A stretch of 60,185 bases of DNA, from the IMG/VR virus record IMGVR_UViG_3300036766_000363, positions 1-60,185 of that record. One strand, written 5' to 3'. Made by a program: the position numbers and the translations under genes. The notes beneath the pieces were generated by a model, which was given only the letters and a program-made list of their open reading frames with translations, was not told where the DNA came from and made no database searches. Shown here one piece after another: positions 1-60,185 of the stretch; positions within the stretch are counted from its first letter, which is position 1; each line of letters starts with the position of its first letter. Source of the stretch: a virus.

Positions 1-159
1 CGACTGGGGAAACTCAATCTTGTTCTCCCCGGCAAGCGCCTTGCGGAATTCGTCTACAAGAAGGTTGTCGTCGCGCCAGAAATCGATCGCGTCTGAAAAG
101 CGCGCACGAAGCTGTCCTTCGTCTGGGAGGTCGAGGGCGTAATCGAGAGAAGCCGCCAT
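1..159 (-). CDS. Probable portal protein, N-terminal fragment (runs off left edge)
   Basis: An open frame starts at an ATG at 159 and stays open for 53 codons to the window edge. The encoded segment is acidic and helical, with a stretch reading LPDEGQLRARFSDAIDFW, like the N-terminus of phage portal proteins. It lies downstream of the large terminase and small genes, the usual position of a portal gene. The right edge of the window carries a portal-like frame that is already open at the edge, so I infer that both are parts of one gene split by the arbitrary ends. Direct joining of the two ends is out of frame, so 2 + 3n bases must be missing. Identification is inference. Confidence 0.55.
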   Translation of the reverse strand, partial: MAASLDYALDLPDEGQLRARFSDAIDFWRDDNLLVDEFRKALAGENKIEFPQS

Positions 160-164
160 GAGCA

Positions 165-218
165 CATCCGTAGTGCCCCGCTTGTCAAGGGGCTACAGAT
201 GCAGTATGTCACATTATG
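165..218 (-). promoter_or_regulatory. Promoter-like intergenic segment before the portal start
   Basis: Read on the minus strand this gap contains CTACTTGACATAATG, then TGACATACTG, then a second TTGACA about 25 nt before the portal ATG. The CTACTTGACATA word recurs upstream of the genes starting at 35173 and 44924. Two overlapping extended -10-like boxes (TGACATAAT, TGACATACT) can be read. Assignment as a promoter is inference from motif recurrence and position. Confidence 0.4.
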
Positions 219-1046
219 TCAAGTAGCGGGAGCGACCGCCATTCGCAACTGCCGCCTCGGCACCCAATCAGGGTCTTCTGGCACATCCCACAACGACCAC
301 CACCCGGATTCCCATTGCTCGCGCCGAATCCCAAATTGTGCGTACCTGTAGCGGCGCCGCTCAGTAAGGGCGCGCTTGATCCGCTGAGGGAGTTCCATCA
401 AGGGGGGTGCGGGAAGATGCACCGTGCTGACAATGCCCGTCCTCAACTCGCGGTCGAGTTCCCGCTGGAGCGCCCAGATTACGAGGTCAATGTGGTCGTC
501 GGACACAGGGTCAATACCCTCGTCGATGCCAGGGTAATAGAGGTCGGGGTTCCGCCACACTTCACAGGCGTCACGGATGTCCTCGTTGATCTCGTTGCCG
601 AGGTCCAGTAAGCAGAAGGCCAGTTCGGGGTTACGACTGCCTTTGTCCGGCTGGATGGAGTCGATCGTGGCGGGGGTAGTGGACGACAACCCGTTCCGCA
701 GCCTCAACTTCTCGAACATTACATGGGTGGGAAGAAACTGCTCCACAGAACGCAACAGTTCCTTATAGGTCTGTTCGCGCCTGTCAGTGAGAGGCTGGTG
801 GTCGTATTCAGGCTCAACCCACGTTGCGAACACGCCAAGGGCGTTCGGGACAATCATGCTTGAGAACACACGCAAACGACGACCAGGGGTGGCTTCGGCA
901 TCGTTGAGCGCCACCCCATTCTCAATAAACTTGCGCTCACCAAAAGGGATCACCATATTGTGGACCTTTCGCATGGTCTCTCCGTCAGGCATGGGGAAGC
1001 CGAAGAATTCGGAATACACAGCTATCTGTGCGGCGAAGTTAGGCAT
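219..1046 (-). CDS. Hypothetical protein, 275 aa
   Basis: Soluble acidic-to-neutral protein that I do not recognise. It has no signal peptide or membrane span. The C-terminal third is rich in Arg and Trp (around residues 225-265), suggesting nucleic-acid or protein contact. The ATG at 1046 lies inside the end of the 44-aa zinc-ribbon gene (overlap 1039-1046), so the two are translationally coupled. It sits between large terminase and portal in the packaging operon. A virion or packaging accessory role is possible but only suggested by location. Confidence 0.75.
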   Translation of the reverse strand: MPNFAAQIAVYSEFFGFPMPDGETMRKVHNMVIPFGERKFIENGVALNDAEATPGRRLRVFSSMIVPNALGVFATWVEPEYDHQPLTDRREQTYKELLRSVEQFLPTHVMFEKLRLRNGLSSTTPATIDSIQPDKGSRNPELAFCLLDLGNEINEDIRDACEVWRNPDLYYPGIDEGIDPVSDDHIDLVIWALQRELDRELRTGIVSTVHLPAPPLMELPQRIKRALTERRRYRYAQFGIRREQWESGWWSLWDVPEDPDWVPRRQLRMAVAPAT

Positions 1047-1173
1047 GATTTCTATTTAAATCACATTCTTTACAAAAAGAATTACGCCCATACTTGCCCA
1101 ACTTATTAGAATAAAAATCTTCTAAATCCTTGTTGCGCTGGCACTGGGTACAGACCTTGCTTTGGGGAATCAT
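1039..1173 (-). CDS. Zinc-ribbon mini-protein, 44 aa
   Basis: ATG at 1173, TAA at 1039-1041. The protein has two CxxC pairs, VCTQCQRN near residue 8 and FCKECDL near residue 34, separated by a basic YSNKLGKYGRNS segment. This spacing is typical of the small zinc-ribbon that precedes or stands alone from phage HNH nucleases. The start overlaps the stop of the 48-aa gene (TAATG) and its end overlaps the 275-aa gene, which supports real translation. DNA or RNA binding is an inference; there is no HNH motif. Confidence 0.75.
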   Translation of the reverse strand: MIPQSKVCTQCQRNKDLEDFYSNKLGKYGRNSFCKECDLNRNHA

Positions 1174-1319
1174 TAAGGCTCCACGTCAGGACTCGCACCT
1201 TCCCGAACTTGCTGTGGGCAGATGCGATCGGGCGAGGTATAGGTCTCCCACAGAGGACTCGCGTCTGGATTAGTCGTAGGTGTAATAACTGGCGTGGTAA
1301 CCGGCGCTTGCGTAGGCAT
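1173..1319 (-). CDS. Hypothetical protein, 48 aa
   Basis: ATG at 1319 overlaps the stop codon of the preceding 145-aa gene by one base (TGATG), and its TAA overlaps the next ATG (TAATG). The N-terminal half is low-complexity Thr/Pro (TPVITPTTNP), the C-terminal half mixed. No domain recognised. The evidence for a gene is the perfect coupling on both sides. Confidence 0.6.
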   Translation of the reverse strand: MPTQAPVTTPVITPTTNPDASPLWETYTSPDRICPQQVREGASPDVEP

Positions 1320-1756
1320 CAGGGTATCCTTTTCCCGCGAACCCTTTTAGGTTTCGGGGTCGCGGTCTGCTCCCATTTTAGCATTGCATCGGAAATCTCT
1401 GCTTTGTCAATATCCCTTCCGTCTTCCGTAGCCATCGGCCCACCGGCTATCTCGCGCCTGGCTGAGAAGGTCTTGAGGAGCAGAGGCTTCCCTATCAGCT
1501 TACCATCGGGGGACTTCGCGTCCTGGGGGATCAAGTAATCCAAAACAAGACAGTCGCCACGAGAGAGAAGGAGGGCGGCTTCGGGTTCATTATTTTCCAC
1601 GCAGAAAAGGATTGCAGCAGCGATGTCGTCGTTCAGGTCAAGGGACACAGGGGGATACGAGCGCCACTGTTCGATGTTCGCCATCTCGTGCCTGACATAC
1701 ATCCTGAGCAGCCATAGCTCATCGAGGGTCAGAATCACCGAAGCGGTATCGATCAT
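1319..1756 (-). CDS. Hypothetical protein, 145 aa
   Basis: Starts 10 nt after the large-terminase stop. The N-terminal part is helical and hydrophobic (VILTLDELWLLRMYV), the C-terminus ends in a basic tail (PKPKRVRGKRIP). No catalytic motif recognised. Position directly after the terminase large subunit suggests a packaging or head-completion accessory, but this is only context. A TAGAAT box occurs at the end of the terminase gene upstream. Confidence 0.75.
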   Translation of the reverse strand: MIDTASVILTLDELWLLRMYVRHEMANIEQWRSYPPVSLDLNDDIAAAILFCVENNEPEAALLLSRGDCLVLDYLIPQDAKSPDGKLIGKPLLLKTFSARREIAGGPMATEDGRDIDKAEISDAMLKWEQTATPKPKRVRGKRIP

Positions 1757-1765
1757 GGGGCTATT

Positions 1766-3280
1766 CTACACCACCCTCCCCAATACGTTCGCCAAGAGAT
1801 GGGATGCCATACTATTCGCCCTCATAGCTTCCTCGGCATACCTGAGCGCGTCCGCGAGATCGATGTCAACCTTCGGTTTTCCAGTTTCGGGATCTGCAAT
1901 GTACGATGCAATATCGTCGAAGAACGTGTGCTCCCGCCCCGTCATGTCTTTGGCGCTTAACCCCTCAAGAAAGTAAAGGCCGGGCTTGCCGTCCTTCTGC
2001 GGCATCATCCGCTGTGAAACATGCTTAATCCCCTCCTCCACCGACCCCGGCCCCCCGTTAGTCGCGGAGACCCAGAATATCTTCCTCCACTCTTGGATCG
2101 CCACCATTTGACTCTTGTCGGCCTTCCACTGAATTTGACGCTTACTCCCCTTCTCCAGGCCCTTTTCTTCTGAGCACCAACGCATCGAAGCGAGCACCAT
2201 CCACTTCTTTTGTTCTTCCGCAATACCTGGGCCTCTCGCCTTAAACATATCAACGACAATCATCTTGGGCGGGTCCTCCGTGGTCACGACCGCCACAATC
2301 CCCGCCGAGAAGTGGCTTGTAGAGTGCTCCCCCCCAAAGTCCAGTCCGCCAATGACGCGGTTATACGGTGGCAATTCTCCCTTCCACTCGTGCTCACGAC
2401 GAGAAAGGTGTGAGTATATCTGGCCCGTGAATGTCCCCCAGTCGCCATCGAGGAAGCGCCGTGCAACGTCCGGGGCAAAGGTGGCGCGCAGGGACTCCTC
2501 GTACCCCTCGTGCATATGAGGGTTGTCCGACACCTTGCTCGGGATGAAGTGAACCCTTGTCTTCGCCTTCGCCATCGCCTCTTCGTCGAGCCTGCGGTCA
2601 ATGAACCACTCCTTGAACCACCCAGGCCAGGGGTTGCTACAGGCAAGGAAGACATACTTCGGGACAGGAATGCGCGCAAAGCCAAGCCCTTTCCAGTAGG
2701 GGGCCGACTGGAAAGGCAAGCGCCAGCGGAGGCGCGAGAGAAGCATCTGGGCCACAGAAATCGGCTTGGCGTCCGGTATTTCCCCAGCCTCGTCGAGGAG
2801 CACGGCGCCGAAGGTACCACCCCCTATACCCGTCACGTCCTTCAATTCACGGAAGGTAATCCGGCTGGCAATCCCCTTCGGCCAACCGCTGGCCCGGATC
2901 TCCACCCAGTTCTCGTTGTCGTTCTTCTTGGAAATCAGGAGAGGGTCACAGACCTCGAAGAAGAGGGGGATCACCGTGTCTTTCAGGTCCTTGAAGTCCT
3001 TACGCCCCACGAGGATCTTGTTGCCGGGATATTGCAGGGCGAGGTCAATCGCCAGTTCAATCAGAGCCCTGGTCTTGCCCCCGCCAAAGGCGCCTCCGAA
3101 TCCGATGATGCTCAAGCTCCCCGGCGCAGCCTCCGCGATGATGTCCCATATCTTTGCTTGTGTCGGCTCAGGGACAAACGGAGGAGGCCGGTCATCGGAC
3201 GGCTCGGGAAAGGCAAACTCGACCTCGGCATCGACATCTGTGCGAGGGCGGCCGGGCGGCCTGCCGGTTGGCTTTACCAC
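1766..3280 (-). CDS. terL: Terminase large subunit (DNA-packaging ATPase/nuclease)
   Basis: 504 aa, the usual length. The ATPase domain shows a P-loop GGAFGGGKT (residues about 62-70), a Walker B with catalytic acid AVLLDEAGE (about 159-167) and a coupling motif LACSNPW (about 212-218). The C-terminal RNase H-like nuclease starts with GGLDFGGEHS (Asp near 314) and ends with an acidic DIDLADALRYAEEAM helix near residue 480. It pumps DNA into the procapsid through the portal and cuts the concatemer. The start is GTG at 3280, because the frame is closed by TAA two codons upstream; the preceding 55-aa gene overlaps it. The probable small subunit is not adjacent but at 10.7-11.2 kb. Confidence 0.93.
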   Translation of the reverse strand: MVKPTGRPPGRPRTDVDAEVEFAFPEPSDDRPPPFVPEPTQAKIWDIIAEAAPGSLSIIGFGGAFGGGKTRALIELAIDLALQYPGNKILVGRKDFKDLKDTVIPLFFEVCDPLLISKKNDNENWVEIRASGWPKGIASRITFRELKDVTGIGGGTFGAVLLDEAGEIPDAKPISVAQMLLSRLRWRLPFQSAPYWKGLGFARIPVPKYVFLACSNPWPGWFKEWFIDRRLDEEAMAKAKTRVHFIPSKVSDNPHMHEGYEESLRATFAPDVARRFLDGDWGTFTGQIYSHLSRREHEWKGELPPYNRVIGGLDFGGEHSTSHFSAGIVAVVTTEDPPKMIVVDMFKARGPGIAEEQKKWMVLASMRWCSEEKGLEKGSKRQIQWKADKSQMVAIQEWRKIFWVSATNGGPGSVEEGIKHVSQRMMPQKDGKPGLYFLEGLSAKDMTGREHTFFDDIASYIADPETGKPKVDIDLADALRYAEEAMRANSMASHLLANVLGRVV

Positions 3281-3441
3281 CCCTTAGCCTTACGCACCAA
3301 TCGCATGAAGGCCAACGCATTCTCAAAACTATCGTGGCCCTGGGCTACAAGGCCAAGCCGGGGACGGTTCAGCAGGCGAACAGTGTGTACACCCTGTTCG
3401 CCCCAACTCGTTTGAAACACGATGTTCTCATATCGTCTCAT
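3274..3441 (-). CDS. Hypothetical protein, 55 aa
   Basis: ATG at 3441 lies inside the end of the 126-aa gene and TAA at 3274-3276 lies just inside the terminase start, so the frame is coupled on both sides. Sequence is basic with a C-terminal helix (ENALAFMRLVRKAKGW). No family recognised. The dense overlap and the clean frame argue for a real gene. Confidence 0.7.
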   Translation of the reverse strand: MRRYENIVFQTSWGEQGVHTVRLLNRPRLGLVAQGHDSFENALAFMRLVRKAKGW

Positions 3442-3808
3442 CTTCGCCCCCTTCGCCGTCTACGACCTGGCAATGCTCGCAATCGCAATCCTCAGCCGCT
3501 GCTTCACCAAACCCGGCGATCATCTGCATCCCCGCGAACAGCGCCCCAAGGGTCAAGTCCTGCGGGGTAACCATCAGCCCCTGTGCCTCGGAGACCGGTT
3601 CCTCAAACACGGCCTCGGTGAAAGCGGGCGGGACAACCTGCCGCTCGCCAACCCCGGTCAACGCCTGTCGCACCAGGTACAACGCCTCATCGACGTTCCG
3701 GGCCACGAGGTTGGTCAGGGGGTTCCCAAACGCCATTGCCGCCGCTGGGTCAACAACCTGCACAATCCAGCCGTTCCCGGCTTCAACCAACGATACCTGT
3801 TTGTTCAT
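3428..3808 (-). CDS. Hypothetical protein with C-terminal CxCxxC, 126 aa
   Basis: ATG at 3808 follows a strong ribosome site (GGGAGGGGAC). The protein is mostly Ala/Val-rich and helical; near the C-terminus it has DCDCEHC, a possible metal site. It is the first gene of the terminase operon, downstream of a promoter-like segment at 3896-3918. Its product is unknown; a head or packaging accessory is possible from context. Confidence 0.7.
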   Translation of the reverse strand: MNKQVSLVEAGNGWIVQVVDPAAAMAFGNPLTNLVARNVDEALYLVRQALTGVGERQVVPPAFTEAVFEEPVSEAQGLMVTPQDLTLGALFAGMQMIAGFGEAAAEDCDCEHCQVVDGEGGEDETI

Positions 3809-3895
3809 GTCCCCTCCCAGGGAGTGGGCAGACCGGGCGGGGCGAGGAGGAAGGAGGAGGGAAGGAAGCGGGGACCCCGCCCGTACTGCCCTCAG

Positions 3896-3918
3896 ATTCT
3901 AGCACACATCCTTTTGTC
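3896..3918 (-). promoter_or_regulatory. Promoter-like site for the terminase operon
   Basis: On the minus strand TTGACA is followed 11 nt later by TAGAAT, which is preceded by TGC (extended -10 form). The spacing to TTGACA is too short for a classic sigma70 pair, so the extended -10 probably carries the activity. It overlaps the end of the HNH gene and lies about 90 nt before the 126-aa gene; the leader between is a long pyrimidine-rich tract. Confidence 0.45.
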
Positions 3919-4336
3919 AAGCCCGTGCGCCCTGCTTCTTCCTCTCGATAGCACGTTGGCACTCCCGGCAATTGCGCCTTCCCGTCCGCTGGTAGGTATT
4001 CTCTTCGTCGAAAGGATGCCCGTGAATGCAATGTGTCTGTCGGGACTTGCTGGCCGCGATCCCTTCGCCTCGCAAGACGTTCTCCCGACACGTCACTGGC
4101 TCTAGGTGTGTCGGATAAACGCAATTCCGTATCCGGCAAAGGTGATCGAGTTGAAGTCCATCGGGGATCGGGCCGACTAACAGTTCGTAAGCGAAGCGGT
4201 GGGCCTTGACCTGCTTCCCGTCGAGCTTGAACAGCCCGTAGCCAGCGTAGCTTTTCCATGCCGTCCAGAGCCAACAGCCCTCTGTCCTATCGACCTTTGC
4301 CCAGAATCGTTCTTCTATGGTAGGATTGCTTCGCAT
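3917..4336 (-). CDS. HNH homing-type endonuclease
   Basis: 139 aa counted from the ATG at 4336. Features: N-terminal ERFWAKVDRTEGCWLW, AHRFAYELLVGPIP, the HNH core LDHLCRIRNCVYPTHLEPV, then THCIHGHPFDEENTY and a final CRECQR zinc half-site. This is the free-standing phage HNH family (HNH_3/AP2-like) that cuts DNA and spreads by homing. The ATG at 4336 is preferred over 4378 because the paralogue at 13149 aligns from the same Met and shares its leader. It is one of six HNH genes in the window. Confidence 0.88.
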   Translation of the reverse strand: MRSNPTIEERFWAKVDRTEGCWLWTAWKSYAGYGLFKLDGKQVKAHRFAYELLVGPIPDGLQLDHLCRIRNCVYPTHLEPVTCRENVLRGEGIAASKSRQTHCIHGHPFDEENTYQRTGRRNCRECQRAIERKKQGARA

Positions 4337-4362
4337 CGTGAACTCACTTTCTTGGTGCCGTA

Positions 4363-4403
4363 CCCCGGACGCTAACACGTCGCGGGGCCTTTCCCTTAGT
4401 ATA
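4363..4403 (-). promoter_or_regulatory. HNH leader A: extended -10 promoter plus hairpin
   Basis: Minus strand: CGTGGTATACTAAG (TGG + TATACT at 4403-4398) followed by a hairpin 4387-4363 with arms CCCCG and GACG against CGTC and CGGGG, one bulged C, loop TGTTAG. The same promoter, spacing and stem, with a different loop, precede the HNH gene at 13149. This suggests the leader moves or is conserved with the gene and may control its expression. Confidence 0.6.
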
Positions 4404-4446
4404 CCACGTCTCTCGCCATCCCGCAGGTAAAGATTTCTCCTTCCCC

Positions 4447-4470
4447 TTGACTTGTTAAACGTGATACACT
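4447..4470 (+). promoter_or_regulatory. Plus-strand extended -10 promoter candidate
   Basis: TTGACT is followed 12 nt later by TGATACACT (TGA + TACACT). The 13-base word ACGTGATACACTA recurs on the minus strand at about 27944-27956. It is oriented into the 4.47-4.62 kb segment described next. Confidence 0.45.
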
Positions 4471-4620
4471 AGGGGCAGTTCCAACACAGGCCACAGAACG
4501 GGCACAGCCCTGGTGGATTCCCTGAGTAGGAACCAGTCGGTCCTCGTGGACACCTCCGCAAAGAGCGGCCCTGACCCAGCCACGCAAATCGTCGTGAGGG
4601 GACAGGGACAACCGTAGTTC
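4471..4620 (+). other. Possible small RNA or 34-codon gene downstream of the promoter
   Basis: Three short hairpins follow one another: GGGC/GCCC at 4500-4510, TTCC/GGAA at 4518-4532 and GTCC/GGAC at 4540-4551, and CCCTG near 4569 can pair with CAGGG near 4603. A frame beginning GTG near 4515 (VDSLSRNQSV...) ends at TAG near 4615 and has coding-like composition but no ribosome site. I cannot decide between a structured RNA and a tiny protein. Confidence 0.3.
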
Positions 4621-4639
4621 AAGCGGTGAGTCCCCTAAA

Positions 4640-4656
4640 TCCGAACGGCATTCGGA
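4640..4656. terminator. Hairpin, possible transcription end
   Basis: Perfect 6-bp stem TCCGAA/TTCGGA with loop CGGCA, followed by G-rich and then T-rich sequence (TTCTTTAACTTTT about 15 nt downstream). The T run is too distant for a standard intrinsic terminator, so function is uncertain. Confidence 0.3.
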
Positions 4657-4760
4657 AAAGGGGGTAGGGGGTTCTTTAACTTTTGATGAGGCATAGCCTC
4701 GGAGAAAATGAAGAAAGACTTATATATAAATATTCAACCTTCTTTCCCTACCCCTTACGG

Positions 4761-4781
4761 GCGCGGCCTTTAAGGCCGCGC
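4761..4781. terminator. Strong GC hairpin upstream of the tRNA
   Basis: GCGCGGCC and GGCCGCGC form an 8-bp stem around TTTAA. There is no adjoining T tract on either strand. It may separate transcription of the tRNA from the upstream segment, or act as a processing or replication structure. The 4621-4900 interval holds no convincing gene. Confidence 0.35.
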
Positions 4782-4902
4782 GAACAGCCCTGGCGGAATT
4801 CTTCAAAAAGGTTACATATACATATATGCCCCGCTTCAACCGCTTCACCCGGTTAGCCAGGGCCAGGACTGCGCCCAAATGAAGGGGCTTCGACCATTCT
4901 AC

Positions 4903-4976
4903 TTCGACGTGGTGTAATGGTAGCACAATTGGCTCTGAACCAATAAGTGGGGGTTCAAATCCTTCCGTCGAAACCA
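4903..4976 (+). tRNA. tRNA-Gln (anticodon CTG), CCA encoded
   Basis: A full cloverleaf is present. Acceptor TTCGACG pairs perfectly with CGTCGAA; the D arm contains GTGTAATGGTAGCAC; the anticodon stem ATTGG/CCAAT holds loop CTCTGAA with anticodon CTG at 4935-4937 reading CAG; the T arm contains GGTTCAAATCC; discriminator A and CCA end at 4976. CAG is common in GC-rich genes, so the tRNA may support late translation. The antisense frames over it (STEGFEPPL..., DLNPHLLVQ...) are the usual tRNA artefacts. Confidence 0.95.
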
Positions 4977-5007
4977 AGTTGCTGATCGCGCGCGCGTAAG
5001 GGCTATT

Positions 5008-5127
5008 TTGGGACCCTTCTTCGACATCCTCCTTCGACTAATTTCGTCGAAGCCTGACGAAGCCGAGAAGGCGGCGGCTAAAGCAGAGAAAGTAGTGGCA
5101 GCGGAAAAGGAGCATTGCAATGGATAA
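5008..5127 (+). CDS. Possible mini-protein, 39 aa, TTG start
   Basis: TTG at 5008 preceded by AAGGG. The product starts hydrophobic (GPFFDILLRLISS) and continues as an Ala/Glu/Lys helix (DEAEKAAAKAEKVVAAEKEH). Its stop overlaps the ATG of the next gene, typical for this genome. No family recognised. A membrane-anchored or oligomerising peptide is conceivable. Start codon and reality are uncertain. Confidence 0.4.
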   Translation: MGPFFDILLRLISSKPDEAEKAAAKAEKVVAAEKEHCNG

Positions 5128-5287
5128 GCGTTACGAATGGACCCCTGAAAAAGAGTTCTACATTAAGAGGCACTTCTTGTGTTCCTGTAATTACCAGGAC
5201 GCCGATCCGGGCTGCTTCGTTCATTGGCCCATCGACGAAGAAGATAGCGCGAAAACCTCGCCCCTCACTGATAAAGTAAAGCGATAA
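5120..5287 (+). CDS. Hypothetical protein, 55 aa
   Basis: ATG at 5120 with AAAAGGAGC upstream, TAA at 5285-5287. Acidic protein with a central CSCNYQDADPGC segment that could bind metal. No family recognised. It is followed by a long gene-free control region. Confidence 0.65.
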   Translation: MDKRYEWTPEKEFYIKRHFLCSCNYQDADPGCFVHWPIDEEDSAKTSPLTDKVKR

Positions 5288-5590
5288 AGCGGGCGATAAA
5301 AAACTGAACCCGCGCACACGTAGGGGTGGGAATGACCTAGAGTCCCACTACTAATAGAGACGCGAAGCCGACCGACCTTTTGTTCGTTATGTCAACCGCC
5401 ACGGGCCGCCCTGGTCCTTCTACACTCCATTTCTATGCTCAATTTCTACCGGCGCTTAGATTCAGATAGGCCCATATCCAGACTCGGGATACCCCTACTC
5501 TATAAAGGGTGGCGCCCTGCCCGGTTCATGCGAACAACTGACGGACGGTTGCTGTATGTCGGGCGCCAGGAGCATACATCGTTAGCCTAA
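5288..5590. other. Gene-free control region, left part
   Basis: I see no convincing gene here. It contains a 6-bp hairpin GTGGGA/TCCCAC (5326-5348), a GATACCCCTACTCTATAAAGGG segment split here as a TATAAA box near 5500 that could be a -10, and an imperfect inverted pair around GGCGCC near 5512 and 5563. The base composition is lower in GC than the flanks. It may be part of an origin or the early regulatory region. Confidence 0.4.
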
Positions 5591-5650
5591 CGTGAACCTT
5601 TAGCACCGTGCTAACCTTTAGCTTCACGCTAGATACGCGCATACGCTAGA
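5591..5650. repeat. Nested direct and inverted repeats
   Basis: AACCTTTAGC occurs twice (5595-5604, 5613-5622). Between them TAGCAC/GTGCTA forms a palindrome centred on 5607, and CGTGAA (5591) pairs with TTCACG (5623-5628) outside. ACGCTAGA is repeated near 5626 and 5642. This nested organisation resembles a regulatory or replication-initiator binding site; the protein that binds is unknown. Confidence 0.5.
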
Positions 5651-5678
5651 CTGCGCCCACCGATCCCGAGTCTTTCCG

Positions 5679-5766
5679 CGGCCTTTCTGTCCTCCGGCCT
5701 TTCTGTCCTCCGGCCTTTCTGTCCTCCGGCCTTTCTGTCCTCCGGCCTTTCTGTCCTCCGGCCTTT
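5679..5766. repeat. Iteron-like tandem repeat, 16 bp x 5.5
   Basis: The unit CGGCCTTTCTGTCCTC is repeated five times without a mismatch (5679-5758) plus an 8-bp partial copy. CCGCGG palindromes within CTTTCCGCGGCC flank the array on both sides. A 16-bp period is not a codon multiple, so the antisense frame across it (Arg/Gly/Lys repeats) is most likely spurious. Repeats of this kind act as replication iterons or factor-binding arrays; role here is inferred. Confidence 0.75.
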
Positions 5767-5955
5767 CCGCGGCCATTCCGCCCATAATCCCGCACCCTTA
5801 CGTAAGCGTTAGGGTTCTTGAGCCTCATTCTATGACGTGTCCCGATATTTCCATACTCGTTTGTTCTTTCTTACATAAGTCGCTATTCGTAGGCTCCGAG
5901 TGCGCGTAGAAATGGATTAGGCGCTCCGAACGGAGTCCAGAAAGCGAAGGATCCC
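5767..5955. other. Gene-free segment before the plus-strand cluster
   Basis: It contains the palindrome-like ACGTAAGCGTTAGGG and an AT-richer stretch (ATATTTCCATACTCGTTTGTTCTTTCTTACATAAG) shortened here to positions 5843-5880, then GGCTCCGAGTGCG...GGCGCTCCGAACGGAG. The last part leads to GAAGGATCCC just before the first plus gene. A promoter for the plus-strand cluster is expected here but I cannot assign boxes with confidence. Confidence 0.3.
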
Positions 5956-6258
5956 ATGGCGCAGGAATGTTGTCGCTGGTGCGATGAATGCGGACAAACA
6001 CTGGTAGAAAGGCTGATCGCCTTGTGCGACGGCTACGTAGAGCTCGGCTGCTCAGTCACTGAGCAGATGGCGGCCATCCTCATTGAGGGCGAAAGCGCCG
6101 AAGATCAGAATCCCGCCGCCTTGACGGCGGCGGCCCGATGGATGGGCGAAGCGGCCCGGTTTGCGGCCGAAGTCGGAGGGGAGCAAGGGTACGCCCAACG
6201 CGAATTGTCCGAAGCGGCCGATTTGTTGGACGAAGCTTCGGAGCGTGCCGAAAGCTAA
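5956..6258 (+). CDS. Hypothetical protein with N-terminal Cys cluster, 100 aa
   Basis: ATG at 5956 with GAAGG upstream. N-terminus CCRWCDECG could bind zinc; the rest is an Ala/Glu helix. First gene of the plus-strand accessory cluster. No family recognised. Confidence 0.65.
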   Translation: MAQECCRWCDECGQTLVERLIALCDGYVELGCSVTEQMAAILIEGESAEDQNPAALTAAARWMGEAARFAAEVGGEQGYAQRELSEAADLLDEASERAES

Positions 6259-6338
6259 CCCCCGTTCGTATCGGACCTACCGCTCGGGCATCCGGGCGGG
6301 AGTCCGGTCCTAACCGGAAAGAATGGAAGGAAACGATC

Positions 6339-6644
6339 ATGGCACGCAAACCCCTGGAGACTGTCTATACCGGCGCCTATGGATTCCGAGATTGCGATAT
6401 GCTCGGAAAGATCTGGGCTCGGACCCCCGCCTACTTCGTAAGGGCAATGTCCCGCGTTATCAATAGTGAAGCGCGCACCTATGCCAATGGCGCCGAAACG
6501 CTCTCCGAGATTCGCGATCAGATCTGGTATGTCGGCCCATTCGAGGAGGGCGTAGAGGATCTGGTAGCGGATCTGGAAGAAAAGGGACGCGAGCAGGAAT
6601 TGCGCGACGATCTGGAATCGTCCACTTGGGGATACGTTTACTAG
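6339..6644 (+). CDS. Hypothetical protein, 101 aa
   Basis: ATG at 6339 with GGAAGGAAAC upstream, preferred over the frame's earlier Met because of that site. Acidic C-terminus, aromatic N-terminus; no domain recognised. Spaced from its neighbours by 80-100 nt GC-rich gaps, unlike the tightly overlapped minus-strand genes. Confidence 0.65.
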   Translation: MARKPLETVYTGAYGFRDCDMLGKIWARTPAYFVRAMSRVINSEARTYANGAETLSEIRDQIWYVGPFEEGVEDLVADLEEKGREQELRDDLESSTWGYVY

Positions 6645-6741
6645 AGCGGTCCCCTACGCGCATCCCGGCCGCCAGGGTCAACCTTACGGCCGGTAGCGCG
6701 CACTGGACATAGAGCCGGTCAACGCGAAAGGATTTTCTACT

Positions 6742-7044
6742 GTGAACACTCCCACTATCGCCCGCGCGCTATGGATGGTGCGTGACGCCGCCCGCAATCC
6801 TTATGCATGGCCGGGCGGTTATCCGCGCTATACCGTCCTGCAAGATGGCGAATTGCTCTGCCCGAAATGCGCCCGTGAAAACTACCGTGAAATTTCGTGG
6901 GAGACTCGTCACGGTGGATCATGGGCGGCCGCCGGGGTGGAAGTCCTTTGGGAGGGCGGATACCTGGACAACGTTTGCGCCCATTGTCATATCCCGCTGG
7001 ATTCCGCGTATGGCAACGTCGAATTCCCGAGCGAAGATCGCTAA
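6742..7044 (+). CDS. Hypothetical zinc-binding protein, 100 aa
   Basis: GTG start at 6742. Two metal half-sites, LLCPKCARE (about residue 40) and VCAHCHIP (about residue 78), separated by a Trp-rich linker. This looks like a treble-clef or zinc-ribbon fold. Partner unknown. Confidence 0.65.
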   Translation: MNTPTIARALWMVRDAARNPYAWPGGYPRYTVLQDGELLCPKCARENYREISWETRHGGSWAAAGVEVLWEGGYLDNVCAHCHIPLDSAYGNVEFPSEDR

Positions 7045-7129
7045 CCCTTTTCTACGCGGACGATCGGGCGGCTTGTCTGCCCGGCGGTCCGGTTAGAAAA
7101 CCGGAAAAGGAAAGAGGAGTTAGTCAACG

Positions 7130-7432
7130 ATGAAAACCCTGTACCAGCGTCATGCGGGCTCCATAACCGTCACGGTCCGGGCGGAACCGGACCCCATCCG
7201 GCCGGATTGGGATCTTTCCCCTGAACGCCTGGACGCTTACGAGCGGGATCAATGGGCCATGATCGGGATCGTCGCGGTCGTCACCCTGGACGGCGCCGAC
7301 ATTGGATCGTCCAGCCTATGGGGGATCGAAGATGATAGCGGGGATCGCTACCTTCGGAGTGAAGCGCGCCAGATCGCCGGGGAAGCAATCGCGGACGCGC
7401 GCGCATGGATCGGGCGGCGCTACCATGCCTGA
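7130..7432 (+). CDS. Hypothetical protein, 100 aa
   Basis: ATG at 7130 behind AGAGGAG. Likely a small alpha/beta protein, acidic, with C-terminal helix ARQIAGEAIADARAWIGRR. Overlaps the next ATG by 8 nt. Dense GATC sites lie in this gene (see findings). No family recognised. Confidence 0.65.
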   Translation: MKTLYQRHAGSITVTVRAEPDPIRPDWDLSPERLDAYERDQWAMIGIVAVVTLDGADIGSSSLWGIEDDSGDRYLRSEARQIAGEAIADARAWIGRRYHA

Positions 7433-7628
7433 TAACGATCGGATCTGGTATTGCTTTACGTGTGGGACGGGCGGGCACCATTCCCCCTGTCGCGATCATA
7501 CCCGGCCGGTGCGCCGTGGACCAAAGGATGCCGCCGTCGATATGCGGGCCGGGGACGGATGGATCATGCCCCTATCCGATGCTATCGCGGCGGGCCTGGT
7601 AGAGAAGCAGGAGGGCGGTCATGCCTGA
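7425..7628 (+). CDS. Zinc-finger mini-protein, 67 aa
   Basis: ATG at 7425 within the preceding gene's end. YCFTCGTGGHHSPCRDH provides four potential ligands. C-terminal half helical. Overlaps the next start at 7621. Function unknown. Confidence 0.6.
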   Translation: MPDNDRIWYCFTCGTGGHHSPCRDHTRPVRRGPKDAAVDMRAGDGWIMPLSDAIAAGLVEKQEGGHA

Positions 7629-7812
7629 TCGTTACTACGTTCGGACGCTAGGTTATCTCCCGGCCGATCCGTGGATTCATTACGTAGAACTGTCGGACGG
7701 GAATATCTGGACCATCGATCAGCGATCCGGCCGCAAGTCTAATTGCGGACCGGCCGAAACTTTCGATTTCTCTCGGTGGCGCATAACTACCGGGCCAGGG
7801 ATCAGGGGTTAG
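7621..7812 (+). CDS. Hypothetical protein, 63 aa
   Basis: ATG at 7621 overlaps the previous stop. Short beta-rich sequence (HYVELSDGNIWTIDQRSGR). No family recognised; coupling supports expression. Confidence 0.6.
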   Translation: MPDRYYVRTLGYLPADPWIHYVELSDGNIWTIDQRSGRKSNCGPAETFDFSRWRITTGPGIRG

Positions 7813-7906
7813 CCTAGTCGTCCGAGTCGCCGGGGGGATCTTCGGATTCACCCCGGCCGCGCGGAACTAGGGATCAGTGAATCCCGATCCGTGGGGGGAA
7901 GTCACC

Positions 7907-8047
7907 ATGAAGCTATCCGCCATGATCCCGGCGCGACGGCCGGACCATATCGCGCGGTTGGACGTGCCCCGCCGCATAGAGCGCGCGGACTCTATCAGGA
8001 TCGGCATGGAACTGCGCGCCGAATACGGCGCCAGGGTGAGGATCTAG
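7907..8047 (+). CDS. Hypothetical basic mini-protein, 46 aa
   Basis: ATG at 7907 preceded by GGGGGGAAG, TAG at 8045-8047. Arg-rich (PARRPDHIARLDVPRRIERA). Followed after 2 nt by a GTG start. Function unknown. Confidence 0.55.
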   Translation: MKLSAMIPARRPDHIARLDVPRRIERADSIRIGMELRAEYGARVRI

Positions 8048-8049
8048 AC

Positions 8050-8265
8050 GTGAAAATCTCTCGGGTGAATCCTTACGTTGACTATCGCGGCTGGAACCTC
8101 ATCCCCGGCCGGTGTGAAGCGGCCGTAATGGGATCGTGGAGGGAGCGTCAATGCTCCCGGCGAGCTACCGGGGCATACGCCGTCCGCGTTTTCGGGAGCA
8201 ATCAGGCTATGCTCCTGTGCACTCAACACGCCGCCGCCGCGAATGTCGGCGAGGAAAGGATCTGA
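8050..8265 (+). CDS. Hypothetical protein, 71 aa
   Basis: GTG at 8050. Contains RCEAAV, RQCSRR and LLCTQH, an arrangement common in small phage zinc proteins that recognise nucleic acid. The next ATG follows the stop by 1 nt. Confidence 0.55.
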   Translation: MKISRVNPYVDYRGWNLIPGRCEAAVMGSWRERQCSRRATGAYAVRVFGSNQAMLLCTQHAAAANVGEERI

Positions 8266-8266
8266 A

Positions 8267-8623
8267 ATGACAGGCGAAATGCCCCGGATCGATCCCGTTA
8301 CCGGCGAAACCCCGGACGGGGAAATCTACACCCTCCACGCCGCCATAGCGGCGGCCGTAGGCGGGACGGTTCAGCCGTTCGACGTATACCAGGGGTCGTA
8401 TGTCCTCATCGGCCCGGACGTGAGGATCGGGGATTCCCCTTACGCCGTCGCTGTAAAGGGATTGGGCGTGATTCGCCTATGGATCGGTGACGATCCCAAC
8501 GGCGGCGGAGGATGGGCCACTGTCTACCGCGAAGATAACGAAATGGAGTCGGCCCCCTTCTGGGCGCATGGCCCCCTTGCGGAAGCGGACGCCGTAGCGG
8601 CGGCCCTGGAGGTGCTAGGGTGA
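8267..8623 (+). CDS. Hypothetical protein, 118 aa
   Basis: ATG at 8267 with GAAAGGATC upstream. Predominantly beta with several Gly/Asp turns (IGDDPNGGGGW). No motif recognised. Stop overlaps the GTG of the following gene (GTGA). Confidence 0.6.
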   Translation: MTGEMPRIDPVTGETPDGEIYTLHAAIAAAVGGTVQPFDVYQGSYVLIGPDVRIGDSPYAVAVKGLGVIRLWIGDDPNGGGGWATVYREDNEMESAPFWAHGPLAEADAVAAALEVLG

Positions 8624-8958
8624 AGATCCACCCCGAGATCCGCGCGCTTATGGCGCTAGCCTCCGGCGACGGGGACGTATGGGGCTTCGCTATGTCTCAT
8701 AGCTTCGCCATCTCTGAAAACCTCTACGCCTACGGGGAGGACATCCCCGCCGAATGGCAGTTCCGCGATCCGTGGCCCGCCGACTACCGGCGAGCTGAAA
8801 TCGAGGATGACGACGAGAATACCGGCCGCCATTGGCCCGACTGTGAATACTCCAGCCTCTACCGGGCCGGGGAAATCACGGGCGACGATCTCCGGCACGC
8901 CGGGAACGTCCTTAGCCGCTACTGCCGCCGCCTGGTATGGGCGGGGAAGGACTACTAG
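8620..8958 (+). CDS. Hypothetical protein, 112 aa
   Basis: GTG start at 8620 (GTGA overlap). Acidic centre (EIEDDDENTGRHW) and a C-terminal helix. No family recognised. Confidence 0.6.
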   Translation: MKIHPEIRALMALASGDGDVWGFAMSHSFAISENLYAYGEDIPAEWQFRDPWPADYRRAEIEDDDENTGRHWPDCEYSSLYRAGEITGDDLRHAGNVLSRYCRRLVWAGKDY

Positions 8959-8960
8959 CT

Positions 8961-9152
8961 ATGACTGAGACGACCGAGTGCCCCGGCACTATGAAGCTTG
9001 TTCACTACCGCCTACAGGCCGGGGACGGGTACCCGGAGGGGATCGGGCGCTGCCCGGATTGTAAGGCGATCGTGCTAACGCTCAATCGCTTTGTAACGTA
9101 TGGGGCACTCTGGCCCCACTATCCCGGAGTTGACAACTACCCCGGATCCTAA
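8961..9152 (+). CDS. Hypothetical zinc-binding mini-protein, 63 aa
   Basis: ATG at 8961 two bases after the previous stop. Has ECPG near the start and RCPDCKAI centrally. Typical small phage zinc protein without assigned role. Confidence 0.55.
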   Translation: MTETTECPGTMKLVHYRLQAGDGYPEGIGRCPDCKAIVLTLNRFVTYGALWPHYPGVDNYPGS

Positions 9153-9206
9153 CGTCGTCCACCTAGCCCGCCCCCGGCCGGGTCACGCCGGGGAATGAGG
9201 ATCGCT

Positions 9207-9665
9207 ATGACTGTCAAGAGTGACAAGGCCGCCGAAATGGCGGAAGCAATCGATACCCTGCGTGAGATCCTTCCACCAGGGGCCACCGTTTACACCGTCC
9301 TTCGGCATGTCAGCGCGTCTGGTATGACGCGGCGGATCGATCTCTACTCCATTCAGGACGGTGATATGCGTTGGCTGTCCGGCTACGCTAAGACCGCGCT
9401 CGGCTATCCCCGGACAAAGTTCGACGCGATCACCGTGGGCGGGTGGGGGATGGATATGGGATACCACCTAGTACACAACCTCTCCCGCACCCTCAACACT
9501 GGGGGGTTCGGCTGCGTCGGGGATAACTGCCCGAGCAACGATCACTCGAACGGCGACAGGGACTACACCCCGCACATGAACGGTGCCCCCAATACGTTTT
9601 CCCCCGGTTATGTCGGCCATTGGCACAGCGACGGCGGTTACGCGCTAAGGCATCGATGGATCTAA
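9207..9665 (+). CDS. Conserved phage hypothetical protein, 152 aa
   Basis: ATG at 9207 with GAGG upstream, chosen over 9195. Contains RHVSASGMTRRIDLY and YAKTALGY segments that I recall from small conserved phage proteins of unknown function, plus a Gly/Asn-rich DNCPSNDHSNGDRDY loop. Its C-terminus overlaps a 25-aa membrane peptide gene. Confidence 0.65.
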   Translation: MTVKSDKAAEMAEAIDTLREILPPGATVYTVLRHVSASGMTRRIDLYSIQDGDMRWLSGYAKTALGYPRTKFDAITVGGWGMDMGYHLVHNLSRTLNTGGFGCVGDNCPSNDHSNGDRDYTPHMNGAPNTFSPGYVGHWHSDGGYALRHRWI

Positions 9666-9733
9666 CCCTCGCCCTACAGGTTGGCCTATGGGCCCCCCTG
9701 GTCATCATCGCATGGCGCGTAGCGCGCCACTAA
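9656..9733 (+). CDS. Mini membrane protein, 25 aa
   Basis: ATG at 9656, TAA at 9731-9733. Almost all of it is one hydrophobic span (LALQVGLWAPLVIIAWRV). It overlaps the 152-aa gene by 10 nt. Possible inner-membrane peptide; too short for family assignment. Confidence 0.4.
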   Translation: MDLTLALQVGLWAPLVIIAWRVARH

Positions 9734-9754
9734 TGGAAAGGGAACGGTAGAAAC

Positions 9755-10096
9755 ATGAACAAGATCGTAAGGCTCGGCGAGGTTGGCGTAGACAGCGGTC
9801 AGCTGATGATCGTGGACCCGTGCTATCTCGGCCCGTGGGAGGCGGACAGCCCCGTTAGCGGGCCGAAGGGGGACGGGTTCACCAGGACTTACCGGCTCGC
9901 CTATTCGGACGCTTGCGCCGTCACCTGCCCGGACGGGAACGCTCGCGCTGGGCTCGGCGGCAACTTCGGGAAGCAGGACGAGGCGTTGGCGTTCTCGTCA
10001 GGCTACGGGGATGGCGTCTATCCCGTCTATGCCGAGATCAACAGGGAAGGGCGCGTCGTCTCGGTCACGGTGTATATGGACGGCCAGCGGGGATAG
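9755..10096 (+). CDS. Conserved phage protein with SGQLMIVDPCYL motif, 113 aa
   Basis: ATG at 9755 with AAGGGAACGG upstream. The segment DSGQLMIVDPCYL and the C-terminal GDGVYPVYAEI are hallmarks of a widespread small beta protein in phages and plasmids (DUF4241-like by memory). The gene at 14522 has a related IPNGILLIIDPGYL phrase. Function is not known. Confidence 0.7.
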   Translation: MNKIVRLGEVGVDSGQLMIVDPCYLGPWEADSPVSGPKGDGFTRTYRLAYSDACAVTCPDGNARAGLGGNFGKQDEALAFSSGYGDGVYPVYAEINREGRVVSVTVYMDGQRG

Positions 10097-10157
10097 CTCA
10101 CTAGGGGATCGGCGTAGTCCCGGCCCCGGCGGGATAACCGGGGGGAAGGAAAAGAAT

Positions 10158-10409
10158 ATGACTCTAAGTTGGAAGCAACTCAAAGGGGATCAGCGAATTG
10201 TCTACAATGCGCCGGTCTTTCAATACTTCATGGCGGGGCTCGTGCAGAACGGGGGAGCCGTGAGCCAGGACAAGACGGGGCGGATAACCCTGCGGTATAG
10301 CGACGGATCGGAGGAGTCTGCCGACTGCCCGGACTTTCAGGTGAGCGAGGCCGATAGCTTGCTCGCTATCGTTAGCCTTGTGCAGGACAGGGCGCGAGGG
10401 GGCGTATGA
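10158..10409 (+). CDS. Hypothetical protein, 83 aa
   Basis: ATG at 10158 with GGGGGAAGGAAAAG upstream. Small mixed alpha/beta protein. Stop overlaps the next ATG (ATGA). No family recognised. Confidence 0.6.
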   Translation: MTLSWKQLKGDQRIVYNAPVFQYFMAGLVQNGGAVSQDKTGRITLRYSDGSEESADCPDFQVSEADSLLAIVSLVQDRARGGV

Positions 10410-10486
10410 TAGCAGGACTCTTGCAGTTCCTCCTAAGCCTTGTCGCGCAGTTCACGATCGTGGGGGTGATGGTATGGTTGGGATAG
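10406..10486 (+). CDS. Mini membrane protein, 26 aa
   Basis: ATG at 10406, TAG at 10484-10486. Single hydrophobic helix (LLQFLLSLVAQFTIVGVMVW) with no charged residue. Coupled to both neighbours by overlap. Similar in size and layout to the 25-aa peptide at 9656. Confidence 0.45.
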   Translation: MIAGLLQFLLSLVAQFTIVGVMVWLG

Positions 10487-10680
10487 TCGCGCGGTATGGT
10501 CATCTACGGTACGACGTAGTTACGCCGCCTAAGAAGGCTCAGGATTGGCGGCGCGCCTGGGTCTGCCAATGCGGGGCGTGGGGCAGAATATCCTTGGTGG
10601 GATTCTTGTGGGAGGAGGAGGAAGCGGCAGAGGCTGCATGGCGGAGGCATGCGCAACGCTACCCCGTGCTCGTGTTCTAA
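10474..10680 (+). CDS. Hypothetical zinc-type protein, 68 aa
   Basis: ATG at 10474 inside the membrane peptide gene. Central WVCQCGAWGRIS then an acidic helix EEEEAAEAAWRRHA. Possibly a one-half zinc ribbon. Last gene before the convergent small-terminase candidate. Confidence 0.6.
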   Translation: MVGIVARYGHLRYDVVTPPKKAQDWRRAWVCQCGAWGRISLVGFLWEEEEAAEAAWRRHAQRYPVLVF

Positions 10681-10712
10681 GGGATCGGCGAGGTCCGGGC
10701 CGCCATCCTCAG

Positions 10713-11177
10713 TCAGTCATCGCCAGGGGGCGGGGTTACATCGGTAGCCTCGCCCTCTATAACGTTGCCCAGCAGGGACCGGGTGTGCCTCACGACGATC
10801 GCGCCACCATCCGGGCCTGAGATTTCGAGTCTCGGGTTACTGTACGAATCCGTGATCTTGAAGTACATGTCAAGCCCCTTTGAAGCTGCGTGGTCGTCGT
10901 AGCCCATCTCAACTACCTGTCCATCTTTAGTAAGTCCCATCTTCTTAGAGTCGATTACTCGCGCAAGCTTCGGGATCACTGCTTCCATCGTGAGGCCTGC
11001 GGCTTCCATCCGCCGCATAAGCAGCGCCCTCCACGCCTCCCCATCCCGGCCACTGAGCGGGGTGCCGCCGTGAGCGGGGGAGTAGTTGGCATCTAGGTAG
11101 GCCTGTCGAGGCCTCTTGCCCTGGACGATCCCTGCCAAGAAGGCCTCCTCGCGACTAGTCGGTTTGTCCACGCTCAT
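10713..11177 (-). CDS. Probable terminase small subunit
   Basis: 154 aa from ATG at 11177 (CGAGGA upstream). The N-terminal segment SREEAFLAGIVQGKRPRQAY resembles the helix-turn-helix region of small terminases, which recognise phage DNA and load the large subunit; the later DDHAASKGLDMYFKITDSY and C-terminal acidic tail fit the oligomerisation region. It is alone on the minus strand amid plus genes, 7.4 kb from the large subunit. Assignment is by pattern only; a DNA-binding regulator is an alternative. Confidence 0.55.
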   Translation of the reverse strand: MSVDKPTSREEAFLAGIVQGKRPRQAYLDANYSPAHGGTPLSGRDGEAWRALLMRRMEAAGLTMEAVIPKLARVIDSKKMGLTKDGQVVEMGYDDHAASKGLDMYFKITDSYSNPRLEISGPDGGAIVVRHTRSLLGNVIEGEATDVTPPPGDD

Positions 11178-11185
11178 TGGCTTTT

Positions 11186-11207
11186 CCTCGGGCATTCATG
11201 ATAGAAT
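11186..11207 (+). promoter_or_regulatory. Plus-strand promoter candidate for the HNH gene
   Basis: CATGATAGAAT contains an extended -10 (TGA + TAGAAT at 11202-11207) in the divergent gap between the small-terminase candidate and the HNH gene. TTGGCT lies 19 nt upstream. The ribosome site GGAGG is 7 nt before the ATG at 11260. Confidence 0.45.
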
Positions 11208-11259
11208 ATAGGAGCGGCACCATGTCGAGTGGCCCGCCCTTGACACCGGAGGTTTCCCG

Positions 11260-11814
11260 ATGCGATCTCATTTTACCTGTTCTGTCCCGAATTGTGCAAG
11301 CCCGTTTTATGGAAGGAGTTTTTGTAATCGTCACTACCAGAGGTGGCGCAAGCATCCTGACCGAGACCCATCCCATGAATCAGTCCCTGCCGAAAGGTTC
11401 TGGCCCAAGGTTGAAAAAACCGAAACGTGTTGGCTGTGGACGGGGGCGCTGTTGGATAGTGGGTACGGATTCTTTTGGGTTGACAATACTCGCCAGGTTG
11501 TGGCCCATCGTTTTGCCTATGAACTTCTTGTCGGCACGATCCCCGAGGGGCTTCAACTCGATCATCTTTGCCGCGTTCGTAATTGCGTCAACCCGAAGCA
11601 CCTAGAACCGGTAACTAATCGTGAAAACGCCCTTCGCAGCGAGTCCTTTTCTGGTCGTAGTGCTCGGCAAACCCACTGTGTTCACGGGCATCCTTTCGAT
11701 GAGGCGAATACCTATATTTGGGTTGGCCGTCCGACCCATCGTCAATGTCGAATCTGCATGAGTTATGCGGGCCGTCGCGCATCCCGCCTCGCCATGTCCT
11801 CCGCGACAACTTGA
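11260..11814 (+). CDS. HNH homing-type endonuclease with N-terminal zinc domain
   Basis: 184 aa. The N-terminus has a Cys/His module (CSVPNCASPFYGRSFCNRHY) also found in the HNH protein at 31234. Then ERFWPKVEKTETCWLWTG, AHRFAYELLVGTIPEG, the core LDHLCRVRNCVNPKHLEPV, THCVHGHPFDEANTY and a final CRICM. Expected to cut double-stranded DNA as a free-standing homing nuclease. Codon use is like its neighbours. Confidence 0.9.
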   Translation: MRSHFTCSVPNCASPFYGRSFCNRHYQRWRKHPDRDPSHESVPAERFWPKVEKTETCWLWTGALLDSGYGFFWVDNTRQVVAHRFAYELLVGTIPEGLQLDHLCRVRNCVNPKHLEPVTNRENALRSESFSGRSARQTHCVHGHPFDEANTYIWVGRPTHRQCRICMSYAGRRASRLAMSSATT

Positions 11815-11842
11815 TTTATTTGCCCTAACCCCCTTGTGCATG

Positions 11843-11872
11843 GCCTCGCCCGTGGTACGGTGTTTATGGATC
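11843..11872 (+). promoter_or_regulatory. Promoter candidate before the 185-aa gene
   Basis: TTGTGC is followed 16 nt later by TACGGT, with TGG directly before it (CGTGGTACGGT). This matches the CGTGRTANNNT motif seen elsewhere in the window. A strong GGAGGAAGCAC ribosome site precedes the next ATG. Confidence 0.45.
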
Positions 11873-11915
11873 GGCTAGGAACGGCCTGCCGGTTACGAGG
11901 ATAAGGAGGAAGCAC

Positions 11916-12473
11916 ATGACTGAATTGATCACCGGATACCATTTTCTCCGCGAGGACATGCGAAGCGGCCAAGGGTCCACGCATCGCAAGCCGTGGGTTG
12001 TCGGGCAGACCCGCAAGATGCGTGGGGCCATCATCCCTTGCCGGAACGGCTACCACGCCAGCCCCACTGCGTTCGACGCGCTTCAGTACTCTCCCGGCCC
12101 TGTTCTCTGCCTGGTCGAACTGAGCGGGGATGTGACTCCTCACGGCAATCCCGTGGACAAGTACGCGGGCCGTTCGCGGAAGCCACTCAAGGCCGTAGAT
12201 ATTTCGCGGGAACTCCGCCTGTTCGCCTGTGAGTGCGCCGAACGGGTGTTGCCGAGCTACGAAGCGGCTTACCCCAGTGACCTTCGTCCTCGGGTAGCGA
12301 TTGAAACCGTCCGCCGGTTCGCAGACGGGAGCGCTACCGCGCAAGAACTGACTGCGGCGTGGGATGCGGCGTGGGCTGCGGCGAGGGATGCGGCGTGGGC
12401 TGCGGCGAGGGATGCGGAAAGCGCGTGGCAACGCGAGCGATTCAACGCTATCTGCCAGGAGGCTTTGCGATGA
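11916..12473 (+). CDS. DUF7666-like hypothetical protein, 185 aa
   Basis: ATG at 11916 with AAGGAGG. N-terminal half resembles the widespread short phage domain with MRGAIIPCRNGYHASP and CLVELSGD; the C-terminus is an Ala/Trp helical repeat (AAWDAAWAAARDAAWAAAR) caused by duplicated DNA. Such proteins are common in plasmids and phages and their role is unknown. Stop overlaps the next ATG. Confidence 0.7.
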   Translation: MTELITGYHFLREDMRSGQGSTHRKPWVVGQTRKMRGAIIPCRNGYHASPTAFDALQYSPGPVLCLVELSGDVTPHGNPVDKYAGRSRKPLKAVDISRELRLFACECAERVLPSYEAAYPSDLRPRVAIETVRRFADGSATAQELTAAWDAAWAAARDAAWAAARDAESAWQRERFNAICQEALR

Positions 12474-12664
12474 CAGCTTCGCAAGACGCACGTTTCGGCC
12501 CCGTGGCCTACCACGAGGCCCCATATACCATCCGCGTCCAGGAAGGGCGCCAGCAGCCCTATGCCGTCTATACTAGGGAGAGTAAGGGTGACGTGCTGGA
12601 TTACTTCGCCTTCACCATGCTCGAAGCGCGGCACTGGATTGCGAACAGAGGAGGTGCGGCATGA
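12470..12664 (+). CDS. Hypothetical protein, 64 aa
   Basis: ATG at 12470 (ATGA overlap). Small mixed protein (FGPVAYHEAPYTIRVQEGR). Overlaps the next start by ATGA. No family recognised. Confidence 0.6.
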   Translation: MTASQDARFGPVAYHEAPYTIRVQEGRQQPYAVYTRESKGDVLDYFAFTMLEARHWIANRGGAA

Positions 12665-13071
12665 ACGCAGAAGAACTGACCAAACTGGCCGACAGGTACG
12701 AAGGCGAAGCTCGCCAGTACGAGCGGGAGGATGCTCAGCACGACCCGTCAAGGCGTGAGATTGTCGAATGGCGCGCTACCGCTGCCGCCCTCCGCCTCGC
12801 CGCGACGCTGGAGGAGTTCTTCGCACTGCCTTTTTGCCCCGAGGTTGTCTTTCTCGGCAATCAGTTCCGTGCAGATTGCCGCAATGCGACCGCGTACGGC
12901 TCCACTCCCATTGAAGCCATGCGCGCTGCCATCGACGCCGCGAAGCCGAAGCCGCATGAGCACGAGTTCGGGCCGTGGTTCTACAAGGAAGCGATCGGCC
13001 AGTACGTCCGGGCTTGCGGGAACCTCTGCGTTGCCGAGTTTGCCGACCGCCTGGTGCCCGCGCATGATTGA
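12661..13071 (+). CDS. Hypothetical protein, 136 aa
   Basis: ATG at 12661 overlapping the previous stop. Helical N-terminus (ELTKLADRYEGEARQYERED), a central hydrophobic segment and a His/Cys-containing C-terminal part. No motif recognised. Ends just before the HNH leader. Confidence 0.65.
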   Translation: MNAEELTKLADRYEGEARQYEREDAQHDPSRREIVEWRATAAALRLAATLEEFFALPFCPEVVFLGNQFRADCRNATAYGSTPIEAMRAAIDAAKPKPHEHEFGPWFYKEAIGQYVRACGNLCVAEFADRLVPAHD

Positions 13072-13077
13072 GCATGC

Positions 13078-13122
13078 GTGGTATACTAAGAGAAAGGCCC
13101 CGCGACGTTTCCGCGTCCGGGG
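13078..13122 (+). promoter_or_regulatory. HNH leader B: extended -10 promoter plus hairpin
   Basis: CGTGGTATACTAAG (TATACT at 13082-13087) is followed by the hairpin 13098-13122 with the same stem as leader A at 4363-4403 (CCCCG, GACG against CGTC, CGGGG with one bulged C) but loop TTTCCG. The sequence AGAAAGTGAGTTCACGATGC down to the start codon is also shared. Confidence 0.6.
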
Positions 13123-13148
13123 CACGACACCGAGAAAGTGAGTTCACG

Positions 13149-13592
13149 ATGCAAAGCAATCTTACCACCGAAGAGCGATTCTGGGCAAAGGTTAACAAGA
13201 CGGAAGGCTGTTGGCTGTGGACGGCGACCCTCATGCCAAATGGTTACGGGCAATTCACGGTTGGCGGGAAGAAGATCCTTGTCCACCGTTTCGCCTATGA
13301 ACTGCTCTTCGGCCTGATTCCTGAAGGATTGCAACTTGACCACCTGTGCAGGGTTCGGCATTGTGTGTACCCCGCACACCTAGAGCCAGTTACTCCCCGT
13401 GAGAATGTCCTTCGGGGCGAGACGGTCGCAGCCAGCAATGCTCGAAAGACACACTGTCTTCGAGGCCACCCCTTCGACGAAGTGAACACTTGTCATTGGC
13501 AGTCACGGCCGGGTCGGCGTGATTGCCGGGAGTGCAAGCGCGACCATACTCGTGCGTATCGGGTTAGGCAGGGGGGGGGGGGGGTAAAATGA
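13149..13592 (+). CDS. HNH homing-type endonuclease
   Basis: 147 aa from ATG at 13149. ERFWAKVNKTEGCWLWT, VHRFAYELLFGLIPEG, core LDHLCRVRHCVYPAHLEPV, THCLRGHPFDEVNT and CRECKR match the nuclease at 3917. The C-terminal four glycines are encoded by a 14-G run, and the stop overlaps the start of the recombinase gene. Slippage in the run would change this C-terminus. Confidence 0.88.
   Translation: MQSNLTTEERFWAKVNKTEGCWLWTATLMPNGYGQFTVGGKKILVHRFAYELLFGLIPEGLQLDHLCRVRHCVYPAHLEPVTPRENVLRGETVAASNARKTHCLRGHPFDEVNTCHWQSRPGRRDCRECKRDHTRAYRVRQGGGGVK
13571..13584 (+). repeat. 14-base G homopolymer
   Basis: Fourteen consecutive G lie at the end of the HNH coding region and 4 nt before the ATG of the serine recombinase. 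Such tracts slip in replication and are typical of contingency loci. Here length changes would alter the HNH C-terminus and the spacing or strength of the recombinase ribosome site. Confidence 0.8.
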
Positions 13593-14248
13593 ATCTCGTA
13601 ATTGGCTACACTCGCTGCTCCACGCAGGAGCAGGCCGACTCTGGCCTCGGGATCGAGGCGCAAATGGCTACGATCAAGAGTGCGTGGCTTAATCGCCGGG
13701 AGGCGGCTACCGATCCTATCGGCATCACCTGGTACTCCGACCCCGGCGTGTCCGGCTCTACCCCGTGGGAGGAGCGCCCTCAGCTTTCGACCGCCATCCA
13801 GCGCCTCAACAAGGAGGGCGGCACGTTGATGGTGGCGAAGCTCGACCGCCTCAGCCGCTCCCTCCAGGACTTCGCCGACATCATGGCCCTCAGCCAGAAG
13901 CACAAGTGGTCCCTCGTGGCCCTTGATCTCGGGGTCGATACGTCCACCCCGGTCGGGGAGATGGTCGCGGGGATCATGGCGTCCATCTCACAGTTCGAGC
14001 GGAAGCTGATCGGCCAGCGGACAAAGGAAGCCTTGGCCGCCAAGAAGGAAAGGGGGGAGAAGGTGGGCCGGACGAGTACGGTGAGCGAGAAAACCCTTTG
14101 GGATCTTCAAACGTATCGAGGGAGGGGGTACACGTACGCTTATATTGCTGGGCTAATGAACGACTCCGGGGTTGAGCCACCGCAGGCTCACGGCAAGATG
14201 TGGTACGCATCTTCGGTGCGGGCGGTTCTCAAGGCGGCGCAGGAATGA
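13589..14248 (+). CDS. Serine recombinase (resolvase/invertase type)
   Basis: 219 aa. Catalytic domain begins IGYTRCSTQEQADSG with Ser11 nucleophile; VAKLDRLSRSLQDF supplies the conserved arginines; GEMVAGIMASISQFER is the E-helix; a short C-terminal helix-turn-helix (SEKTLWDLQTYRGRGYTYAY) binds DNA. The size fits a resolvase or invertase, not a large integrase. It may invert a segment or resolve multimers. ATG at 13589 lies 4 nt after the G tract. Confidence 0.88.
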   Translation: MNLVIGYTRCSTQEQADSGLGIEAQMATIKSAWLNRREAATDPIGITWYSDPGVSGSTPWEERPQLSTAIQRLNKEGGTLMVAKLDRLSRSLQDFADIMALSQKHKWSLVALDLGVDTSTPVGEMVAGIMASISQFERKLIGQRTKEALAAKKERGEKVGRTSTVSEKTLWDLQTYRGRGYTYAYIAGLMNDSGVEPPQAHGKMWYASSVRAVLKAAQE

Positions 14249-14430
14249 GCAACATCTGTTGGGAGTGTGGCGAAGGACTCCCAACGCTCCGCACTCCTGG
14301 TTATTGGGTAAAGGACGCCGAGGCATGGGTTCGCCATCCCGACCCTCCGGCCTGTAAGGAAGGGGCGGGATGGTGGGAGCGACACGAGGATGGGTCGGCA
14401 ACCTGCCTTATGTGCCTTGCCTTTGCCTAG
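14245..14430 (+). CDS. Zinc-binding mini-protein, 61 aa
   Basis: ATG at 14245 overlaps the recombinase stop (ATGA). ICWECGEGLPT and ATCLMCLAF are the two metal half-sites, with a Trp-rich linker. May assist or follow the recombinase operon. Confidence 0.7.
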   Translation: MSNICWECGEGLPTLRTPGYWVKDAEAWVRHPDPPACKEGAGWWERHEDGSATCLMCLAFA

Positions 14431-14433
14431 ACG

Positions 14434-14486
14434 TGGTAGAATGGAGCAGATACCGCTCTACCGGCATCGTCCCCTTACGGGTAGAG
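14434..14486 (+). promoter_or_regulatory. Promoter plus leader hairpin before the 73-aa gene
   Basis: CGTGGTAGAATGG gives an extended -10 (TAGAAT at 14437-14442). Downstream, CTCTACC (14456-14462) pairs with GGTAGAG (14480-14486) across a 17-nt loop. Organisation (CGTGGTA promoter, then hairpin, then gene) parallels the HNH leaders. Confidence 0.45.
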
Positions 14487-14521
14487 ACGTGATGGGGCGG
14501 TGTCGGAAGGGCGGTTTTCTC

Positions 14522-14743
14522 ATGTCCCGCGCACGCGTGGAGCGACTCGATGTGGCATGCATCCCAAACGGTATTCTGCTCATCATCGACCCGGGATACC
14601 TGCGTAAGTACCCTGAACTACTGTTCCCTGGGAAAGACGATAAGTCCAAGGATCCGCGGAAGATGCGGGCCCGGATTAGCTTTCGCATTCTCCGTCAGAT
14701 CGCCCCATGGCGGCATCAGTCGCTGGTGATCCCGTACCCCTAG
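14522..14743 (+). CDS. Hypothetical protein with IDPGYL motif, 73 aa
   Basis: Start taken as ATG 14522; upstream ATG codons at 14492 and 14441 are possible. VACIPNGILLIIDPGYLRKY resembles the IVDPCYL motif of the 113-aa protein at 9755. Its stop lies one base from the stop of the convergent methyltransferase gene, leaving no room for a terminator between. Confidence 0.55.
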   Translation: MSRARVERLDVACIPNGILLIIDPGYLRKYPELLFPGKDDKSKDPRKMRARISFRILRQIAPWRHQSLVIPYP

Positions 14744-14744
14744 C

Positions 14745-15752
14745 TCAGAGCAGCCGTTGCTGGCTCTCAAGCGCGAGCAGGCGCGCCTGGGCAAGGGCCA
14801 AGTAATGCGGCTCTTTCTCAATGCCGATGTACTGGCGCCTATGTTTGACGGCTGCCATCGCTGTTGTGCCGGAGCCCATAAATGGATCGAGGACCGTTTC
14901 TCCCGGATCGCTGAACAAGCGAACTACTCGCTCGGCCAGTTCGATTGGGAATTTGGCTTCGTGGTCGTCGTTGGCGCGGACGCTCGGGATCTGCCAAATG
15001 CCTCGCAGTCCCCACTCCTTCCATTCCGACCCAGAGAGTTTGGACCGGTCGAGGACCTGCTGGCCGGGTTTCCAGAAGACGTACAGATCCTCGTACTCAT
15101 CCACCGCTTTGAAAGTGTTGCTCGTCCAGCGCGAATTCGCCCATGCGGGATCTTTCGCCCAGATGCGATGGTCGTAGAGATAGAGGCCACAATCGTAGGC
15201 GTAGGTTTCCAAAGTTCCACCCACGAGCTTTACACGGGTCTGCGTCTCGTACTTGCCGCCCCGAATATTGTTACCGTTCAGGCGTCGGTCAATGGTTTGT
15301 TCGCTGCACTCTAGGTGAGCGGCCAACTGATAGCGGTTGTAGTGGGGAAAGTGCGCTTTTGCCACTAGCACCATGTCGCGTGTGACGGCACTCCGCTGCA
15401 TAGAGATGTTCATGCCCTGAAAGCGGGGGATCGTCTCGTCCTTGAAACACTTGATATTAGCGATGTTGATGACCATAAAGCCCCCCGGTTGGAGGGCCTG
15501 GTGGTGGAGACGGATCACGTCCCGAAGCATGGCCTGCCATGACTCGTAAGTCTCGTCCTTCTCATAGGCCTTGCCCACAAAGTATGGCGGCGACCAGAAG
15601 CTGAGAGAGATGGATCCAGGCGCGAGGTCACGCATGACCAGCTCCGACCGGCCAAGGTACAGGTTGTTGGGCGCGAGCGAAGAGGTGCCTGCTTCGTCCG
15701 ACGGCTCATGATGAGCACAGGGTTTTTCCAGTCGTTCCAAGGCGTTATCCAC
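14745..15752 (-). CDS. DNA methyltransferase, SPPY type (probable N4-cytosine)
   Basis: 335 aa. Motif IV SPPY (residues 54-57) precedes the SAM-binding motif DPFMGSGTT (about 293-301), the beta-class order of amino-methyltransferases; SPPY usually marks N4-cytosine enzymes, though some adenine enzymes carry it. Target recognition presumably lies in the middle (HLECSEQTIDRRLNG). Start is GTG at 15752. Together with two other methyltransferases it probably protects phage DNA from host nucleases. Confidence 0.88.
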   Translation of the reverse strand: MDNALERLEKPCAHHEPSDEAGTSSLAPNNLYLGRSELVMRDLAPGSISLSFWSPPYFVGKAYEKDETYESWQAMLRDVIRLHHQALQPGGFMVINIANIKCFKDETIPRFQGMNISMQRSAVTRDMVLVAKAHFPHYNRYQLAAHLECSEQTIDRRLNGNNIRGGKYETQTRVKLVGGTLETYAYDCGLYLYDHRIWAKDPAWANSRWTSNTFKAVDEYEDLYVFWKPGQQVLDRSKLSGSEWKEWGLRGIWQIPSVRANDDHEAKFPIELAERVVRLFSDPGETVLDPFMGSGTTAMAAVKHRRQYIGIEKEPHYLALAQARLLALESQQRLL

Positions 15753-15766
15753 AGAGAATGTTACTC

Positions 15767-15801
15767 ATTGTATGCAGGAGGCCCGCGCGCTGGCAAGTCA
15801 A
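15767..15801 (-). promoter_or_regulatory. Promoter for the SPPY methyltransferase
   Basis: On the minus strand TTGCCA is followed by 18 nt and TACAAT; a TTGACT overlaps just upstream. The -10 lies 15 nt before the GTG at 15752. Near-consensus spacing makes this one of the better sigma70-like promoters in the window. Confidence 0.5.
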
Positions 15802-15851
15802 CCCCAGGCACGCAGTTGGTTCGGTGAAAGTCTTGGAGCTCCAGGCCCGTT

Positions 15852-16100
15852 CTATCCTGGGCCCTTGTTGGAGCGCCGGGGGTGAGTGTACAGCGCCGGA
15901 GCAGGGCGGAGAAGCCGCAGTCGCGCCGCCCGCCAAGTGACCAGGCAGCGCCTCGCGACCTTCTCTGGCGTTGGTCGGTCGAGGCGGGAGAGCCACGTGT
16001 CGGGGATGAAGAGTTGGAGCGCAAACTCCTCCGCCAGCGCGCACTCGTAGAAGTCGGCCTGGCCGTCGCGACGGAACGCTATAGTGCCACCCACCCCCAC
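15852..16100 (-). CDS. Hypothetical protein, 82 aa
   Basis: ATG at 16100 overlaps the end of the helicase gene by 22 nt. Middle segment helical (FYECALAEEFALQLFIPDTW), C-terminus basic and Arg-rich. No family recognised. Overlap with the upstream gene supports expression. The 15753-15851 gap holds only the promoter region. Confidence 0.55.
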   Translation of the reverse strand: MGVGGTIAFRRDGQADFYECALAEEFALQLFIPDTWLSRLDRPTPEKVARRCLVTWRAARLRLLRPAPALYTHPRRSNKGPG

Positions 16101-17647
16101 CTAGAATCGGCTGTCCTTTCTAGTTGGCACCAAACCCCTCGTCCGCCTGTGAGTATGCGAGAGGCCTGTTCGTAGGGAATTTCTATGGCCTTTGCCACCT
16201 CCCCTTGGGGTGTGACCCCATTCAGGGAGAGGAATTCTTGAATGCGCTCTGCGTATTCATCCTCAGTCCCTGAGCGATTGAAAACGATAGGCCCATCGGT
16301 TCCGTTGAATCGAACAGACATTCCCCACGGCTGAGGCCAAGGCCCATTGCTATTTTTGGTGCAAATCCAGGTGATGTTGGCCTCGTCTCCGACAGGCTTT
16401 CCTGAAAGTCGCCAATTTCTTCCGTGAGGTGCGTACTGCCAGAAGGCGTTGCCGTACAATTTGGTGTCGTCTGCTGCGGGAACTTGTCCGATGACGAGTT
16501 TGGTGGGGACATTGACTCGATCAAGGGCGGCGAAGAACTTCATTGCTGGTGCCGGGTCTAGCATGTCCCCCGAAACCGCCCATCCTGCGGAGTCAACAAT
16601 CAGTAGCTCGGCCCCTGTCTCCTCGGCAGCGCGCCGGAGCCGCCTCACCTGGTCGGCCATCGGGATACCCCCACCGGGTATCCTGCGGATCGGCAAGTCC
16701 TCGATGATGGCGGGGTCGAGGCCAAGGCCCAAGAGTGCGCGGGCAATCCGCCGTTCCCAGTCTTCCTTGTTGCTCTCGTAGTCGAGAATCAGGACGGGGG
16801 AGGAGCGAGGCACCCGCCAACCGGCAAACGAGCCGCCAAGGGCCACTGAGACGGCGAGGAAGGCACTCGTCAGTGACTTCGTGCTGGCTGGGGGCGCAAA
16901 GAGGATGCTGGTCTGCCCCTCGGGCAGGATCTCCTCCACCAGGAAGGTGCGGGACGGGCGATTCTCGATGTACTCCAGCCGCTCCGTGATCTCCGGGTCG
17001 CGGACGGACTTGACGATTCGCCCCAGCCCGGTCGCAAGCAGGCGGGTCCACCCGAGTTCCTTGTTCCCGTAGTGATCGCCAAGTGCACGTACAAGCCCTT
17101 GCTTGGCCGACTCACTGAGCATGTTCAAGCGGAGGGCATAGGGTTCGTCCTCGATCCCCTCCACGCCCATGCTCACGGTCATCTCACAGGTTAGTTCGCC
17201 CTTGGCCCCGCTGAATATCTCGTCGGCATCGAATACTACTGGCCCTTCCGCCGAAGGGACGGTTACCCGGATATGGTCGTCCGCCACTCGTTCGAGCACG
17301 GGCTTGTCGGAGGAGAGCAGGTCATCGAGGACGCCACCCGCATTGAAGAAGTCCACACAGTCGGCCTTTGCGCTCTCCGCCCAGACAATGAGGCGCGTAG
17401 AGCGCGCGATGCCACGGAGATTGCGCTGGATCTCGGTTGCCCAGCGGAGGCCGGGGGCGTCGTTGTCGCGCCAGATGATTACGTCACGCCCACGGAGCGG
17501 TTCGCATTGTTCACGAGTCGGCACATCACCGGCTCCGCCTGGCCCGCAGACGGCCTGTTCGTTGCGCGCCCACATTGCCTTACAGCATTGCTCCCCTTCG
17601 ACCACCCATACGCGCTTCTGCTCGGCAGCGTACTCCTTGTCATTCAC
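16079..17647 (-). CDS. Primase-helicase, second part: toprim fragment plus RecA-like ATPase
   Basis: 522 aa from GTG at 17647. It starts in the middle of a toprim domain: VWVVEGEQ carries the conserved Glu near residue 17 and IIWRDND the DxD near 61-63. A helical linker follows, then a RepA/RecA-like ATPase (P-loop-like FAPPASTKS near 250-258, SPVLILDYES, ELLIVDSAGWA) and a C-terminal winged-helix-like end. Normally the toprim is preceded in the same chain by a zinc domain; here that part is the separate gene at 17998-18606 and a dCMP deaminase gene lies between. It unwinds DNA and probably cooperates in primer synthesis. Confidence 0.8.
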   Translation of the reverse strand: MNDKEYAAEQKRVWVVEGEQCCKAMWARNEQAVCGPGGAGDVPTREQCEPLRGRDVIIWRDNDAPGLRWATEIQRNLRGIARSTRLIVWAESAKADCVDFFNAGGVLDDLLSSDKPVLERVADDHIRVTVPSAEGPVVFDADEIFSGAKGELTCEMTVSMGVEGIEDEPYALRLNMLSESAKQGLVRALGDHYGNKELGWTRLLATGLGRIVKSVRDPEITERLEYIENRPSRTFLVEEILPEGQTSILFAPPASTKSLTSAFLAVSVALGGSFAGWRVPRSSPVLILDYESNKEDWERRIARALLGLGLDPAIIEDLPIRRIPGGGIPMADQVRRLRRAAEETGAELLIVDSAGWAVSGDMLDPAPAMKFFAALDRVNVPTKLVIGQVPAADDTKLYGNAFWQYAPHGRNWRLSGKPVGDEANITWICTKNSNGPWPQPWGMSVRFNGTDGPIVFNRSGTEDEYAERIQEFLSLNGVTPQGEVAKAIEIPYEQASRILTGGRGVWCQLERTADSRWGWVAL

Positions 17648-18020
17648 TATCCACGCTCCATTCGGAAATCCCTGCCGACTGCATGAGCATTTCACAGCCA
17701 CGGCAAACACCGCGCATCGTAGTGTCGCCGTTCTTCACGTAGACGTAGACGGTGGCCCCGTCCAGCGAGATGCCGTAGCGAGCAGCGGTCGCCACCAGGT
17801 TGGCCTCGGCGTGGACGGTGCGGACACAGTGCCCGCCCTCCATGACGCAGCCGAAGTCAGTGCAGTGATTCTTCCCCGGAGGGGCGCCGTTATAGCCGGT
17901 AGCGAGGACTTGGTGGTTCTTGACCGCCACAGCCCCAATGGAGGCACGAGGGCAGGATGCACGAGCAGAGACAGCACGGGCCATGTCCAAAAAATAGTCA
18001 GACCAGCAGGGGCGGGTCAT
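17640..18020 (-). CDS. dCMP deaminase
   Basis: 126 aa, usual length about 130-150. The zinc site is complete: HAEANLVATAA (His70, Glu72) and GVCRGCEML (Cys106, Cys109); GYNGAPPG and a Cys/His-rich CTDFGCVMEGGHC segment are typical of phage enzymes. It converts dCMP to dUMP, feeding thymidylate synthesis. The gene begins inside the end of the primase N-terminal gene and ends just inside the helicase gene, so it exactly separates the two halves of one primase-helicase. Confidence 0.92.
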   Translation of the reverse strand: MTRPCWSDYFLDMARAVSARASCPRASIGAVAVKNHQVLATGYNGAPPGKNHCTDFGCVMEGGHCVRTVHAEANLVATAARYGISLDGATVYVYVKNGDTTMRGVCRGCEMLMQSAGISEWSVDSE

Positions 18021-18606
18021 ATGCCAGCCTTTCCACCCCGAATAGGGGGAGATCCTTCGTTGTCATCTTGCCCTCGTAGCCTGTCCAGCCAGTCCGGCCG
18101 GGCAACCGCCACAAGAACTTCTTCATCGGCTTGCCTTCCGCCGTCACTTGCGAGCGACTGTGCCATCTTGATTTTTGGGCGATTAACTCTCCCGCCTGTG
18201 ATCGGTAGTCGTACAGGTCCACCATCTCCCAGTTGTCCGTCGTCACATCCATAGGCGCAGGGGATAAAGGCGTGTGCTTCGTGGTAGGAGTCGGCATCTG
18301 GATAGACGAGGGCGATAGCGTCTTTACTGAAGTACGGCTCACTCCAATGCGGCGTGGAGGCGTCGAAGATGATGGGTTCGTCGAGGCCGCCGCCGATCCT
18401 TGGCCCCCGCCTCCACCTTTTCGTAGCGCGTAGATAACATCTTTGAAGGAACATCCTACCATACATTCCAGTACCCCTTTCTGACTGAGGCCCAGCGACC
18501 TGATTCGATCAGTATGGCTTGGGCAGTAGCTCATCACCCATGCGCCGGTCTTCTTGGGCCGGTCAAGCAGGGGGAATATCTCTTCGTAACTGGCGTTGTC
18601 GCTCAT
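17998..18606 (-). CDS. Primase zinc-binding N-terminal part (split gene)
   Basis: 202 aa from ATG at 18606. The CHC2-type zinc motif is YCPSHTDR (Cys28, His31) and LECMVGCSFKDVI (Cys48, Cys52). After a low-complexity Ser/Thr/Pro linker, VDLYDYRSQAGELIAQKSR and KKFLWRLPGRTGWTGYEGK match the segment that leads into toprim domains. The chain ends at LPLFGVERLAYDPPLLV, just where the toprim core should begin; the core starts in the gene at 17647. So this is the front part of a split primase. Confidence 0.82.
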   Translation of the reverse strand: MSDNASYEEIFPLLDRPKKTGAWVMSYCPSHTDRIRSLGLSQKGVLECMVGCSFKDVIYALRKGGGGGQGSAAASTNPSSSTPPRRIGVSRTSVKTLSPSSIQMPTPTTKHTPLSPAPMDVTTDNWEMVDLYDYRSQAGELIAQKSRWHSRSQVTAEGKPMKKFLWRLPGRTGWTGYEGKMTTKDLPLFGVERLAYDPPLLV

Positions 18607-18818
18607 TAGAAATACCACTCCGAGCAGTCGTGTTCGGCCAATTCCTTGGGGGCAGCACGAAGGCAGGTAGGGCAAACATACATGCGGCGAAGGCGAAGGC
18701 GGTGGGCCTTGCCAGCATCGTTGTGAATCCAGTTGCACTCGGCTTCATCAAGGGGTTGCCATGTCGAGGCAATAGGGCACCAGCGGACGAGTTGCGTTGG
18801 CACGTATACCTTGCTCAC
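18606..18818 (-). CDS. Zinc-binding protein, 70 aa
   Basis: ATG at 18818; stop overlaps the primase ATG (TAATG). RWCPIAS near residue 13 and YVCPTCLRAAP near residue 47, with a basic HRLRLRRM helix between. Likely a small nucleic-acid-binding or adaptor protein of the replication operon. Function unknown. Confidence 0.7.
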   Translation of the reverse strand: MSKVYVPTQLVRWCPIASTWQPLDEAECNWIHNDAGKAHRLRLRRMYVCPTCLRAAPKELAEHDCSEWYF

Positions 18819-18832
18819 TCAGGTTCCCTTTC

Positions 18833-19036
18833 TCATGGCCCCTCAAGGGCCGTCTCTGGGGGGGTATGTCCACACCAAGGACACCCAGCGTAGGTTGTTC
18901 CCATGTTCAACTGTCCGCGACGGAACTTTATTCTACCCGCCTTCGGGCAATTATGAAAGACGCGGAAACGGGTGAACCGCCACTCCTCGGGAGGGTCGGG
19001 GAATGATTGCTGGTCGGCTGACGTAAGATGCTTCAC
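18833..19036 (-). CDS. Zinc-binding protein, 67 aa (GTG start)
   Basis: GTG at 19036 overlaps the methyltransfer­ase stop (GTGA). N-terminus KHLTSADQQSFPDP, C-terminal half-site AGCPWCGHTP plus FHNCPKAG, giving a zinc ribbon. The first 15 codons are duplicated on the far side of the methyltransferase gene (20450-20510), suggesting that the methyltransferase was inserted into or beside this gene. Confidence 0.72.
   Translation of the reverse strand: MKHLTSADQQSFPDPPEEWRFTRFRVFHNCPKAGRIKFRRGQLNMGTTYAGCPWCGHTPPETALEGP
18993..19016. repeat. 24-bp direct repeat, copy 1
   Basis: Identical over 24 bp to 20464-20487. It encodes SDQQSFPDP-like residues at the start of the 67-aa protein. The flanking sequence is also partly similar (AAGATGCTTCA against AAGGTGCTTCA), so the duplicated segment is about 45 bp. 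Confidence 0.85.
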
Positions 19037-20379
19037 GGGCGCTCCCAGAGAGTGCGAAACGCCAGCGCCGCTTGCATCGGCACTACTCCGTTTCCCGTGA
19101 GGCGGAGCCGAGCGGCGCGAGAGAGGTCCATCCCGGCTCCCAGTTCATCAGCCACTCGACGAACCGGGGATTGAGGGAGCGCCGGGGCGAGGTCGGGTCG
19201 GGCGGCGAGGATTCGTCCCCAGGCGGCAGTGTCGCCGGGGCCGGGTGGGAACGGACTGCTTGGACGACAAGCAGTCCGTTCGTTGGGACGTTCTCCGAAG
19301 GGTCGCTCCCGTCCTTCCAGTCGCGAGAGGTGGGCGTCATCCACCGCGCCTGTTGATCCAGCCCCTGTTCGTCCTTCCGTTCCCCGCTGTCCGAGGCCGG
19401 TGCCTGCCAGAGTGCCGTATCTATCGCCAGGTTCGACCCGCTCTTTGGCCTGTCCTTCCATCGCTGGGCGTACTCCGGGTCGGTCGTCCTGCTCATGTTG
19501 TCGTCCGCCGTCTGTGGCGTCGCCCACATCGCCACCTTGTGGTGAAGGCTGACCGCATGGCTGCCCTTCGCTTCGGCCCGCAGGTTCGCCCCCTCCCGGT
19601 CGTTCTGTGTGTCCGGCGTCGGCCAGGTCATAGCCGTGCGAGCTAATCCCGCTGACCCTTCGTTCCCAGTTTTGCCTGACACTTTGCGTAGATTGCCACT
19701 CGGGTTCCTGTGAAATGAATCGTTCTTGGACATCACTTCGGACGCTGGCGAAGCCTCTGGCGTCGGCCACATCTTCGCCGCGCCATCCAGCGGCGTGTAG
19801 CCCGGCTGGTTGTTCGATTCCTTCCCCCTCGCGTAGCCCTGCGCGGTGGGCCAGGATGAAGAGCCGTTCCCTGCGATGGGGCGCGCCGACTTCCGCCGCG
19901 CTAAAGAGTCCTTCCGTAACGCGGAAACCCAGTTCTTCCAACTCGTCCCGTACCATTTCATAGGCGTATCGTCCGTCAGGGGTTCGGACGTTGAGGAGTC
20001 CGGGGACGTTTTCCAGAAAGACGATTGAAGGGGCGGCTTCTTCGATGACCCTGCGGACGTGGGGCCAGAGATGACGGGGGTCGTCGGTGCCGCGCTGTTT
20101 CCCGGCGACAGAGAAGGGCTGGCAGGGGAATCCGGCAGTGATGAGATCCACTTTGCCACGCCAAGGGAGGCCATCGAAGGTTCGCAAATCAGTCCAGATC
20201 GGCGCGTCATCCAGGGCACCGTCTTCAATACGCGCCGCCAAGACTTCGCAGGCAGCGGCTTCGTGTTCCACGAAGCAGACAATGTGAGTCCCTGGCAAAG
20301 CCAACCTGATTCCGAGGTCAAGTCCTCCCGCTCCTGAACAGAGAGAAATGCTTTTGATGTCTGAGGTATGTAGTACCAC
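19033..20379 (-). CDS. C5-cytosine DNA methyltransferase
   Basis: 448 aa, GTG start at 20379. Motif I LCSGAGGLDLG (about 13-23), motif IV AGFPCQPFS with catalytic Cys86, motif VI LENVPG (Glu123), motif VIII GAPHRRERLFIL (about 164-175) and C-terminal motif X RLTGNGVVPMQAAL (about 424). The region between VIII and X is Gly/Arg/Glu-rich with VADA-type phrases. It methylates cytosine C5 in an unknown target, probably as anti-restriction. The middle and C-terminal part overlap a long second frame (next entry). Confidence 0.93.
   Translation of the reverse strand: MVLHTSDIKSISLCSGAGGLDLGIRLALPGTHIVCFVEHEAAACEVLAARIEDGALDDAPIWTDLRTFDGLPWRGKVDLITAGFPCQPFSVAGKQRGTDDPRHLWPHVRRVIEEAAPSIVFLENVPGLLNVRTPDGRYAYEMVRDELEELGFRVTEGLFSAAEVGAPHRRERLFILAHRAGLREGEGIEQPAGLHAAGWRGEDVADARGFASVRSDVQERFISQEPEWQSTQSVRQNWERRVSGISSHGYDLADAGHTERPGGGEPAGRSEGQPCGQPSPQGGDVGDATDGGRQHEQDDRPGVRPAMEGQAKERVEPGDRYGTLAGTGLGQRGTEGRTGAGSTGAVDDAHLSRLEGRERPFGERPNERTACRPSSPFPPGPGDTAAWGRILAARPDLAPALPQSPVRRVADELGAGMDLSRAARLRLTGNGVVPMQAALAFRTLWERP
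19083..19961 (-). CDS. Overlapping second frame in the methyltransferase gene (WPTP/FVEWLM protein)
   Basis: A frame out of phase with the methyltransferase stays open for 455 codons; its plausible part starts at ATG 19961 (or 19772). It shows repeated Trp-Pro-Thr-Pro phrases (KMWPTPEAS, MTWPTPDTQ, AMWATPQTAD, MTPTSRDWKDG) and ends LNPRFVEWLMNWEPGW. These phrases are familiar from the target-recognition and C-terminal parts of many phage cytosine methyltransferases. Either this is a second protein in the same DNA or the active enzyme is made by frameshifting. No ribosome site identified. Confidence 0.45.
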   Translation of the reverse strand: MKWYGTSWKNWVSALRKDSLARRKSARPIAGNGSSSWPTAQGYARGKESNNQPGYTPLDGAAKMWPTPEASPASEVMSKNDSFHRNPSGNLRKVSGKTGNEGSAGLARTAMTWPTPDTQNDREGANLRAEAKGSHAVSLHHKVAMWATPQTADDNMSRTTDPEYAQRWKDRPKSGSNLAIDTALWQAPASDSGERKDEQGLDQQARWMTPTSRDWKDGSDPSENVPTNGLLVVQAVRSHPAPATLPPGDESSPPDPTSPRRSLNPRFVEWLMNWEPGWTSLAPLGSASRETE

Positions 20380-20463
20380 AAGTTAGTACCTCTGCTTTGT
20401 GATAAGATTATGGAGATGAGCGCCAAAATCAATGATGGCCTGACTGCCAATCAACGGTACTGC

Positions 20464-20487
20464 GGGTCGGGGAATGATTGCTGGTCG
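20464..20487. repeat. 24-bp direct repeat, copy 2, with relict reading frame
   Basis: Exact copy of 18993-19016. On the minus strand a TTG at about 20508 opens KHLTSSDQQSFPDPQYR and stops after 18 codons, mirroring the start of the 67-aa gene on the other side of the methyltransferase. It looks like a relict left by insertion or duplication. Confidence 0.8.
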
Positions 20488-20503
20488 CTGCTGGTAAGGT
20501 GCT

Positions 20504-21031
20504 TCAAAAGAGACGGGGCATCTTTCGTTCGGCGACACAGATGGTGTCGTTATGGGCGCCGCCGTGGGCAATCAGTAGAATCTCCTCGATCTCGTAGCCC
20601 CGGCCCTTCCCGAACCCAGCAGAGTTCCAGCCGAAGGACAGGGCAATGCCGCCGGGCCTTAAAAGGCCATCCAGTCCGTCCCGCACAGCTTTGTATAGGC
20701 GAGCGTTTTGGGTTTCCTCGGTGCCTGCCTTGCTTCCAATTTGGGCGTAGACCTCGCTGATCTGCCGAGGGGAGTAGGGAGGGTCGAACAGGGCAGCGTC
20801 AGCAACGAGTCCGTCCGTCACCAACGTACGGCAAAAAGCCACCGCCTCCATATGGTACTGGGCCTTGGTTTCCGGGTTGAGATCGTTCGTCACGGTCCCA
20901 AGAAGTGAGTCCCGCGCGAACGGATCAATAATGACCCCATCGTGCGGGAGCCAGCGGGCACAGAACGCGGCTATAGGGGGGATTGAGAATGTATTCGGGC
21001 TTGGCATTGCCCACACGCGAGACATCTTCAT
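20504..21031 (-). CDS. DNA methyltransferase, DPPY type (probable N6-adenine)
   Basis: 175 aa from ATG at 21031 (ATGA overlap with VRR-NUC). IIDPFARDS (about 34-42) is the SAM site, TNDLNPETKAQYHMEA follows, and ALFDPPYSPRQ (DPPY 83-86) is motif IV. Short for an adenine methyltransferase, so target recognition may be minimal or supplied otherwise. Fits the small phage DNA-methylase family. Confidence 0.8.
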   Translation of the reverse strand: MKMSRVWAMPSPNTFSIPPIAAFCARWLPHDGVIIDPFARDSLLGTVTNDLNPETKAQYHMEAVAFCRTLVTDGLVADAALFDPPYSPRQISEVYAQIGSKAGTEETQNARLYKAVRDGLDGLLRPGGIALSFGWNSAGFGKGRGYEIEEILLIAHGGAHNDTICVAERKMPRLF

Positions 21032-21408
21032 TCTGCGGCCCACTTCTCTAGCAGTTCCGCGATCTCGTCCCATTGCTTTGGCTTCCATAGAAACACGCTT
21101 GCCCCTGCGTCCCGTAGCATGGCGATCCATGCCTCTTGTTCAGGGCGTATGCGTCCTTTGTTTGCCTTCAACTCCACGAAGACGACTCTCCCATGCCCAA
21201 CCATCACCAGGTCAGGGAACCCCGCCCCATCGGCCTGTACGGGCGTCTGGTAGGACACGGAGCCATTGGCCCGCTGGACCCGGACGGTACGAAAGTGAGC
21301 AACGGTGAAGCCGAGGCCGTGGGCCAGGGCAATGACGTTCCCTTGGAAGCCCGCCTCACTCCATGCGTTGCGGATGTCCTGTATCTCTTGAATGGGGGGC
21401 AACTTCAT
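21028..21408 (-). CDS. VRR-NUC domain nuclease
   Basis: 126 aa from ATG at 21408 (overlap ATGA). GAGFPDLVMVGHGRVVFVELKANKGRI contains the GxPD and ExK nuclease motif, followed by QEAWIAMLRDAGASVFLW, the usual VRR-NUC pattern. These PD-(D/E)XK enzymes cut structured or single-stranded DNA junctions during phage replication. The text above is split across positions 66-92. Confidence 0.85.
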   Translation of the reverse strand: MKLPPIQEIQDIRNAWSEAGFQGNVIALAHGLGFTVAHFRTVRVQRANGSVSYQTPVQADGAGFPDLVMVGHGRVVFVELKANKGRIRPEQEAWIAMLRDAGASVFLWKPKQWDEIAELLEKWAAE

Positions 21409-21626
21409 CGCAGCTTCTTTCTTCGGAGCATCGTGTTGATCCGCACCTTGCGCCATTCGCGCCTACAGATCCTACATTGCCAGCGGTTCTCTCGCAAGGG
21501 AAAGGACTCGTTCTCGCAAATATGAGTGCCGTAGCCGGGCACTACAATGGATGTGTCCGTTGTCGTTGGCTTCTCTTTACCGGAATTCATTAGCCGTGTC
21601 ACCCTTTGCAGTAGAGTTTGTGTCAT
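21405..21626 (-). CDS. Zinc-binding protein, 73 aa
   Basis: ATG at 21626. HICENES and WQCRICRREWRKVR suggest a zinc site, with a basic C-terminus. Coupled to the VRR-NUC gene by ATGA. Unknown function; nucleic-acid binding likely. Confidence 0.7.
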   Translation of the reverse strand: MTQTLLQRVTRLMNSGKEKPTTTDTSIVVPGYGTHICENESFPLRENRWQCRICRREWRKVRINTMLRRKKLR

Positions 21627-21680
21627 AGGGGTTCTCCTTCGACTAAACCCACGCGCGCGATGGCGGGAAATTTTCAGATT

Positions 21681-21821
21681 TCAGTGCCACGCATTATCAA
21701 TGGTCTCTTTCACGGCTTCGTAGAGGCGTTTCAGAGCTAAGTTGGAGCCGATGAGCTTGTCGTAGTGGTCCCGTTCGTGACAGTTGGCTGCGGCTATGAC
21801 GCGCCGTTCGGCTACTGCCAT
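21681..21821 (-). CDS. C-terminal part of a possibly frameshifted protein, 46 aa
   Basis: ATG at 21821 opens MAVAERRVIAAANCHERD and ends ...AVKETIDNAWH. Codon use is normal for the operon. It is entirely overlapped by the out-of-frame end of the gene at 22047, from which it is separated by a run of seven C (21828-21834, G on the coding strand). One-base slippage there would join both into a 121-aa chain. Confidence 0.5.
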   Translation of the reverse strand: MAVAERRVIAAANCHERDHYDKLIGSNLALKRLYEAVKETIDNAWH

Positions 21822-22047
21822 GGTCTGCCCCCCCGGTAGCGGAGGGAATGAAGTCGAACTCTGCGATGGCCGGGCGAATGTGGACAATCCCTGCATTCCA
21901 TCCTGCCGCCCGCAGTTCCTTCCTGATCCGTGCGTTCTCATCGCGCAGGGCCTTGCGTTCCGCCTTCCGCGCCGCGCGCTGGTATTCCTTTTCCATGCGT
22001 CGGCCCTCTTGGATTTTCATCCACCGTGGGATGTTCTCATCGTTCAT
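21697..22047 (-). CDS. Hypothetical basic helical protein, 116 aa as read
   Basis: ATG at 22047. First 60 residues are a charged helix (EGRRMEKEYQRAARKAERKA, then ENARIRKELRAAG). After the G7 run the frame reads Ser/Arg-rich sequence with unlikely composition, whereas the other frame looks real. So the product may be a fusion through frameshifting, or there is a sequencing slip at G7. Confidence 0.55.
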   Translation of the reverse strand: MNDENIPRWMKIQEGRRMEKEYQRAARKAERKALRDENARIRKELRAAGWNAGIVHIRPAIAEFDFIPSATGGADHGSSRTARHSRSQLSRTGPLRQAHRLQLSSETPLRSRERDH

Positions 22048-22448
22048 TGGATTCCCTCCGGCTTATTTCGTTTGCCCTTGCCGACCCCGTGCCCGCGTTC
22101 ACGGAGGAGTTGCCCGACTCTTGAAATGGACAGCCCCACTTCCTGTCCGATGGCAACCTGGCTCCGTCCCTGCTTGAACAGGGTAAGGATTGTGTTGATC
22201 TGCCTGTCCGACCGCCCCCATTCGTTCTGTAGCGACTTCTCACGGAGCGCCTTGAGCCGAGGGGACACGGCCCTCCCCGCCTGCTCGGTGAGGCGGATGG
22301 CCTGTCCGATGCGAGTTGTCCCTTCCGCGCCCAGATCCTCAACACAGACGACCAGGGGGCAGTTCAGGCAAGAGTGGTGGATGATGCATCCTTCGTCAGC
22401 GTACCCGCCTGGGCCGAACACCATCATGGGAATGGGGTCGTCAATCAC
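22044..22448 (-). CDS. HTH protein with N-terminal Cys cluster, 134 aa
   Basis: ATG at 22448. HHSCLNCPLVVC near residue 24 is a metal site I recall from small regulatory proteins; the C-terminal half has a helix-turn-helix, INTILTLFKQGRSQVAIGQE then VGLSISRVGQLLRERG. Likely a DNA-binding regulator of early genes. Confidence 0.7.
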   Translation of the reverse strand: MIDDPIPMMVFGPGGYADEGCIIHHSCLNCPLVVCVEDLGAEGTTRIGQAIRLTEQAGRAVSPRLKALREKSLQNEWGRSDRQINTILTLFKQGRSQVAIGQEVGLSISRVGQLLRERGHGVGKGKRNKPEGIQ

Positions 22449-23164
22449 TTCTGATATTCTTCGGCGCCGGACAGATGGAGGCGCATCAAGGTGGCGATGA
22501 TCGCTATGTCCCTGAGCGTGTCGGTCATCTTCTCATCTGTGACTCGTGGCTCTCTGCCAGTACCGAGGAGGGACTTGATGCGGAACAGCTTCTCACTGAG
22601 CCGCCCGAACATCCCGACCGCCACCGGCACACCCATCATCCCGGACGAGAACTCGTAGTTTGCCAAGGCGCTCTCGTCTCCAGTGTAGTCGGCCCGCTTG
22701 GCGGCGTGGAGTACACGTATCTCGTCGAGTTCCCGGTCGAAGGCGTCGCCGTGGGTCAGGTAGTGGCGGTGGAGGATGCCGGGGAGACCCGCATCACGGA
22801 CATCGGGGTTCAGGACGAACTCAGACAGCCAGTGGAAGTAGTCAGATGACGCCGTTGGTATGGACCAGTTGGCTCGTTCATCGTGGGTCAGGAAGTACAC
22901 AAGCGTTTCCATCGTCGCGCCGTTCGACTTCTCCCAGCCCTCAAGCAAGTGCAGGGACGCTGCCTCAACCACCTGTGGGATGGCAGCCTTGAAGTATTCG
23001 TGACGCGGGAGCGTCGTGTCGCCGCCGTGGTTCTCGGCGGGGCTGACAGGGGTGGCCCCGTAGGAACGGATGTTCTCTGCCTCTTTGGCGAAGGCGGGGT
23101 AGTTGAAGTCGGGAATTCCTGTCATCGGCCCCGCGATGTAGACCGTTTGTTCATTAGTCGTCAA
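22445..23164 (-). CDS. DUF4406-DUF1599 fusion, nucleotide-modification associated
   Basis: 239 aa. Residues 1-95 match DUF4406: VYIAGPMTGIPDFNYPAF, GATPVSPAENHGG, LLEGWEKSNGA, a fold related to nucleoside 2-deoxyribosyltransferases. Residues 150-239 match DUF1599: RADYTGDESALANYEFS, VGMFGRLSEKLFRIKSLL, TDEKMTDTLRDIAIIATLM. Both families are predicted from phage gene neighbourhoods to handle modified nucleotides or hypermodified bases. Together with dCMP deaminase and three methyltransferases it suggests altered nucleotide metabolism or DNA in this phage. The sub-function is inferred. Confidence 0.85.
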   Translation of the reverse strand: MTTNEQTVYIAGPMTGIPDFNYPAFAKEAENIRSYGATPVSPAENHGGDTTLPRHEYFKAAIPQVVEAASLHLLEGWEKSNGATMETLVYFLTHDERANWSIPTASSDYFHWLSEFVLNPDVRDAGLPGILHRHYLTHGDAFDRELDEIRVLHAAKRADYTGDESALANYEFSSGMMGVPVAVGMFGRLSEKLFRIKSLLGTGREPRVTDEKMTDTLRDIAIIATLMRLHLSGAEEYQK

Positions 23165-23351
23165 TGTACTTGTTCCAGTTCTTCATCAGTTCCCTCCTGT
23201 ATTGTGCGGGGAGTCGATGCCCAAGGTGCCACCAGTGACAGGTCGGGCACTCGTAAACATCAACCCCCGCCTTTCGCTTCTGTGCCATGAGCGCATGGTA
23301 GGCCGCGCCCCTGGTGAGGTACGGCATCTTCCAGCAGTCATTCCCCTTCAT
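23154..23351 (-). CDS. Zinc-binding mini-protein, 65 aa
   Basis: ATG at 23351; overlaps both neighbours. YECPTCHWWHLGHR is a CxxC...H...H site common in small phage proteins with KMPYLTRGAAYHAL-type N-termini. Role unknown. Confidence 0.72.
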   Translation of the reverse strand: MKGNDCWKMPYLTRGAAYHALMAQKRKAGVDVYECPTCHWWHLGHRLPAQYRRELMKNWNKYIDD

Positions 23352-23583
23352 TCTTCGGCAGCCACATCCACCGTGGATAACCTGAGTCCATGTCCGCTAT
23401 CCGCCACTCCATCCCAGCCGCCGTTCGTTCTGCGATGGCCCGTTCAATGGCGTCCGGCCCCGTGTAGTGCCCATCAAACGGCTCGTAGGGGCCACCGTAG
23501 TTCGGGTTGGCGTATTCGTAGGTCGTCCCGCCCTCGGGGGGCATGTTGGATGTGACCTTTGTCTTGGGAGTTGCTTTAGCCAT
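23338..23583 (-). CDS. Hypothetical protein, 81 aa
   Basis: ATG at 23583 with AAAGGTAGGAACG upstream, preferred over 23700. Tyr/Gly/Pro-rich middle (YEYANPNYGGPYEPF) and a Trp-rich end. No family recognised. Overlaps the next ATG. Confidence 0.65.
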   Translation of the reverse strand: MAKATPKTKVTSNMPPEGGTTYEYANPNYGGPYEPFDGHYTGPDAIERAIAERTAAGMEWRIADMDSGYPRWMWLPKNEGE

Positions 23584-23590
23584 CTCGTTC

Positions 23591-23875
23591 CTACCTTTCT
23601 GCTTGGTGGTAGCCGTTGTTCCGAGCAACCTTGCTTGCGTAGCTGCGCGAGCAGCCGATGTCGTGGGCAACCCTGGCGATGGCCCCACGGGGCAGAGCAA
23701 ACGCCGGGTTCGGGTAGTCTAGGGTGAGCAGGGCCATGATGTCAAGCGCGCAGTCCCCACGGTGGCGCTCATGGTGCTCGCTGGGGTGGCGGTCAGCCCA
23801 TGTGTAAATCGTCCTGCCGCGCTGCCCCTCGGTATAGTGGGACAGCCAGTGCCAGAAATCTCTAACCTTCTTCAT
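23591..23875 (-). CDS. HTH-containing protein, 94 aa
   Basis: ATG at 23875. C-terminal GAIARVAHDIGCSRSYASKV is a helix-turn-helix; N-terminus aromatic (FWHWLSHY). Probably a small DNA-binding regulator in the early operon. Confidence 0.7.
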   Translation of the reverse strand: MKKVRDFWHWLSHYTEGQRGRTIYTWADRHPSEHHERHRGDCALDIMALLTLDYPNPAFALPRGAIARVAHDIGCSRSYASKVARNNGYHQAER

Positions 23876-24062
23876 GGAATCCGTACCTTTCTAGTTCTGT
23901 TAGGCGTTGCCGAGAGGGGTAACTACGCCGGTAGACGTGCTTCTCCTCTGGCCCGGCTGAGTCGTAAATGCGGACGTGGCCGCACTTCTTACAGGTGCCC
24001 TCGACGATTGGCCCGTCAGGGGTGGTGATGATTTCATGGTGGGGCGGGCACTTTTCAGACAT
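23862..24062 (-). CDS. Zinc-ribbon protein, 66 aa
   Basis: ATG at 24062. EKCPPHHEI and GTCKKCGHVRIYD provide CxxH and CxxC ligands. Overlaps neighbours on both sides. Function unknown. Confidence 0.7.
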   Translation of the reverse strand: MSEKCPPHHEIITTPDGPIVEGTCKKCGHVRIYDSAGPEEKHVYRRSYPSRQRLTELERYGFHEEG

Positions 24063-24270
24063 CGTTACGCATCTTGTCGAAGAAGTGGCGGGGGAGGTCG
24101 GTCACCATCTCATTGAGGCTTTCGTTCTCGTCGCGGAGTTCGGCAACCAGCCCCTCTAGTTCGTCAACGTAGTCGAGGAGGGCATCGGATTCTTCTTGGG
24201 GAAGCTCTAAGCCGTAGGCGACAAGTTCTCGCAGGTTCGTCCGCCAGGTGGGGTTCGTTACGTCAATCAC
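24055..24270 (-). CDS. Coiled-coil acidic protein, 71 aa
   Basis: ATG at 24270. Helical and acidic (DALLDYVDELEGLVAELRDE) with heptad spacing. Sits directly after the PD-(D/E)XK nuclease with a 1-nt overlap. May be an adaptor; unknown. Confidence 0.68.
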   Translation of the reverse strand: MIDVTNPTWRTNLRELVAYGLELPQEESDALLDYVDELEGLVAELRDENESLNEMVTDLPRHFFDKMRNDV

Positions 24271-25028
24271 TATTTGCGCCCCAATCCACAGCGATCAAAA
24301 TAACCACACCACCTCTTCGAGCACAGAGTTGACGTGGGGTTCGGGGGGAAATTGCCCGCCAGGACAGCGTTCGCCACGTCCTTCACGGCGCCCTCGTACC
24401 AATCAATCTGCGCCTCGGTCCGGTCGGTCTGGACAATCTCTGCCTTCCTGGCCTTCCCCGAATCAATGAGCCGATAGAACCCGAAGTCGATGGCATGGCC
24501 CTTCAAATAGGCGTAGGCGTGGGCCTGCATGTCCTTGTCAGCAGCCTCCTGCCCCATGCCCCGGCCACCCGTCTTCACGTCACCAACCTTCGTGGGGCTG
24601 GTCTCGAAGTCCAAGAACCCTACGAAGTCGATGCCATCCTGTACCTCACGATGCAACTCCACCTGGACATCGGTCGGCTGGATGAGCGGGGCGTGGACGC
24701 GCATGTGGAGGGCGGTGAGTCCAATCGAGGAGTCCTTGATGAAGCCGGGGTCATCCTCCCGCCAGTCCACCTGCGACTCGCCACCTGCCCTGTCGATTGC
24801 TTCGTCGAAGGACGCGGCGGCTACCTCGGTCACTTCGTCCACCGGGAGGTCAGTCCCTGTGTCGAGTTTCTGCGTGAAGTTGTGGGCGGTAGCCCGGTCC
24901 ACCGCTGTGCCTCGAATCAGGGCGGAGCCAGGCGGCGACTTGATGTCGAGAACATAGCGGTAGTAGTACTGCCTGGGGCATCTCTGAAACATGGATACCT
25001 GTGTATGGCTGAGATGGTCGAGGCTCAT
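24270..25028 (-). CDS. PD-(D/E)XK exonuclease, Cas4/AddB-like with Fe-S cysteines
   Basis: 252 aa. FQRCPRQYYYRY (Cys17) is the classic start of Cas4/AddB-type nucleases; GFLDFE (Asp140) and VGDVKTGG (Asp150, Lys152) are the catalytic residues; the C-terminus has CSKRWCGYFDRCGL (Cys236, 241, 247), which with Cys17 can hold a 4Fe-4S cluster. It is expected to resect DNA ends, giving single strands for recombination or replication. Preceded by the 251-aa gene that is its likely partner. Confidence 0.88.
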   Translation of the reverse strand: MSLDHLSHTQVSMFQRCPRQYYYRYVLDIKSPPGSALIRGTAVDRATAHNFTQKLDTGTDLPVDEVTEVAAASFDEAIDRAGGESQVDWREDDPGFIKDSSIGLTALHMRVHAPLIQPTDVQVELHREVQDGIDFVGFLDFETSPTKVGDVKTGGRGMGQEAADKDMQAHAYAYLKGHAIDFGFYRLIDSGKARKAEIVQTDRTEAQIDWYEGAVKDVANAVLAGNFPPNPTSTLCSKRWCGYFDRCGLGRK

Positions 25029-25783
25029 CAGTCCTCCAACGCTGCGGCTTTGCCCACGAGTTCCCCTAGAACCGCCGACACTTTGCGGCCAGGGTTGGCG
25101 GTAAGGCGGCTATCAATGGCGTCGAACAGGAACTCCTCACTCGTAGGCTTCTTGAAGCCAAGCACCTTGGCGATGGACGGGTAGCCCACTTCGTTGGCGT
25201 CGCAGAGGGCGTTCAGGGTGCCAACCCACGGGTACTCGGACTCATCCGTGTCTTCTTCTATTGCCGAAGCGACCACTGCCTCAAGCCGCTTACGCAGGGG
25301 CGTAGGGTTCGCTTCCTTAGGGGCAGTGGCCTTCTTCGCGGCGGCGACAGGGAACGGGACGACGCTCTTGATCTTCGGGCGAACCACACCCTTGTTCTTG
25401 CCGCTCTTGGTCGGCTCGTTCATCACGTTGAGGAGGGCGTACCGCCCGAACCACTCGTCCGTATCTACCTCCATGCCCTCACCCATGTTGAACCCCAGGG
25501 CAACCATCAGTTCATAGCAGTTGGAGTTCTCGGAGAGGACGGGCGGATCAAAGCTCAACCCGGCAGGGATTCTCATCCACTGGCGAAGCTGGACAGGGTT
25601 GCCGGTGCTAGGATCTTCCACGTCGGAAAGTTCCCAGTCGATTGTCCACTGGGGGTATGACTCCTCGTCCCATGTCCCCACGCCCTCTTCGAGTTTGATG
25701 ATCTGAGCGCCGTAGGTCCCATTCTTGACCTGGGGAATCTCGAACTCCCCGCCTCCGATTGAAACACCTGAGTACTTGGTCAT
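25028..25783 (-). CDS. Conserved phage protein, possible ssDNA-binding partner, 251 aa
   Basis: ATG at 25783. N-terminal half is a beta-rich domain (GEFEIPQVKNGTYGAQIIKL, WTIDWELSDVED) like small phage ssDNA-binding-like (DUF669-type) proteins; C-terminal half is helical after an Ala/Lys/Pro linker. The pairing with an exonuclease is typical for recombination modules. No RecT or Erf motif seen, so identity remains open. Confidence 0.6.
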   Translation of the reverse strand: MTKYSGVSIGGGEFEIPQVKNGTYGAQIIKLEEGVGTWDEESYPQWTIDWELSDVEDPSTGNPVQLRQWMRIPAGLSFDPPVLSENSNCYELMVALGFNMGEGMEVDTDEWFGRYALLNVMNEPTKSGKNKGVVRPKIKSVVPFPVAAAKKATAPKEANPTPLRKRLEAVVASAIEEDTDESEYPWVGTLNALCDANEVGYPSIAKVLGFKKPTSEEFLFDAIDSRLTANPGRKVSAVLGELVGKAAALED

Positions 25784-25787
25784 TTAG

Positions 25788-25982
25788 TTAGTCTCCTTGT
25801 ATCCTTGATTGTTCGATGAGGATGGCCTTGTTGTGCTCGGCATAGCAAGGGTGTGATTTTTCTTTGTCGTCTAGCTCGAACTTCTTTGTGTGGCGGGTTG
25901 AGGGGATGTATGATACCCAGTAAAGCCGGGAACAGTGACGGCAGACTTGCGCCCATCCGCCGGGTGAATGGGACTCCTTCAC
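25788..25982 (-). CDS. Zinc-binding mini-protein, 64 aa (GTG start)
   Basis: GTG at 25982 overlaps the preceding stop (GTGA). AQVCRHCSRLYWVSY and HPCYAEH supply metal ligands, with a charged KKFELDDKEK helix. The overlapped start and clean frame make it preferable to the longer ATG frame over the same stretch. Confidence 0.6.
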   Translation of the reverse strand: MKESHSPGGWAQVCRHCSRLYWVSYIPSTRHTKKFELDDKEKSHPCYAEHNKAILIEQSRIQGD

Positions 25983-26107
25983 TTGATAAACTCCGTATAC
26001 TCCTCGAAGCATGTGGCGTGGATGTGGTGGCCCCACTGAGAGACCCAGGCATGTTTGCTGGTGATGGGCTTGAGGCAGAGGCCGCAGGGCCATGTTGTCT
26101 TTGTCAC
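25979..26107 (-). CDS. Zinc-binding mini-protein, 42 aa (GTG start)
   Basis: GTG at 26107 overlaps the previous stop (GTGA), TGA at 25979-25981. WPCGLCLKPI, then HIHATCFEEY: a CxxC...HxxC treble-clef-like pattern. Two coupled zinc mini-genes in a row suggest a regulatory pair. Confidence 0.6.
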   Translation of the reverse strand: MTKTTWPCGLCLKPITSKHAWVSQWGHHIHATCFEEYTEFIK

Positions 26108-26256
26108 GGGTGGTTCCCGTCGCACTGATCGAATCGCCTGAGTGCAAAGAGAATCAACTTGAGGTCGGCAAGCCCCAGCGCAAGCCGGATATCCTCCTGC
26201 CCCTCGGCAACCGTTGCCTCGATGTCCTTGATAAGATCCGTGAGCAAAACTGCCAT
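26104..26256 (-). CDS. Hypothetical helical protein, 50 aa
   Basis: ATG at 26256 behind GAGAGGAAGC. Two amphipathic helices (AVLLTDLIKDIEATVAEG, RLALGLADLKLILFALRR). Resembles small oligomerising phage proteins; function unknown. Confidence 0.65.
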   Translation of the reverse strand: MAVLLTDLIKDIEATVAEGQEDIRLALGLADLKLILFALRRFDQCDGNHP

Positions 26257-26610
26257 ATGCTTCCTCTCTTCCTTGGCCCCTCGGGCCGTCCTTTTAGGTG
26301 GTGACTGCGGACCGGAATTGCACCGGCTAGGTCGGCTCCACCGCTGGCAAGGCTTTCGCCCCCGCATCTCCGACTCGTGCCCCTTCGCCCACTTGTGTCA
26401 CTGTCCACGCCGCCGCAATCTCCGTGCCCCACGGTACACGTTCTCATCGTGGGCGTCAAGCCCAGCCGGGGCTTCTTTACCTACGCTTGATGCGCTTCCC
26501 GTGGTGGGCCACAGCCCCAAGGTGGCAGAGCACCACGATGCCGTTCACCAGGGCCAGCAAATGCACTAGTGAAAAACTGAGGTGGAACCATGAGGGGAAG
26601 CGGAAGCGGT
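26257..26610 (-). other. Low-confidence region with short frames
   Basis: No confident gene. A GTG frame 26566-26477 encodes 29 aa (HLLALVNGIVVLCHLGAVAH, basic end) and the next frame over continues with GKEAPAGLDAHDENVYRG..., as if one small protein had been frameshifted near 26479. A GGCCC/GGGCC hairpin lies near 26278. It may be a decayed gene or an error. Confidence 0.35.
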
Positions 26611-27738
26611 TCATCCAAACCTTGCTCGAAGATACCGTAGACTGACCTCCATCATATCATACGTGCCGTTGCGGACTTCGCGCTTGACGATCAGCCCGCG
26701 CCAGTGATGGTTCCCCTGTGCTCCGAGGTAATCTTCGGTGTGCTGGTAGTAGCTGCCAACGATAAGGGCGCGCTGCTCGGAGCCATCGGCAAGGTAGCGG
26801 CTAGCCTCACGCCTGCCCTGGCGGTGCCCCATGGTGAAACTATGCCCGATTGATTTCAACATCGTCTCGGGCATCCCTCCGTAGGGCTTGCCAGTCAGGG
26901 GGTTTGCAAAGTAATGCGAGTACCAGATGTCATCTATCGACTTCACTTCGAGGAAGGGGACGACCTCCCATCCGAGAGCCACATCATTGAACTTGTCGAA
27001 TCCCACCAGCCCCTCTAGTTTCGGGTTGTCGTTCAATGCTCGGGTAAGCCGGTCCTCGTGGTTTCCCCGGAGAAGGATCTTCCGCTTGGGTTGGAATCCC
27101 CCCATCCCTTCCTCAAGTAGTTCAAGTCCACAGTTCCCGGCCTCGATGTCGGACAGTACCCGCTTGCCCTCGAACCATTTGCTGCCAATCTTCTCGTATG
27201 AGGACAGGCTTGGGAAATCCCAGTGATCTCCAAGGTGAACCACTACGTCTGGCTGAATCTCCTTAATGTATCGGCCAGCCCAAACAAGGTGGTCGAGGGG
27301 CACGTCCGGGCGACATTGCGTGTCGGGGATAATCAGGTGAGTGGTGTATTTTTCACCACTCATTGGTGAAATTGCTTGACTGTGCGCGGGGCCGTCCGGC
27401 TGGTTTGTATGATCGTGGTCATCCTGCGGGAAGGCCCGTCGCGTGTATCCCGGCGGTGCCCAGTCTGCGGGCATGTCTGCGAACGTCCCCGGCTTAACCT
27501 GCCCCCAGTCGGGCGGGAGGACGGGCTTGCTCGTGCGGAAAACTCGTTCTATGTCAAGCATGGACGGAATGGGCGGGACTGACTGGCTCCGACTCAGGCC
27601 AAGCAGGTAATTCCTCCTTGCCTTGGCCTCACTGACCAGCCGCCGGACTGACTTGGCGCTCATGCCGAGTACGTCAGCGATCTCCTGGTTAGTCTTGCCG
27701 CTCTCCTTAAGAGAGAGTGCATGATTTCCTTTATTCAA
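26611..27738 (-). CDS. HTH-metallophosphoesterase
   Basis: 375 aa. Residues 1-45 form a helix-turn-helix (TNQEIADVLGMSAKSVRRLV). After a Pro-rich linker the calcineurin-like phosphoesterase shows IIPDTQ (Asp139), HLGDHWD (Asp171), LLRGNHEDR (Asn226, His227) and GHSFTMGH. Such phage enzymes are Mn-dependent nucleases or phosphodiesterases, probably acting on DNA ends or nucleotides in the replication module. It is the first gene of the minus early block as read from 27.7 kb. Exact substrate unknown. Confidence 0.85.
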   Translation of the reverse strand: MNKGNHALSLKESGKTNQEIADVLGMSAKSVRRLVSEAKARRNYLLGLSRSQSVPPIPSMLDIERVFRTSKPVLPPDWGQVKPGTFADMPADWAPPGYTRRAFPQDDHDHTNQPDGPAHSQAISPMSGEKYTTHLIIPDTQCRPDVPLDHLVWAGRYIKEIQPDVVVHLGDHWDFPSLSSYEKIGSKWFEGKRVLSDIEAGNCGLELLEEGMGGFQPKRKILLRGNHEDRLTRALNDNPKLEGLVGFDKFNDVALGWEVVPFLEVKSIDDIWYSHYFANPLTGKPYGGMPETMLKSIGHSFTMGHRQGRREASRYLADGSEQRALIVGSYYQHTEDYLGAQGNHHWRGLIVKREVRNGTYDMMEVSLRYLRARFG

Positions 27739-27751
27739 TTGGGCCTCCAGC

Positions 27752-27943
27752 CTACCTGGTCAGTGCGGCTCGCACATGCTCCATGGTTAACTCGCTTCCA
27801 ATGGTCCCGATAATCGGGGCATCAGGCTCGGCCTCCCAGTCGTGCAGCCCGCAGAGGCTACAGAGAAACCGTGTGTGGCCGAAGGCGCGCTGCAAGGCCC
27901 GCCGTTCTATTCTTGGATGTGGGCACGGAGACGGCATGGGCAT
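27752..27943 (-). CDS. Zinc-binding mini-protein, 63 aa
   Basis: ATG at 27943 (second ATG 27937). CPHPRIERRALQRAFGHTRF, then LCSLCGLHDWE: CxH...CxxC ligands, a familiar small phage zinc protein. The start follows a CGTGATACACTAATG word that is also the -10-like motif at 4459. The longer frame from 28192 looks like a shadow of the upstream genes. Confidence 0.62.
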   Translation of the reverse strand: MPMPSPCPHPRIERRALQRAFGHTRFLCSLCGLHDWEAEPDAPIIGTIGSELTMEHVRAALTR

Positions 27944-27950
27944 TAGTGTA

Positions 27951-28202
27951 TCACGTTGCGGAAGTGGTCTTCCAGGTGTTCGGGTCGGTGTCCGTGCTCG
28001 TAAGGATCCACCGCTGGGGCCACTCGGGGTAAACCGAGGACGCCGAGGACGGGTAGTGCGGCAGGGCGCAGTAGGGGGCGTGACTGAGCATACACGGCTC
28101 AGGTTCCTCGACCCACGTCTTGAAGCAGTCAAGGCATACAACCGCATCGGAGACGGGGCCGTAGTGGAGGGTCGGGTGGAGGCAGAGGTCATCGTTCATC
28201 AC
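27951..28202 (-). CDS. Zinc-binding protein, 83 aa
   Basis: ATG at 28202 overlaps the previous stop. LCLHPTLHYGP and VVCLDCFKTWVEEP are the metal sites. C-terminus Trp/Ser-rich. Function unknown. Confidence 0.65.
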   Translation of the reverse strand: MMNDDLCLHPTLHYGPVSDAVVCLDCFKTWVEEPEPCMLSHAPYCALPHYPSSASSVYPEWPQRWILTSTDTDPNTWKTTSAT

Positions 28203-28393
28203 TTCACCTCCTGAGCGTGCTGGATTGCTTCTTGCAGCGCGTGGGCAAGGCCCCCGGCCTGGTTCGGCGTGAGGTGAACGTACCCGGCGGGGGAGACGAC
28301 GTTGACCAGGATGCCGTCAACTCCATCGGTCGTCGAAACCGAGATCGACCAATCGGACGGCCCCATCACGTCGACCTTCTTGTGCCAGGTCAT
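28199..28393 (-). CDS. Hypothetical protein, 64 aa
   Basis: ATG at 28393 overlaps the amidase stop. Beta-rich start (WSISVSTTDGVDGILVNVV) and a C-terminal helix (AGGLAHALQEAIQHAQEV). No family recognised. Confidence 0.68.
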   Translation of the reverse strand: MTWHKKVDVMGPSDWSISVSTTDGVDGILVNVVSPAGYVHLTPNQAGGLAHALQEAIQHAQEVK

Positions 28394-29178
28394 TTCTTCA
28401 CCCTCCCTGGGGTGTGTTCGTGGTCAGGTAGGGCGCCGCGAGCCAGGCTTTGCAAGTCCCGCGCCATCGGCGTCACCGTCGCGTTCAGCGCCTCGTGCTT
28501 GCCTTCGATGTTCGCCAGTCGCTCGCTGACCGCAACGGAGTTCTCCGTAGCCCACTCGTCGAGCCGCTTCACCGTGGGGATGCCGGGGCCGACCACCCCC
28601 AACTCTTGCAAAATCTGCAACAGTTCGTCTCGGGTCATGTCGATTTCTCCTTCCAGTGCCGCCCACAAGGGCGCGTAGCGTTCGCTCGGGCAAGCCGTCT
28701 CGCCCCCGTTCTCCGCCACGATCGTGTCCACCTCCCGGTGCTCGAGCATGGTCTTGAGGCCATCGCCGAAGATGCCCCCGAGCGGCTGTCCCGCCCGGCT
28801 CGGCACCTTCCCGCTCCACTCCGCCCACTCCGCGATCAGCGCTTCCGCCGTCATGAGCTGCGCGGCGTTGATGGGCATCGAGAACAGTCCCTCGAGTTCG
28901 ACGCTCCACCAGTGCGTGTTCGCGAGCCCATTGCCGCTGGCCCAGCAGCTCGCCGTGATTGGGTAGTGCTCCACGAGCGTCCCGTCGAGCTTGATGCTGA
29001 ACATCCACGACGCCTGGCGGTTCGGGTTCATCAGCTCGCCGTTGAAGGACCAGTCGTACCAGCCCTCCATCGAGTGCCACACGATGCCGAGCCCCGCGTT
29101 CGGCTCCGCGTAGACCTTATTGCCGGGGCCGGGAAAATGGTCAGTCCAGTCCAGCCAGCCCGCTCCGTTGATGGTCAT
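28390..29178 (-). CDS. Endolysin, N-acetylmuramoyl-L-alanine amidase
   Basis: 262 aa. The Amidase_2-type zinc ligands are His35 (GIVWHSMEG), His147 (MLEHREVD) and Cys163 (TACPSERY); KLDGTLVEHYPITASCWASG and NTHWWSVELEG complete the fold. A helical C-terminal tail (VAVSERLANIEGKHEALN) may target or multimerise. It cleaves the amide bond between muramic acid and the stem peptide to lyse the host. The preceding small membrane genes and holin confirm a lysis cassette. Confidence 0.9.
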   Translation of the reverse strand: MTINGAGWLDWTDHFPGPGNKVYAEPNAGLGIVWHSMEGWYDWSFNGELMNPNRQASWMFSIKLDGTLVEHYPITASCWASGNGLANTHWWSVELEGLFSMPINAAQLMTAEALIAEWAEWSGKVPSRAGQPLGGIFGDGLKTMLEHREVDTIVAENGGETACPSERYAPLWAALEGEIDMTRDELLQILQELGVVGPGIPTVKRLDEWATENSVAVSERLANIEGKHEALNATVTPMARDLQSLARGALPDHEHTPGRVKK

Positions 29179-29330
29179 TTGTACTTCACCTCACAGGCCG
29201 AGGATGTCGGACTCATCCGGCAATCCCACCCGCTGATTTCTCTTACGGGTTGGCAGGTTGAGAACGCCGCCACGATAAAATACATTGCCAGGGCGGCAGC
29301 GATCATCATCATGGGGATGTCACGGTTCAT
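29175..29330 (-). CDS. Small membrane or lipoprotein-like protein, 51 aa
   Basis: ATG at 29330 with AGGAGGGTCGGG upstream; stop overlaps the amidase ATG. N-terminal span (PMMMIAAALAMYFIVAAF) ends in STC, like a lipobox, followed by a Cys-containing soluble tail. In a lysis cassette this could be an o-spanin-like lipoprotein, which is inference. Confidence 0.6.
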   Translation of the reverse strand: MNRDIPMMMIAAALAMYFIVAAFSTCQPVREISGWDCRMSPTSSACEVKYK

Positions 29331-29396
29331 CCCGACCCTCCTAAATCTGCACAGTCATGTTCATGTGGCACCGGCCATTGCCCGCAACGGGAGCAC

Positions 29397-29630
29397 TTAG
29401 CCTCCAGTGTTTGTACCCGAGATGGCGCTGTTGGTCATAAAGATCCTGATGAACACCTGCAACATGGCGTTCGCCATGCCAAGGACGGTTGCAGCGGTGA
29501 GCGCCTGTTCCACGGTGAGCAGGTCGCCCAGCCCAGCGGTGACGATTGGAATCGTGGTGGCAACAAAGACTGCGATGTTGCTCCAGATGGTGGCGCTTTT
29601 CCAGAAGGGCTTGCTCGGGACAACTACCAT
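29397..29630 (-). CDS. Holin
   Basis: 77 aa. Two hydrophobic segments: WSNIAVFVATTIPIVTAGLG (about 16-35) and ALTAATVLGMANAMLQVFIR (about 43-62), with N-terminal KPFWKSATIW and a polar C-tail. Fits the short two-span holins that sit beside the amidase. Forms the membrane lesion that triggers lysis. Its ATG overlaps the stop of the 31-aa gene. Confidence 0.78.
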   Translation of the reverse strand: MVVVPSKPFWKSATIWSNIAVFVATTIPIVTAGLGDLLTVEQALTAATVLGMANAMLQVFIRIFMTNSAISGTNTGG

Positions 29631-29719
29631 TTCACTCTCCGTTGTGGATCAACTGCCCACATTACTAAAGATACCACGCCCACGGTGAAGCCAGCAATGA
29701 ATACGATGAGGGTTTTCAT
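29624..29719 (-). CDS. Mini membrane protein, 31 aa
   Basis: ATG at 29719, TAG at 29624-29626. Single span LIVFIAGFTVGVVSLVMWAV and a basic tail PQRRVKW. It overlaps the preceding gene (ATGA) and the holin start, so is likely translated with them. Could be an antiholin or lysis regulator. Confidence 0.55.
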   Translation of the reverse strand: MKTLIVFIAGFTVGVVSLVMWAVDPQRRVKW

Positions 29720-29997
29720 CGGCACACTGCTTCGTAGGCCGCGAGGCTGATAGCGCGGGCCAAGTTCTCGTCGGAGCCAATGGTGTACTGGTCGCTATTG
29801 CCTAACGCGAAGAACTCGACATCGTAAACATCGGAGAACTCGAAGTTCAGTGTGCTGAACAGCCACCCCTTCTCTTTCATCTTTGGGACAAGCTGCATGG
29901 CGTGTTCGATCTTGTTGAGCGGGTCCCATACCCACGCATCGTAGCCCATGATCTTGTGGGCCAGGGCTTCCTTGATCTCCTTGTCAGTCGGGTTCAC
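29716..29997 (-). CDS. Hypothetical protein, 93 aa
   Basis: GTG at 29997 (GTGA overlap with the previous gene), preferred over 30048. Acidic, soluble; begins NPTDKEIKEALAHKIMGYDA. No family recognised. Confidence 0.65.
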   Translation of the reverse strand: MNPTDKEIKEALAHKIMGYDAWVWDPLNKIEHAMQLVPKMKEKGWLFSTLNFEFSDVYDVEFFALGNSDQYTIGSDENLARAISLAAYEAVCR

Positions 29998-30260
29998 GAC
30001 GCATCCTCCACCGGCACGAGGTCGCGGGCGTAGCGATGTGCGCCACACTTGCTACATTTCCCCTCGTAGCGAACATGAACGCCGTATGGTGTCCATAGCC
30101 AATCATGCACGCACGGCGGCACGTAGGCCCGCAGCGCCGCGATGATGAGGGTGCGCGCCCCGTCGCCGGGATAGTCAGTCCAGTCGAGCCAGTGCTCGGT
30201 GTCGGTGTACGTCAGCTTACCTGTTTCAAGCCTGTCCGCAAGCACCTTCGGGTCGCTCAT
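29994..30260 (-). CDS. Zinc-binding protein, 88 aa
   Basis: ATG at 30260 (ATGA overlap). LTYTDTEHWLDWTDYPGDGA then CVHDWLWTPYG and GKCSKCGAHRYARD provide metal ligands. The EHWLDWTD phrase resembles the WLDWTDH of the endolysin N-terminus, perhaps a shared cell-wall or export cue. Confidence 0.65.
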   Translation of the reverse strand: MSDPKVLADRLETGKLTYTDTEHWLDWTDYPGDGARTLIIAALRAYVPPCVHDWLWTPYGVHVRYEGKCSKCGAHRYARDLVPVEDAS

Positions 30261-30565
30261 CGCTCGCACCATACCCAGTAGGCCAACCCCGCCGGTACTT
30301 CGTACAGGTCAGCCGCCCCGACCATCCCATCGGCCAGCGGGAACCATGCGTTCCACTCCTGCGTCACGGGGTTCCAGAGCCATATCGACTGGATGCACTC
30401 GTCGGCAGCAGCTAGTTCAGCCGGGGCGGTATCCTCCTGCGTAGCGATGAGGTTCCATCCGGGCGATAGCCCGCAAGCCTCGACCATCCGTGCCGTAAAG
30501 AACCCGGCCACCCATGCGAGGGCAAGGCAGACGAGTATCGCAATCAAAAACCTGTTAGTAGTCAT
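30257..30565 (-). CDS. Membrane-anchored protein, 102 aa
   Basis: ATG at 30565 with AGGAGGGAG. N-terminal span FLIAILVCLALAWVAGFFTA, then an extracytoplasmic part with three Cys and several Trp (SIWLWNPVTQEWNAWFPLAD). Likely a secreted or anchored lysis or superinfection protein. No family recognised. Confidence 0.65.
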   Translation of the reverse strand: MTTNRFLIAILVCLALAWVAGFFTARMVEACGLSPGWNLIATQEDTAPAELAAADECIQSIWLWNPVTQEWNAWFPLADGMVGAADLYEVPAGLAYWVWCER

Positions 30566-30638
30566 GGCAATCTCCCTCCTCAATCCTTTTGCCAGTCACC
30601 GTAAGCCCCCGCTTGGCCTGTTGTCAAGCGGCTCGTTG

Positions 30639-31001
30639 TTAGGCTGGCCTGGCTCCTGCCATCAACGACTTCAGCCCGGACACGTCGCTCACCAGTTGTA
30701 ACACCTGCATTTCCAGTTTACCGACCTGCTTTTGTAACTGCCGGTTCTCCTCCTCGGCCTCCCGCGCGCGTCTCTCGGCGCGTTCCAACAGCCCCTCAAG
30801 ATGAGTGATCCTCTCAAGAAGGGTGTTGCGGAAAACCCTGTCTTGCTCCCATAGCTCGCTGGCCTCAGTGGTCGCCACCGTCCCTGCGGACTCCCTCCGC
30901 TTGTCCTTCCGGGTAAAGTGGCCCGTCAGGAACGCCAATGCGGCAGCGGCGATGGCAACGGCAGTAGCCGCCAGTCCGGGGGGCGAGGTTATATCAGACA
31001 T
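30639..31001 (-). CDS. i-spanin/Rz-like membrane coiled-coil protein, 120 aa
   Basis: ATG at 31001. One N-terminal span (LAATAVAIAAAALAFLTGHF), a basic stop-transfer KDKRR, then a long coiled coil (LERITHLEGLLERAERRARE, EEENRQLQKQVGKLEMQVLQ). This is the architecture of inner-membrane spanins or of small phage holin-like coiled-coil proteins. Overlaps the next gene by one base. Assignment as spanin is inference. Confidence 0.6.
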   Translation of the reverse strand: MSDITSPPGLAATAVAIAAAALAFLTGHFTRKDKRRESAGTVATTEASELWEQDRVFRNTLLERITHLEGLLERAERRAREAEEENRQLQKQVGKLEMQVLQLVSDVSGLKSLMAGARPA

Positions 31002-31237
31002 TAGTGCTCATGGTCCGCCTCGCACACCTCGGCTACGTGCTTCCACGGGGGCGCCCCTACTTCATCACTGGAGTAGAACAGCCCACCAAGGTACAGGCCC
31101 TCCAGTTTGACCCAGATCAGTTTGGCTGTCCCTGGCACAGGCACGAGAGCCTTACCGTTCTCCACTACGAGGACAGGGGTCGCCTCCTTGGGGTAGCCAG
31201 GAATGATGATGCTAAATGGACGTGCTATAGCTGTCAT
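31001..31237 (-). CDS. Hypothetical protein, 78 aa
   Basis: ATG at 31237 overlaps the HNH stop (ATGA). Beta-rich (ARPFSIIIPGYPKEATPVLV, KLIWVKLEGLYLGG), ends in His/Asp. No family recognised. It was presumably adjacent to the fibre gene before the HNH arrived. Confidence 0.65.
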   Translation of the reverse strand: MTAIARPFSIIIPGYPKEATPVLVVENGKALVPVPGTAKLIWVKLEGLYLGGLFYSSDEVGAPPWKHVAEVCEADHEH

Positions 31238-31776
31238 GGGGAAATTGTCCTTCTTTTTAGAAAGGCTTTGTGACTAGCTAGAAGGGCGCACTCTCGGCAT
31301 TTTCGTCCATTTGGCCTAGTGACCTCGCGATAAATGTTATCCTCGCTTAACAAATGCCCGTGAATACAATGTGTTTGCTTTGCCTTGCGAGCAGGCATGG
31401 AATCTCCGCGTAACACATTTTCACGATGAGTAACTGGTTCTAGGTGGCTAACGTTTACACAGTTACGCACTCGACAGAGATGGTCTAACTCCAGTCCGTC
31501 TGGCACTGGCCCAATTAACCACTCATAAGCAACGCGGTGAGCCGCCCGCGATCTCGCCCCCATTCGGCCATAGCCCGCGCCATCCACCGGCCCAGTCCAT
31601 AGCCAACACCCCTCGGTTTTGTTGACCCTTGCCCAGAAGCGCACGATCGGAGACGGGTCCCTAATAACCCCAGGTATCCCATTTCGCCTAAACCGCGCGT
31701 AATGGGAATTGCAAAACCCTCGCGCGCAGAGCGGCCTGCCGCAATCTGAAACAGTACAAATGCTCATCTTGTTCAT
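31234..31776 (-). CDS. HNH homing-type endonuclease with N-terminal zinc domain
   Basis: 180 aa. N-terminal Cys/His module CTVSDCGRPLCARGFCNSHY, then RFWARVNKTEGCWLWTG, AHRVAYEWLIGPVPDG, core LDHLCRVRNCVNVSHLEPV, THCIHGHLLSEDNIY and CRECALL. AT-richer than the flanking virion genes, consistent with recent arrival. A TATAAT box with TCGACG 16 nt upstream lies at about 31784. Located between the fibre and a small gene. Confidence 0.9.
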   Translation of the reverse strand: MNKMSICTVSDCGRPLCARGFCNSHYARFRRNGIPGVIRDPSPIVRFWARVNKTEGCWLWTGPVDGAGYGRMGARSRAAHRVAYEWLIGPVPDGLELDHLCRVRNCVNVSHLEPVTHRENVLRGDSMPARKAKQTHCIHGHLLSEDNIYREVTRPNGRKCRECALLASHKAFLKRRTISP

Positions 31777-31783
31777 TATACCC

Positions 31784-31811
31784 TATCGCCCGCTCACGTC
31801 GAAGCGATTCC
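31784..31811 (-). promoter_or_regulatory. Promoter candidate for the HNH gene
   Basis: On the minus strand TCGACG is followed after 16 nt by TATAAT, which lies 5-10 nt from the ATG region at 31776. It overlaps the end of the fibre gene. It would give the nuclease expression independent of the late operon. Confidence 0.45.
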
Positions 31812-33053
31812 GGCACTCCATGGATCACTTGAGCCTATGAACGATTTTAGGACGATCTCGATGTCAAGCAATTCCGTAGAGGTAAAGACGAATGTGTTAT
31901 CCCCGCGCAGGGGCTCCCCGGAGGTCGCGCGGAGGTAAGCCGTCACATCTAGGTTGCTCTGGCTGGCGTTCCACGGCCCACCCAAAGCCGTTGTGCGGTC
32001 GGTGCCATTTATCGTGATGGTTACGCCGGGAGTGGACGGGGCCGACCCTTCTTGGATCGCGGTAAAGGTGAGAGAGTGGGTGTGGGCGGCAACCGAATGA
32101 TCGTGGGCGATAGTGTGTGTGTGGGCAATCGTGTGGGAGTGAGAGATGGTATGAGTGTGCGCAATCGTGTGCGAATGAGAGGATGTGTGGGTGTGCGCTG
32201 AAGCTGCGGTAAAGGTTGTAAAATCAGTTGTGGATGCGCCGGACGCCAGAAACATTCCTAGCACCTTGGCACTGCCCACTGTATAGTACCTTACATCATG
32301 CAGGCCATGTGTATGGCTTGGGCCGGTATGAGTATGCGCGGACTCAATGCTTGTGTTGCCCGTAACAACGTGTGTATGCCCTGTGTCTGGTTCAGCAGAA
32401 GTGGTGCTGTCAGTGGTGGCCGATGTGTGGTTATGGTTAGACCCAGCCCCGGAAGCCCCTGTTCCTGCCGCCTCGGTAGCAAGCCCTGGGTCGGAATAGT
32501 ATTCCCCGACGGTATGGTGATGAACACCATCGGATGAACTGCTGGGCGCATCTGTGCTACTAGACGACGCGCTACTCGCGGAACTTGTAGTGGCATCCGT
32601 TCCAGCGGTAGATGCGCTACTTGATCCGCTGGACGACGCGCTGGATGAACCGCTGGTCTGCCCGCCCCCACTCGCTGCCGTGCTTAGGTTGGCGCGCACT
32701 GCCGCCAGCCGGAAGGTCAGCTTCGCCTGGTACAACTGGGTCGCCAGCGAGTCGTAGTCCACGGTAAAGGTGACGCTGTGGGTGTTGTCGATGGACTGGC
32801 GCAGCGGGCCGTGGACTTCCCGATAGAACCGCTGCTGCCGTGGGTGCGGGTTGTTCTGTGTCCCCCCGTAGACCGGCCCAACGTGGCGGGTCAGCAGTTC
32901 CTCGATGTCCGCCACCCTCCGCGCCATCTGCTGGAACTCTTCCATGTTTACCACAGGGGCGGGCGTAAAGGTTGGCACGTTGAAGTTGTCAAACGTCACC
33001 GGCATCGGGGTCTCGTCAGGCTGGCCGCTTGTGTCTATTCGTCCTCGGGTCAT
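31794..33053 (-). CDS. Tail fibre with HxH metal-binding repeats
   Basis: 419 aa. N-terminal 110 residues carry a virion-attachment-like part; then a Ser/Thr/Ala-rich linker (about 138-178) and repeated His-x-His pairs, including seven in a row at residues about 284-327 (DNA 32073-32203). In phage T4 gp37 such HxH pairs bind iron along a trimeric needle at the fibre tip. C-terminus is a small beta domain. Probably the receptor-binding fibre; the T4-like metal site is inference. Confidence 0.82.
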   Translation of the reverse strand: MTRGRIDTSGQPDETPMPVTFDNFNVPTFTPAPVVNMEEFQQMARRVADIEELLTRHVGPVYGGTQNNPHPRQQRFYREVHGPLRQSIDNTHSVTFTVDYDSLATQLYQAKLTFRLAAVRANLSTAASGGGQTSGSSSASSSGSSSASTAGTDATTSSASSASSSSTDAPSSSSDGVHHHTVGEYYSDPGLATEAAGTGASGAGSNHNHTSATTDSTTSAEPDTGHTHVVTGNTSIESAHTHTGPSHTHGLHDVRYYTVGSAKVLGMFLASGASTTDFTTFTAASAHTHTSSHSHTIAHTHTISHSHTIAHTHTIAHDHSVAAHTHSLTFTAIQEGSAPSTPGVTITINGTDRTTALGGPWNASQSNLDVTAYLRATSGEPLRGDNTFVFTSTELLDIEIVLKSFIGSSDPWSAGIAST

Positions 33054-35173
33054 GGCTGCGCGTACCCCCCGGCGTAATCCACCCTGGTCAGTTCCACCCG
33101 GACAACGCCGCTACTGCCGCCCTTGAAGGCGCGTTCGAGGAAGGAGCGGGTTTCCGTGTACTCGACAGCGGTCACGAGGAACCGGCACTTCCGGCTCTCC
33201 TCGTAGTCAGGGATGCGCCCCTCGATGACGGTGGCCGTGTTCATCCAGTTCCTAAAGAGTCGATGGGTTTCCTTGGCGTCCCGTCCAATAGAGATGCCGT
33301 TCCCATTACGGTCGCGGTTGTCCGCGCGGATGGCGATGGTCACGCGGTCGGTCACGCTCGGGCGGGAATACCCGAAGGCCCATGCCTCTCGTACTTCCGG
33401 CCTGGCTGTACCAGCGGCAGAGGTCAACGCGCCTGTGAACTTGACCTCGAAGAACTGACCGTTTGTGTTGGGGGGGGCGTAGCGGGTGACCGACTGGAAG
33501 TCCTCGGTGAGGGCAATCGGGGCGACGCCTCCGCCCTCCTGCGTGTCGAGCATGTTGTAGTAGGTCCCGCCGTCTGCGGCGTAATCGAGGGTCAGGGTCT
33601 CGCCAGCAGAGGAGTAATCAAGTACTGTACTAACCCCGACAAGGGTGTGAAGCAGGCCGATACCCTCATCCGGGGCGAAGGGGCCAGTCTCAAGGGACAT
33701 CGCCGTGCCGAAGTCGTAGCCGTCGTCGTCCACATCACGCCCGCCGTTCCGCCCTACCTCTATATAGACAGCGTTGTTTCCGTAGCCCGCGACGAGGGAC
33801 GGCATCGTGCCGTAGTTGTTCATGGCGAGGAAGTAGCCCTTGGTCGAGGCGGCCAACCGGCACCACTCGTGGTAGATGTACTCTTTCTGCGTGGCCCCCG
33901 TCTCGTCCTTGACCATCTTGATGATCACCGTGTTATTCGCGGTCGTATCTTCGTCCGTCACAAGGAGGAAGATGCTCTCGCCCCATTCGACCCCACCGCG
34001 TACCCACATCCGATAGTCGGGGCGGTTGGACTTCTCAGGGCCGCGCAACTGCGCCCTCCCCGGAGTGATCTTGTAAAGGCCGGTCGATGACGGGCACCAC
34101 AGCGCCCCATGTGCGACAAAGTTTCCCTTGCCGTTGTCGGCGTGGGGCATCCGCGCAAGCTGGGGAACCTGGTTGAAGAACTTGGCCTGGTCGTCCGGGG
34201 CGTAGACGCCATCGGCCTTGAACACCCACGGCACCCCGCCGTAGTCGGTAATCCTGTTCACGGAGTAGGTCGTGTCGCCAGCGGAGTAGGCACTTGTGCC
34301 AGAGGGCGCCCATGAAGTCAGCGTGTTCGGAGCAGTCAAGCAGTTAGAGATTCGGTTCTTCGTCTCGGCTCGGTAGAGCTTATTCCCCACCACTCCGAGG
34401 GCGATGGCGTAGGTTGCGTCGCTGGCCTGTGTCCACGTCCCCTGTGCCGACCATGCATTCCCATTGCCAGGGTTCGACCCGCCCGACCACGATGCCCCGG
34501 TAAAGACGGTAGCCGTGTTCGACGTGACTACCATCGTCTTGGAGTTACATGTAACCGTGGCCCCGATGTAAGCGTCGATGGTGAGGGCGAGACGGGTGTC
34601 CGTGAGGGTCGTGTTGGCCGTGGAGACGGCGGCGTTCGCAGTGCCCGAGATGTTCGCCCCGATAGACCGCTTCCAGATTTTCTCTGTCTCTCCCATCGCC
34701 ACAACCAGTTCGTTGTTGAACACGGCGGCATCGACACACGCCTTGCTTGCGCCGAAGTCCTTGTCCTCGAAGACGGTCTGCGAGCCGTTCTCGGCGTACA
34801 TATACCTGCCACCGAGGTTAAACAACTGGTTGTCGAAGGGGATAGACTTGGGGGGCGTGGTAGCGTTGGTCAGCGTGAGCGTGTTTAGTTTCGGAGGAAA
34901 GAGCAGCAGCCCCTCGTTACTCGCGTCAGCGTTGGCCTTGCTGTACCCGCCACCACGCCGGAGCCGGTCAGGGCCTAGTCCCCACGTCCACGGGTGGAGC
35001 GGTACACGCCAGCGAACCCTCGGGTCAGACGGCTCCCATGGGCGCGTCTCGACGGCAAAGCCGCGTCCGCCCTGGCCGGTAGGCATCACCGTAAAGGGGT
35101 GCTTGCCATCATTTAGTGGACCCCCGCGCCCGGAGGGGTCAATGAGATAGAGGGACTGTCGGTCTTCTGCCAT
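33050..35173 (-). CDS. Large beta-rich virion protein (tail nozzle/propeller-like)
   Basis: 707 aa. Repeated short beta-strand phrases with kinase-free propeller character (FNNELVVAMGETEKIWKRS, VVGNKLYRAETKNRIS, GLYKITPGRAQLRG) and a C-terminal domain (VTIAIRADNRDRNGNGISIG) often seen in tail-tube or nozzle proteins. Starts at ATG 35173 directly after the TTGACATA word. It lies between the fibre and the plus-strand RNA island. Tail role is inferred from position and composition. Confidence 0.7.
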   Translation of the reverse strand: MAEDRQSLYLIDPSGRGGPLNDGKHPFTVMPTGQGGRGFAVETRPWEPSDPRVRWRVPLHPWTWGLGPDRLRRGGGYSKANADASNEGLLLFPPKLNTLTLTNATTPPKSIPFDNQLFNLGGRYMYAENGSQTVFEDKDFGASKACVDAAVFNNELVVAMGETEKIWKRSIGANISGTANAAVSTANTTLTDTRLALTIDAYIGATVTCNSKTMVVTSNTATVFTGASWSGGSNPGNGNAWSAQGTWTQASDATYAIALGVVGNKLYRAETKNRISNCLTAPNTLTSWAPSGTSAYSAGDTTYSVNRITDYGGVPWVFKADGVYAPDDQAKFFNQVPQLARMPHADNGKGNFVAHGALWCPSSTGLYKITPGRAQLRGPEKSNRPDYRMWVRGGVEWGESIFLLVTDEDTTANNTVIIKMVKDETGATQKEYIYHEWCRLAASTKGYFLAMNNYGTMPSLVAGYGNNAVYIEVGRNGGRDVDDDGYDFGTAMSLETGPFAPDEGIGLLHTLVGVSTVLDYSSAGETLTLDYAADGGTYYNMLDTQEGGGVAPIALTEDFQSVTRYAPPNTNGQFFEVKFTGALTSAAGTARPEVREAWAFGYSRPSVTDRVTIAIRADNRDRNGNGISIGRDAKETHRLFRNWMNTATVIEGRIPDYEESRKCRFLVTAVEYTETRSFLERAFKGGSSGVVRVELTRVDYAGGYAQP

Positions 35174-35209
35174 TATGTCAAGTAGAAGTATACCGCAACT
35201 AGGGGTTGC
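35174..35209 (-). promoter_or_regulatory. Late promoter-like motif before the 707-aa gene
   Basis: Minus strand: a GCAAC/GTTGC hairpin (35195-35209) is followed by GCGGTATACTTCTACTTGACATAATG. The 20-base word from GTATACT to TTGACATA differs by one base from that upstream of 44924. TATACT fits a -10, giving a transcript that begins a few bases before the ATG. The plus-strand RNA begins just beyond. Confidence 0.5.
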
Positions 35210-35225
35210 ATACTGTGACCTTAAG

Positions 35226-35515
35226 TGCTAAGGTGATTTCGGTTTAGCAGGACGGACCAGCATTAGCTCAGGGCCTTAGAGCACCCGGACTTAAGCTGGG
35301 GGCCGGAGGGATGGCAACCTTCCATGTTGGGTATCCTGCGAACTAAGGAACTGCGGCAGCATCGTCAGAGATGCCCGGTGATGGCTCGGTGATAGGTAAA
35401 GCGGTCTAACTGAGCCAGGCTTAGTTTCAGCCTGAAATGAAACAACGGGTGCCGACCGCCTAATAACATGGCACAAGCCGGGGTGAGAAGGAACCCGGCC
35501 CGCAGTTCTTTCTTT
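35226..35515 (+). ncRNA. Candidate large structured RNA with tRNA-like domain and pseudoknot
   Basis: Predicted by hand pairing. Outer stem GCAGGA (35247-35252)/TCCTGC (35334-35339) encloses a cloverleaf at 35257-35330. A second domain is closed by the 9-bp helix GAACTGCGG (35348-35356)/CCGCAGTTC (35500-35508), and contains hairpin GCATC/GATGC (35359-35374), a stem at 35373-35377/35446-35450, a pseudoknot made by GGCTC/GAGCC (35383-35387/35412-35416) and GCGGTC/GACCGC (35401-35406/35454-35459), hairpin CAGGCT/AGCCTG (35416-35434) and GCCGGG/CCCGGC (35477-35499). The G-U pairs are only valid on the plus strand. It is the leader of three small plus-strand genes. I do not recognise the family. 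Confidence 0.7.
35257..35330 (+). tRNA. tRNA-like cloverleaf, anticodon UUA, probably not a normal tRNA
   Basis: Acceptor CCAGCAT/ATGTTGG (7 bp, one G-U), U8-A9, D arm GCTC/GAGC with AGGGCCTTA loop (A14, G18-G19-like and A21 present), A26, anticodon stem CCCGG/CTGGG with loop ACTTAAG, and a T-like arm GGAGGG/CCTTCC. But position 33 is C, the T loop is ATGGCAA instead of TTCRANY, and there is no CCA. Read literally, anticodon UUA would pair with stop codon UAA. More likely a tRNA-derived structural module of the RNA. Confidence 0.45.
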
Positions 35516-35528
35516 ATGGAGGAAGCAG

Positions 35529-35681
35529 ATGTTCGGACGGAAGAAATCATGCAAACATTGTTGGCACTGGGTTTCCTGTCCAGAACGCAGCGACGGACAT
35601 GAAATCTGTTGCTTCTGCAATGAGCGATTGTGCTACGCCTGTTACAATGCGGAAAAGGTTCACGGGCCGTTTAAGCCGTGA
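35529..35681 (+). CDS. Cysteine-rich zinc mini-protein, 50 aa
   Basis: ATG at 35529 with GGAGGAAGC directly after the structured RNA. CKHCWHWVSC and ICCFCNERLCYACY give eight Cys/His ligands. TGA at 35679-35681 overlaps the GTG of the next gene (GTGA). Opposite strand to the surrounding virion genes. Possibly a regulator acting with the RNA. Confidence 0.75.
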   Translation: MFGRKKSCKHCWHWVSCPERSDGHEICCFCNERLCYACYNAEKVHGPFKP

Positions 35682-35866
35682 ATGACAGCGGCATTGACCA
35701 GGAGTCGTGGAACAGGTACGTCGAAGGGCGAATGCGAGTATGGAGGGAACGCGCCTTTCAAGAAGAACTGACGACGTTTCAACAGTGGATAGCAAAGATG
35801 AGTAAAGGCTTGACCGAGGAACAACTGGACAGAGCCGAAAGATACCTTCGGCGCGATGCGCCCTGA
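35678..35866 (+). CDS. Hypothetical helical protein, 62 aa
   Basis: GTG at 35678 (GTGA overlap). Predominantly helical and charged (WNRYVEGRMRVWRERAFQEE, GLTEEQLDRAERYLRRD). Part of the plus-strand mini-operon. Function unknown. Confidence 0.7.
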   Translation: MNDSGIDQESWNRYVEGRMRVWRERAFQEELTTFQQWIAKMSKGLTEEQLDRAERYLRRDAP

Positions 35867-35909
35867 CAAACCCCATTGAAACCCGTGTCCTGGTGGATGC
35901 GGAGAATAC

Positions 35910-36038
35910 ATGCCGCCGGGGCAAGCCTGCTTTGAGTGCGCCTGTCGTGCCGTAGCTGAATGGCGAGCGGCTAGTGCCGCGTTACCCCAAAGGTCCGGTC
36001 CAAAGCCCCGCCGTAAAGCCCCCAGGGGCTCTGGCTAG
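35910..36038 (+). CDS. Cysteine-containing basic mini-protein, 42 aa
   Basis: ATG at 35910 with GCGGAGAATAC upstream; TAG at 36036-36038. ACFECACRAVAEWRAAS then a basic tail (PKPRRKAPRG). It overlaps the 3' end of the convergent 452-aa virion gene by 68 nt, which is unusual here. Third and least certain gene of the island. Confidence 0.45.
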   Translation: MPPGQACFECACRAVAEWRAASAALPQRSGPKPRRKAPRGSG

Positions 36039-37329
36039 TTTCCTCTGCCGCCACCCTTCGCGCCTGTTTCTTCATCTCTGCTTCGTTCCGTGCCGTCCAC
36101 CGTGCCACCTGTCGCTCAAGGAATGATTCGTCCAGTGAGTTGGCGCCGGGGAAGGCGGCGATCTGGTCGTACAGTTTAAAGGCCAACCGCGCGTTCATCC
36201 AGTTCGCGTCCACATGCTTCGTGTCCGTGTTGTCATTTGAGAAGGCAACCTCGTTCCGTGTGCCCTTGATGTAGAGCGGGTCGTTGATCGTGCCCTGTCG
36301 GGCCACCGCACGGAACCCACGCCCCATCCCATCGTCCATCACGTCCCACTTGCCATCGACCCGTTCCCCACGGAAGTCGCCAACCATCACGTCCGTACCG
36401 TAGGTGTTGGGCGTGAGCCGGTAGATCCCCTTCACCTGGTCGGGGTGCTTCACCCACCACGGGAGGGCGATGCTCTGAGCCTCCGTGGAATACATCACCA
36501 CGTCGTCCCAGAGGCTCGTCACGTTGTTCTCCGCGTTCGCAAGGCGAACGGTCATCCGGTTGCAGGTAGCGGGCGTGGTAAACGTGAACCAGAGCCTATG
36601 CCAGTGCTGCCTCGTCGTCGTCTTCGTCGTTATAGCTGCGGAATTTGTGGAGTCGTAGGCTATGAGCGTCGGGGTTGTCGAAGCGGCGCTGGCGCGGACC
36701 AGTGCGGAAAGATGGTACAGCCTCCCCGGTTCTACCGTGACCACCGCGCTCTCGGAGTACCCTGCCGCGCTCGTCGTGAGTACGCTTAGCCATCTCTTTC
36801 CATTTCCCGGTATTCCCGTAGTAGCTTTTGTAACCGTGGCGTTGGTCCCAGCCCAGTCGGTCGTATGGGTCTGTTCAAAATCAAAATCAGCGATCTCGGA
36901 GAGCATGGACTGAGCGGGCAGGTAGCACTCGTCCGTGAGGATCTGGTCGATGGTATCGAGGACATCCTGCGGGTGGGGGAAGCGAAATACTTGGTACTCG
37001 TCAGTAGACACAGGGGAAGCGGAAAACACGGGGCTAACGGTCAGCCTGCCGTTCCCCGGTTCATACTTCGTAATCGGTCGAATCTCTGTCTCAGGGGCAG
37101 CGGCAGCACCACCGGCATCCTTGCCAATCCTGAGCCATGCCCCGTTCCACATCTCCTCGGAATACTGGCTGGACTGGAGCCGGGTCGTGTCAATGAGGGT
37201 GGAAGTAGAGCCGCCCGTAGCCGTGCCATACGTGCCGAACCCACCCTCGCGCAGGACGCGCTTGATGATGGAACTGCGGGTAAGCAATTCCAATCCGGTC
37301 GTTGTGGGGGATGTCCCAAGTAAGCTCAT
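35971..37329 (-). CDS. Virion structural protein with jelly-roll module, 452 aa
   Basis: ATG at 37329 overlaps the HNH stop (ATGA). Middle region reads as a carbohydrate-binding or galactose-binding jelly-roll (SVLTTSAAGYSESAVVTVEP, RLYHLSALVRASAAS, MTVRLANAENNVTSLWDDVV). Flanks are head-tail connector-like (LELLTRSSIIKRVLREGG). Late virion gene, probably tail or adaptor. Confidence 0.72.
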   Translation of the reverse strand: MSLLGTSPTTTGLELLTRSSIIKRVLREGGFGTYGTATGGSTSTLIDTTRLQSSQYSEEMWNGAWLRIGKDAGGAAAAPETEIRPITKYEPGNGRLTVSPVFSASPVSTDEYQVFRFPHPQDVLDTIDQILTDECYLPAQSMLSEIADFDFEQTHTTDWAGTNATVTKATTGIPGNGKRWLSVLTTSAAGYSESAVVTVEPGRLYHLSALVRASAASTTPTLIAYDSTNSAAITTKTTTRQHWHRLWFTFTTPATCNRMTVRLANAENNVTSLWDDVVMYSTEAQSIALPWWVKHPDQVKGIYRLTPNTYGTDVMVGDFRGERVDGKWDVMDDGMGRGFRAVARQGTINDPLYIKGTRNEVAFSNDNTDTKHVDANWMNARLAFKLYDQIAAFPGANSLDESFLERQVARWTARNEAEMKKQARRVAAEETSQSPWGLYGGALDRTFGVTRH

Positions 37330-37754
37330 ACAGAAACCCCCGCCGATTTCCAATAGTATTTACGACTGTTAGCGCGAAGACAGGCGCGACACTTTCTTTC
37401 GTTTTTATAAAAGTAGATATTCTCAATGCCATACTTATGACCGGACGGACAATGCGTTTTGGCTTTTTGTCTGGCCCCTTGAAGCGGGCTTCTCAACATA
37501 TTAACGTAGTGAGTTACTGGTTCCAAATGGGAATAATTAACACAACTACGATTTCTGCACAAATGATCAAGCTCTAGTCCCGAAGGAACTAAACCAATGA
37601 ACAATTCATAGGCGAACCGATGTGCCGAAATTATTCTCTTATTGGATCTAAACTTTCCATATCCGTTCTTGTCCTTACACCCCGTCCACAGCCAGCAATC
37701 ACCAGATTTATCAACCTTTGCCCAAAAGCGTTCAGTAGTATTCATCATACTCAC
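37326..37754 (-). CDS. HNH homing-type endonuclease
   Basis: 142 aa, GTG at 37754 (ATG 37748 or 37745 possible). RFWAKVDKSGDCWLWTG, AHRFAYELFIGLVPSG, core LDHLCRNRSCVNYSHLEPV, THCPSGHKYGIENIY, CRACLR. It is the most AT-rich of the six, with many AAA/AAT codons unlike flanking genes, a sign of recent transfer. Fits exactly between two virion genes by overlapping both. Confidence 0.88.
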   Translation of the reverse strand: MSMMNTTERFWAKVDKSGDCWLWTGCKDKNGYGKFRSNKRIISAHRFAYELFIGLVPSGLELDHLCRNRSCVNYSHLEPVTHYVNMLRSPLQGARQKAKTHCPSGHKYGIENIYFYKNERKCRACLRANSRKYYWKSAGVSV

Positions 37755-38140
37755 GAGTCTATTGTAATCTGCGCTGCCGCCGAGGTGGTGCCGGTCTCCA
37801 ATGTTAGAATGTCATTTGAATCAAGACGAACCTGGAGATCGTAGTAATACGACACGCCTGCCGTCATCGCCAGTGAGTTTGTAGCAGAGATGTCGAAGCG
37901 AATGATCCCTGAGCCGTCCGCTCCTGTGTCCTCTATCTGCCCGGTGCCAGCTACGTCGGATGACGTGATGACCTTCTGGAAGGTGGCGCTCCCGTCCACA
38001 TCGGCAATAGCAGCCTTTACCGTCAGCCATCCTTCGGCCAGGGTGCGCCCGGCAGGGATGTTGTCGATGGTGCGACGAATACTGAATACGTCTCCGCGCA
38101 CAATTCCGAGGCCCCCGTGGAGTGATCCTGTTACTGCCAT
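37751..38140 (-). CDS. Virion structural protein, 129 aa
   Basis: ATG at 38140. Beta-rich (TFQKVITSSDVAGTGQIEDT, YYYDLQVRLDSNDILTLETG). Similar small beta proteins in phages adorn heads or tails; specific role unknown. Upstream CTTGACACGATG repeats the TTGACA-before-ATG arrangement. Confidence 0.7.
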   Translation of the reverse strand: MAVTGSLHGGLGIVRGDVFSIRRTIDNIPAGRTLAEGWLTVKAAIADVDGSATFQKVITSSDVAGTGQIEDTGADGSGIIRFDISATNSLAMTAGVSYYYDLQVRLDSNDILTLETGTTSAAAQITIDS

Positions 38141-38153
38141 CGTGTCAAGTCTA

Positions 38154-39740
38154 TCACAGTCTCAAAGTCTTCTCGTATACGGGAACCTTTGCTCGTTCAG
38201 TATACGTCCTCAGCGCCGCGCCGTCGCCGTAAACAGGAACATCAAGCGACGCATTGAACACCGGCAATGTCAAGCCTTCTGCGTAGATCGGGAAGCGGAG
38301 CCTCTGGCTGATTGCAATGACCAGGTAAACCGTCGTAATGCGCGCTATTGTGACCGTGCTCACGCCCGCGACAGCGGACAGGATGAGCACGGTCGGGGCC
38401 ATGACTACAGCGGTAGCTTCTGAGACGGCATCGACGGAACTCAGGGCGAGCAGCGCCGTCGTGCTCAGGGTAAGGAGAGCTTCGGCGATGGCCGCCGATG
38501 CGCTGAGGGACAGAAGTGCGGGGGAGATGACCGTTCCGGCCACAGTGGAGACTGCGTTAACTGAGGAGAGCGAGAGCACTGCGTTCGCGACGACAGTGGC
38601 AGAGACTACCGAGACGGCATCAACTTGAGAGAGCACAAGCTCGGCTTTAGAGGAAACAACCCCTGTCACAGCCGAGGCTGAAGCCACAGGGGAGAGGGTC
38701 AGGAGGGCAGGGGCGACCACGATGAGGGCAGCGGTAGAGACGGCAGCCACGCTGGAGAGTTCGAGGAAGGCAACGCCGGGAGCGGATACCGTGCCTGTCA
38801 CAGCGGACACCGAGGCCACGGGCGAGAGGATGAGCAGGGCTGGGGCCGCTACCGCGAGCGCAGCGGTCGAGACGGAGCCTACGCTGGAGAGAGCGAGTAG
38901 CGCAGGGGCGACCACCGTGAGGGTGGCACCTGAAGACGCGGCAACGGTGGAGAGGACAAGGATGGCGGGGGCCGCGGCGGCGATTGAGACGGTCGGCGCG
39001 AAGGGAGACAGGACGAGGGCGGTCGGCGAGGCGGCGTTGATGCGGTGAGCGATAACAGGGGCGAAGGTGGCGGTTGCGAGCGCGAGAACAGAAGGGGTAG
39101 CGGTCTGATTGTCCTGAAACAGCAGGGTGTTGGCGAACTCAATCCACGGACGGTAGGTTGTGGCAGTCGTGGTGTCGTCTTCCGGGAGGTCTCCACTTGA
39201 GGCGACTTCCCCTCGCCGGATGCTCCCGTTATGCCCATCCACCGACGGGGAGTTTGTCGGCGTACCACCTAGCCCCCACTCTACTACAATGTGGTCGCCA
39301 TTCGATGCCGTTACCGATGAGGAAGTTGTCGAGTCGCTTCGGTTGCTAACGTTGGTGATGGGAACCTCAGTCCCGTCTCGCCGTCTCGCGACAATCGAGC
39401 CGCCCACGACGGCAGCCCCAGCCGAGTCTATTAGGTACACCTTCCACGTAAGGAACAGGTTGTTGCTCAAGAAGGCCTCAAGGGCCTGCATCTGAATCTT
39501 TATCGTTTGTGCCGAAATAGTTTGGGCAGCTAGAGCTTCGCTAACTGACTGACCGGAGCAAGCGTCATTGTCGGTTTTGTCGTCCGCCGCGTCCGGGGTG
39601 TAGGCGGTGGTAGCAAGTGCCGTAGACCCCACCGACGTAGAGAGAGGAAGGACTACCCCGGCACTGTGGTTCCACCCTGACGGGGCAGGCGGAGTTACGG
39701 AGGCGCTGCCAGATGCCGGGAAGTAGAAGCGCGTTGCCAT
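38154..39740 (-). CDS. Repeat-rich fibre or adhesin-like virion protein, 528 aa
   Basis: Residues about 200-470 consist of roughly twelve 21-residue repeats of the type APALLALSSVGSVSTAALAV (DNA about 38330-39140), predicted as beta or hydrophobic stacks. The N-terminal 200 residues form a beta-rich head; a C-terminal domain with repeated VPVYG/FPIYA phrases follows. Such repeats often form shafts of fibres. The repeats are diverged at DNA level, arguing for old expansion. Function is inferred from repeat type and location. Confidence 0.72.
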   Translation of the reverse strand: MATRFYFPASGSASVTPPAPSGWNHSAGVVLPLSTSVGSTALATTAYTPDAADDKTDNDACSGQSVSEALAAQTISAQTIKIQMQALEAFLSNNLFLTWKVYLIDSAGAAVVGGSIVARRRDGTEVPITNVSNRSDSTTSSSVTASNGDHIVVEWGLGGTPTNSPSVDGHNGSIRRGEVASSGDLPEDDTTTATTYRPWIEFANTLLFQDNQTATPSVLALATATFAPVIAHRINAASPTALVLSPFAPTVSIAAAAPAILVLSTVAASSGATLTVVAPALLALSSVGSVSTAALAVAAPALLILSPVASVSAVTGTVSAPGVAFLELSSVAAVSTAALIVVAPALLTLSPVASASAVTGVVSSKAELVLSQVDAVSVVSATVVANAVLSLSSVNAVSTVAGTVISPALLSLSASAAIAEALLTLSTTALLALSSVDAVSEATAVVMAPTVLILSAVAGVSTVTIARITTVYLVIAISQRLRFPIYAEGLTLPVFNASLDVPVYGDGAALRTYTERAKVPVYEKTLRL

Positions 39741-39756
39741 TGGGAGCTACCTCCCG

Positions 39757-40308
39757 CTAGGCGAGCGTGAAGACGCCGCAGCTACAGGTCGGGCAATGCC
39801 GCTGCTCGTTAGCGCGCTGGCCCGCTGGCTGGCGCTTAGCCCAGAGTTCAAGGTTCTCAGGCCGGTTGTCGTCACGCATGCCGTTCTTGTGGTGGACGTT
39901 CTCGCCGGGGAGAAGCGCGCGGCCAAGGGTCGCCTCCATGACGAGGCGGTGCTCAAGGACATAGGGCTTCTTGGTGCCGGGGCGCGCAAGCTGAGCGGCT
40001 TCAGGATTCCAGACCCAGACATAGCCACGCTGGTACATGCGGCCACCCTTCCATGTGTTGGAGTGCTCCTTCCCCCCAAGAAAGAACTTGGGGTCATTGG
40101 CAAGGGCCGCGCGGACGCCACACGACCGTGAGCAGTGCAAGACCGGCTTGCCGTCCTGCCGCTTGATGGGGCACTGAACGAACTCCTCGCCGCAATGGGC
40201 GCAAGCGACGACTCGGGCGGCCATACGACAAGGATTCTTCCTGCCGAAGTGATACCACCATTGGCCGGACTCGTCTTGGCGAAAGCGGGTTGCATCTGGC
40301 TTCTTCAT
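39757..40308 (-). CDS. HNH endonuclease (second subfamily), 183 aa
   Basis: [20 protein letters not shown] start at 40308, CAHCGEEF and CSRSCGV zinc sites, GYVWVWNP, then the HNH core [20 protein letters not shown] followed by [19 protein letters not shown], a different layout from the other five. Its C-terminus CGVFTLA imitates the end of the preceding gene. A TACAAT box in TGATACAAT with CTGACG 17 nt upstream precedes it. Mobile insertion is likely. Confidence 0.88.
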
Positions 40309-40313
40309 ACCTC

Positions 40314-40346
40314 CATTGTATCACGCAAGGGTGAACACGTCAGGCC
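40314..40346 (-). promoter_or_regulatory. Promoter candidate and repeated VFTLA tail
   Basis: On the minus strand CTGACG, 17 nt, TACAAT (TGA before it) lies in the 31-nt gap between the 141-aa gene and the HNH start. The same gap encodes a second VFTLA-stop in another frame (GTGTTCACCCTTGCGTGA). Confidence 0.5.
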
Positions 40347-40765
40347 AAAGTGAAGACTCCGCTCGCGTTGGCCGCGACAGTGAGCGTGTTTCCGGTCGTT
40401 GCCGTCACGTCTGCCGGGGTGCTGTCCAGCAGGGCGTAGCAGAGCACGTTCCCGGCGACCTCGTAGATGGCTGCGAAGCGAGCTACGATGGAGCCGCCAG
40501 AGGCAGTCCAGACGGGGTCGGTCGTGATGTCTACGGTGACCGTAGTGGTGCCCGCAAGGGTCAGGGCAACCGCGATGCCGCCAGCCGTGTAGCCATTGGC
40601 AGCGGCGTGTTCGGAGGTCACGCCCGCAAAGGTCGTGCTGGCCGCGCCGAGGTTCGAGGCCGACAGGAACAGCGCCATCTTGTAGCTGTCCGTGTCAATG
40701 TCGAAGGTGCCGTCGAGCAGCTTGGTGCGCCCGCCGTTTGTGAAGACCCATGCGCCAGCAGCCAT
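40340..40765 (-). CDS. Virion structural protein, 141 aa
   Basis: ATG at 40765. Small beta protein (FDIDTDSYKMALFLSASNLG, AVALTLAGTTTVTVDITTDP) of a type that is common in phage structural operons (head fibre or minor structural). C-terminus ends SGVFTLA, copied at the end of the following HNH gene. Function unknown. Confidence 0.68.
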   Translation of the reverse strand: MAAGAWVFTNGGRTKLLDGTFDIDTDSYKMALFLSASNLGAASTTFAGVTSEHAAANGYTAGGIAVALTLAGTTTVTVDITTDPVWTASGGSIVARFAAIYEVAGNVLCYALLDSTPADVTATTGNTLTVAANASGVFTLA

Positions 40766-40768
40766 TGG

Positions 40769-41095
40769 TTAGTACCCCGCCTTACGCGCCGCAGCCTCCG
40801 CTGCCCTCTTGGCGTTGTTCGCGGCGCCCGCCTCGTACTCGGCAATCACCCATTCTTCCGGGTAAACCATGTCGAAGCACTCGGGGTGATTCTCCATAGT
40901 GAGGCCGCTCACCTTACGCCAGGCGTCAGCAATCTTGAAGCACATCGGCTTACCACGATACCAGCGGAGAAAGCCGCCCTCCGTGGGCACGAACCGTTCG
41001 TCCTTGCGCCCGCGCTCAAGAGTGCCGTCCGGCATCTGGGTGTAGCCGTAGTCGATAAGGGCCTGCGTTGCTCTGTCCATGTCGTTGTCCTTCAT
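40769..41095 (-). CDS. Hypothetical protein, 108 aa
   Basis: ATG at 41095 overlaps the stop of the previous gene (TGATG), so the longer frame from 41182 is not the real start. Contains TQALIDYGYTQMPDGTLERG and a helical end. No family recognised. Between structural genes. Confidence 0.7.
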   Translation of the reverse strand: MKDNDMDRATQALIDYGYTQMPDGTLERGRKDERFVPTEGGFLRWYRGKPMCFKIADAWRKVSGLTMENHPECFDMVYPEEWVIAEYEAGAANNAKRAAEAAARKAGY

Positions 41096-41502
41096 CAGTC
41101 TAGCGTACAGGAAAATGCCGAGATCGCCACGGTCGGGGGAGTATTGCTGGTGTCCACAACTTTCGATGTGACGGTGCCCCAAAGCAAGAGATTACCCGCG
41201 CCAGAAGCCACATCGAATACACCGAAGTAGGTGATGGTGTCATCGCCTGCCGTCACAGCAGGGAACGTCAGCGCGGCGCTATTCGTCTTTGCGCCAGCCG
41301 CAGCCGCGCTCAGGTCTGTGGCAAGAATTTCCACGCGCGCGTAGGTTGTATAGTTCGCCTCCCCTGCCGTGGCGCTCGTGCTGGCATCCGTTAGGGCCGA
41401 TGTCCAAAGTCCGAGGTACACGTTGGCCGGTTCAGTGAACGCGCCATCGCTGAGGATGTGGTCGAGCACCTTGTTTTCCGCGTAGTCACTAAAACTAGCC
41501 AT
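41095..41502 (-). CDS. Virion structural protein, 135 aa
   Basis: MASFSDYAENKVLDHILSDG is a start I recall from minor tail or head-fibre proteins of many phages; the rest is beta-rich with repeated Thr/Ala. Likely trimeric small structural protein. Overlaps the zinc mini-protein by 8 nt. Confidence 0.72.
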   Translation of the reverse strand: MASFSDYAENKVLDHILSDGAFTEPANVYLGLWTSALTDASTSATAGEANYTTYARVEILATDLSAAAAGAKTNSAALTFPAVTAGDDTITYFGVFDVASGAGNLLLWGTVTSKVVDTSNTPPTVAISAFSCTLD

Positions 41503-41656
41503 TCTTCTTGCCAGCCTTCATCATATCGCTAAGTCCCATTGACTTCATTTTACCACCGCACTTAGGGCAAGTGTCGTCGTCAGTTTCAGGGACGCCCTTC
41601 TTGTCTTTGTCGGCGTCCTTGCTCTTATAGCCACACTTGCCACATTTCTTCATCAT
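41495..41656 (-). CDS. Zinc-ribbon mini-protein, 53 aa
   Basis: ATG at 41656 (second ATG at 41653), TAG at 41495-41497. MMKKCGKCGYKSKDADKDKK then DDDTCPKCGGKM: a classical CxxC-x20-CxxC zinc ribbon with a basic linker. It is one of several in the window. The 41657-41746 gap holds nothing that I can recognise. Confidence 0.75.
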   Translation of the reverse strand: MMKKCGKCGYKSKDADKDKKGVPETDDDTCPKCGGKMKSMGLSDMMKAGKKNG

Positions 41657-41746
41657 GGATGGGACTTCCTTGTTGGGTTTGGGGTGGCCGGGGGAGGGCG
41701 AGGGAGTCGGCGCTTCTGGCGCTCATGCCCCCGCCCCCTTGATTAA

Positions 41747-42451
41747 CTAGTTACCACCGAACAGATCGCCAAGTCCAGCCGGGTACTCAAGCCATTCCGC
41801 ATCGGCGAAACCAGACACCGAACCGGCGCTGGAACCCCAGTGGAAAAAGACAGAGGCAGGCCCGACGATAACCGGGGAAGTCTTGGGTTCATACACAAGG
41901 TCAACAATGCCCTGCGTAATCCCGGAGGTAACGATATTGACAACCAACTGCTTTCGGGCCAGTTCAAGATGATGAACTGCGGTGTTGTGCGGCGTTGTGT
42001 TGGCGGACACTACCGTACAAGCGGTTGATCGAGGGGCGTCAGTTCGCATGTTATAGACGGTTTCCGCCGTCCCCGTCGAAGGCGAGGCAGTAGAGGCCGT
42101 CGCGCGGTCTACCGCGATAAAGGCTTCCGTGATAACGGCGTCGGCGTCGGCCTGCGCCTCCACCTGGATAGCGCCCCGGAGAATCCTGATTGCCGTCCCC
42201 GAAGGAATAGCGATCGAGAGTTCTGACTGGGCAATATCCGGCACACCGCCATCACCACCACCACCGACGATCGGGGTGGTGAGCGCCCCCACGGTGACAT
42301 GATAGCCGTAGCCCGCGAGGACCATGGCATTCTTCATGTCCGTGGTAAGCACCGTGCCAAGGCGGTTTCCCGCCACTGGCTTGGAAAGACCTTCCGCTGC
42401 GAACCGAAAATCAGAACGAGCCTCAAGCTCGGCAACGAGTTCTTCCGCCAT
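41747..42451 (-). CDS. Virion protein, paralogue 3 of a tandem triplet
   Basis: 234 aa from ATG 42451. Shares with the two preceding genes GYGYHVTVGALTTPIVGGG, the IPSGTAI turn, YNMRTDAPRS, ARKQLVVNIVTSGITQGIVD, LVYEPKTSPVIVGPA and a C-terminal LGDLFGGN. The family is unknown to me; position between capsid and tail genes suggests a decoration or minor tail protein. Confidence 0.75.
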   Translation of the reverse strand: MAEELVAELEARSDFRFAAEGLSKPVAGNRLGTVLTTDMKNAMVLAGYGYHVTVGALTTPIVGGGGDGGVPDIAQSELSIAIPSGTAIRILRGAIQVEAQADADAVITEAFIAVDRATASTASPSTGTAETVYNMRTDAPRSTACTVVSANTTPHNTAVHHLELARKQLVVNIVTSGITQGIVDLVYEPKTSPVIVGPASVFFHWGSSAGSVSGFADAEWLEYPAGLGDLFGGN

Positions 42452-42452
42452 G

Positions 42453-43160
42453 TTAGCTACCACCAAACAGGGCGTTCAGGGCTTCCGGCATTTCAATCCA
42501 CGTCGCCTGGACGAACCCGGACATGGCCTGGGTTCCACCAAAATGGACGAAGAACGTAGCCGGGCCGACGAGAACCAGCGGCACCTTGGGTTCGTAGATG
42601 AGTTCGAGAAGGCCCTGCGTAATGCCGGAGGTAACGATGTTCGTCACCAACTGCTTACGAGCGACTTCAAGGTGATGCACAGGAGTCGTAATGGCCCCCG
42701 TGTAGGTGGCGTCCACAGTCACCGCAGAGAGGACCGTGCAAACCGAAGTACGCGAGTTATCGGTACGAAGGTTCAAAGGCGTCTCTACCGTGGACGTGCC
42801 GTTGGCCGTGACGGCCGCAGCGCGCTGGACTGCCATGAGGATTTCCTGGACATCGCCATCCTGGTCAGCCGGGAGTTCGCAGGAAACGCGAACGCTGGTG
42901 ATCAGCGCGCCAGCGCCAGAGGGGACGGAGATGATGAGTTCCGGTTCGGTGATGTCAAGGGTAGTGCCGTTACCACCACCCACAATGGGGGTCGTACCGT
43001 CACCAACGGTGACATGGAAACCATAACCAGCGGCGATGAGCCCCGACTTGAGACTCTTGATGGTCATCTGCCCGGCACGCCCGCCCCAGACGGGGAAGTT
43101 GGCGTTCTCAGCAGAAGACGTAGGATTGCGACGAGCGAGGAGGGAGAGTGCATCAGACAT
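42453..43160 (-). CDS. Virion protein, paralogue 2 of a tandem triplet
   Basis: 235 aa from ATG 43160. Contains GYGFHVTVGDGTTPIVGGGN, VPSGAGALI, LNLRTDNSRTSVCTV, ARKQLVTNIVTSGITQGLLE and WIEMPEALNALFGGS. Closest to the other two over most of its length. Same inferred role. Confidence 0.75.
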   Translation of the reverse strand: MSDALSLLARRNPTSSAENANFPVWGGRAGQMTIKSLKSGLIAAGYGFHVTVGDGTTPIVGGGNGTTLDITEPELIISVPSGAGALITSVRVSCELPADQDGDVQEILMAVQRAAAVTANGTSTVETPLNLRTDNSRTSVCTVLSAVTVDATYTGAITTPVHHLEVARKQLVTNIVTSGITQGLLELIYEPKVPLVLVGPATFFVHFGGTQAMSGFVQATWIEMPEALNALFGGS

Positions 43161-43164
43161 GGTA

Positions 43165-43848
43165 TTAGCTTCCACCCCACAAGGCGTTCAGTTCTTCGGG
43201 AAGTTCAATCCACTGCGCCTGTGCGAACCCGGACATAGCCTGGGTGCCGCACCAGTACATAAGGACTGTCGCTGGGCCGATGATGATCGGCGGGTCGTTG
43301 GGCTCATACAGGAGGTCAAGGACGCCATGGGAGATACCGGCAGTGACAATGTTGGTGACCTTACCAACGCGAGCAAGCTCGGCGCTGATGGTCGGGGTGC
43401 CGTGGTCTCCCGTGTTGGCCGAAACCGCCGTGCAGACGGAAGCGCGCGGGTTGTCGGTACGCATGTTGAAGGCGGTCTCAGCGGTGCCCGTCCCAACCAC
43501 ATGAGCAGTCGCCCGGTCAACCATGAAGAAGATTTCCTGAACGTCACCGTCCTGGTCGGCAGGCACTTCGCACTGCGCGCTCAGGCGGATCGGCATGATG
43601 GCGGTCCCGGTAGGGACCGAGATGAAAAGTTCCGACTGTTCGTAGTCGAGAACCGTGCCAGCACCACCACCCTGGATGGGAGTGGTGAGGGCACCGACCG
43701 TCACATGAAAGCCGAAGCCCGCAGCCACAAGGGCGTCGAGTTCCGACTGGGTAACGAGCACACCGGCCCGGTCACCCCATGCTCCGATCGACAACCCCTC
43801 GCCCGTAAGCGTAGGGTTGCGCCGTGCAAAGATTTGAGATACTGCCAT
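43165..43848 (-). CDS. Virion protein, paralogue 1 of a tandem triplet
   Basis: 227 aa. Contains GFGFHVTVGALTTPIQGGG, VPTGTAIMPIRL, FNMRTDNPRASVCTAV, GKVTNIVTAGISHGVLDL and WIELPEELNALWGGS. Three alike genes in a row indicate triplication; each may occupy a distinct place on the particle. Upstream AGGTTAGC provides a weak ribosome site. Confidence 0.75.
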   Translation of the reverse strand: MAVSQIFARRNPTLTGEGLSIGAWGDRAGVLVTQSELDALVAAGFGFHVTVGALTTPIQGGGAGTVLDYEQSELFISVPTGTAIMPIRLSAQCEVPADQDGDVQEIFFMVDRATAHVVGTGTAETAFNMRTDNPRASVCTAVSANTGDHGTPTISAELARVGKVTNIVTAGISHGVLDLLYEPNDPPIIIGPATVLMYWCGTQAMSGFAQAQWIELPEELNALWGGS

Positions 43849-43862
43849 TAGCTAACCTCCGT

Positions 43863-44099
43863 TTATTCTTGTGCTTCTGTATGGCGATAGAAGCGTTTTT
43901 GAATAGCGCCAGCCCCATCCACCGTCAACTTCTCTTCGATACACAATTCAAGGCCATGATCCGAACGGGTGGCCTCGAAATGGACAGCCCCACCACGCAC
44001 GCAGAAATGGAGGTCAAGTTTCTCCAGTTCGTGTGCAAGGCTGTTATCGCCTTGAACCAACAGTGAAAGGATTTGCCCTGGGGCAAAACTAGCGTTCAT
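43863..44099 (-). CDS. Hypothetical protein, 78 aa
   Basis: ATG at 44099. Contains LEKLDLHFCVRGGAVHFEAT; small mixed protein, no family recognised. Fits tightly between virion genes (13 nt and 6 nt spacings), which supports it. Confidence 0.65.
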   Translation of the reverse strand: MNASFAPGQILSLLVQGDNSLAHELEKLDLHFCVRGGAVHFEATRSDHGLELCIEEKLTVDGAGAIQKRFYRHTEAQE

Positions 44100-44105
44100 T
44101 CCTAT

Positions 44106-44924
44106 TTACCGATCCTGCCAGACGCGGATGAAGTCCACGTCCGTAACCCGGCTCGATGTCGTGCGCGTCCCAACCAGGAAGTGGGGACGGACCGAAGTCC
44201 CGCCTTGAAGGGCAAGAATAAGGCTCTTGTCAGAACCAGCGACGAGGATGGGGTTCTGGGCCGAGTTGCTGTCGTAGACCCTGCAAAAGGCAGTGTCGCC
44301 GTTCAGTTGGACAACGAGGGTGTACCAGTTTCCCGCCGAAGGCGCCCACGTAGCAAGGTTGACCTTCTGGGCCGTATAGCCGGAGCCAGTAGATACGCCG
44401 ACAAAGGCAGCGGTCTTAAGGGTCTGGTCGGTGTCGAGATGAATGACGGCAATATCCGTAGCGCCGTTGCCGGTCGCAGGGGTGTCCACGTCAGTCACGG
44501 CGGGAAGCGTCTCGTCATCAAGGGCGTCCGTGAAACCAAACTCAAACGTGAAATCGGTCACAACGTCGATCTTGAAACGAATGGCCGCGCCAGCGTTCTT
44601 GTCGCCCGACCAGATCACGTCACCGTTGATGGCGTGATAGCCGTTGTCGGAGCCACCCGTAGCGCCCTGGATAGTTCCGCCAATAGCCGAGGCCCACGCA
44701 AACGTGGTCGCGGTGCCGTCAGCGGCCAGGTTCCAGCGGGTAGTTGAAATCGTGTCGTCAGTGAAGTCGTCTTCAACGTAAACAACGCTGTCTCGGAATT
44801 GCGGATACATCGCCGTAGCGACGCCCTGCGGAGTCCCCATCTTCTCTTGGAAGCGGGTGCCACCAGGGACCATCGTGGTTCCATGCTTTGCGCCGTACTC
44901 GGCGCCATTAACGATCTTAGCCAA
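44106..44924 (-). CDS. Capsid-associated or fibre protein with concanavalin-like fold, 272 aa
   Basis: ATG at 44924. The centre reads like a LamG/concanavalin domain (DDFTDDTISTTRWNLAADGT, AAIRFKIDVVTDFTFEFGFT, SAGNWYTLVVQLNGDTAFCR). The first 50 residues are Gly-rich and may dock to the particle. Promoter-like word upstream at 44985. Likely a head decoration or fibre. Inferred. Confidence 0.7.
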   Translation of the reverse strand: MAKIVNGAEYGAKHGTTMVPGGTRFQEKMGTPQGVATAMYPQFRDSVVYVEDDFTDDTISTTRWNLAADGTATTFAWASAIGGTIQGATGGSDNGYHAINGDVIWSGDKNAGAAIRFKIDVVTDFTFEFGFTDALDDETLPAVTDVDTPATGNGATDIAVIHLDTDQTLKTAAFVGVSTGSGYTAQKVNLATWAPSAGNWYTLVVQLNGDTAFCRVYDSNSAQNPILVAGSDKSLILALQGGTSVRPHFLVGTRTTSSRVTDVDFIRVWQDR

Positions 44925-44979
44925 TTTGTCGGCCTACCTTTCTTTTCGGCAGGCCCGCTCCATCACGGAGACGGGCCGA

Positions 44980-45038
44980 CACAGTATGTCAAGTAGTAGT
45001 ATACGGTAGATCCGCACACAACTACAGTTGTCAAGCCC
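44980..45038 (-). promoter_or_regulatory. Late promoter-like region
   Basis: Minus strand: CCCCTTGACA then the palindrome ACAACTAC...AGTTGT (about 45018-45032), then CCGTATACTACTACTTGACATACTG. The GTATACTNCTACTTGACATA word is shared with the region before 35173. TATACT as -10 would start the 272-aa gene operon. Confidence 0.5.
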
Positions 45039-45947
45039 CTAGGAAAGGGCTTCGATGTACTTGAGGGTGTCGTCCGCCGTCAGCTTTGTGAAGTTGGGCG
45101 GCATGGGAACGTTGTTGGCCTTGAGCCACTGCCACATATGCTTCCGCTGCCAGGTCATGTCGGGCTTGCCGGAAATGTCAAAGGTGACATTCTTGGCGGG
45201 CATGACATCTTGAGTGTCGTTGAACACCTGTGGCTGCGGCTGCATCTGGTTAACCATGATCATCGCCTGAGCCATGATCTGGGCCATCTGCTGGGCGTCG
45301 AAGTTGTTCCCGCCACCGCTACCGGACTGAGCGGCAAACATGCTGCTCGCGGCGAGGAGGGCTTCCTGGTTCTGCTTGCCTACGGCTTCGGCCGCAACGG
45401 CGTCCTCGTGGGCAGCGGTGATGTGCTGGTGCAGAGAGGTCTCCGCGTCGAGCTTGCCCCAGCCGTGGAACAACCGTTCGCCACCGGGGCCATCGCCCTG
45501 GCAGCCATACGGGCAGGCCACGTCTACGGCGTTCTCAGCCACGTCAGGACGGGCAGACCTCACCTTGGGGTCACGGTGCCCGAGGAGTACGACAATCTGC
45601 TGGCCGGGCATGATGTAGTCACCCCTCGGCCCGAAGTCGCCGTTGTCGTCACGGGCGGTAAGTCCGCCGTTCTTCATAAACTTGCGGAACTTCGACCGCC
45701 CAACGGTCATGCTGTCGAAGGCGGTACTGCCAACCTCTTCATAGCCAAACGAGTCAGGAAGTTCCTTCCATCGCTTGATCTGAATGTGGCGCTGGTAGTC
45801 GAAGGCATCGGACTGGACGCGAGGCCCAACGGCCACATGCCCGTCCGGCTTCTTCCAATACTTGAGTTCCTTGTTCTTGCGACCGCCATCGGTCAGGTTG
45901 GCAATCGGTTCGTCTCCCCACAGGGAGCCACTAGATTCGTCGGCCAC
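45039..45947 (-). CDS. Virion or assembly protein, 302 aa
   Basis: GTG at 45947 with AAGGAG ten nt upstream; the longer frame from 46097 is the shadow of the previous gene. VACPYGCQGDGPGGERLFHG may bind zinc; a Met/Gln-rich helical segment (AQIMAQAMIMVNQMQPQPQ) and a C-terminal basic Trp-rich helix (WQRKHMWQWLKANN) follow. Not recognised. Downstream of the capsid gene, so a head-related role is likely. Confidence 0.68.
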   Translation of the reverse strand: MADESSGSLWGDEPIANLTDGGRKNKELKYWKKPDGHVAVGPRVQSDAFDYQRHIQIKRWKELPDSFGYEEVGSTAFDSMTVGRSKFRKFMKNGGLTARDDNGDFGPRGDYIMPGQQIVVLLGHRDPKVRSARPDVAENAVDVACPYGCQGDGPGGERLFHGWGKLDAETSLHQHITAAHEDAVAAEAVGKQNQEALLAASSMFAAQSGSGGGNNFDAQQMAQIMAQAMIMVNQMQPQPQVFNDTQDVMPAKNVTFDISGKPDMTWQRKHMWQWLKANNVPMPPNFTKLTADDTLKYIEALS

Positions 45948-46491
45948 GGTCTCTTTTCTCCTTAATCGCTGTCTGCAACGCTGCTGGCAGCAATTCAAAT
46001 GGCATGTGACCTTCGTCCAGTCCCGGCCTATCCTCTTCAATCGCCATCGCCCTGCCATCAATAAGCAGTGCGGGCTGGAGGAAATGCAGGACTGCAACCC
46101 AGTCCATTAGTCCTTCTCCCAATCGAGCATCGTGATCGAACGCGGTGCCCATGTTGGTAGCGTCGTCTACGTCCCCCTGGAAGGGAGACAGTTCAAAACG
46201 GAGGGGCAAAGCCTCCCCGGTTTTCCCACGGAGAATCCGCGCGCAACACGCCTGCTCCGGCAGGGGCCGGTTCTTTGGGACAACCTCTAGAAACTTCCAG
46301 TGGCGTACCCGTTCATACAGGTCGATGGCATGCTTGATTGTGGGGTAGGCGTAGATAGCAAGAAGCGCCTGTTGCATCTTCTCGTCCTTGCCCGTGAGCA
46401 TTTCGGCAGGGGCGATGAACCGCTCCCTTACCTCTGTCGGCAACCATTGGGTATCTGGCACCACGTTGAGCCAGCTACGTTCGTCTGCCAA
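45931..46491 (-). CDS. Virion or assembly protein, 186 aa
   Basis: Start taken as TTG 46491 with AAAGGAAC upstream (the TTG at 46506 is an alternative). Mixed acidic protein (LNVVPDTQWLPTEVRERFIA, GEALPLRFELSPFQGDVDDA). No family recognised. Ends inside the start of the 302-aa gene. Confidence 0.65.
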   Translation of the reverse strand: MADERSWLNVVPDTQWLPTEVRERFIAPAEMLTGKDEKMQQALLAIYAYPTIKHAIDLYERVRHWKFLEVVPKNRPLPEQACCARILRGKTGEALPLRFELSPFQGDVDDATNMGTAFDHDARLGEGLMDWVAVLHFLQPALLIDGRAMAIEEDRPGLDEGHMPFELLPAALQTAIKEKRDRGRRI

Positions 46492-46512
46492 ACCAGTTCC
46501 TTTCAAACATCA

Positions 46513-46532
46513 GGGCCGAGACATCTCAGCCC
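46513..46532. terminator. Strong hairpin downstream of the capsid gene
   Basis: GGGCCGAGA and TCTCAGCCC pair (9 bp with one G-U) around CA. No T run follows. It precedes the 186-aa gene start and could slow transcription or protect the upstream capsid mRNA from 3' decay. Confidence 0.4.
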
Positions 46533-46570
46533 CAATGCTGCTAATTGTCTATGATTTAACAATCCTACAC

Positions 46571-46596
46571 GGTGTGGCAATAAACATCACCACACC
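46571..46596. terminator. Hairpin after the major capsid gene
   Basis: GGTGTGG (46571-46577) pairs with CCACACC (46590-46596). It lies 12 nt after the capsid stop. Position fits a partial terminator or mRNA-stabilising hairpin that gives the capsid gene its high expression relative to downstream genes. Confidence 0.45.
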
Positions 46597-46607
46597 AGAC
46601 ATTATTG

Positions 46608-47486
46608 TCAAACTCCCTTTAGCCAGCAGACGGCCTCGTCAGTCGCCGTAATATTCTCCGGCGTCTCACTGTAGCGGTCAACCTCAGAATAGCCGTACAC
46701 CTTCTCCGCAGCCACCACTTCCTTGAGGCCAAGGGCGATGGATTCGTTCCAAATCTTCGTGTCGAGGGCAACGATCAGCGCGATGCTGGACTTGCTGACA
46801 AGGCCGTTATCGTGCTGCCCGGCAGCCGGTGACGTGATCAGGTTCGACTTAACGATTGGGGAGCCCATGAACATCTGGATGTCACCAGAGGTACTGGACT
46901 TCACGGCGTTGGCGTCGCCCCGGTATGACGCATGGGTGAAGCTGTCCATCTTGTGGAGAGCAATCCGCTGCGCGGGGGAGAAGAACCAGGTGGCGCTTTC
47001 CATTCCATAACCGGAGTCGTCGAGGTACTGGACCGCGCGAAGCAGGTTATCGAAGGTCAATTCGACACCGAGGGTGCCGACGCTCTGGGAGAACGAGGCG
47101 AAGAGGGCCGCAAGGTTCACATCGGTTGCGCGCGCAAACGCATAACCGATCTTGCTGGTCATCTTGCCCTTGAGGTCGTGGTTGTTCAACACGTTCACAA
47201 TGTTTTCCACTGCGAACGCGGTGCCCTGGTGGACGTTGATTGAGATGGTCTGCTCGGTGTCGGTGTATGCCTTGGGCGTCAGGTCTGACCCGGCGTTCTT
47301 GGTCTCCACCGTAAGGTTAGGAATACGCGCCTTGCGGTACGTGTCCCCAAACCCCTTGAACTCCCAACTACGATCGACTCGCCCTGCGATTTCGATCTTG
47401 AATTCCTCGGCAGACAGCACATCCGTCATAAAGACATCAGGGATGTGTTTGTCGGCGGTCGTGACATTCATGTTGCTACTGGCCAA
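46608..47486 (-). CDS. Major capsid protein
   Basis: 292 aa, TTG at 47486 with AAGGA upstream. N-arm, then EIAGRVDRSWEFKGFGDTYR and a P-domain-like stretch (PNLTVETKNAGSDLTPKAYT), a long helix (VNVLNNHDLKGKMTSKIGYA, FARATDVNLAALFASF), ATWFFSPAQRIALHKMDSFT and a C-terminal strand (GYSEVDRYSETPENITATDE). Length and order fit HK97-fold coats of short-tailed phages. It lies directly after the scaffold-like gene and before strong hairpins. Evidence is pattern plus position. Confidence 0.82.
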   Translation of the reverse strand: MASSNMNVTTADKHIPDVFMTDVLSAEEFKIEIAGRVDRSWEFKGFGDTYRKARIPNLTVETKNAGSDLTPKAYTDTEQTISINVHQGTAFAVENIVNVLNNHDLKGKMTSKIGYAFARATDVNLAALFASFSQSVGTLGVELTFDNLLRAVQYLDDSGYGMESATWFFSPAQRIALHKMDSFTHASYRGDANAVKSSTSGDIQMFMGSPIVKSNLITSPAAGQHDNGLVSKSSIALIVALDTKIWNESIALGLKEVVAAEKVYGYSEVDRYSETPENITATDEAVCWLKGV

Positions 47487-47528
47487 CTATTTATCCTTGG
47501 TGAACTACTTTGTGCGCGTCACCCACGC

Positions 47529-48548
47529 TTATACGTCAACAACAATCAGGCCCGCTTGAACGGCTGCCTGGAAGGCGTCTCCATCGGGCCAGCGAGCCAG
47601 CCGTTCTGGAGGAGACATTCTGCGGACTTCTGAAAGGTTGATCTTTGTCTTGCTCCCTACTGAGGAGCCTGCGGACAAATCGGGCGACGCTTCGGCCAGT
47701 CTGGGATTAGCCCGCGCGGGAGCCGGGGCAATAGCCGTGGCTACCAGGGCGGCGGGAGCAGGTGCTACCTGTGCTACGGGAGCCGGTTGGGGCCGGGGGG
47801 CGGCTGACTGACGTGCCTTAAGCGTGTCAGAGCCGAGTGCCGACTGGAACCTGGCGAAGGCCCGTTGCGGGGTCAACATCACCCCGGCATCATCGTGGTC
47901 GAAGAACCCGTGGTCGTTTGTTTGATGTACGGGGCAAGAGACGAACCTAAGTCCCTCTTGCGTTTGAGGCTGCATACCGAGTGCAACGCGATACTGGTCC
48001 AGCCGCCCGGCAGGAAGGACCGCTTCCGCAGATTCAAACACGTCTTCCGCTGCGTCTATCCAACCCTGTGCCTCGCGAATAACCGCTACGTCCGGCGCCT
48101 GCGCGTGGATAGTCTCGGCATATTTCCTGGCAAAGGCTGGCTCGTCGCGGAACCGGCGTTCGACCTCTTCGGGGTCCATTTCCTTGATCTGGCGCTTCTC
48201 AAGTTCGAGTCGCACGGCATCCCGTTCGACCTCAATTTCCCTGAGCTTGGCTTCCCATTCGCGTTTTGCCTTCCGCCCGCCGTAAGTGTTCACGGCGTTA
48301 CGAAGGTCTGCGTCCTCGTCGATTAGGCGGCGCAAGTCCTGGTGAAGGGATGCACGGCTAATCTTGATGAACTGCGTTTCGTCCTCAGCCACCGGGGGAG
48401 TAGACTCTACAACAGGCTCAGGCGTAGTAACCGGCTCGGGATCGGGCACAACTACTTCGGTCGTGTCGTCCAGAACAACAGGTTCTGCGGCGGCCTTTGC
48501 AGCAGCTTCCTCTGCCTCAAGCAGGCGAGGATCTTTTTCTGCGCTCAA
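47529..48548 (-). CDS. Scaffolding protein
   Basis: 339 aa, TTG at 48548 with AGGAGG upstream. Acidic N-terminal third (Glu/Pro/Val-rich), a central charged coiled coil (GGRKAKREWEAKLREIEVER, DAVRLELEKRQIKEMDPEEV) and an Ala/Pro-rich C-terminal part with a final basic region. It sits immediately upstream of the capsid gene, the usual place of a scaffold that guides procapsid assembly. Contains FVSCPVHQTNDHGFFDHDD, unusual for a scaffold and perhaps a metal site. Confidence 0.72.
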   Translation of the reverse strand: MSAEKDPRLLEAEEAAAKAAAEPVVLDDTTEVVVPDPEPVTTPEPVVESTPPVAEDETQFIKISRASLHQDLRRLIDEDADLRNAVNTYGGRKAKREWEAKLREIEVERDAVRLELEKRQIKEMDPEEVERRFRDEPAFARKYAETIHAQAPDVAVIREAQGWIDAAEDVFESAEAVLPAGRLDQYRVALGMQPQTQEGLRFVSCPVHQTNDHGFFDHDDAGVMLTPQRAFARFQSALGSDTLKARQSAAPRPQPAPVAQVAPAPAALVATAIAPAPARANPRLAEASPDLSAGSSVGSKTKINLSEVRRMSPPERLARWPDGDAFQAAVQAGLIVVDV

Positions 48549-48624
48549 TGTAAGTACCTCCTGAGTACGCAGTTACTATAACATGACTTATGTCAAGCAG
48601 GTAGTTAACCGAGTTGTCAAGGGG
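48549..48624 (-). promoter_or_regulatory. Capsid operon promoter region
   Basis: Minus strand: CCCCTTGACA, then CTGCTTGACATAAGTCATGTTATAGTAAC. TGTTATAGT is an extended -10 (TGT + TATAGT) lying about 30 nt before the AGGAGG site. The paired TTGACA elements also precede 44924 and 159. It would drive scaffold and capsid at high level. Confidence 0.55.
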
Positions 48625-51600
48625 CTAGTCGGTCTCGAACGACCCGCCGTAGATTTCGAACATCTGGTCGTAAGTATAAGAGTCGTTGAGCCAAGCAAGT
48701 TCCCTCGGGTGAGCCTGCTTATACATAAAGTAATCCCCATTCAGGTGGGTAAAGCCGAAACTGTCTGCCTTGCGTCCATCGGCAATGGACTGCGCGGCAA
48801 GCTGCGCCGCGTGGATCTTGATAACGTCCTCTATTTGGGCAGGGGGAATTCCTTCGTTCTCAAGGATGACCATGGCAGATTTAGCCCAGTCCATCTTTTC
48901 AAATGACTTCGCCAGTGCAGGCGCATCCTTTGGATTACGCTTTACGCCGACCAATACTTCTAGCTTCTCAAGCTCAGTCTCTTCAACGCCAGAGGTAAGT
49001 CCGTCGTAATGCGGCATCTTCTCGCGGTCAAAGTAGCCATCCCCGCCAAGCTTCTGCATAGCCTTGATGTACGCCTTGCGCTCGGGAGACTTGTTGGTTG
49101 AGAACACGTCGTTCACGTAGGACAACGCAACCCCGCCGTTCTCCTTGAGCCACGCATCCTGCTTAACCCTGGTGGCGTCGTAGTCGGGATTACCATCCTC
49201 CGCCTCAACAAAGGTGTCGATGTAGGAAGCCACCCAGTAATCCAGCGAACCCTTGGGCGGGTCGCTGCGAATAAATCCTTCCATCTTCCCTTCGGCCTTT
49301 ACCCTGGCAAGATCGTTGATGCGCGAACCATCGTCCTTCCACTTACCCACAAGTTCTTTGCCTGATCTGAACTGAGCATCATTGGCCGCGCTCTTCCCGT
49401 CCTTGTCGGCCTTGATGGCTCGCAATTCCTCGGAGACCTTGCCATGAACCTCGGGCTTCTTGTCGGGGTTCTTCTCGGCAAAGATGGCCTTATAGAGCGG
49501 GTCGTTCGCAGGACGATCCTCTTTCGGATACTCCTGCCCGTCACTCAACTTCGGCTGCCAATTCTTATAGCTTTCTTTAATGGCAATGTCGTAGTTGTTC
49601 TTAGTCTGAACATTCACGCCAATACCAAGGTAGGAAGGAAGTGTCCCAAGTGCCTGCCTGAGGCCCCATTCCTTGTACGCCTCCGCCATTTCTACTGGCG
49701 AAAGAGGGCCAATAAGTCCCTTCACAATGCTGAGGGGGTCACGCTTAACCGGGTCGTTGTTGAAGTCACGACCTGACGTTTGATCCCATATCATGGACGG
49801 GACGGGGGCCGCCTTGCCTCGAAGGAACCTAGCGGCAGGTGAGACCGCAGGGCCGTACGTCTTCCCCCCAATACTAGGGCCAACACGATCTATGTCGTAA
49901 TTTCGCCCACTGCTGCTCGAATACTTTTCTGCGGTTATGGTTTGAATAAGCATCTTGGCAATCTGGATATTCCCACCCCATGGGTCATAGCTCTGTGGCC
50001 CAATATTTATATTGCCGAACGTCCCACTGTTGGGATTAAGATCGACCTTCCCTCCTAGCTTCCCATCCGAAACCTCGTACATCATCTGCATGAAGCCCAG
50101 CATGGCGGCTGTCCCAGCGAAATACGTGACGAGTTCTCGAATCGCTTCTTTGCGAAGGTACTGGTCCGTAATGGCAAGTTTCGTTGCGCGGGCAAGAAAC
50201 TCGGGACGAGAAATCACAAAGCGAGGAGCAAAGAAAATCATATTCAAGAGCGTATTCTGTGACTTGAAGAACTCCTTCAACGAGCCACTACCAGTGTTAG
50301 CGGCAATCATCTTGGCAAGATCCTTTGCCCGCTTCGCCCCCTCATCCCCGGACCTGGCCGCAACGGGCAAATTGTCCCAAACACTGTCGAACCAGTAGGC
50401 GCGAACCGTATTCATAAAGACTGCGGCCTGCCTGCCCGAGGAGGCTATTATCTCTCCAGGGTTAAGGCTGTTTAGCGAAACTCGATGCCCCCTGATGTCC
50501 ACGCCAGCGGCGGTAAGTCCCTTCTTAATAGTCGAACCAATCTTAGGAAGATTACCGAGGCTCATCTTCTCTATCCACCCGGCAGAGACCCCTTCGTTTG
50601 AAAACTCACCAGCACCGCCATGAATATCATTCATCGGCAGTCCAGCATCCTTGGCTATACCGGCATTAGGGCGAGTGTTGATCTCATCCATCGCAGCCTT
50701 GGCGCCGTCCACATCGGCCCATGCAGGCCAGCCCTTCTTCACGCCATCCCACCAAATAGCCGGGTGGGCATAGAGCGCGCCAGCGCCCTGTCGAAGAAGC
50801 AGGGAAATGTCGTATGCTGCCTTCGCGCCCTTTGTCCCAATGACCCCTTGGGCCATCCAGTGCCCGGACTTTTGCGTAAGCCTGATTCCCCAATTTCGCT
50901 CCGCCAGTTCTACGGCCTTGTCAGTGTCGATGGGCGCAGGTGTGGGTTCGGGAGGCAAGACGCGCCTTTCGCTTCGAGCGGCCGGGTGACTCTTGCGATA
51001 TTCCTGCACCCTACCATCCGCTTCATTGGCACGAGCCCGCGCCTCACTGGCCCACGTCCGCGCGTCGCTGGCCCCGAGCATCGACGATTGGGCATTTTGT
51101 GACGAATACTTGGACGACCTCTTGGCTGCGCGTTCAAGATCCGTCGCTGCTCGTTCTAGTTTTGTTGCCTCGGCATCAAGACGACGCCACTCATCAAGAA
51201 GGGTTACATACGTGGGTTCGGGCGTAGCGCCCGCCCCCGCATCCACCTTCGGTCGGAACTGGGCGTCCAGATCGTTGAGCTTCTTAAGTTCTGCGTCAGC
51301 AGCCAGCCGAAGATTGGCAGCCTCGGCGGCCGCGCCCTGGTCGGCGGCCCCAGCCAACTTCTGGTCCCATGGCTTCCTGCGCTCAGCCGCAGCCTTAAGC
51401 GTTTCCGTCACCCTCGGCCTACGATCTCTCTTAGTCGCCTCCCATTCACCCCGCGACTGACCAACGGCTCGCCGCTCCGCTTCACTGGCCGCTTCGTCCG
51501 CAGCCTTCCATGAAGCCAGCGCCTCATCCTTCTGTGAGAGCAGGTCAACGGGGGTGGACGGGCCATTGTCAAGAGCGTCGGTAACCCCTCGACCCGGAAG

Positions 51601-54519
51601 AGACATCCCCGTTTCGCCAATCAATGGCGGTTTACCCGGCAAACTTGCCTCGCCAAGATCCAGCGGCATCGACGTGCCAGGGTACCGCGGCGCAATCAGT
51701 CCCTTGGTCGAGCTAATGCCAAGGACTTCTTCCAGCAACTTCACTTCATCAGCGTCCAACGCCTCCCCCGCCTCAGCCTTTTTAATTGCATCCTTGGCCC
51801 GCACTCCCTCATCAGGCTTTAACGTTTCGCCCTCAACAAGTTCATCCACCCGCTTGATCGCCTCTGCATGTCCAACTCCGACAACGCGAGCCTCGACGCG
51901 CCCGGCCGCCGACGTAGGCGGAGCCTCAAGCCCTAGTACCCTGGCATAGACCCCCGTTTCCCATCCAGTAAGAGCAGGGCTTGGGCCACTCAGTTTTACA
52001 AAAAGTCTCTCAGCATCATGCAATTCAAGGTCGCTTATCCGCCCAGACTCATTGGCCTCGACAGCCTTCGCCCAGAACAAATCGTAACTCTTGGGATCAA
52101 TCGGGGTTAGCGTCGTTGGCTCCATGCCGCCCGTGGCCCCCGACCTCAAGAAAGCAACATATTCTCGGCTGCCCTTTTCAAGACTGCCGTCCGCAACCAA
52201 CCGATCGGCCTCGGCCCTTCGTGCCCTGATTCCCGCGCCTTGCCGCGCCTTTAGTTCCTTTAGCCTCTCGGCCGCTTCGCCAGAAGATTGCCGTCCGCCT
52301 TGCTCGCTAAAGGCGCGGAGAAGGTCGGCCTCTGCATCATGCGGGGGCTCGGGCGGTTCAGGCGTGTTACTCACACGCGCCTTACGCGGTGGCTTCCCGC
52401 CATTGCCGTTTCCGGCACGACTGCCTTCAATAATATCGTCGGCAATGCTCTCGCCAAGATCGCGGTTCGCAACCGCAATCTCTTCCGGCGTTGCGTCCTG
52501 GCCCTTTGCCTTAACCTCTTCCACCTTCTTTACAGAACTGACAACCGCTTCTTCCGCCGGGGTCGCCGTGCCCTGTGTAACCTTCTCATCCAGGGCAGAG
52601 TAGCGAGGGATAGATGGCTCTTCAAGATCCAATCGCTCTATCCCGTCAACTGAGTCTACAAAGTTGTCCCACGCCTCTGTTCGCGCTTCCGAATAGTCTG
52701 CGGCATCCTCAAAATCAGAACGTTCAATTCCACGATACTCATCAAGTGCATCACGCGCCTCGCCAACGTCATGCCCGCTCGACCCAAGTGAATCCAGGTC
52801 TTTTTCTGCTCGCGTAGAATTACGACTCTTTGAGGATGTCCATCTTGAGGCCACTGCATCCACAGGATCTTCATCAAAAACCGGAGGCTTAGTGCCGGAA
52901 ATGCGCGGCTCAGCGCGCGCAACAGGCGCTTCACGGGCAACGCCCGCCGTAGGTTCCGGCGTGACGGGGCGGGGCTCGGGCACATCCATCCCCCGCGACG
53001 CTGGCCCCGTGGGGGTGGCAAGGGGCTGCATCTTTATTGTCTCACCCTCCGCCGCCATCCCCGCCGTCGTCCTGCCGCCTGCCTCATCCGCAATCGCCCT
53101 GAACTCATCGGGCTTATTACGCACCGCTGCCCCGACCTGCTCGGGGGGCATGCCTAGTTCGTCAACCGCAGCAAGAAGGGAGACTTGCGCTTCTGGGGTA
53201 AGGGATTCGAGGGGAGCTATGCTTCCCGGCGGCCCTGCCGCTTCGAGGGGATCTACTATCGGCTTCTTCGGGGCAGACATACCAGCCGACACCGGCCCCA
53301 TAACTCTCGCAGGCTCGTTGGCCCACGCATCCAATTTAAGGGCAGCATTGTCAGCGCCCCGGATAGTGGACTTCAAGCCGCGTCCAATTGCGGGACTAAC
53401 CGCATCGACAAGCCCTGCGCCAGCCGCCGCACCACCGCCGCCCACAAACCCAGAACCAAGCACAAGCCCGGCACGCACCTTGGCGTCGTATTCAGATGGG
53501 ACAAATGGGATGTCTTCGGGCAACCTCGCGCCAGCCTCAGTAGACGCAGCCCGCGCCCCTGCGTTAATCGCCAATTCCGTCCCGAGACGGGCCGCTGGGT
53601 TTCGTTCTGCGCCAAGTGCCGTACCCAGCACCCCCGCCACCTTCGCGGTTCTCAACCCCATCCCCGCCTTGGCGGCTATCCCAAACGGGGCAATGGTCAG
53701 CGGGTCAAACAAAGAGGCAGCAACTGCCTCCCCAACGGCTCCCCCTGGCACATCGGTCGTTTCATGCCCCGTAATGCCCTCGAAGTTCTTGGCACCAGCA
53801 TTCATCGCGGTGTCGAGGAAGCTGCCCTCTTGCGGCATCCACCCGCCTTCAGGCGGCTTCGTTACCCAGTCCTTCGTCTTACCCCACCAGCCCTTCGACT
53901 GTTCTTCTTCTGGGGGAAGCTCAGACCACTGCTGAAATTGCTCCCTTTGAGTCCTATCAGATACGTTGGCGGGTTCCCACCATAGCCCCAAAGGGCCACC
54001 TGCAACCTGTGACTGAGGAATGGCATTATCCCCACCAACTGGTCTCCAATTGGGAACCTCTAGTTCGTGTTGAGCCTGCTGTTCCGGCGTTTCCCACGAC
54101 AGCCCCTGGTCGCTGAAGCCCGGCGTGTCCCTGAAACTGAACGTGTCCCAGGGCGACGAGGCTTGGTTCCAATCCTCATATGGGCCATCTCCACCCTGCG
54201 TAGCAAGTAGCGACTGCTCCTCTGGTGTCGGAGTGGGCAAGCCCCAATCCATGCCCTGATCGGGCAGCACGGGGGCACTTGCACCACCCCACGTATTCTC
54301 GTCGAACCCCGTCCCTGCGTAGGGGTCGCTTGAAATGGCTTCCTGCCACGGCAACGGCGACTCGGATACGCCCGAGGTTACGGGCGAACCAATGTTCTCC
54401 GAGGGAAGCGGGGGCAACGAGGATTCCCAGAGGTCGGTAAGATACCGAAACTCGTCTTCCTTCTTCTTGCCCTTGGGCACGAACTCGAAGTCGCTGGTCA
54501 GGTCATAAATGAGCGCCAC
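48625..54519 (-). CDS. Giant internal virion / ejection protein, 1964 aa
   Basis: Largest gene here. N-terminal 400 residues are Trp/Pro/Gly-rich then membrane-like (AGALVDA, AAKAGMGLRTAKVAGVLG); residues 450-1200 are helical and charged with low-complexity segments; residues about 1250-1700 resemble the conserved terminal region of large polyvalent phage proteins (IAANTGSGSLKEFFKSQNTL, NMIFFAPRFVISRPEFLARA, AVSPAARFLRGKAAPVPSMI). Such proteins are packed in the virion and injected with the DNA to make a channel in short-tailed phages. The C-terminal 250 aa are lysine/Asp-rich. No lytic transglycosylase motif seen. Confidence 0.75.
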   Translation of the reverse strand: MALIYDLTSDFEFVPKGKKKEDEFRYLTDLWESSLPPLPSENIGSPVTSGVSESPLPWQEAISSDPYAGTGFDENTWGGASAPVLPDQGMDWGLPTPTPEEQSLLATQGGDGPYEDWNQASSPWDTFSFRDTPGFSDQGLSWETPEQQAQHELEVPNWRPVGGDNAIPQSQVAGGPLGLWWEPANVSDRTQREQFQQWSELPPEEEQSKGWWGKTKDWVTKPPEGGWMPQEGSFLDTAMNAGAKNFEGITGHETTDVPGGAVGEAVAASLFDPLTIAPFGIAAKAGMGLRTAKVAGVLGTALGAERNPAARLGTELAINAGARAASTEAGARLPEDIPFVPSEYDAKVRAGLVLGSGFVGGGGAAAGAGLVDAVSPAIGRGLKSTIRGADNAALKLDAWANEPARVMGPVSAGMSAPKKPIVDPLEAAGPPGSIAPLESLTPEAQVSLLAAVDELGMPPEQVGAAVRNKPDEFRAIADEAGGRTTAGMAAEGETIKMQPLATPTGPASRGMDVPEPRPVTPEPTAGVAREAPVARAEPRISGTKPPVFDEDPVDAVASRWTSSKSRNSTRAEKDLDSLGSSGHDVGEARDALDEYRGIERSDFEDAADYSEARTEAWDNFVDSVDGIERLDLEEPSIPRYSALDEKVTQGTATPAEEAVVSSVKKVEEVKAKGQDATPEEIAVANRDLGESIADDIIEGSRAGNGNGGKPPRKARVSNTPEPPEPPHDAEADLLRAFSEQGGRQSSGEAAERLKELKARQGAGIRARRAEADRLVADGSLEKGSREYVAFLRSGATGGMEPTTLTPIDPKSYDLFWAKAVEANESGRISDLELHDAERLFVKLSGPSPALTGWETGVYARVLGLEAPPTSAAGRVEARVVGVGHAEAIKRVDELVEGETLKPDEGVRAKDAIKKAEAGEALDADEVKLLEEVLGISSTKGLIAPRYPGTSMPLDLGEASLPGKPPLIGETGMSLPGRGVTDALDNGPSTPVDLLSQKDEALASWKAADEAASEAERRAVGQSRGEWEATKRDRRPRVTETLKAAAERRKPWDQKLAGAADQGAAAEAANLRLAADAELKKLNDLDAQFRPKVDAGAGATPEPTYVTLLDEWRRLDAEATKLERAATDLERAAKRSSKYSSQNAQSSMLGASDARTWASEARARANEADGRVQEYRKSHPAARSERRVLPPEPTPAPIDTDKAVELAERNWGIRLTQKSGHWMAQGVIGTKGAKAAYDISLLLRQGAGALYAHPAIWWDGVKKGWPAWADVDGAKAAMDEINTRPNAGIAKDAGLPMNDIHGGAGEFSNEGVSAGWIEKMSLGNLPKIGSTIKKGLTAAGVDIRGHRVSLNSLNPGEIIASSGRQAAVFMNTVRAYWFDSVWDNLPVAARSGDEGAKRAKDLAKMIAANTGSGSLKEFFKSQNTLLNMIFFAPRFVISRPEFLARATKLAITDQYLRKEAIRELVTYFAGTAAMLGFMQMMYEVSDGKLGGKVDLNPNSGTFGNINIGPQSYDPWGGNIQIAKMLIQTITAEKYSSSSGRNYDIDRVGPSIGGKTYGPAVSPAARFLRGKAAPVPSMIWDQTSGRDFNNDPVKRDPLSIVKGLIGPLSPVEMAEAYKEWGLRQALGTLPSYLGIGVNVQTKNNYDIAIKESYKNWQPKLSDGQEYPKEDRPANDPLYKAIFAEKNPDKKPEVHGKVSEELRAIKADKDGKSAANDAQFRSGKELVGKWKDDGSRINDLARVKAEGKMEGFIRSDPPKGSLDYWVASYIDTFVEAEDGNPDYDATRVKQDAWLKENGGVALSYVNDVFSTNKSPERKAYIKAMQKLGGDGYFDREKMPHYDGLTSGVEETELEKLEVLVGVKRNPKDAPALAKSFEKMDWAKSAMVILENEGIPPAQIEDVIKIHAAQLAAQSIADGRKADSFGFTHLNGDYFMYKQAHPRELAWLNDSYTYDQMFEIYGGSFETD

Positions 54520-54527
54520 GGACTCTC

Positions 54528-57089
54528 CTAAGTCTGAATAAGGCTAGGATTGTACGCCGAACCCAACGGGGCGCGAGCCTTCACGCCGGCCATCAGGTTC
54601 GGAAGGTTCTGGTTCCCGGCCTTGAATAGGGACGAGAGGAGGGCGAATGAGCCAGGGGCGTTGTTCTGGAGGTCGGACAGGTTGGTGAAATTCAGGGCGT
54701 TCGGGGCGGGCAGGGCGTTATCCCCCGTCAGCCCAAGCGCGGGGACGTTGATCCCGTTCGCCGCCAACTGCTCCGCAATCCCCGGTTGGTTCAGGAGCCT
54801 TGAGAGCGCCTGGTAAACCTCGGGGCCATAGCTGAGGATGTCAATCCCGGCGCTCTGTGCAAGCGCGTCAAGAAGGGCGTTGCCAGTCGTGCCACCTGCG
54901 GGAGTCGTGCCACCTGCGGGAGTCGTGCCACCTGCGGGAGTCGTGCCACCTGCGGGAGTCGTGCCACCTGCGGGAGTCGGCTGCCCTCCACCGGGCCTGG
55001 TTCCACGAGTCCGGCCATTGCGGTCAATCACCCTGCCATCGGTCAGCGTTGAGTCGGTAGCCGGGTCATCGCCGCCCAACTCGATACCAAACCTTCGAGC
55101 CCTTGCCCCAATAATCCCCGAAAGAGTGGGGCGCGTCCCCGAAGGAGGCCTGTACGGGTTATCAGGGGTGTACGAGTTCATCGGCGGGGCTTCACGCGGC
55201 ACAGGGCCTTGCGTAGCCGTATCCCACCACCCGCCCCAGTAGGGGGTCAGGGCATTAGGGTTACCAGGCGTAGTCATGGGGGGCTTGGAGGGCGGGATAG
55301 AGGGGTCGTTCCCGCGATACGTCCATTGATCCTTGCCGTTTACCGGGACCACCCACCACTGATCGCCATTGGCGGCAGAATAGGTTTCACCGGGGCGGGG
55401 ATTCCACGCGGGGGGAACCGGAACCTTCGGGGTCGGAACCACAATCGGAGAGGGAACTACTGCCTCAGGAGGCGGTGGAGGTGGAGGAGGCAACGCAGTC
55501 GTGTCCCCACTGTTCTGTGTGGTCACAACAGGGTCGGGTTGCGGTTGCGCGGGGGAAGTGGGGAGGGGCTTGGGCTTAGGAATATAATTCGGATCATGCC
55601 CAACCGTGCCATCTGGAAGCACAACCAACGGGCCTAGGCCATCATCAAAAGGAGTCGGCTCAAAGCCCGTCCCATCGGCAAACCGGCGCACAGGAAGTTC
55701 ATACCCGGTCGCCCTCTTCAACCTGTTACGGAAAGAATTGACGAACGGAGAGTCCCGTCGAGGCCCCGGCCAGGGGGCTGTCGGCAATGGGAACATACGA
55801 TTATCCCCCGCATACGGTATGTCGCGGCGGGGGGGCGGGGGCGTTGGGCCAGTGCCCCCAACAAATCCACTATCCCCTCCCCGTGTCCCCACCCCACTTG
55901 GCGCGGTGGGGCCAAGCGTCCCTTCCGCGTGACGAGGGATCTGCGCCCCCCGAACTACATCTCGAAGTCCCATTTTCTTTACGTCCTTATTGGAGAGGAA
56001 CCCAACCGGGGCATTGGTAGGGTTCACCATGAGTTCTTCCGTGCCGGTTTCCTGCCCGGAAGGGCTGTCGCCAACAACGGCAAGCGAGTCGGTCACAAGC
56101 CCCGCTGGCGTGTTGACAGGGCCACCGGCAAAGCCGCGCTGGGCAAAGGGTCTGAGCTTGTCTGCCTGCCTCGCCATGACCTGTGAGAGGGTCATGCTGT
56201 CCGTAGCACCGGCCTGCCCCGTAAACACGTCTACGGGCGTCCCCAGCGGCTCTGTACCCAATCGGGCAAACAGTTCTCGCTGAACGGCATCGCCGGGGTC
56301 GGCACCCAACTCGGCCAACGTGTTGGCGCGCTTCTGCTGGATGTCAGCGGTAGCGATGGCGCGACGGTCAGCCTGTTCTTCCTTGGCGAGCCAGAGGTTT
56401 TCGTACTGGAGGGCAAGCGTCTTGTTGAACTGCTCCTCACCCACCGCCATCTTCTCGCGTTCGAGGTCCATCTGCGCCTTGCGCCACGCATTGTCAGCAG
56501 CCATGCCCTCCCGTTGCAGGGAGAGATTCGCCATCTGGTACGCGGCCTCAGCGGCCTGCGCCGAACCCTGCATGGCAAGGCGGGCCTGGTCGAGTTTCAG
56601 GTTCTCGCCAAACTCATACTGGTGCTGGGCGAGGGCAGCGGCCTTGTCCGCCTGCGCGGTCGGGCCATACTGGACATCGAATGTCTTGTCCCACCGCTCC
56701 TGGTCAACGCGAATGGCAAGAGCCTCGGGGGACTCAACGTAGTCGGTAGAAGAAGGAGGGACATAAGCGAAGTTGCCGTCAATCCACTCGGACGTGCCGG
56801 GCTTGTAGTTAGCAACGTAGTTCGCGAACGCCGTGATTGTACGCGCGCTGGCAGGCTTGCCCGGCACGTCCGAGGGGTCAGGGGTTCCGTACTTGGAATC
56901 CCATCCGCCAGGAAGCCCGCGCCCGCCGTTCACCCAGTCAGTAACGAGGGCATCAACAACCGTTGATTGCCACATCGGATGATTCACGCCACCAGGAACA
57001 GGTCCACCCGGCCCCTGAACCCATGGGTCGTTCGCAACATATCCGGGCAACTTGGTGCCACTGGTTTTCGGAGTAAGGTCAATCGCCAT
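54528..57089 (-). CDS. Large virion protein with TTPAGG repeats, 853 aa
   Basis: ATG at 57089 overlaps the previous gene. N-terminal beta part, then a helical coiled-coil stretch (about 140-290) with repeated Gln/Ala/Glu, then Pro/Gly-rich linkers, a five-fold TTPAGG repeat (DNA 54886-54975) and a small C-terminal globular part (NALLDALAQSAGIDILSYGP). Probably an internal or portal-associated virion protein that is ejected or anchors. No family recognised. Confidence 0.65.
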   Translation of the reverse strand: MAIDLTPKTSGTKLPGYVANDPWVQGPGGPVPGGVNHPMWQSTVVDALVTDWVNGGRGLPGGWDSKYGTPDPSDVPGKPASARTITAFANYVANYKPGTSEWIDGNFAYVPPSSTDYVESPEALAIRVDQERWDKTFDVQYGPTAQADKAAALAQHQYEFGENLKLDQARLAMQGSAQAAEAAYQMANLSLQREGMAADNAWRKAQMDLEREKMAVGEEQFNKTLALQYENLWLAKEEQADRRAIATADIQQKRANTLAELGADPGDAVQRELFARLGTEPLGTPVDVFTGQAGATDSMTLSQVMARQADKLRPFAQRGFAGGPVNTPAGLVTDSLAVVGDSPSGQETGTEELMVNPTNAPVGFLSNKDVKKMGLRDVVRGAQIPRHAEGTLGPTAPSGVGTRGGDSGFVGGTGPTPPPPRRDIPYAGDNRMFPLPTAPWPGPRRDSPFVNSFRNRLKRATGYELPVRRFADGTGFEPTPFDDGLGPLVVLPDGTVGHDPNYIPKPKPLPTSPAQPQPDPVVTTQNSGDTTALPPPPPPPPEAVVPSPIVVPTPKVPVPPAWNPRPGETYSAANGDQWWVVPVNGKDQWTYRGNDPSIPPSKPPMTTPGNPNALTPYWGGWWDTATQGPVPREAPPMNSYTPDNPYRPPSGTRPTLSGIIGARARRFGIELGGDDPATDSTLTDGRVIDRNGRTRGTRPGGGQPTPAGGTTPAGGTTPAGGTTPAGGTTPAGGTTGNALLDALAQSAGIDILSYGPEVYQALSRLLNQPGIAEQLAANGINVPALGLTGDNALPAPNALNFTNLSDLQNNAPGSFALLSSLFKAGNQNLPNLMAGVKARAPLGSAYNPSLIQT
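54886..54975. repeat. 18-bp in-frame tandem repeat x5
   Basis: GTCGTGCCACCTGCGGGA is repeated five times without mismatch inside the 853-aa gene and encodes TTPAGG. An 18-bp period keeps the frame, so copy number can vary without disrupting the protein. It is likely a flexible linker. Confidence 0.85.
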
Positions 57090-57931
57090 CAGGCACCACC
57101 AATAAAGTTCTTCAACCCGGATTCGTCAGGCATCCGCCCCCCCGGAAGCATTGTTCCACGCCCGTAAGCAGGAAGCCCCACGACGTTATCAAGCCCATAG
57201 TCGGGGGGGAGTTTGTCGGGAATTGTTCCACGAATAATTGAGGACAACCCGTTCACATCCGAATTGGAGGAGGTCATGTACGGGGCATTAGAGCTAAACA
57301 GCCCCTTCTGAATCCCCACAGCACGGTCATCGTTGTACGCCTGTTTCTTGGACTGAAAGTCGAGATTAGCCTGTTCGAGATCCGAAGCGGCTTTCGCACG
57401 GGCAAGGAAGTCCTTGAACTTCCGAGTGGCCTCGGCGGTTTTGTCGGGCTCGGTGTCGGCCCACGAGCGGACAGAACCAATTTGCGCCTTGGCAAACGCC
57501 TTGGCCTTCGATAGGTCAGACTCCGCGAGATCGAGAGCCTTATAAGCCTCCGTTGCGGCGGTGTTCTTTACCCAAGAAGTGCTTGGCTTGCCGTCCCCTC
57601 CGGCCTGAGCCTTCGCGAAGGCTTCCGAGTAGCCCTTTTTTATGGCATCGTCATACGCCTTTTGGTCGTACCCTTCCCCCATTGTCGTGATGCCTTCGTA
57701 AACAATCCCGTCTGAGCCAACCTTGAAATCCTTGAGGGCAAACGGTCGCCACGCCGCGTCAGCGGCGGCATAGTTGCTTTCAGCCGCAGTAACGTCAGCC
57801 GGGCGCGCGAGAAGGGGATTTACAGGAGCGGCGGGCTTAACCGGCTCGCCGGGATCGGGCGCGGCCAACGTACGCGGAAAGGCCAAGCCCTGCTCCTGTG
57901 CGCTTAGTTCGCTATCCGGGTCCGACATCAT
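57089..57931 (-). CDS. Virion protein, 280 aa
   Basis: ATG at 57931 (second ATG 57928), 20 nt inside the end of the 145-aa gene. N-terminus Pro/Ala-rich; centre helical (LDLAESDLSKAKAFAKAQIG, ARAKAASDLEQANLDFQSKK); C-terminus Gly-rich with repeated LPxYG/LPPDYG phrases and ends GLKNFIGGA. Likely packed with the portal or internal proteins. Not recognised. Confidence 0.65.
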   Translation of the reverse strand: MMSDPDSELSAQEQGLAFPRTLAAPDPGEPVKPAAPVNPLLARPADVTAAESNYAAADAAWRPFALKDFKVGSDGIVYEGITTMGEGYDQKAYDDAIKKGYSEAFAKAQAGGDGKPSTSWVKNTAATEAYKALDLAESDLSKAKAFAKAQIGSVRSWADTEPDKTAEATRKFKDFLARAKAASDLEQANLDFQSKKQAYNDDRAVGIQKGLFSSNAPYMTSSNSDVNGLSSIIRGTIPDKLPPDYGLDNVVGLPAYGRGTMLPGGRMPDESGLKNFIGGA

Positions 57932-58349
57932 TCACCCCGATCTCTCCTGCGGGCATAGCCTCAACAGGGAGCATAGGGGCGGTCGGACGTAGCGCCGCCT
58001 TCTTCGTTTCTTCTGCAAGTAACTGTTCCATCCGGTGTGAATACACATACGCGAACCGCAATGCAATATCCCCCGGATGTACTGATAGTATCTTATCCTC
58101 TGGCAGACCAGAAAGTACAGTCTGAATGAACTGTGTCTTACTTCGCACCCAGTTCAACCATGCATCTTTGTTCCCGCGCAACTGCGAAACGTACAATCGC
58201 AACTGGTCACGCTCGCTTGATTGTTCCATCCCAAATGGGCGTCCGTCCGGGGAAAGACTGTCAACAATCCGGTTGACGTATTCTTTCCCCCATTCAGACA
58301 CTTCCTCGGCAATCATCTCCATACCGTCGATAAAAGTGGGGGTACTCAC
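57912..58349 (-). CDS. Hypothetical protein next to portal, 145 aa
   Basis: ATG at 58349 overlaps the portal stop (ATGA). Helical (FIDGMEMIAEEVSEWGKEYV, ILSVHPGDIALRFAYVYSHR). A tight partner of the portal gene; may be a head-completion or portal-clip protein, by position only. Confidence 0.68.
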   Translation of the reverse strand: MSTPTFIDGMEMIAEEVSEWGKEYVNRIVDSLSPDGRPFGMEQSSERDQLRLYVSQLRGNKDAWLNWVRSKTQFIQTVLSGLPEDKILSVHPGDIALRFAYVYSHRMEQLLAEETKKAALRPTAPMLPVEAMPAGEIGVNDVGPG

Positions 58350-60185
58350 ATTGGCCCTCGTGCCGACTGCTGCCCGAGGATGTTCTGCGGTTGAGGCAGG
58401 CCCACCGGCGTCCCTCCGCCCGTGCCGTTAATCATGCTTTCAGGAGTTGGATTGTATTGCTGTGCCGCACCGCCGTTCGCCTGTGCGAGAGCCATGTCAG
58501 GAGAAAGGCCACCGGCTGCGGCGAGTTCGCCATTGGTCGCCAGTTCCGCGCCAGCGCCCTGGAGCGCGGGGTCGGAACCGGCCACCTGCCCGGCAGAGAC
58601 GGCAGGGGTGGAGTCCTTAACCAGCTTGAGCCGCAGTTTCTCGACGATCAGGTCGCTGAGGACGCCGGAGGCGACGGCCTTCTGGCGCTCGGCTTCTTCG
58701 TAAATCCGCCACTCTTCTTCTTCGGGGGCTTCCATGTTGAGGATGTCGCCGCGCGCGGTGACGGTGGACATGGCCTGTGTGCCAGGGCCGTTGGCCGGGC
58801 GGGTGGCATTGAGGAAGGACTGCATGGCGGCGGGATAGTCCATCGGCCTTTGGCCCCGCACCCGCGCCTCGATGATGGGCATTGGGGATACGTCGGACGG
58901 CTTGAGCGTGACCCACTGACCGGCCCGCTGCCCACGGGCGTTCTTCTCCACGTAGGAGACAGGGGTCGGCTCGTCCATCGCGGCAACGTGCTCAAAGACG
59001 AGGCGGACGTAATCCTCGTGACCACGCGCCACGTTCTGGTCGAGCTTCGCGTCAAGGTGCTCAGACTGAGTGACGAGGACATTGGCATGGTAGCCCGCCT
59101 CCACCCCTGGCTGGCGTTCGCCAAAGAGGATGCTCGACCCGATAAGGTGCGACATCCGGTCAGCGAGACGCTTGTACTGGTTCTCAAGCAACTCAAGCCG
59201 CTGATCCTCAAAGAGCCGCCCAACCTTTTCCGTAGACCAGAGCGTGAGCGGCTGGCCTTCCTGCACGTTCGGAGGCTTCGGGATGGCATCGTCGGCACCA
59301 CGAAGGGACTGGTCAAGGTAGATGACCGGGGTAGGCCAACCCATGGCGCGGGCAGCGGTGTGGACCTGGCTGTTGACCTGATCGAGATGTTGATTGAGGT
59401 CAAGAATGGCCTTCATCACGTACTCAGTTTCGTTGCGATTAGACGCGCGCCAGCCACTACCGCGCCCCGCGACCATGTTGTAATTCACACGCCCAAGCCC
59501 GTGCCTGTAGGCGTGAAGAAGAATCGGAGTGCCGCCCTTCATCGACTCAGGGGAGTCCGTGCCCGGCCACTTCCGGTACTCGCGTGTGCCGGGGCCAAGG
59601 GCGTAGTAGGCGTAATAATCCTGGTTGGCGTAGTGGAGGATGATGACGTTCTGCTTGAAGCCAGCGCCCGTGTCAAAGTCAGGAAGCCCACTGGTGTCGA
59701 ACAACTTGTTGGAACGGACAGACCGGAGACTCCGCTGCTCAAGCTCAAACGACTCAACCGTGGTCGGCCCCTCAAGGATGGGAAGGAATGACTCCACCGG
59801 GACGTAGACGCGCCGAATGGGGATGCCCGCCCTGCGCTTGTATTCTTCCGAAGCCTTCTCATAGGCGGTCGGGTCTTCGTACATCCGCTCGAAGTTCGTC
59901 TTGCCGTCTTCGCCCTTGATAACCATCTCAGGCCAGAAGGCAGCGGGGGCGCGTTCTACGCGGGAGACGGCACGTCCGAAGAGAATCTGGTCACGCACCA
60001 TGGAGTTATGAACACCAGGGTTGTTCCGCTCGATCTCCTCGGTCGCAGTCGTGGCCCACTTTTCAATCCTCGTAGACTCGGCCTGCGCCCTTTCCCCGAA
60101 CCCGGCGGGGACAACCTTGATTCGGGGCATGTCAAGAAAGCGCGATTCTTTCTCGTTGACAGCGGCGGCGAGGTGGTAGGCATGA
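58346..60185 (-). CDS. Portal protein, main part (runs off right edge)
   Basis: From the edge the frame reads AYHLAAAVNEKESRFLDMPR and continues without a stop to 58346, giving at least 612 codons; an internal ATG at 60130 is unlikely to be the true start. Segments NRNETEYVMKAILDLNQHLD, YKRLADRMSHLIGSSILFGE and a Glu-rich helix (APEEEEWRIYEEAERQ) fit the stem and wing helices of portals. It forms the twelve-fold ring through which DNA enters and leaves. Its N-terminal part is probably the frame at 159-1. Confidence 0.78.
   Translation of the reverse strand, partial: HAYHLAAAVNEKESRFLDMPRIKVVPAGFGERAQAESTRIEKWATTATEEIERNNPGVHNSMVRDQILFGRAVSRVERAPAAFWPEMVIKGEDGKTNFERMYEDPTAYEKASEEYKRRAGIPIRRVYVPVESFLPILEGPTTVESFELEQRSLRSVRSNKLFDTSGLPDFDTGAGFKQNVIILHYANQDYYAYYALGPGTREYRKWPGTDSPESMKGGTPILLHAYRHGLGRVNYNMVAGRGSGWRASNRNETEYVMKAILDLNQHLDQVNSQVHTAARAMGWPTPVIYLDQSLRGADDAIPKPPNVQEGQPLTLWSTEKVGRLFEDQRLELLENQYKRLADRMSHLIGSSILFGERQPGVEAGYHANVLVTQSEHLDAKLDQNVARGHEDYVRLVFEHVAAMDEPTPVSYVEKNARGQRAGQWVTLKPSDVSPMPIIEARVRGQRPMDYPAAMQSFLNATRPANGPGTQAMSTVTARGDILNMEAPEEEEWRIYEEAERQKAVASGVLSDLIVEKLRLKLVKDSTPAVSAGQVAGSDPALQGAGAELATNGELAAAGGLSPDMALAQANGGAAQQYNPTPESMINGTGGGTPVGLPQPQNILGQQSARGPM

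Follow-up and report, generated by a model that had tools for sequence, protein, structure and literature searches.

A plus-strand structured RNA with a tRNA-like domain, tentatively a leader of two small genes, in the late region of an uncultured phage

An uncultured phage (IMG/VR record IMGVR_UViG_3300036766_000363, of which we analyzed positions 1 to 60,185, a stretch of 60,185 bases called here the window) carries, in a gap between its minus-strand late genes, a segment for which our data support a structured RNA, read from the plus strand, that resembles no family in Rfam. Our best explanation, which we hold tentatively, is that this segment is the structured leader (5' UTR), with a tRNA-like domain, of a two-gene mini-operon. 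The 5' part of the segment is a complete tRNA-shaped cloverleaf that has a canonical D-arm but lacks three features of functional tRNAs, the T-loop, U33 and CCA. The 3' part is a second domain, domain 2, whose 12-bp closing helix ends 6 nt ahead of the Shine-Dalgarno site of ORF50, the first small gene. The features are listed in Table 1. All helices drawn in the original prediction for this region were found in the sequence where it had placed them.

Table 1. Features of the structured segment and its surroundings, in window positions
Feature	Position	Strand	Basis or remark
Whole structured segment, two domains	35226-35511	+	Intergenic; sequence and folding z
Domain 1, outer stem around cloverleaf	35247-35339	+	MFE fold of the 93-nt stretch
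tRNA-like cloverleaf, 74 nt	35257-35330	+	Geometry scan, tRNA covariance model, D-arm motif
Domain 2, junction closed by P1	35345-35511	+	All pairs standard; z -4.25
P1	35345-35356/35500-35511	+	12 bp
P2	35359-35374	+	Helix of domain 2
P3	35383-35416	+	Helix of domain 2
P4	35417-35433	+	Helix of domain 2
P5	35449-35474	+	Helix of domain 2
P6	35477-35499	+	Helix of domain 2
Possible loop-loop (kissing) helix, loops of P3 and P5 (GCGGTC/GACCGC)	35401-35406/35454-35459	+	Complementarity real, expected by chance
Pyrimidine tract CTTTCTT	35508-35514	+	Ensemble computation
Shine-Dalgarno site GGAGGA	35518-35523	+	Ensemble computation
ORF50, 50 aa, Cys-rich (CxxC-type, zinc-knuckle-like)	35529-35681	+	Well-spaced Shine-Dalgarno site
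ORF62, 62 aa, GTG start	35678-35866	+	4-nt overlap with the preceding stop
Repeated late-operon element TATACTTCTACTTGACATA	35174-35192	-	Directly before the ATG of the 707-aa gene

The segment sits in an 800-base gap between the minus-strand genes 35971-37353 and 33050-35173. Other minus-strand genes of the window include the terminase (1766-3280(-)) and the major head protein (46608-47486(-)). None of the frames of the gap, on either strand, has a score like that of the long genes of the phage, ORF 35678-35866 coming near, and neither strand of the intergenic region scores as coding. The plus strand of the segment folds better (MFE -111.9 kcal/mol, z -2.18) than the minus strand (MFE -95.4 kcal/mol, z -1.35), which agrees with the earlier argument that the G-U pairs favour the plus strand; the drawn structure has several of these, and they are mismatches if read on the opposite strand. 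When 180-nt windows were scanned blindly, the 40 best did not include this region. The lowest folding z of the entire window (-6.45) lies at 46441-46620(-), at the 3' end of the major head protein gene, and perhaps marks a terminator or processing site. Both strands of a structured stretch between convergent ORFs (41531-41667) likewise have low z values, -4.38 and -3.73.

The cloverleaf is non-random and is the strongest part of the segment. The predicted outer stem, GCAGGA (35247-35252) with TCCTGC (35334-35339), was confirmed in the sequence, and the MFE structure of the 93-nt stretch is exactly the cloverleaf within this stem, at an unexceptional energy (z -1.45). Order and size (74 nt) are those of tRNA (RF00005), as are the 7-bp acceptor (35257-35263/35324-35330) followed by the two-nucleotide linker UA (U8-A9), the D arm (35266-35282) of 4 bp and a 9-nt loop with TAGCTCAG...TTAGAGCA, the one-nucleotide linker A26, the anticodon-type arm (35284-35300) of 5 bp with the 7-nt loop ACUUAAG, and the variable region of 4 nt (35301-35304). 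In contrast to tRNA, the T-type arm (35305-35323) has a 6-bp stem and the 7-nt loop AUGGCAA instead of UUCRANY, the D loop has GGGCC, position 33 is C instead of U, and there is no CCA. Because the T-loop consensus, U33 and CCA are missing, 35257-35330 is a tRNA-like structure and not a tRNA. GCC in the D loop and GGC in the T-type loop could replace the usual elbow contact, a complementarity of three bases that is so short that chance would yield it. A split tRNA with an intron was rejected, as no 3' half of a T-arm was seen by eye downstream.

This domain was assessed in several ways. First, the two strands of the window together contain exactly two perfect cloverleaves of tRNA geometry, the tRNA-Gln at 4903 and 35257-35330, against 6 in total from 400 shuffled windows. 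Furthermore, the D arm is canonical, as in a standard tRNA, and its motif TAGCTCAG-N4-TTAGAGCA has a single occurrence in the window and none in the shuffles (chance 0.00). The original prediction had spoken simply of a cloverleaf; with its tRNA-like geometry and D-arm sequence the element is better than was described. Finally, a covariance model that we made for tRNA, using the tRNA-Gln of the window and 13 tRNAs from L197, gives the cloverleaf as the second-best match of the window (13.1 bits, versus 67.3 for the real tRNA-Gln), with an E value of 0.17 for 60 kb and about 0.001 for a 290-base region fixed beforehand. It is not recognized as a tRNA by ARAGORN, nor matched by the Rfam tRNA model at E 10.

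Domain 2 is plausible but not proven, because its boundary (35345-35511) was picked after the fact, it is only the fifth of the 80 strand-regions of the window that are bounded by a 9-bp helix, and it lies outside the 40 best windows of the blind scan. The 9-bp helix reported earlier (35348-35356/35500-35508) is indeed perfect, and A-U, A-U and G-U pairs lengthen it to the 12 bp of P1; taken alone it is weak evidence, with 6.6% of shuffles and 8.5% of genome windows giving the like. Cut at the closing helix, domain 2 has a z of -4.25 on the plus strand, with 0 shuffles as good, and of -2.76 on the minus strand. Its MFE structure keeps P1, P2 and most of P3, with alternatives in place of P4-P6. 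The two helices of the predicted pseudoknot (35383-35387/35412-35416 with 35401-35406/35454-35459) are complementary and interlocked, but at least one pair of this kind is present in 84% of dinucleotide shuffles and 86% of genome windows, and we rejected the pseudoknot as evidence of structure. The original prediction had seen a real structured stretch, in which it overrated the pseudoknot and underrated the cloverleaf. Domain 2 also contains, at 35437-35466(+), ATGAAACAACGGGTGCCGACCGCC and then TAATAA inside hairpin P5, recalling the tmRNA tag hairpin; this stretch has no Shine-Dalgarno site and no tmRNA model match.

The first of the main rivals of the leader is a captured, decayed tRNA gene (pseudo-tRNA) beside a stretch that folds no better than chance, the whole being without present function. 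Retention of a canonical D-arm with loss of T-loop and anticodon features would be expected of such a relic, as would the low score with the tRNA model, domain 2 is unexceptional among comparable regions, and the z of the whole segment is only -2.18. However, random decay normally breaks stems, while here 22 of 22 cloverleaf pairs are intact, the T-type stem has grown to 6 bp and an outer 6-bp stem has been added; the z of domain 2 also speaks against it. We consider this reading possible, though on balance unlikely.

The leader reading draws on the position of domain 2 relative to the small genes. GGAGGA starts six bases past P1, ahead of the ATG of ORF50. The pyrimidine tract (35508-35514), which overlaps the 3' strand of P1, can pair with 35519-35525 in a 7-bp hairpin that masks the Shine-Dalgarno site. 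Ensembles were computed for six 3' ends: opening the site takes 1.3-3.0 kcal/mol if the leader is free to fold, 4.9-5.8 kcal/mol if the 5' strand of P1 is made unavailable and 4.7-6.4 kcal/mol if the leader is removed, values that depend on a low-complexity tract and on nearest-neighbour energies without the pseudoknot. By these computations the site is easier to open with domain 2 folded because P1 takes part of the masking tract, which suggests that folding of domain 2 may favour translation. In the proposed mechanism, P1 would hold part of the pyrimidine tract otherwise paired with the Shine-Dalgarno site, leaving the start site easier to open by computation, and domain 2 would serve the small ORFs as a folding-dependent 'on' switch or as an insulator. 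A tRNA-recognizing factor may dock on the tRNA-like domain, candidates being a tRNA-binding protein, RNase P or another processing enzyme, and an aminoacyl-tRNA synthetase; once docked, the factor would process, stabilize or regulate the transcript.

Three small plus-strand genes had been announced downstream. Two are plausible, 35529-35681 with its GGAGGA and 35678-35866 with its 4-nt overlap, but the third (35910-36038) is weak. From their arrangement, translational coupling of ORF50 and ORF62 is likely. No Pfam or PHROGs match and no relatives were found for ORF50 and ORF62, and the codon use of the small ORFs is uninformative. Upstream, no sigma-70-type promoter was found by the thresholds of the tool, and no plus-strand terminator was found between the RNA and the ORFs. 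We count in favour of the leader the non-coding gap, the cloverleaf statistics, the z of domain 2, the Shine-Dalgarno opening costs and the arrangement of ORF50 and ORF62. Against it we count the absence of a homologue, of a sigma-70-type promoter and of relatives of the ORFs, the uninformative codon use, the four other regions of the window that match domain 2 in stability, and the low complexity of the tract on which the masking depends.

The repeated element at 35174-35192(-) (TATACTWCTACTTGACATA, core CTACTTGACATA) is 19 bases long and has a second exact copy at 44985-45003(-); its core is also found at 215-226(-) and, with one mismatch, at 48589-48600(-), a recurrence with a chance of 0.01-0.05. 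All copies are on the minus strand ahead of late genes, several with a second CTTGACA close by, and the element is probably the late promoter of the phage or an operator/control site. Since it resembles such a site, the plus-strand unit would stand back-to-back with a fresh start of late transcription. Elsewhere in the window, a 1964-aa ORF (48625-54519(-)) has no Pfam or PHROGs match, like most large proteins of this phage, a deeply diverged lineage. There are at least five HNH_3 genes, and near-identical inverted duplications were found within and around them (4005-4390 with 13077-13206 and 11551-11683; 4016 with 31354).

The second main rival is a free-standing phage non-coding RNA with a function in trans, perhaps through a kissing-loop complex like those of the ornate RNAs, the small ORFs being separate. 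It would account for the two-domain fold and the complementary loops of P3 and P5, and for the lack of an Rfam class; a tRNA association is likewise known from the phage GOLLD and ROOL RNAs (PMC12286853). However, there is no plus-strand terminator between the RNA and the ORFs, the loop complementarity is expected by chance, and the last helix is followed, at no more than 18 nt, by a Shine-Dalgarno site and an ORF. We find this reading rather improbable.

A tRNA decoy, in which the domain diverts a host anticodon nuclease, a tRNA-sensing defence or a tRNA-modifying enzyme during infection, would explain a tRNA shape without the parts that translation needs, and tRNAs are commonly carried by phages. 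However, the T-loop and U33, needed by many tRNA enzymes, are missing and no defence-related neighbour was identified, which makes a decoy very unlikely.

Known RNA classes were compared with Rfam. At the gathering score nothing but the tRNA-Gln was matched in the window, and at E up to 10 the whole segment matched nothing and its sub-stretches gave just unrelated matches at the level of chance. The original prediction had not recognized a group I intron, RNase P, tmRNA or riboswitch here, and the covariance search that it proposed bears this out, with no meaningful match even at E 10. The segment could also be a highly diverged group I intron, tmRNA, bacterial Y RNA or cobalamin-type riboswitch: the TAATAA stop pair in hairpin P5 recalls the tmRNA tag hairpin, and the tRNA-like domain recalls tmRNA and bacterial Y RNA. 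This reading is highly improbable given that Rfam, searched to E 10 on sub-stretches, has no match for the classes named (intron models included, and the cobalamin-type riboswitch at permissive thresholds), that ARAGORN finds no tmRNA and the tmRNA model nothing at E 10 in the record, and that no TROVE (Ro60) or reverse transcriptase gene was found in the record, which is possibly incomplete. Bacterial Y RNA (YrlA) shares a tRNA-like domain closed by an additional outer stem, but here there is an extra 167-nt domain. HEARO/OMEGA RNAs were also rejected: they are structured RNAs, and this genome is rich in HNH genes, but there is no Rfam match, and the HNH genes are short, free-standing HNH_3 genes of the homing type that are encoded on the opposite strand. 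The genes next to the segment are not HNH genes, which leaves it without a neighbouring nuclease gene of the IscB/IsrB type.

The original prediction had also raised a possible relation to GOLLD-, ROOL- or HEARO-like RNAs, which is not supported. Neither the gathering threshold nor a limit of E 10 yields a match to a GOLLD or ROOL covariance model. Both are RNAs of phages, frequently located near tRNA islands, and form kissing-loop cages; tRNA association is a theme among them, and many GOLLD RNAs exceed 800 nt (PMC12286853). The present RNA is likewise phage-encoded and multi-helix, with complementary loops and an association with tRNA sequence, but it has about 285 nt, lies outside a tRNA island and leads straight into ORFs. 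The resemblance is limited to this theme.

Relatives of the segment were searched for in several collections. Blastn of the region found no relative among phages and only one 39-nt chance match among plasmids. Exact-pattern scans, with a 20-mer in IMG/VR and a 22-mer in GTDB contigs, gave no match. An IMG/VR loop pattern with free kissing nucleotides hit 107 stretches, none with the fold and all by chance, and the single match of a D-arm plus T-loop pattern is an ordinary tRNA-Met. The flanking 707-aa and 460-aa proteins, the terminase and ORF50 have no close relative in IMG/VR, nor has the 707-aa protein in GTDB contigs, and the terminase profile finds only relatives of about 25% identity. 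A single-sequence covariance model of domain 2 had 0 matches in 47 distantly related phage records with such terminases and none convincing over 100 other loci (best E 0.38). The large collections were scanned by exact patterns only, and exact seeds and single-sequence models would miss diverged relatives. Because the patterns and models tried found no second member, covariation gives no verdict, and the 'new RNA class' of the original prediction is unproven. That this is the first of a new class of phage regulatory RNAs, joining a tRNA-mimicking cloverleaf to a pseudoknotted multi-helix switch that governs translation of small takeover proteins in the late region, seems to us improbable.

In their way of working, the nearest analogues of the proposed leader are tRNA-mimicking leaders and riboswitch-type expression platforms. 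Like the thrS operator of E. coli and like T-box and riboswitch leaders, it would be a structured 5' leader located immediately ahead of a Shine-Dalgarno site and containing an element of tRNA shape, or a closing helix whose formation is in competition with start-site masking; unlike them, it has no synthetase or amino-acid gene downstream and no sequence match, and its mechanism is the one we infer. Well-known cases of tRNA mimicry come from eukaryotic RNA viruses and from a small number of bacterial leaders. Should the segment be no more than a decayed tRNA next to a stable stretch, there is nothing unusual about it. If the leader reading is true, a tRNA-shaped domain at the start of an mRNA leader of a DNA phage would put tRNA mimicry in a new setting, and one would have to ask which host tRNA enzyme or defence recognizes this domain.
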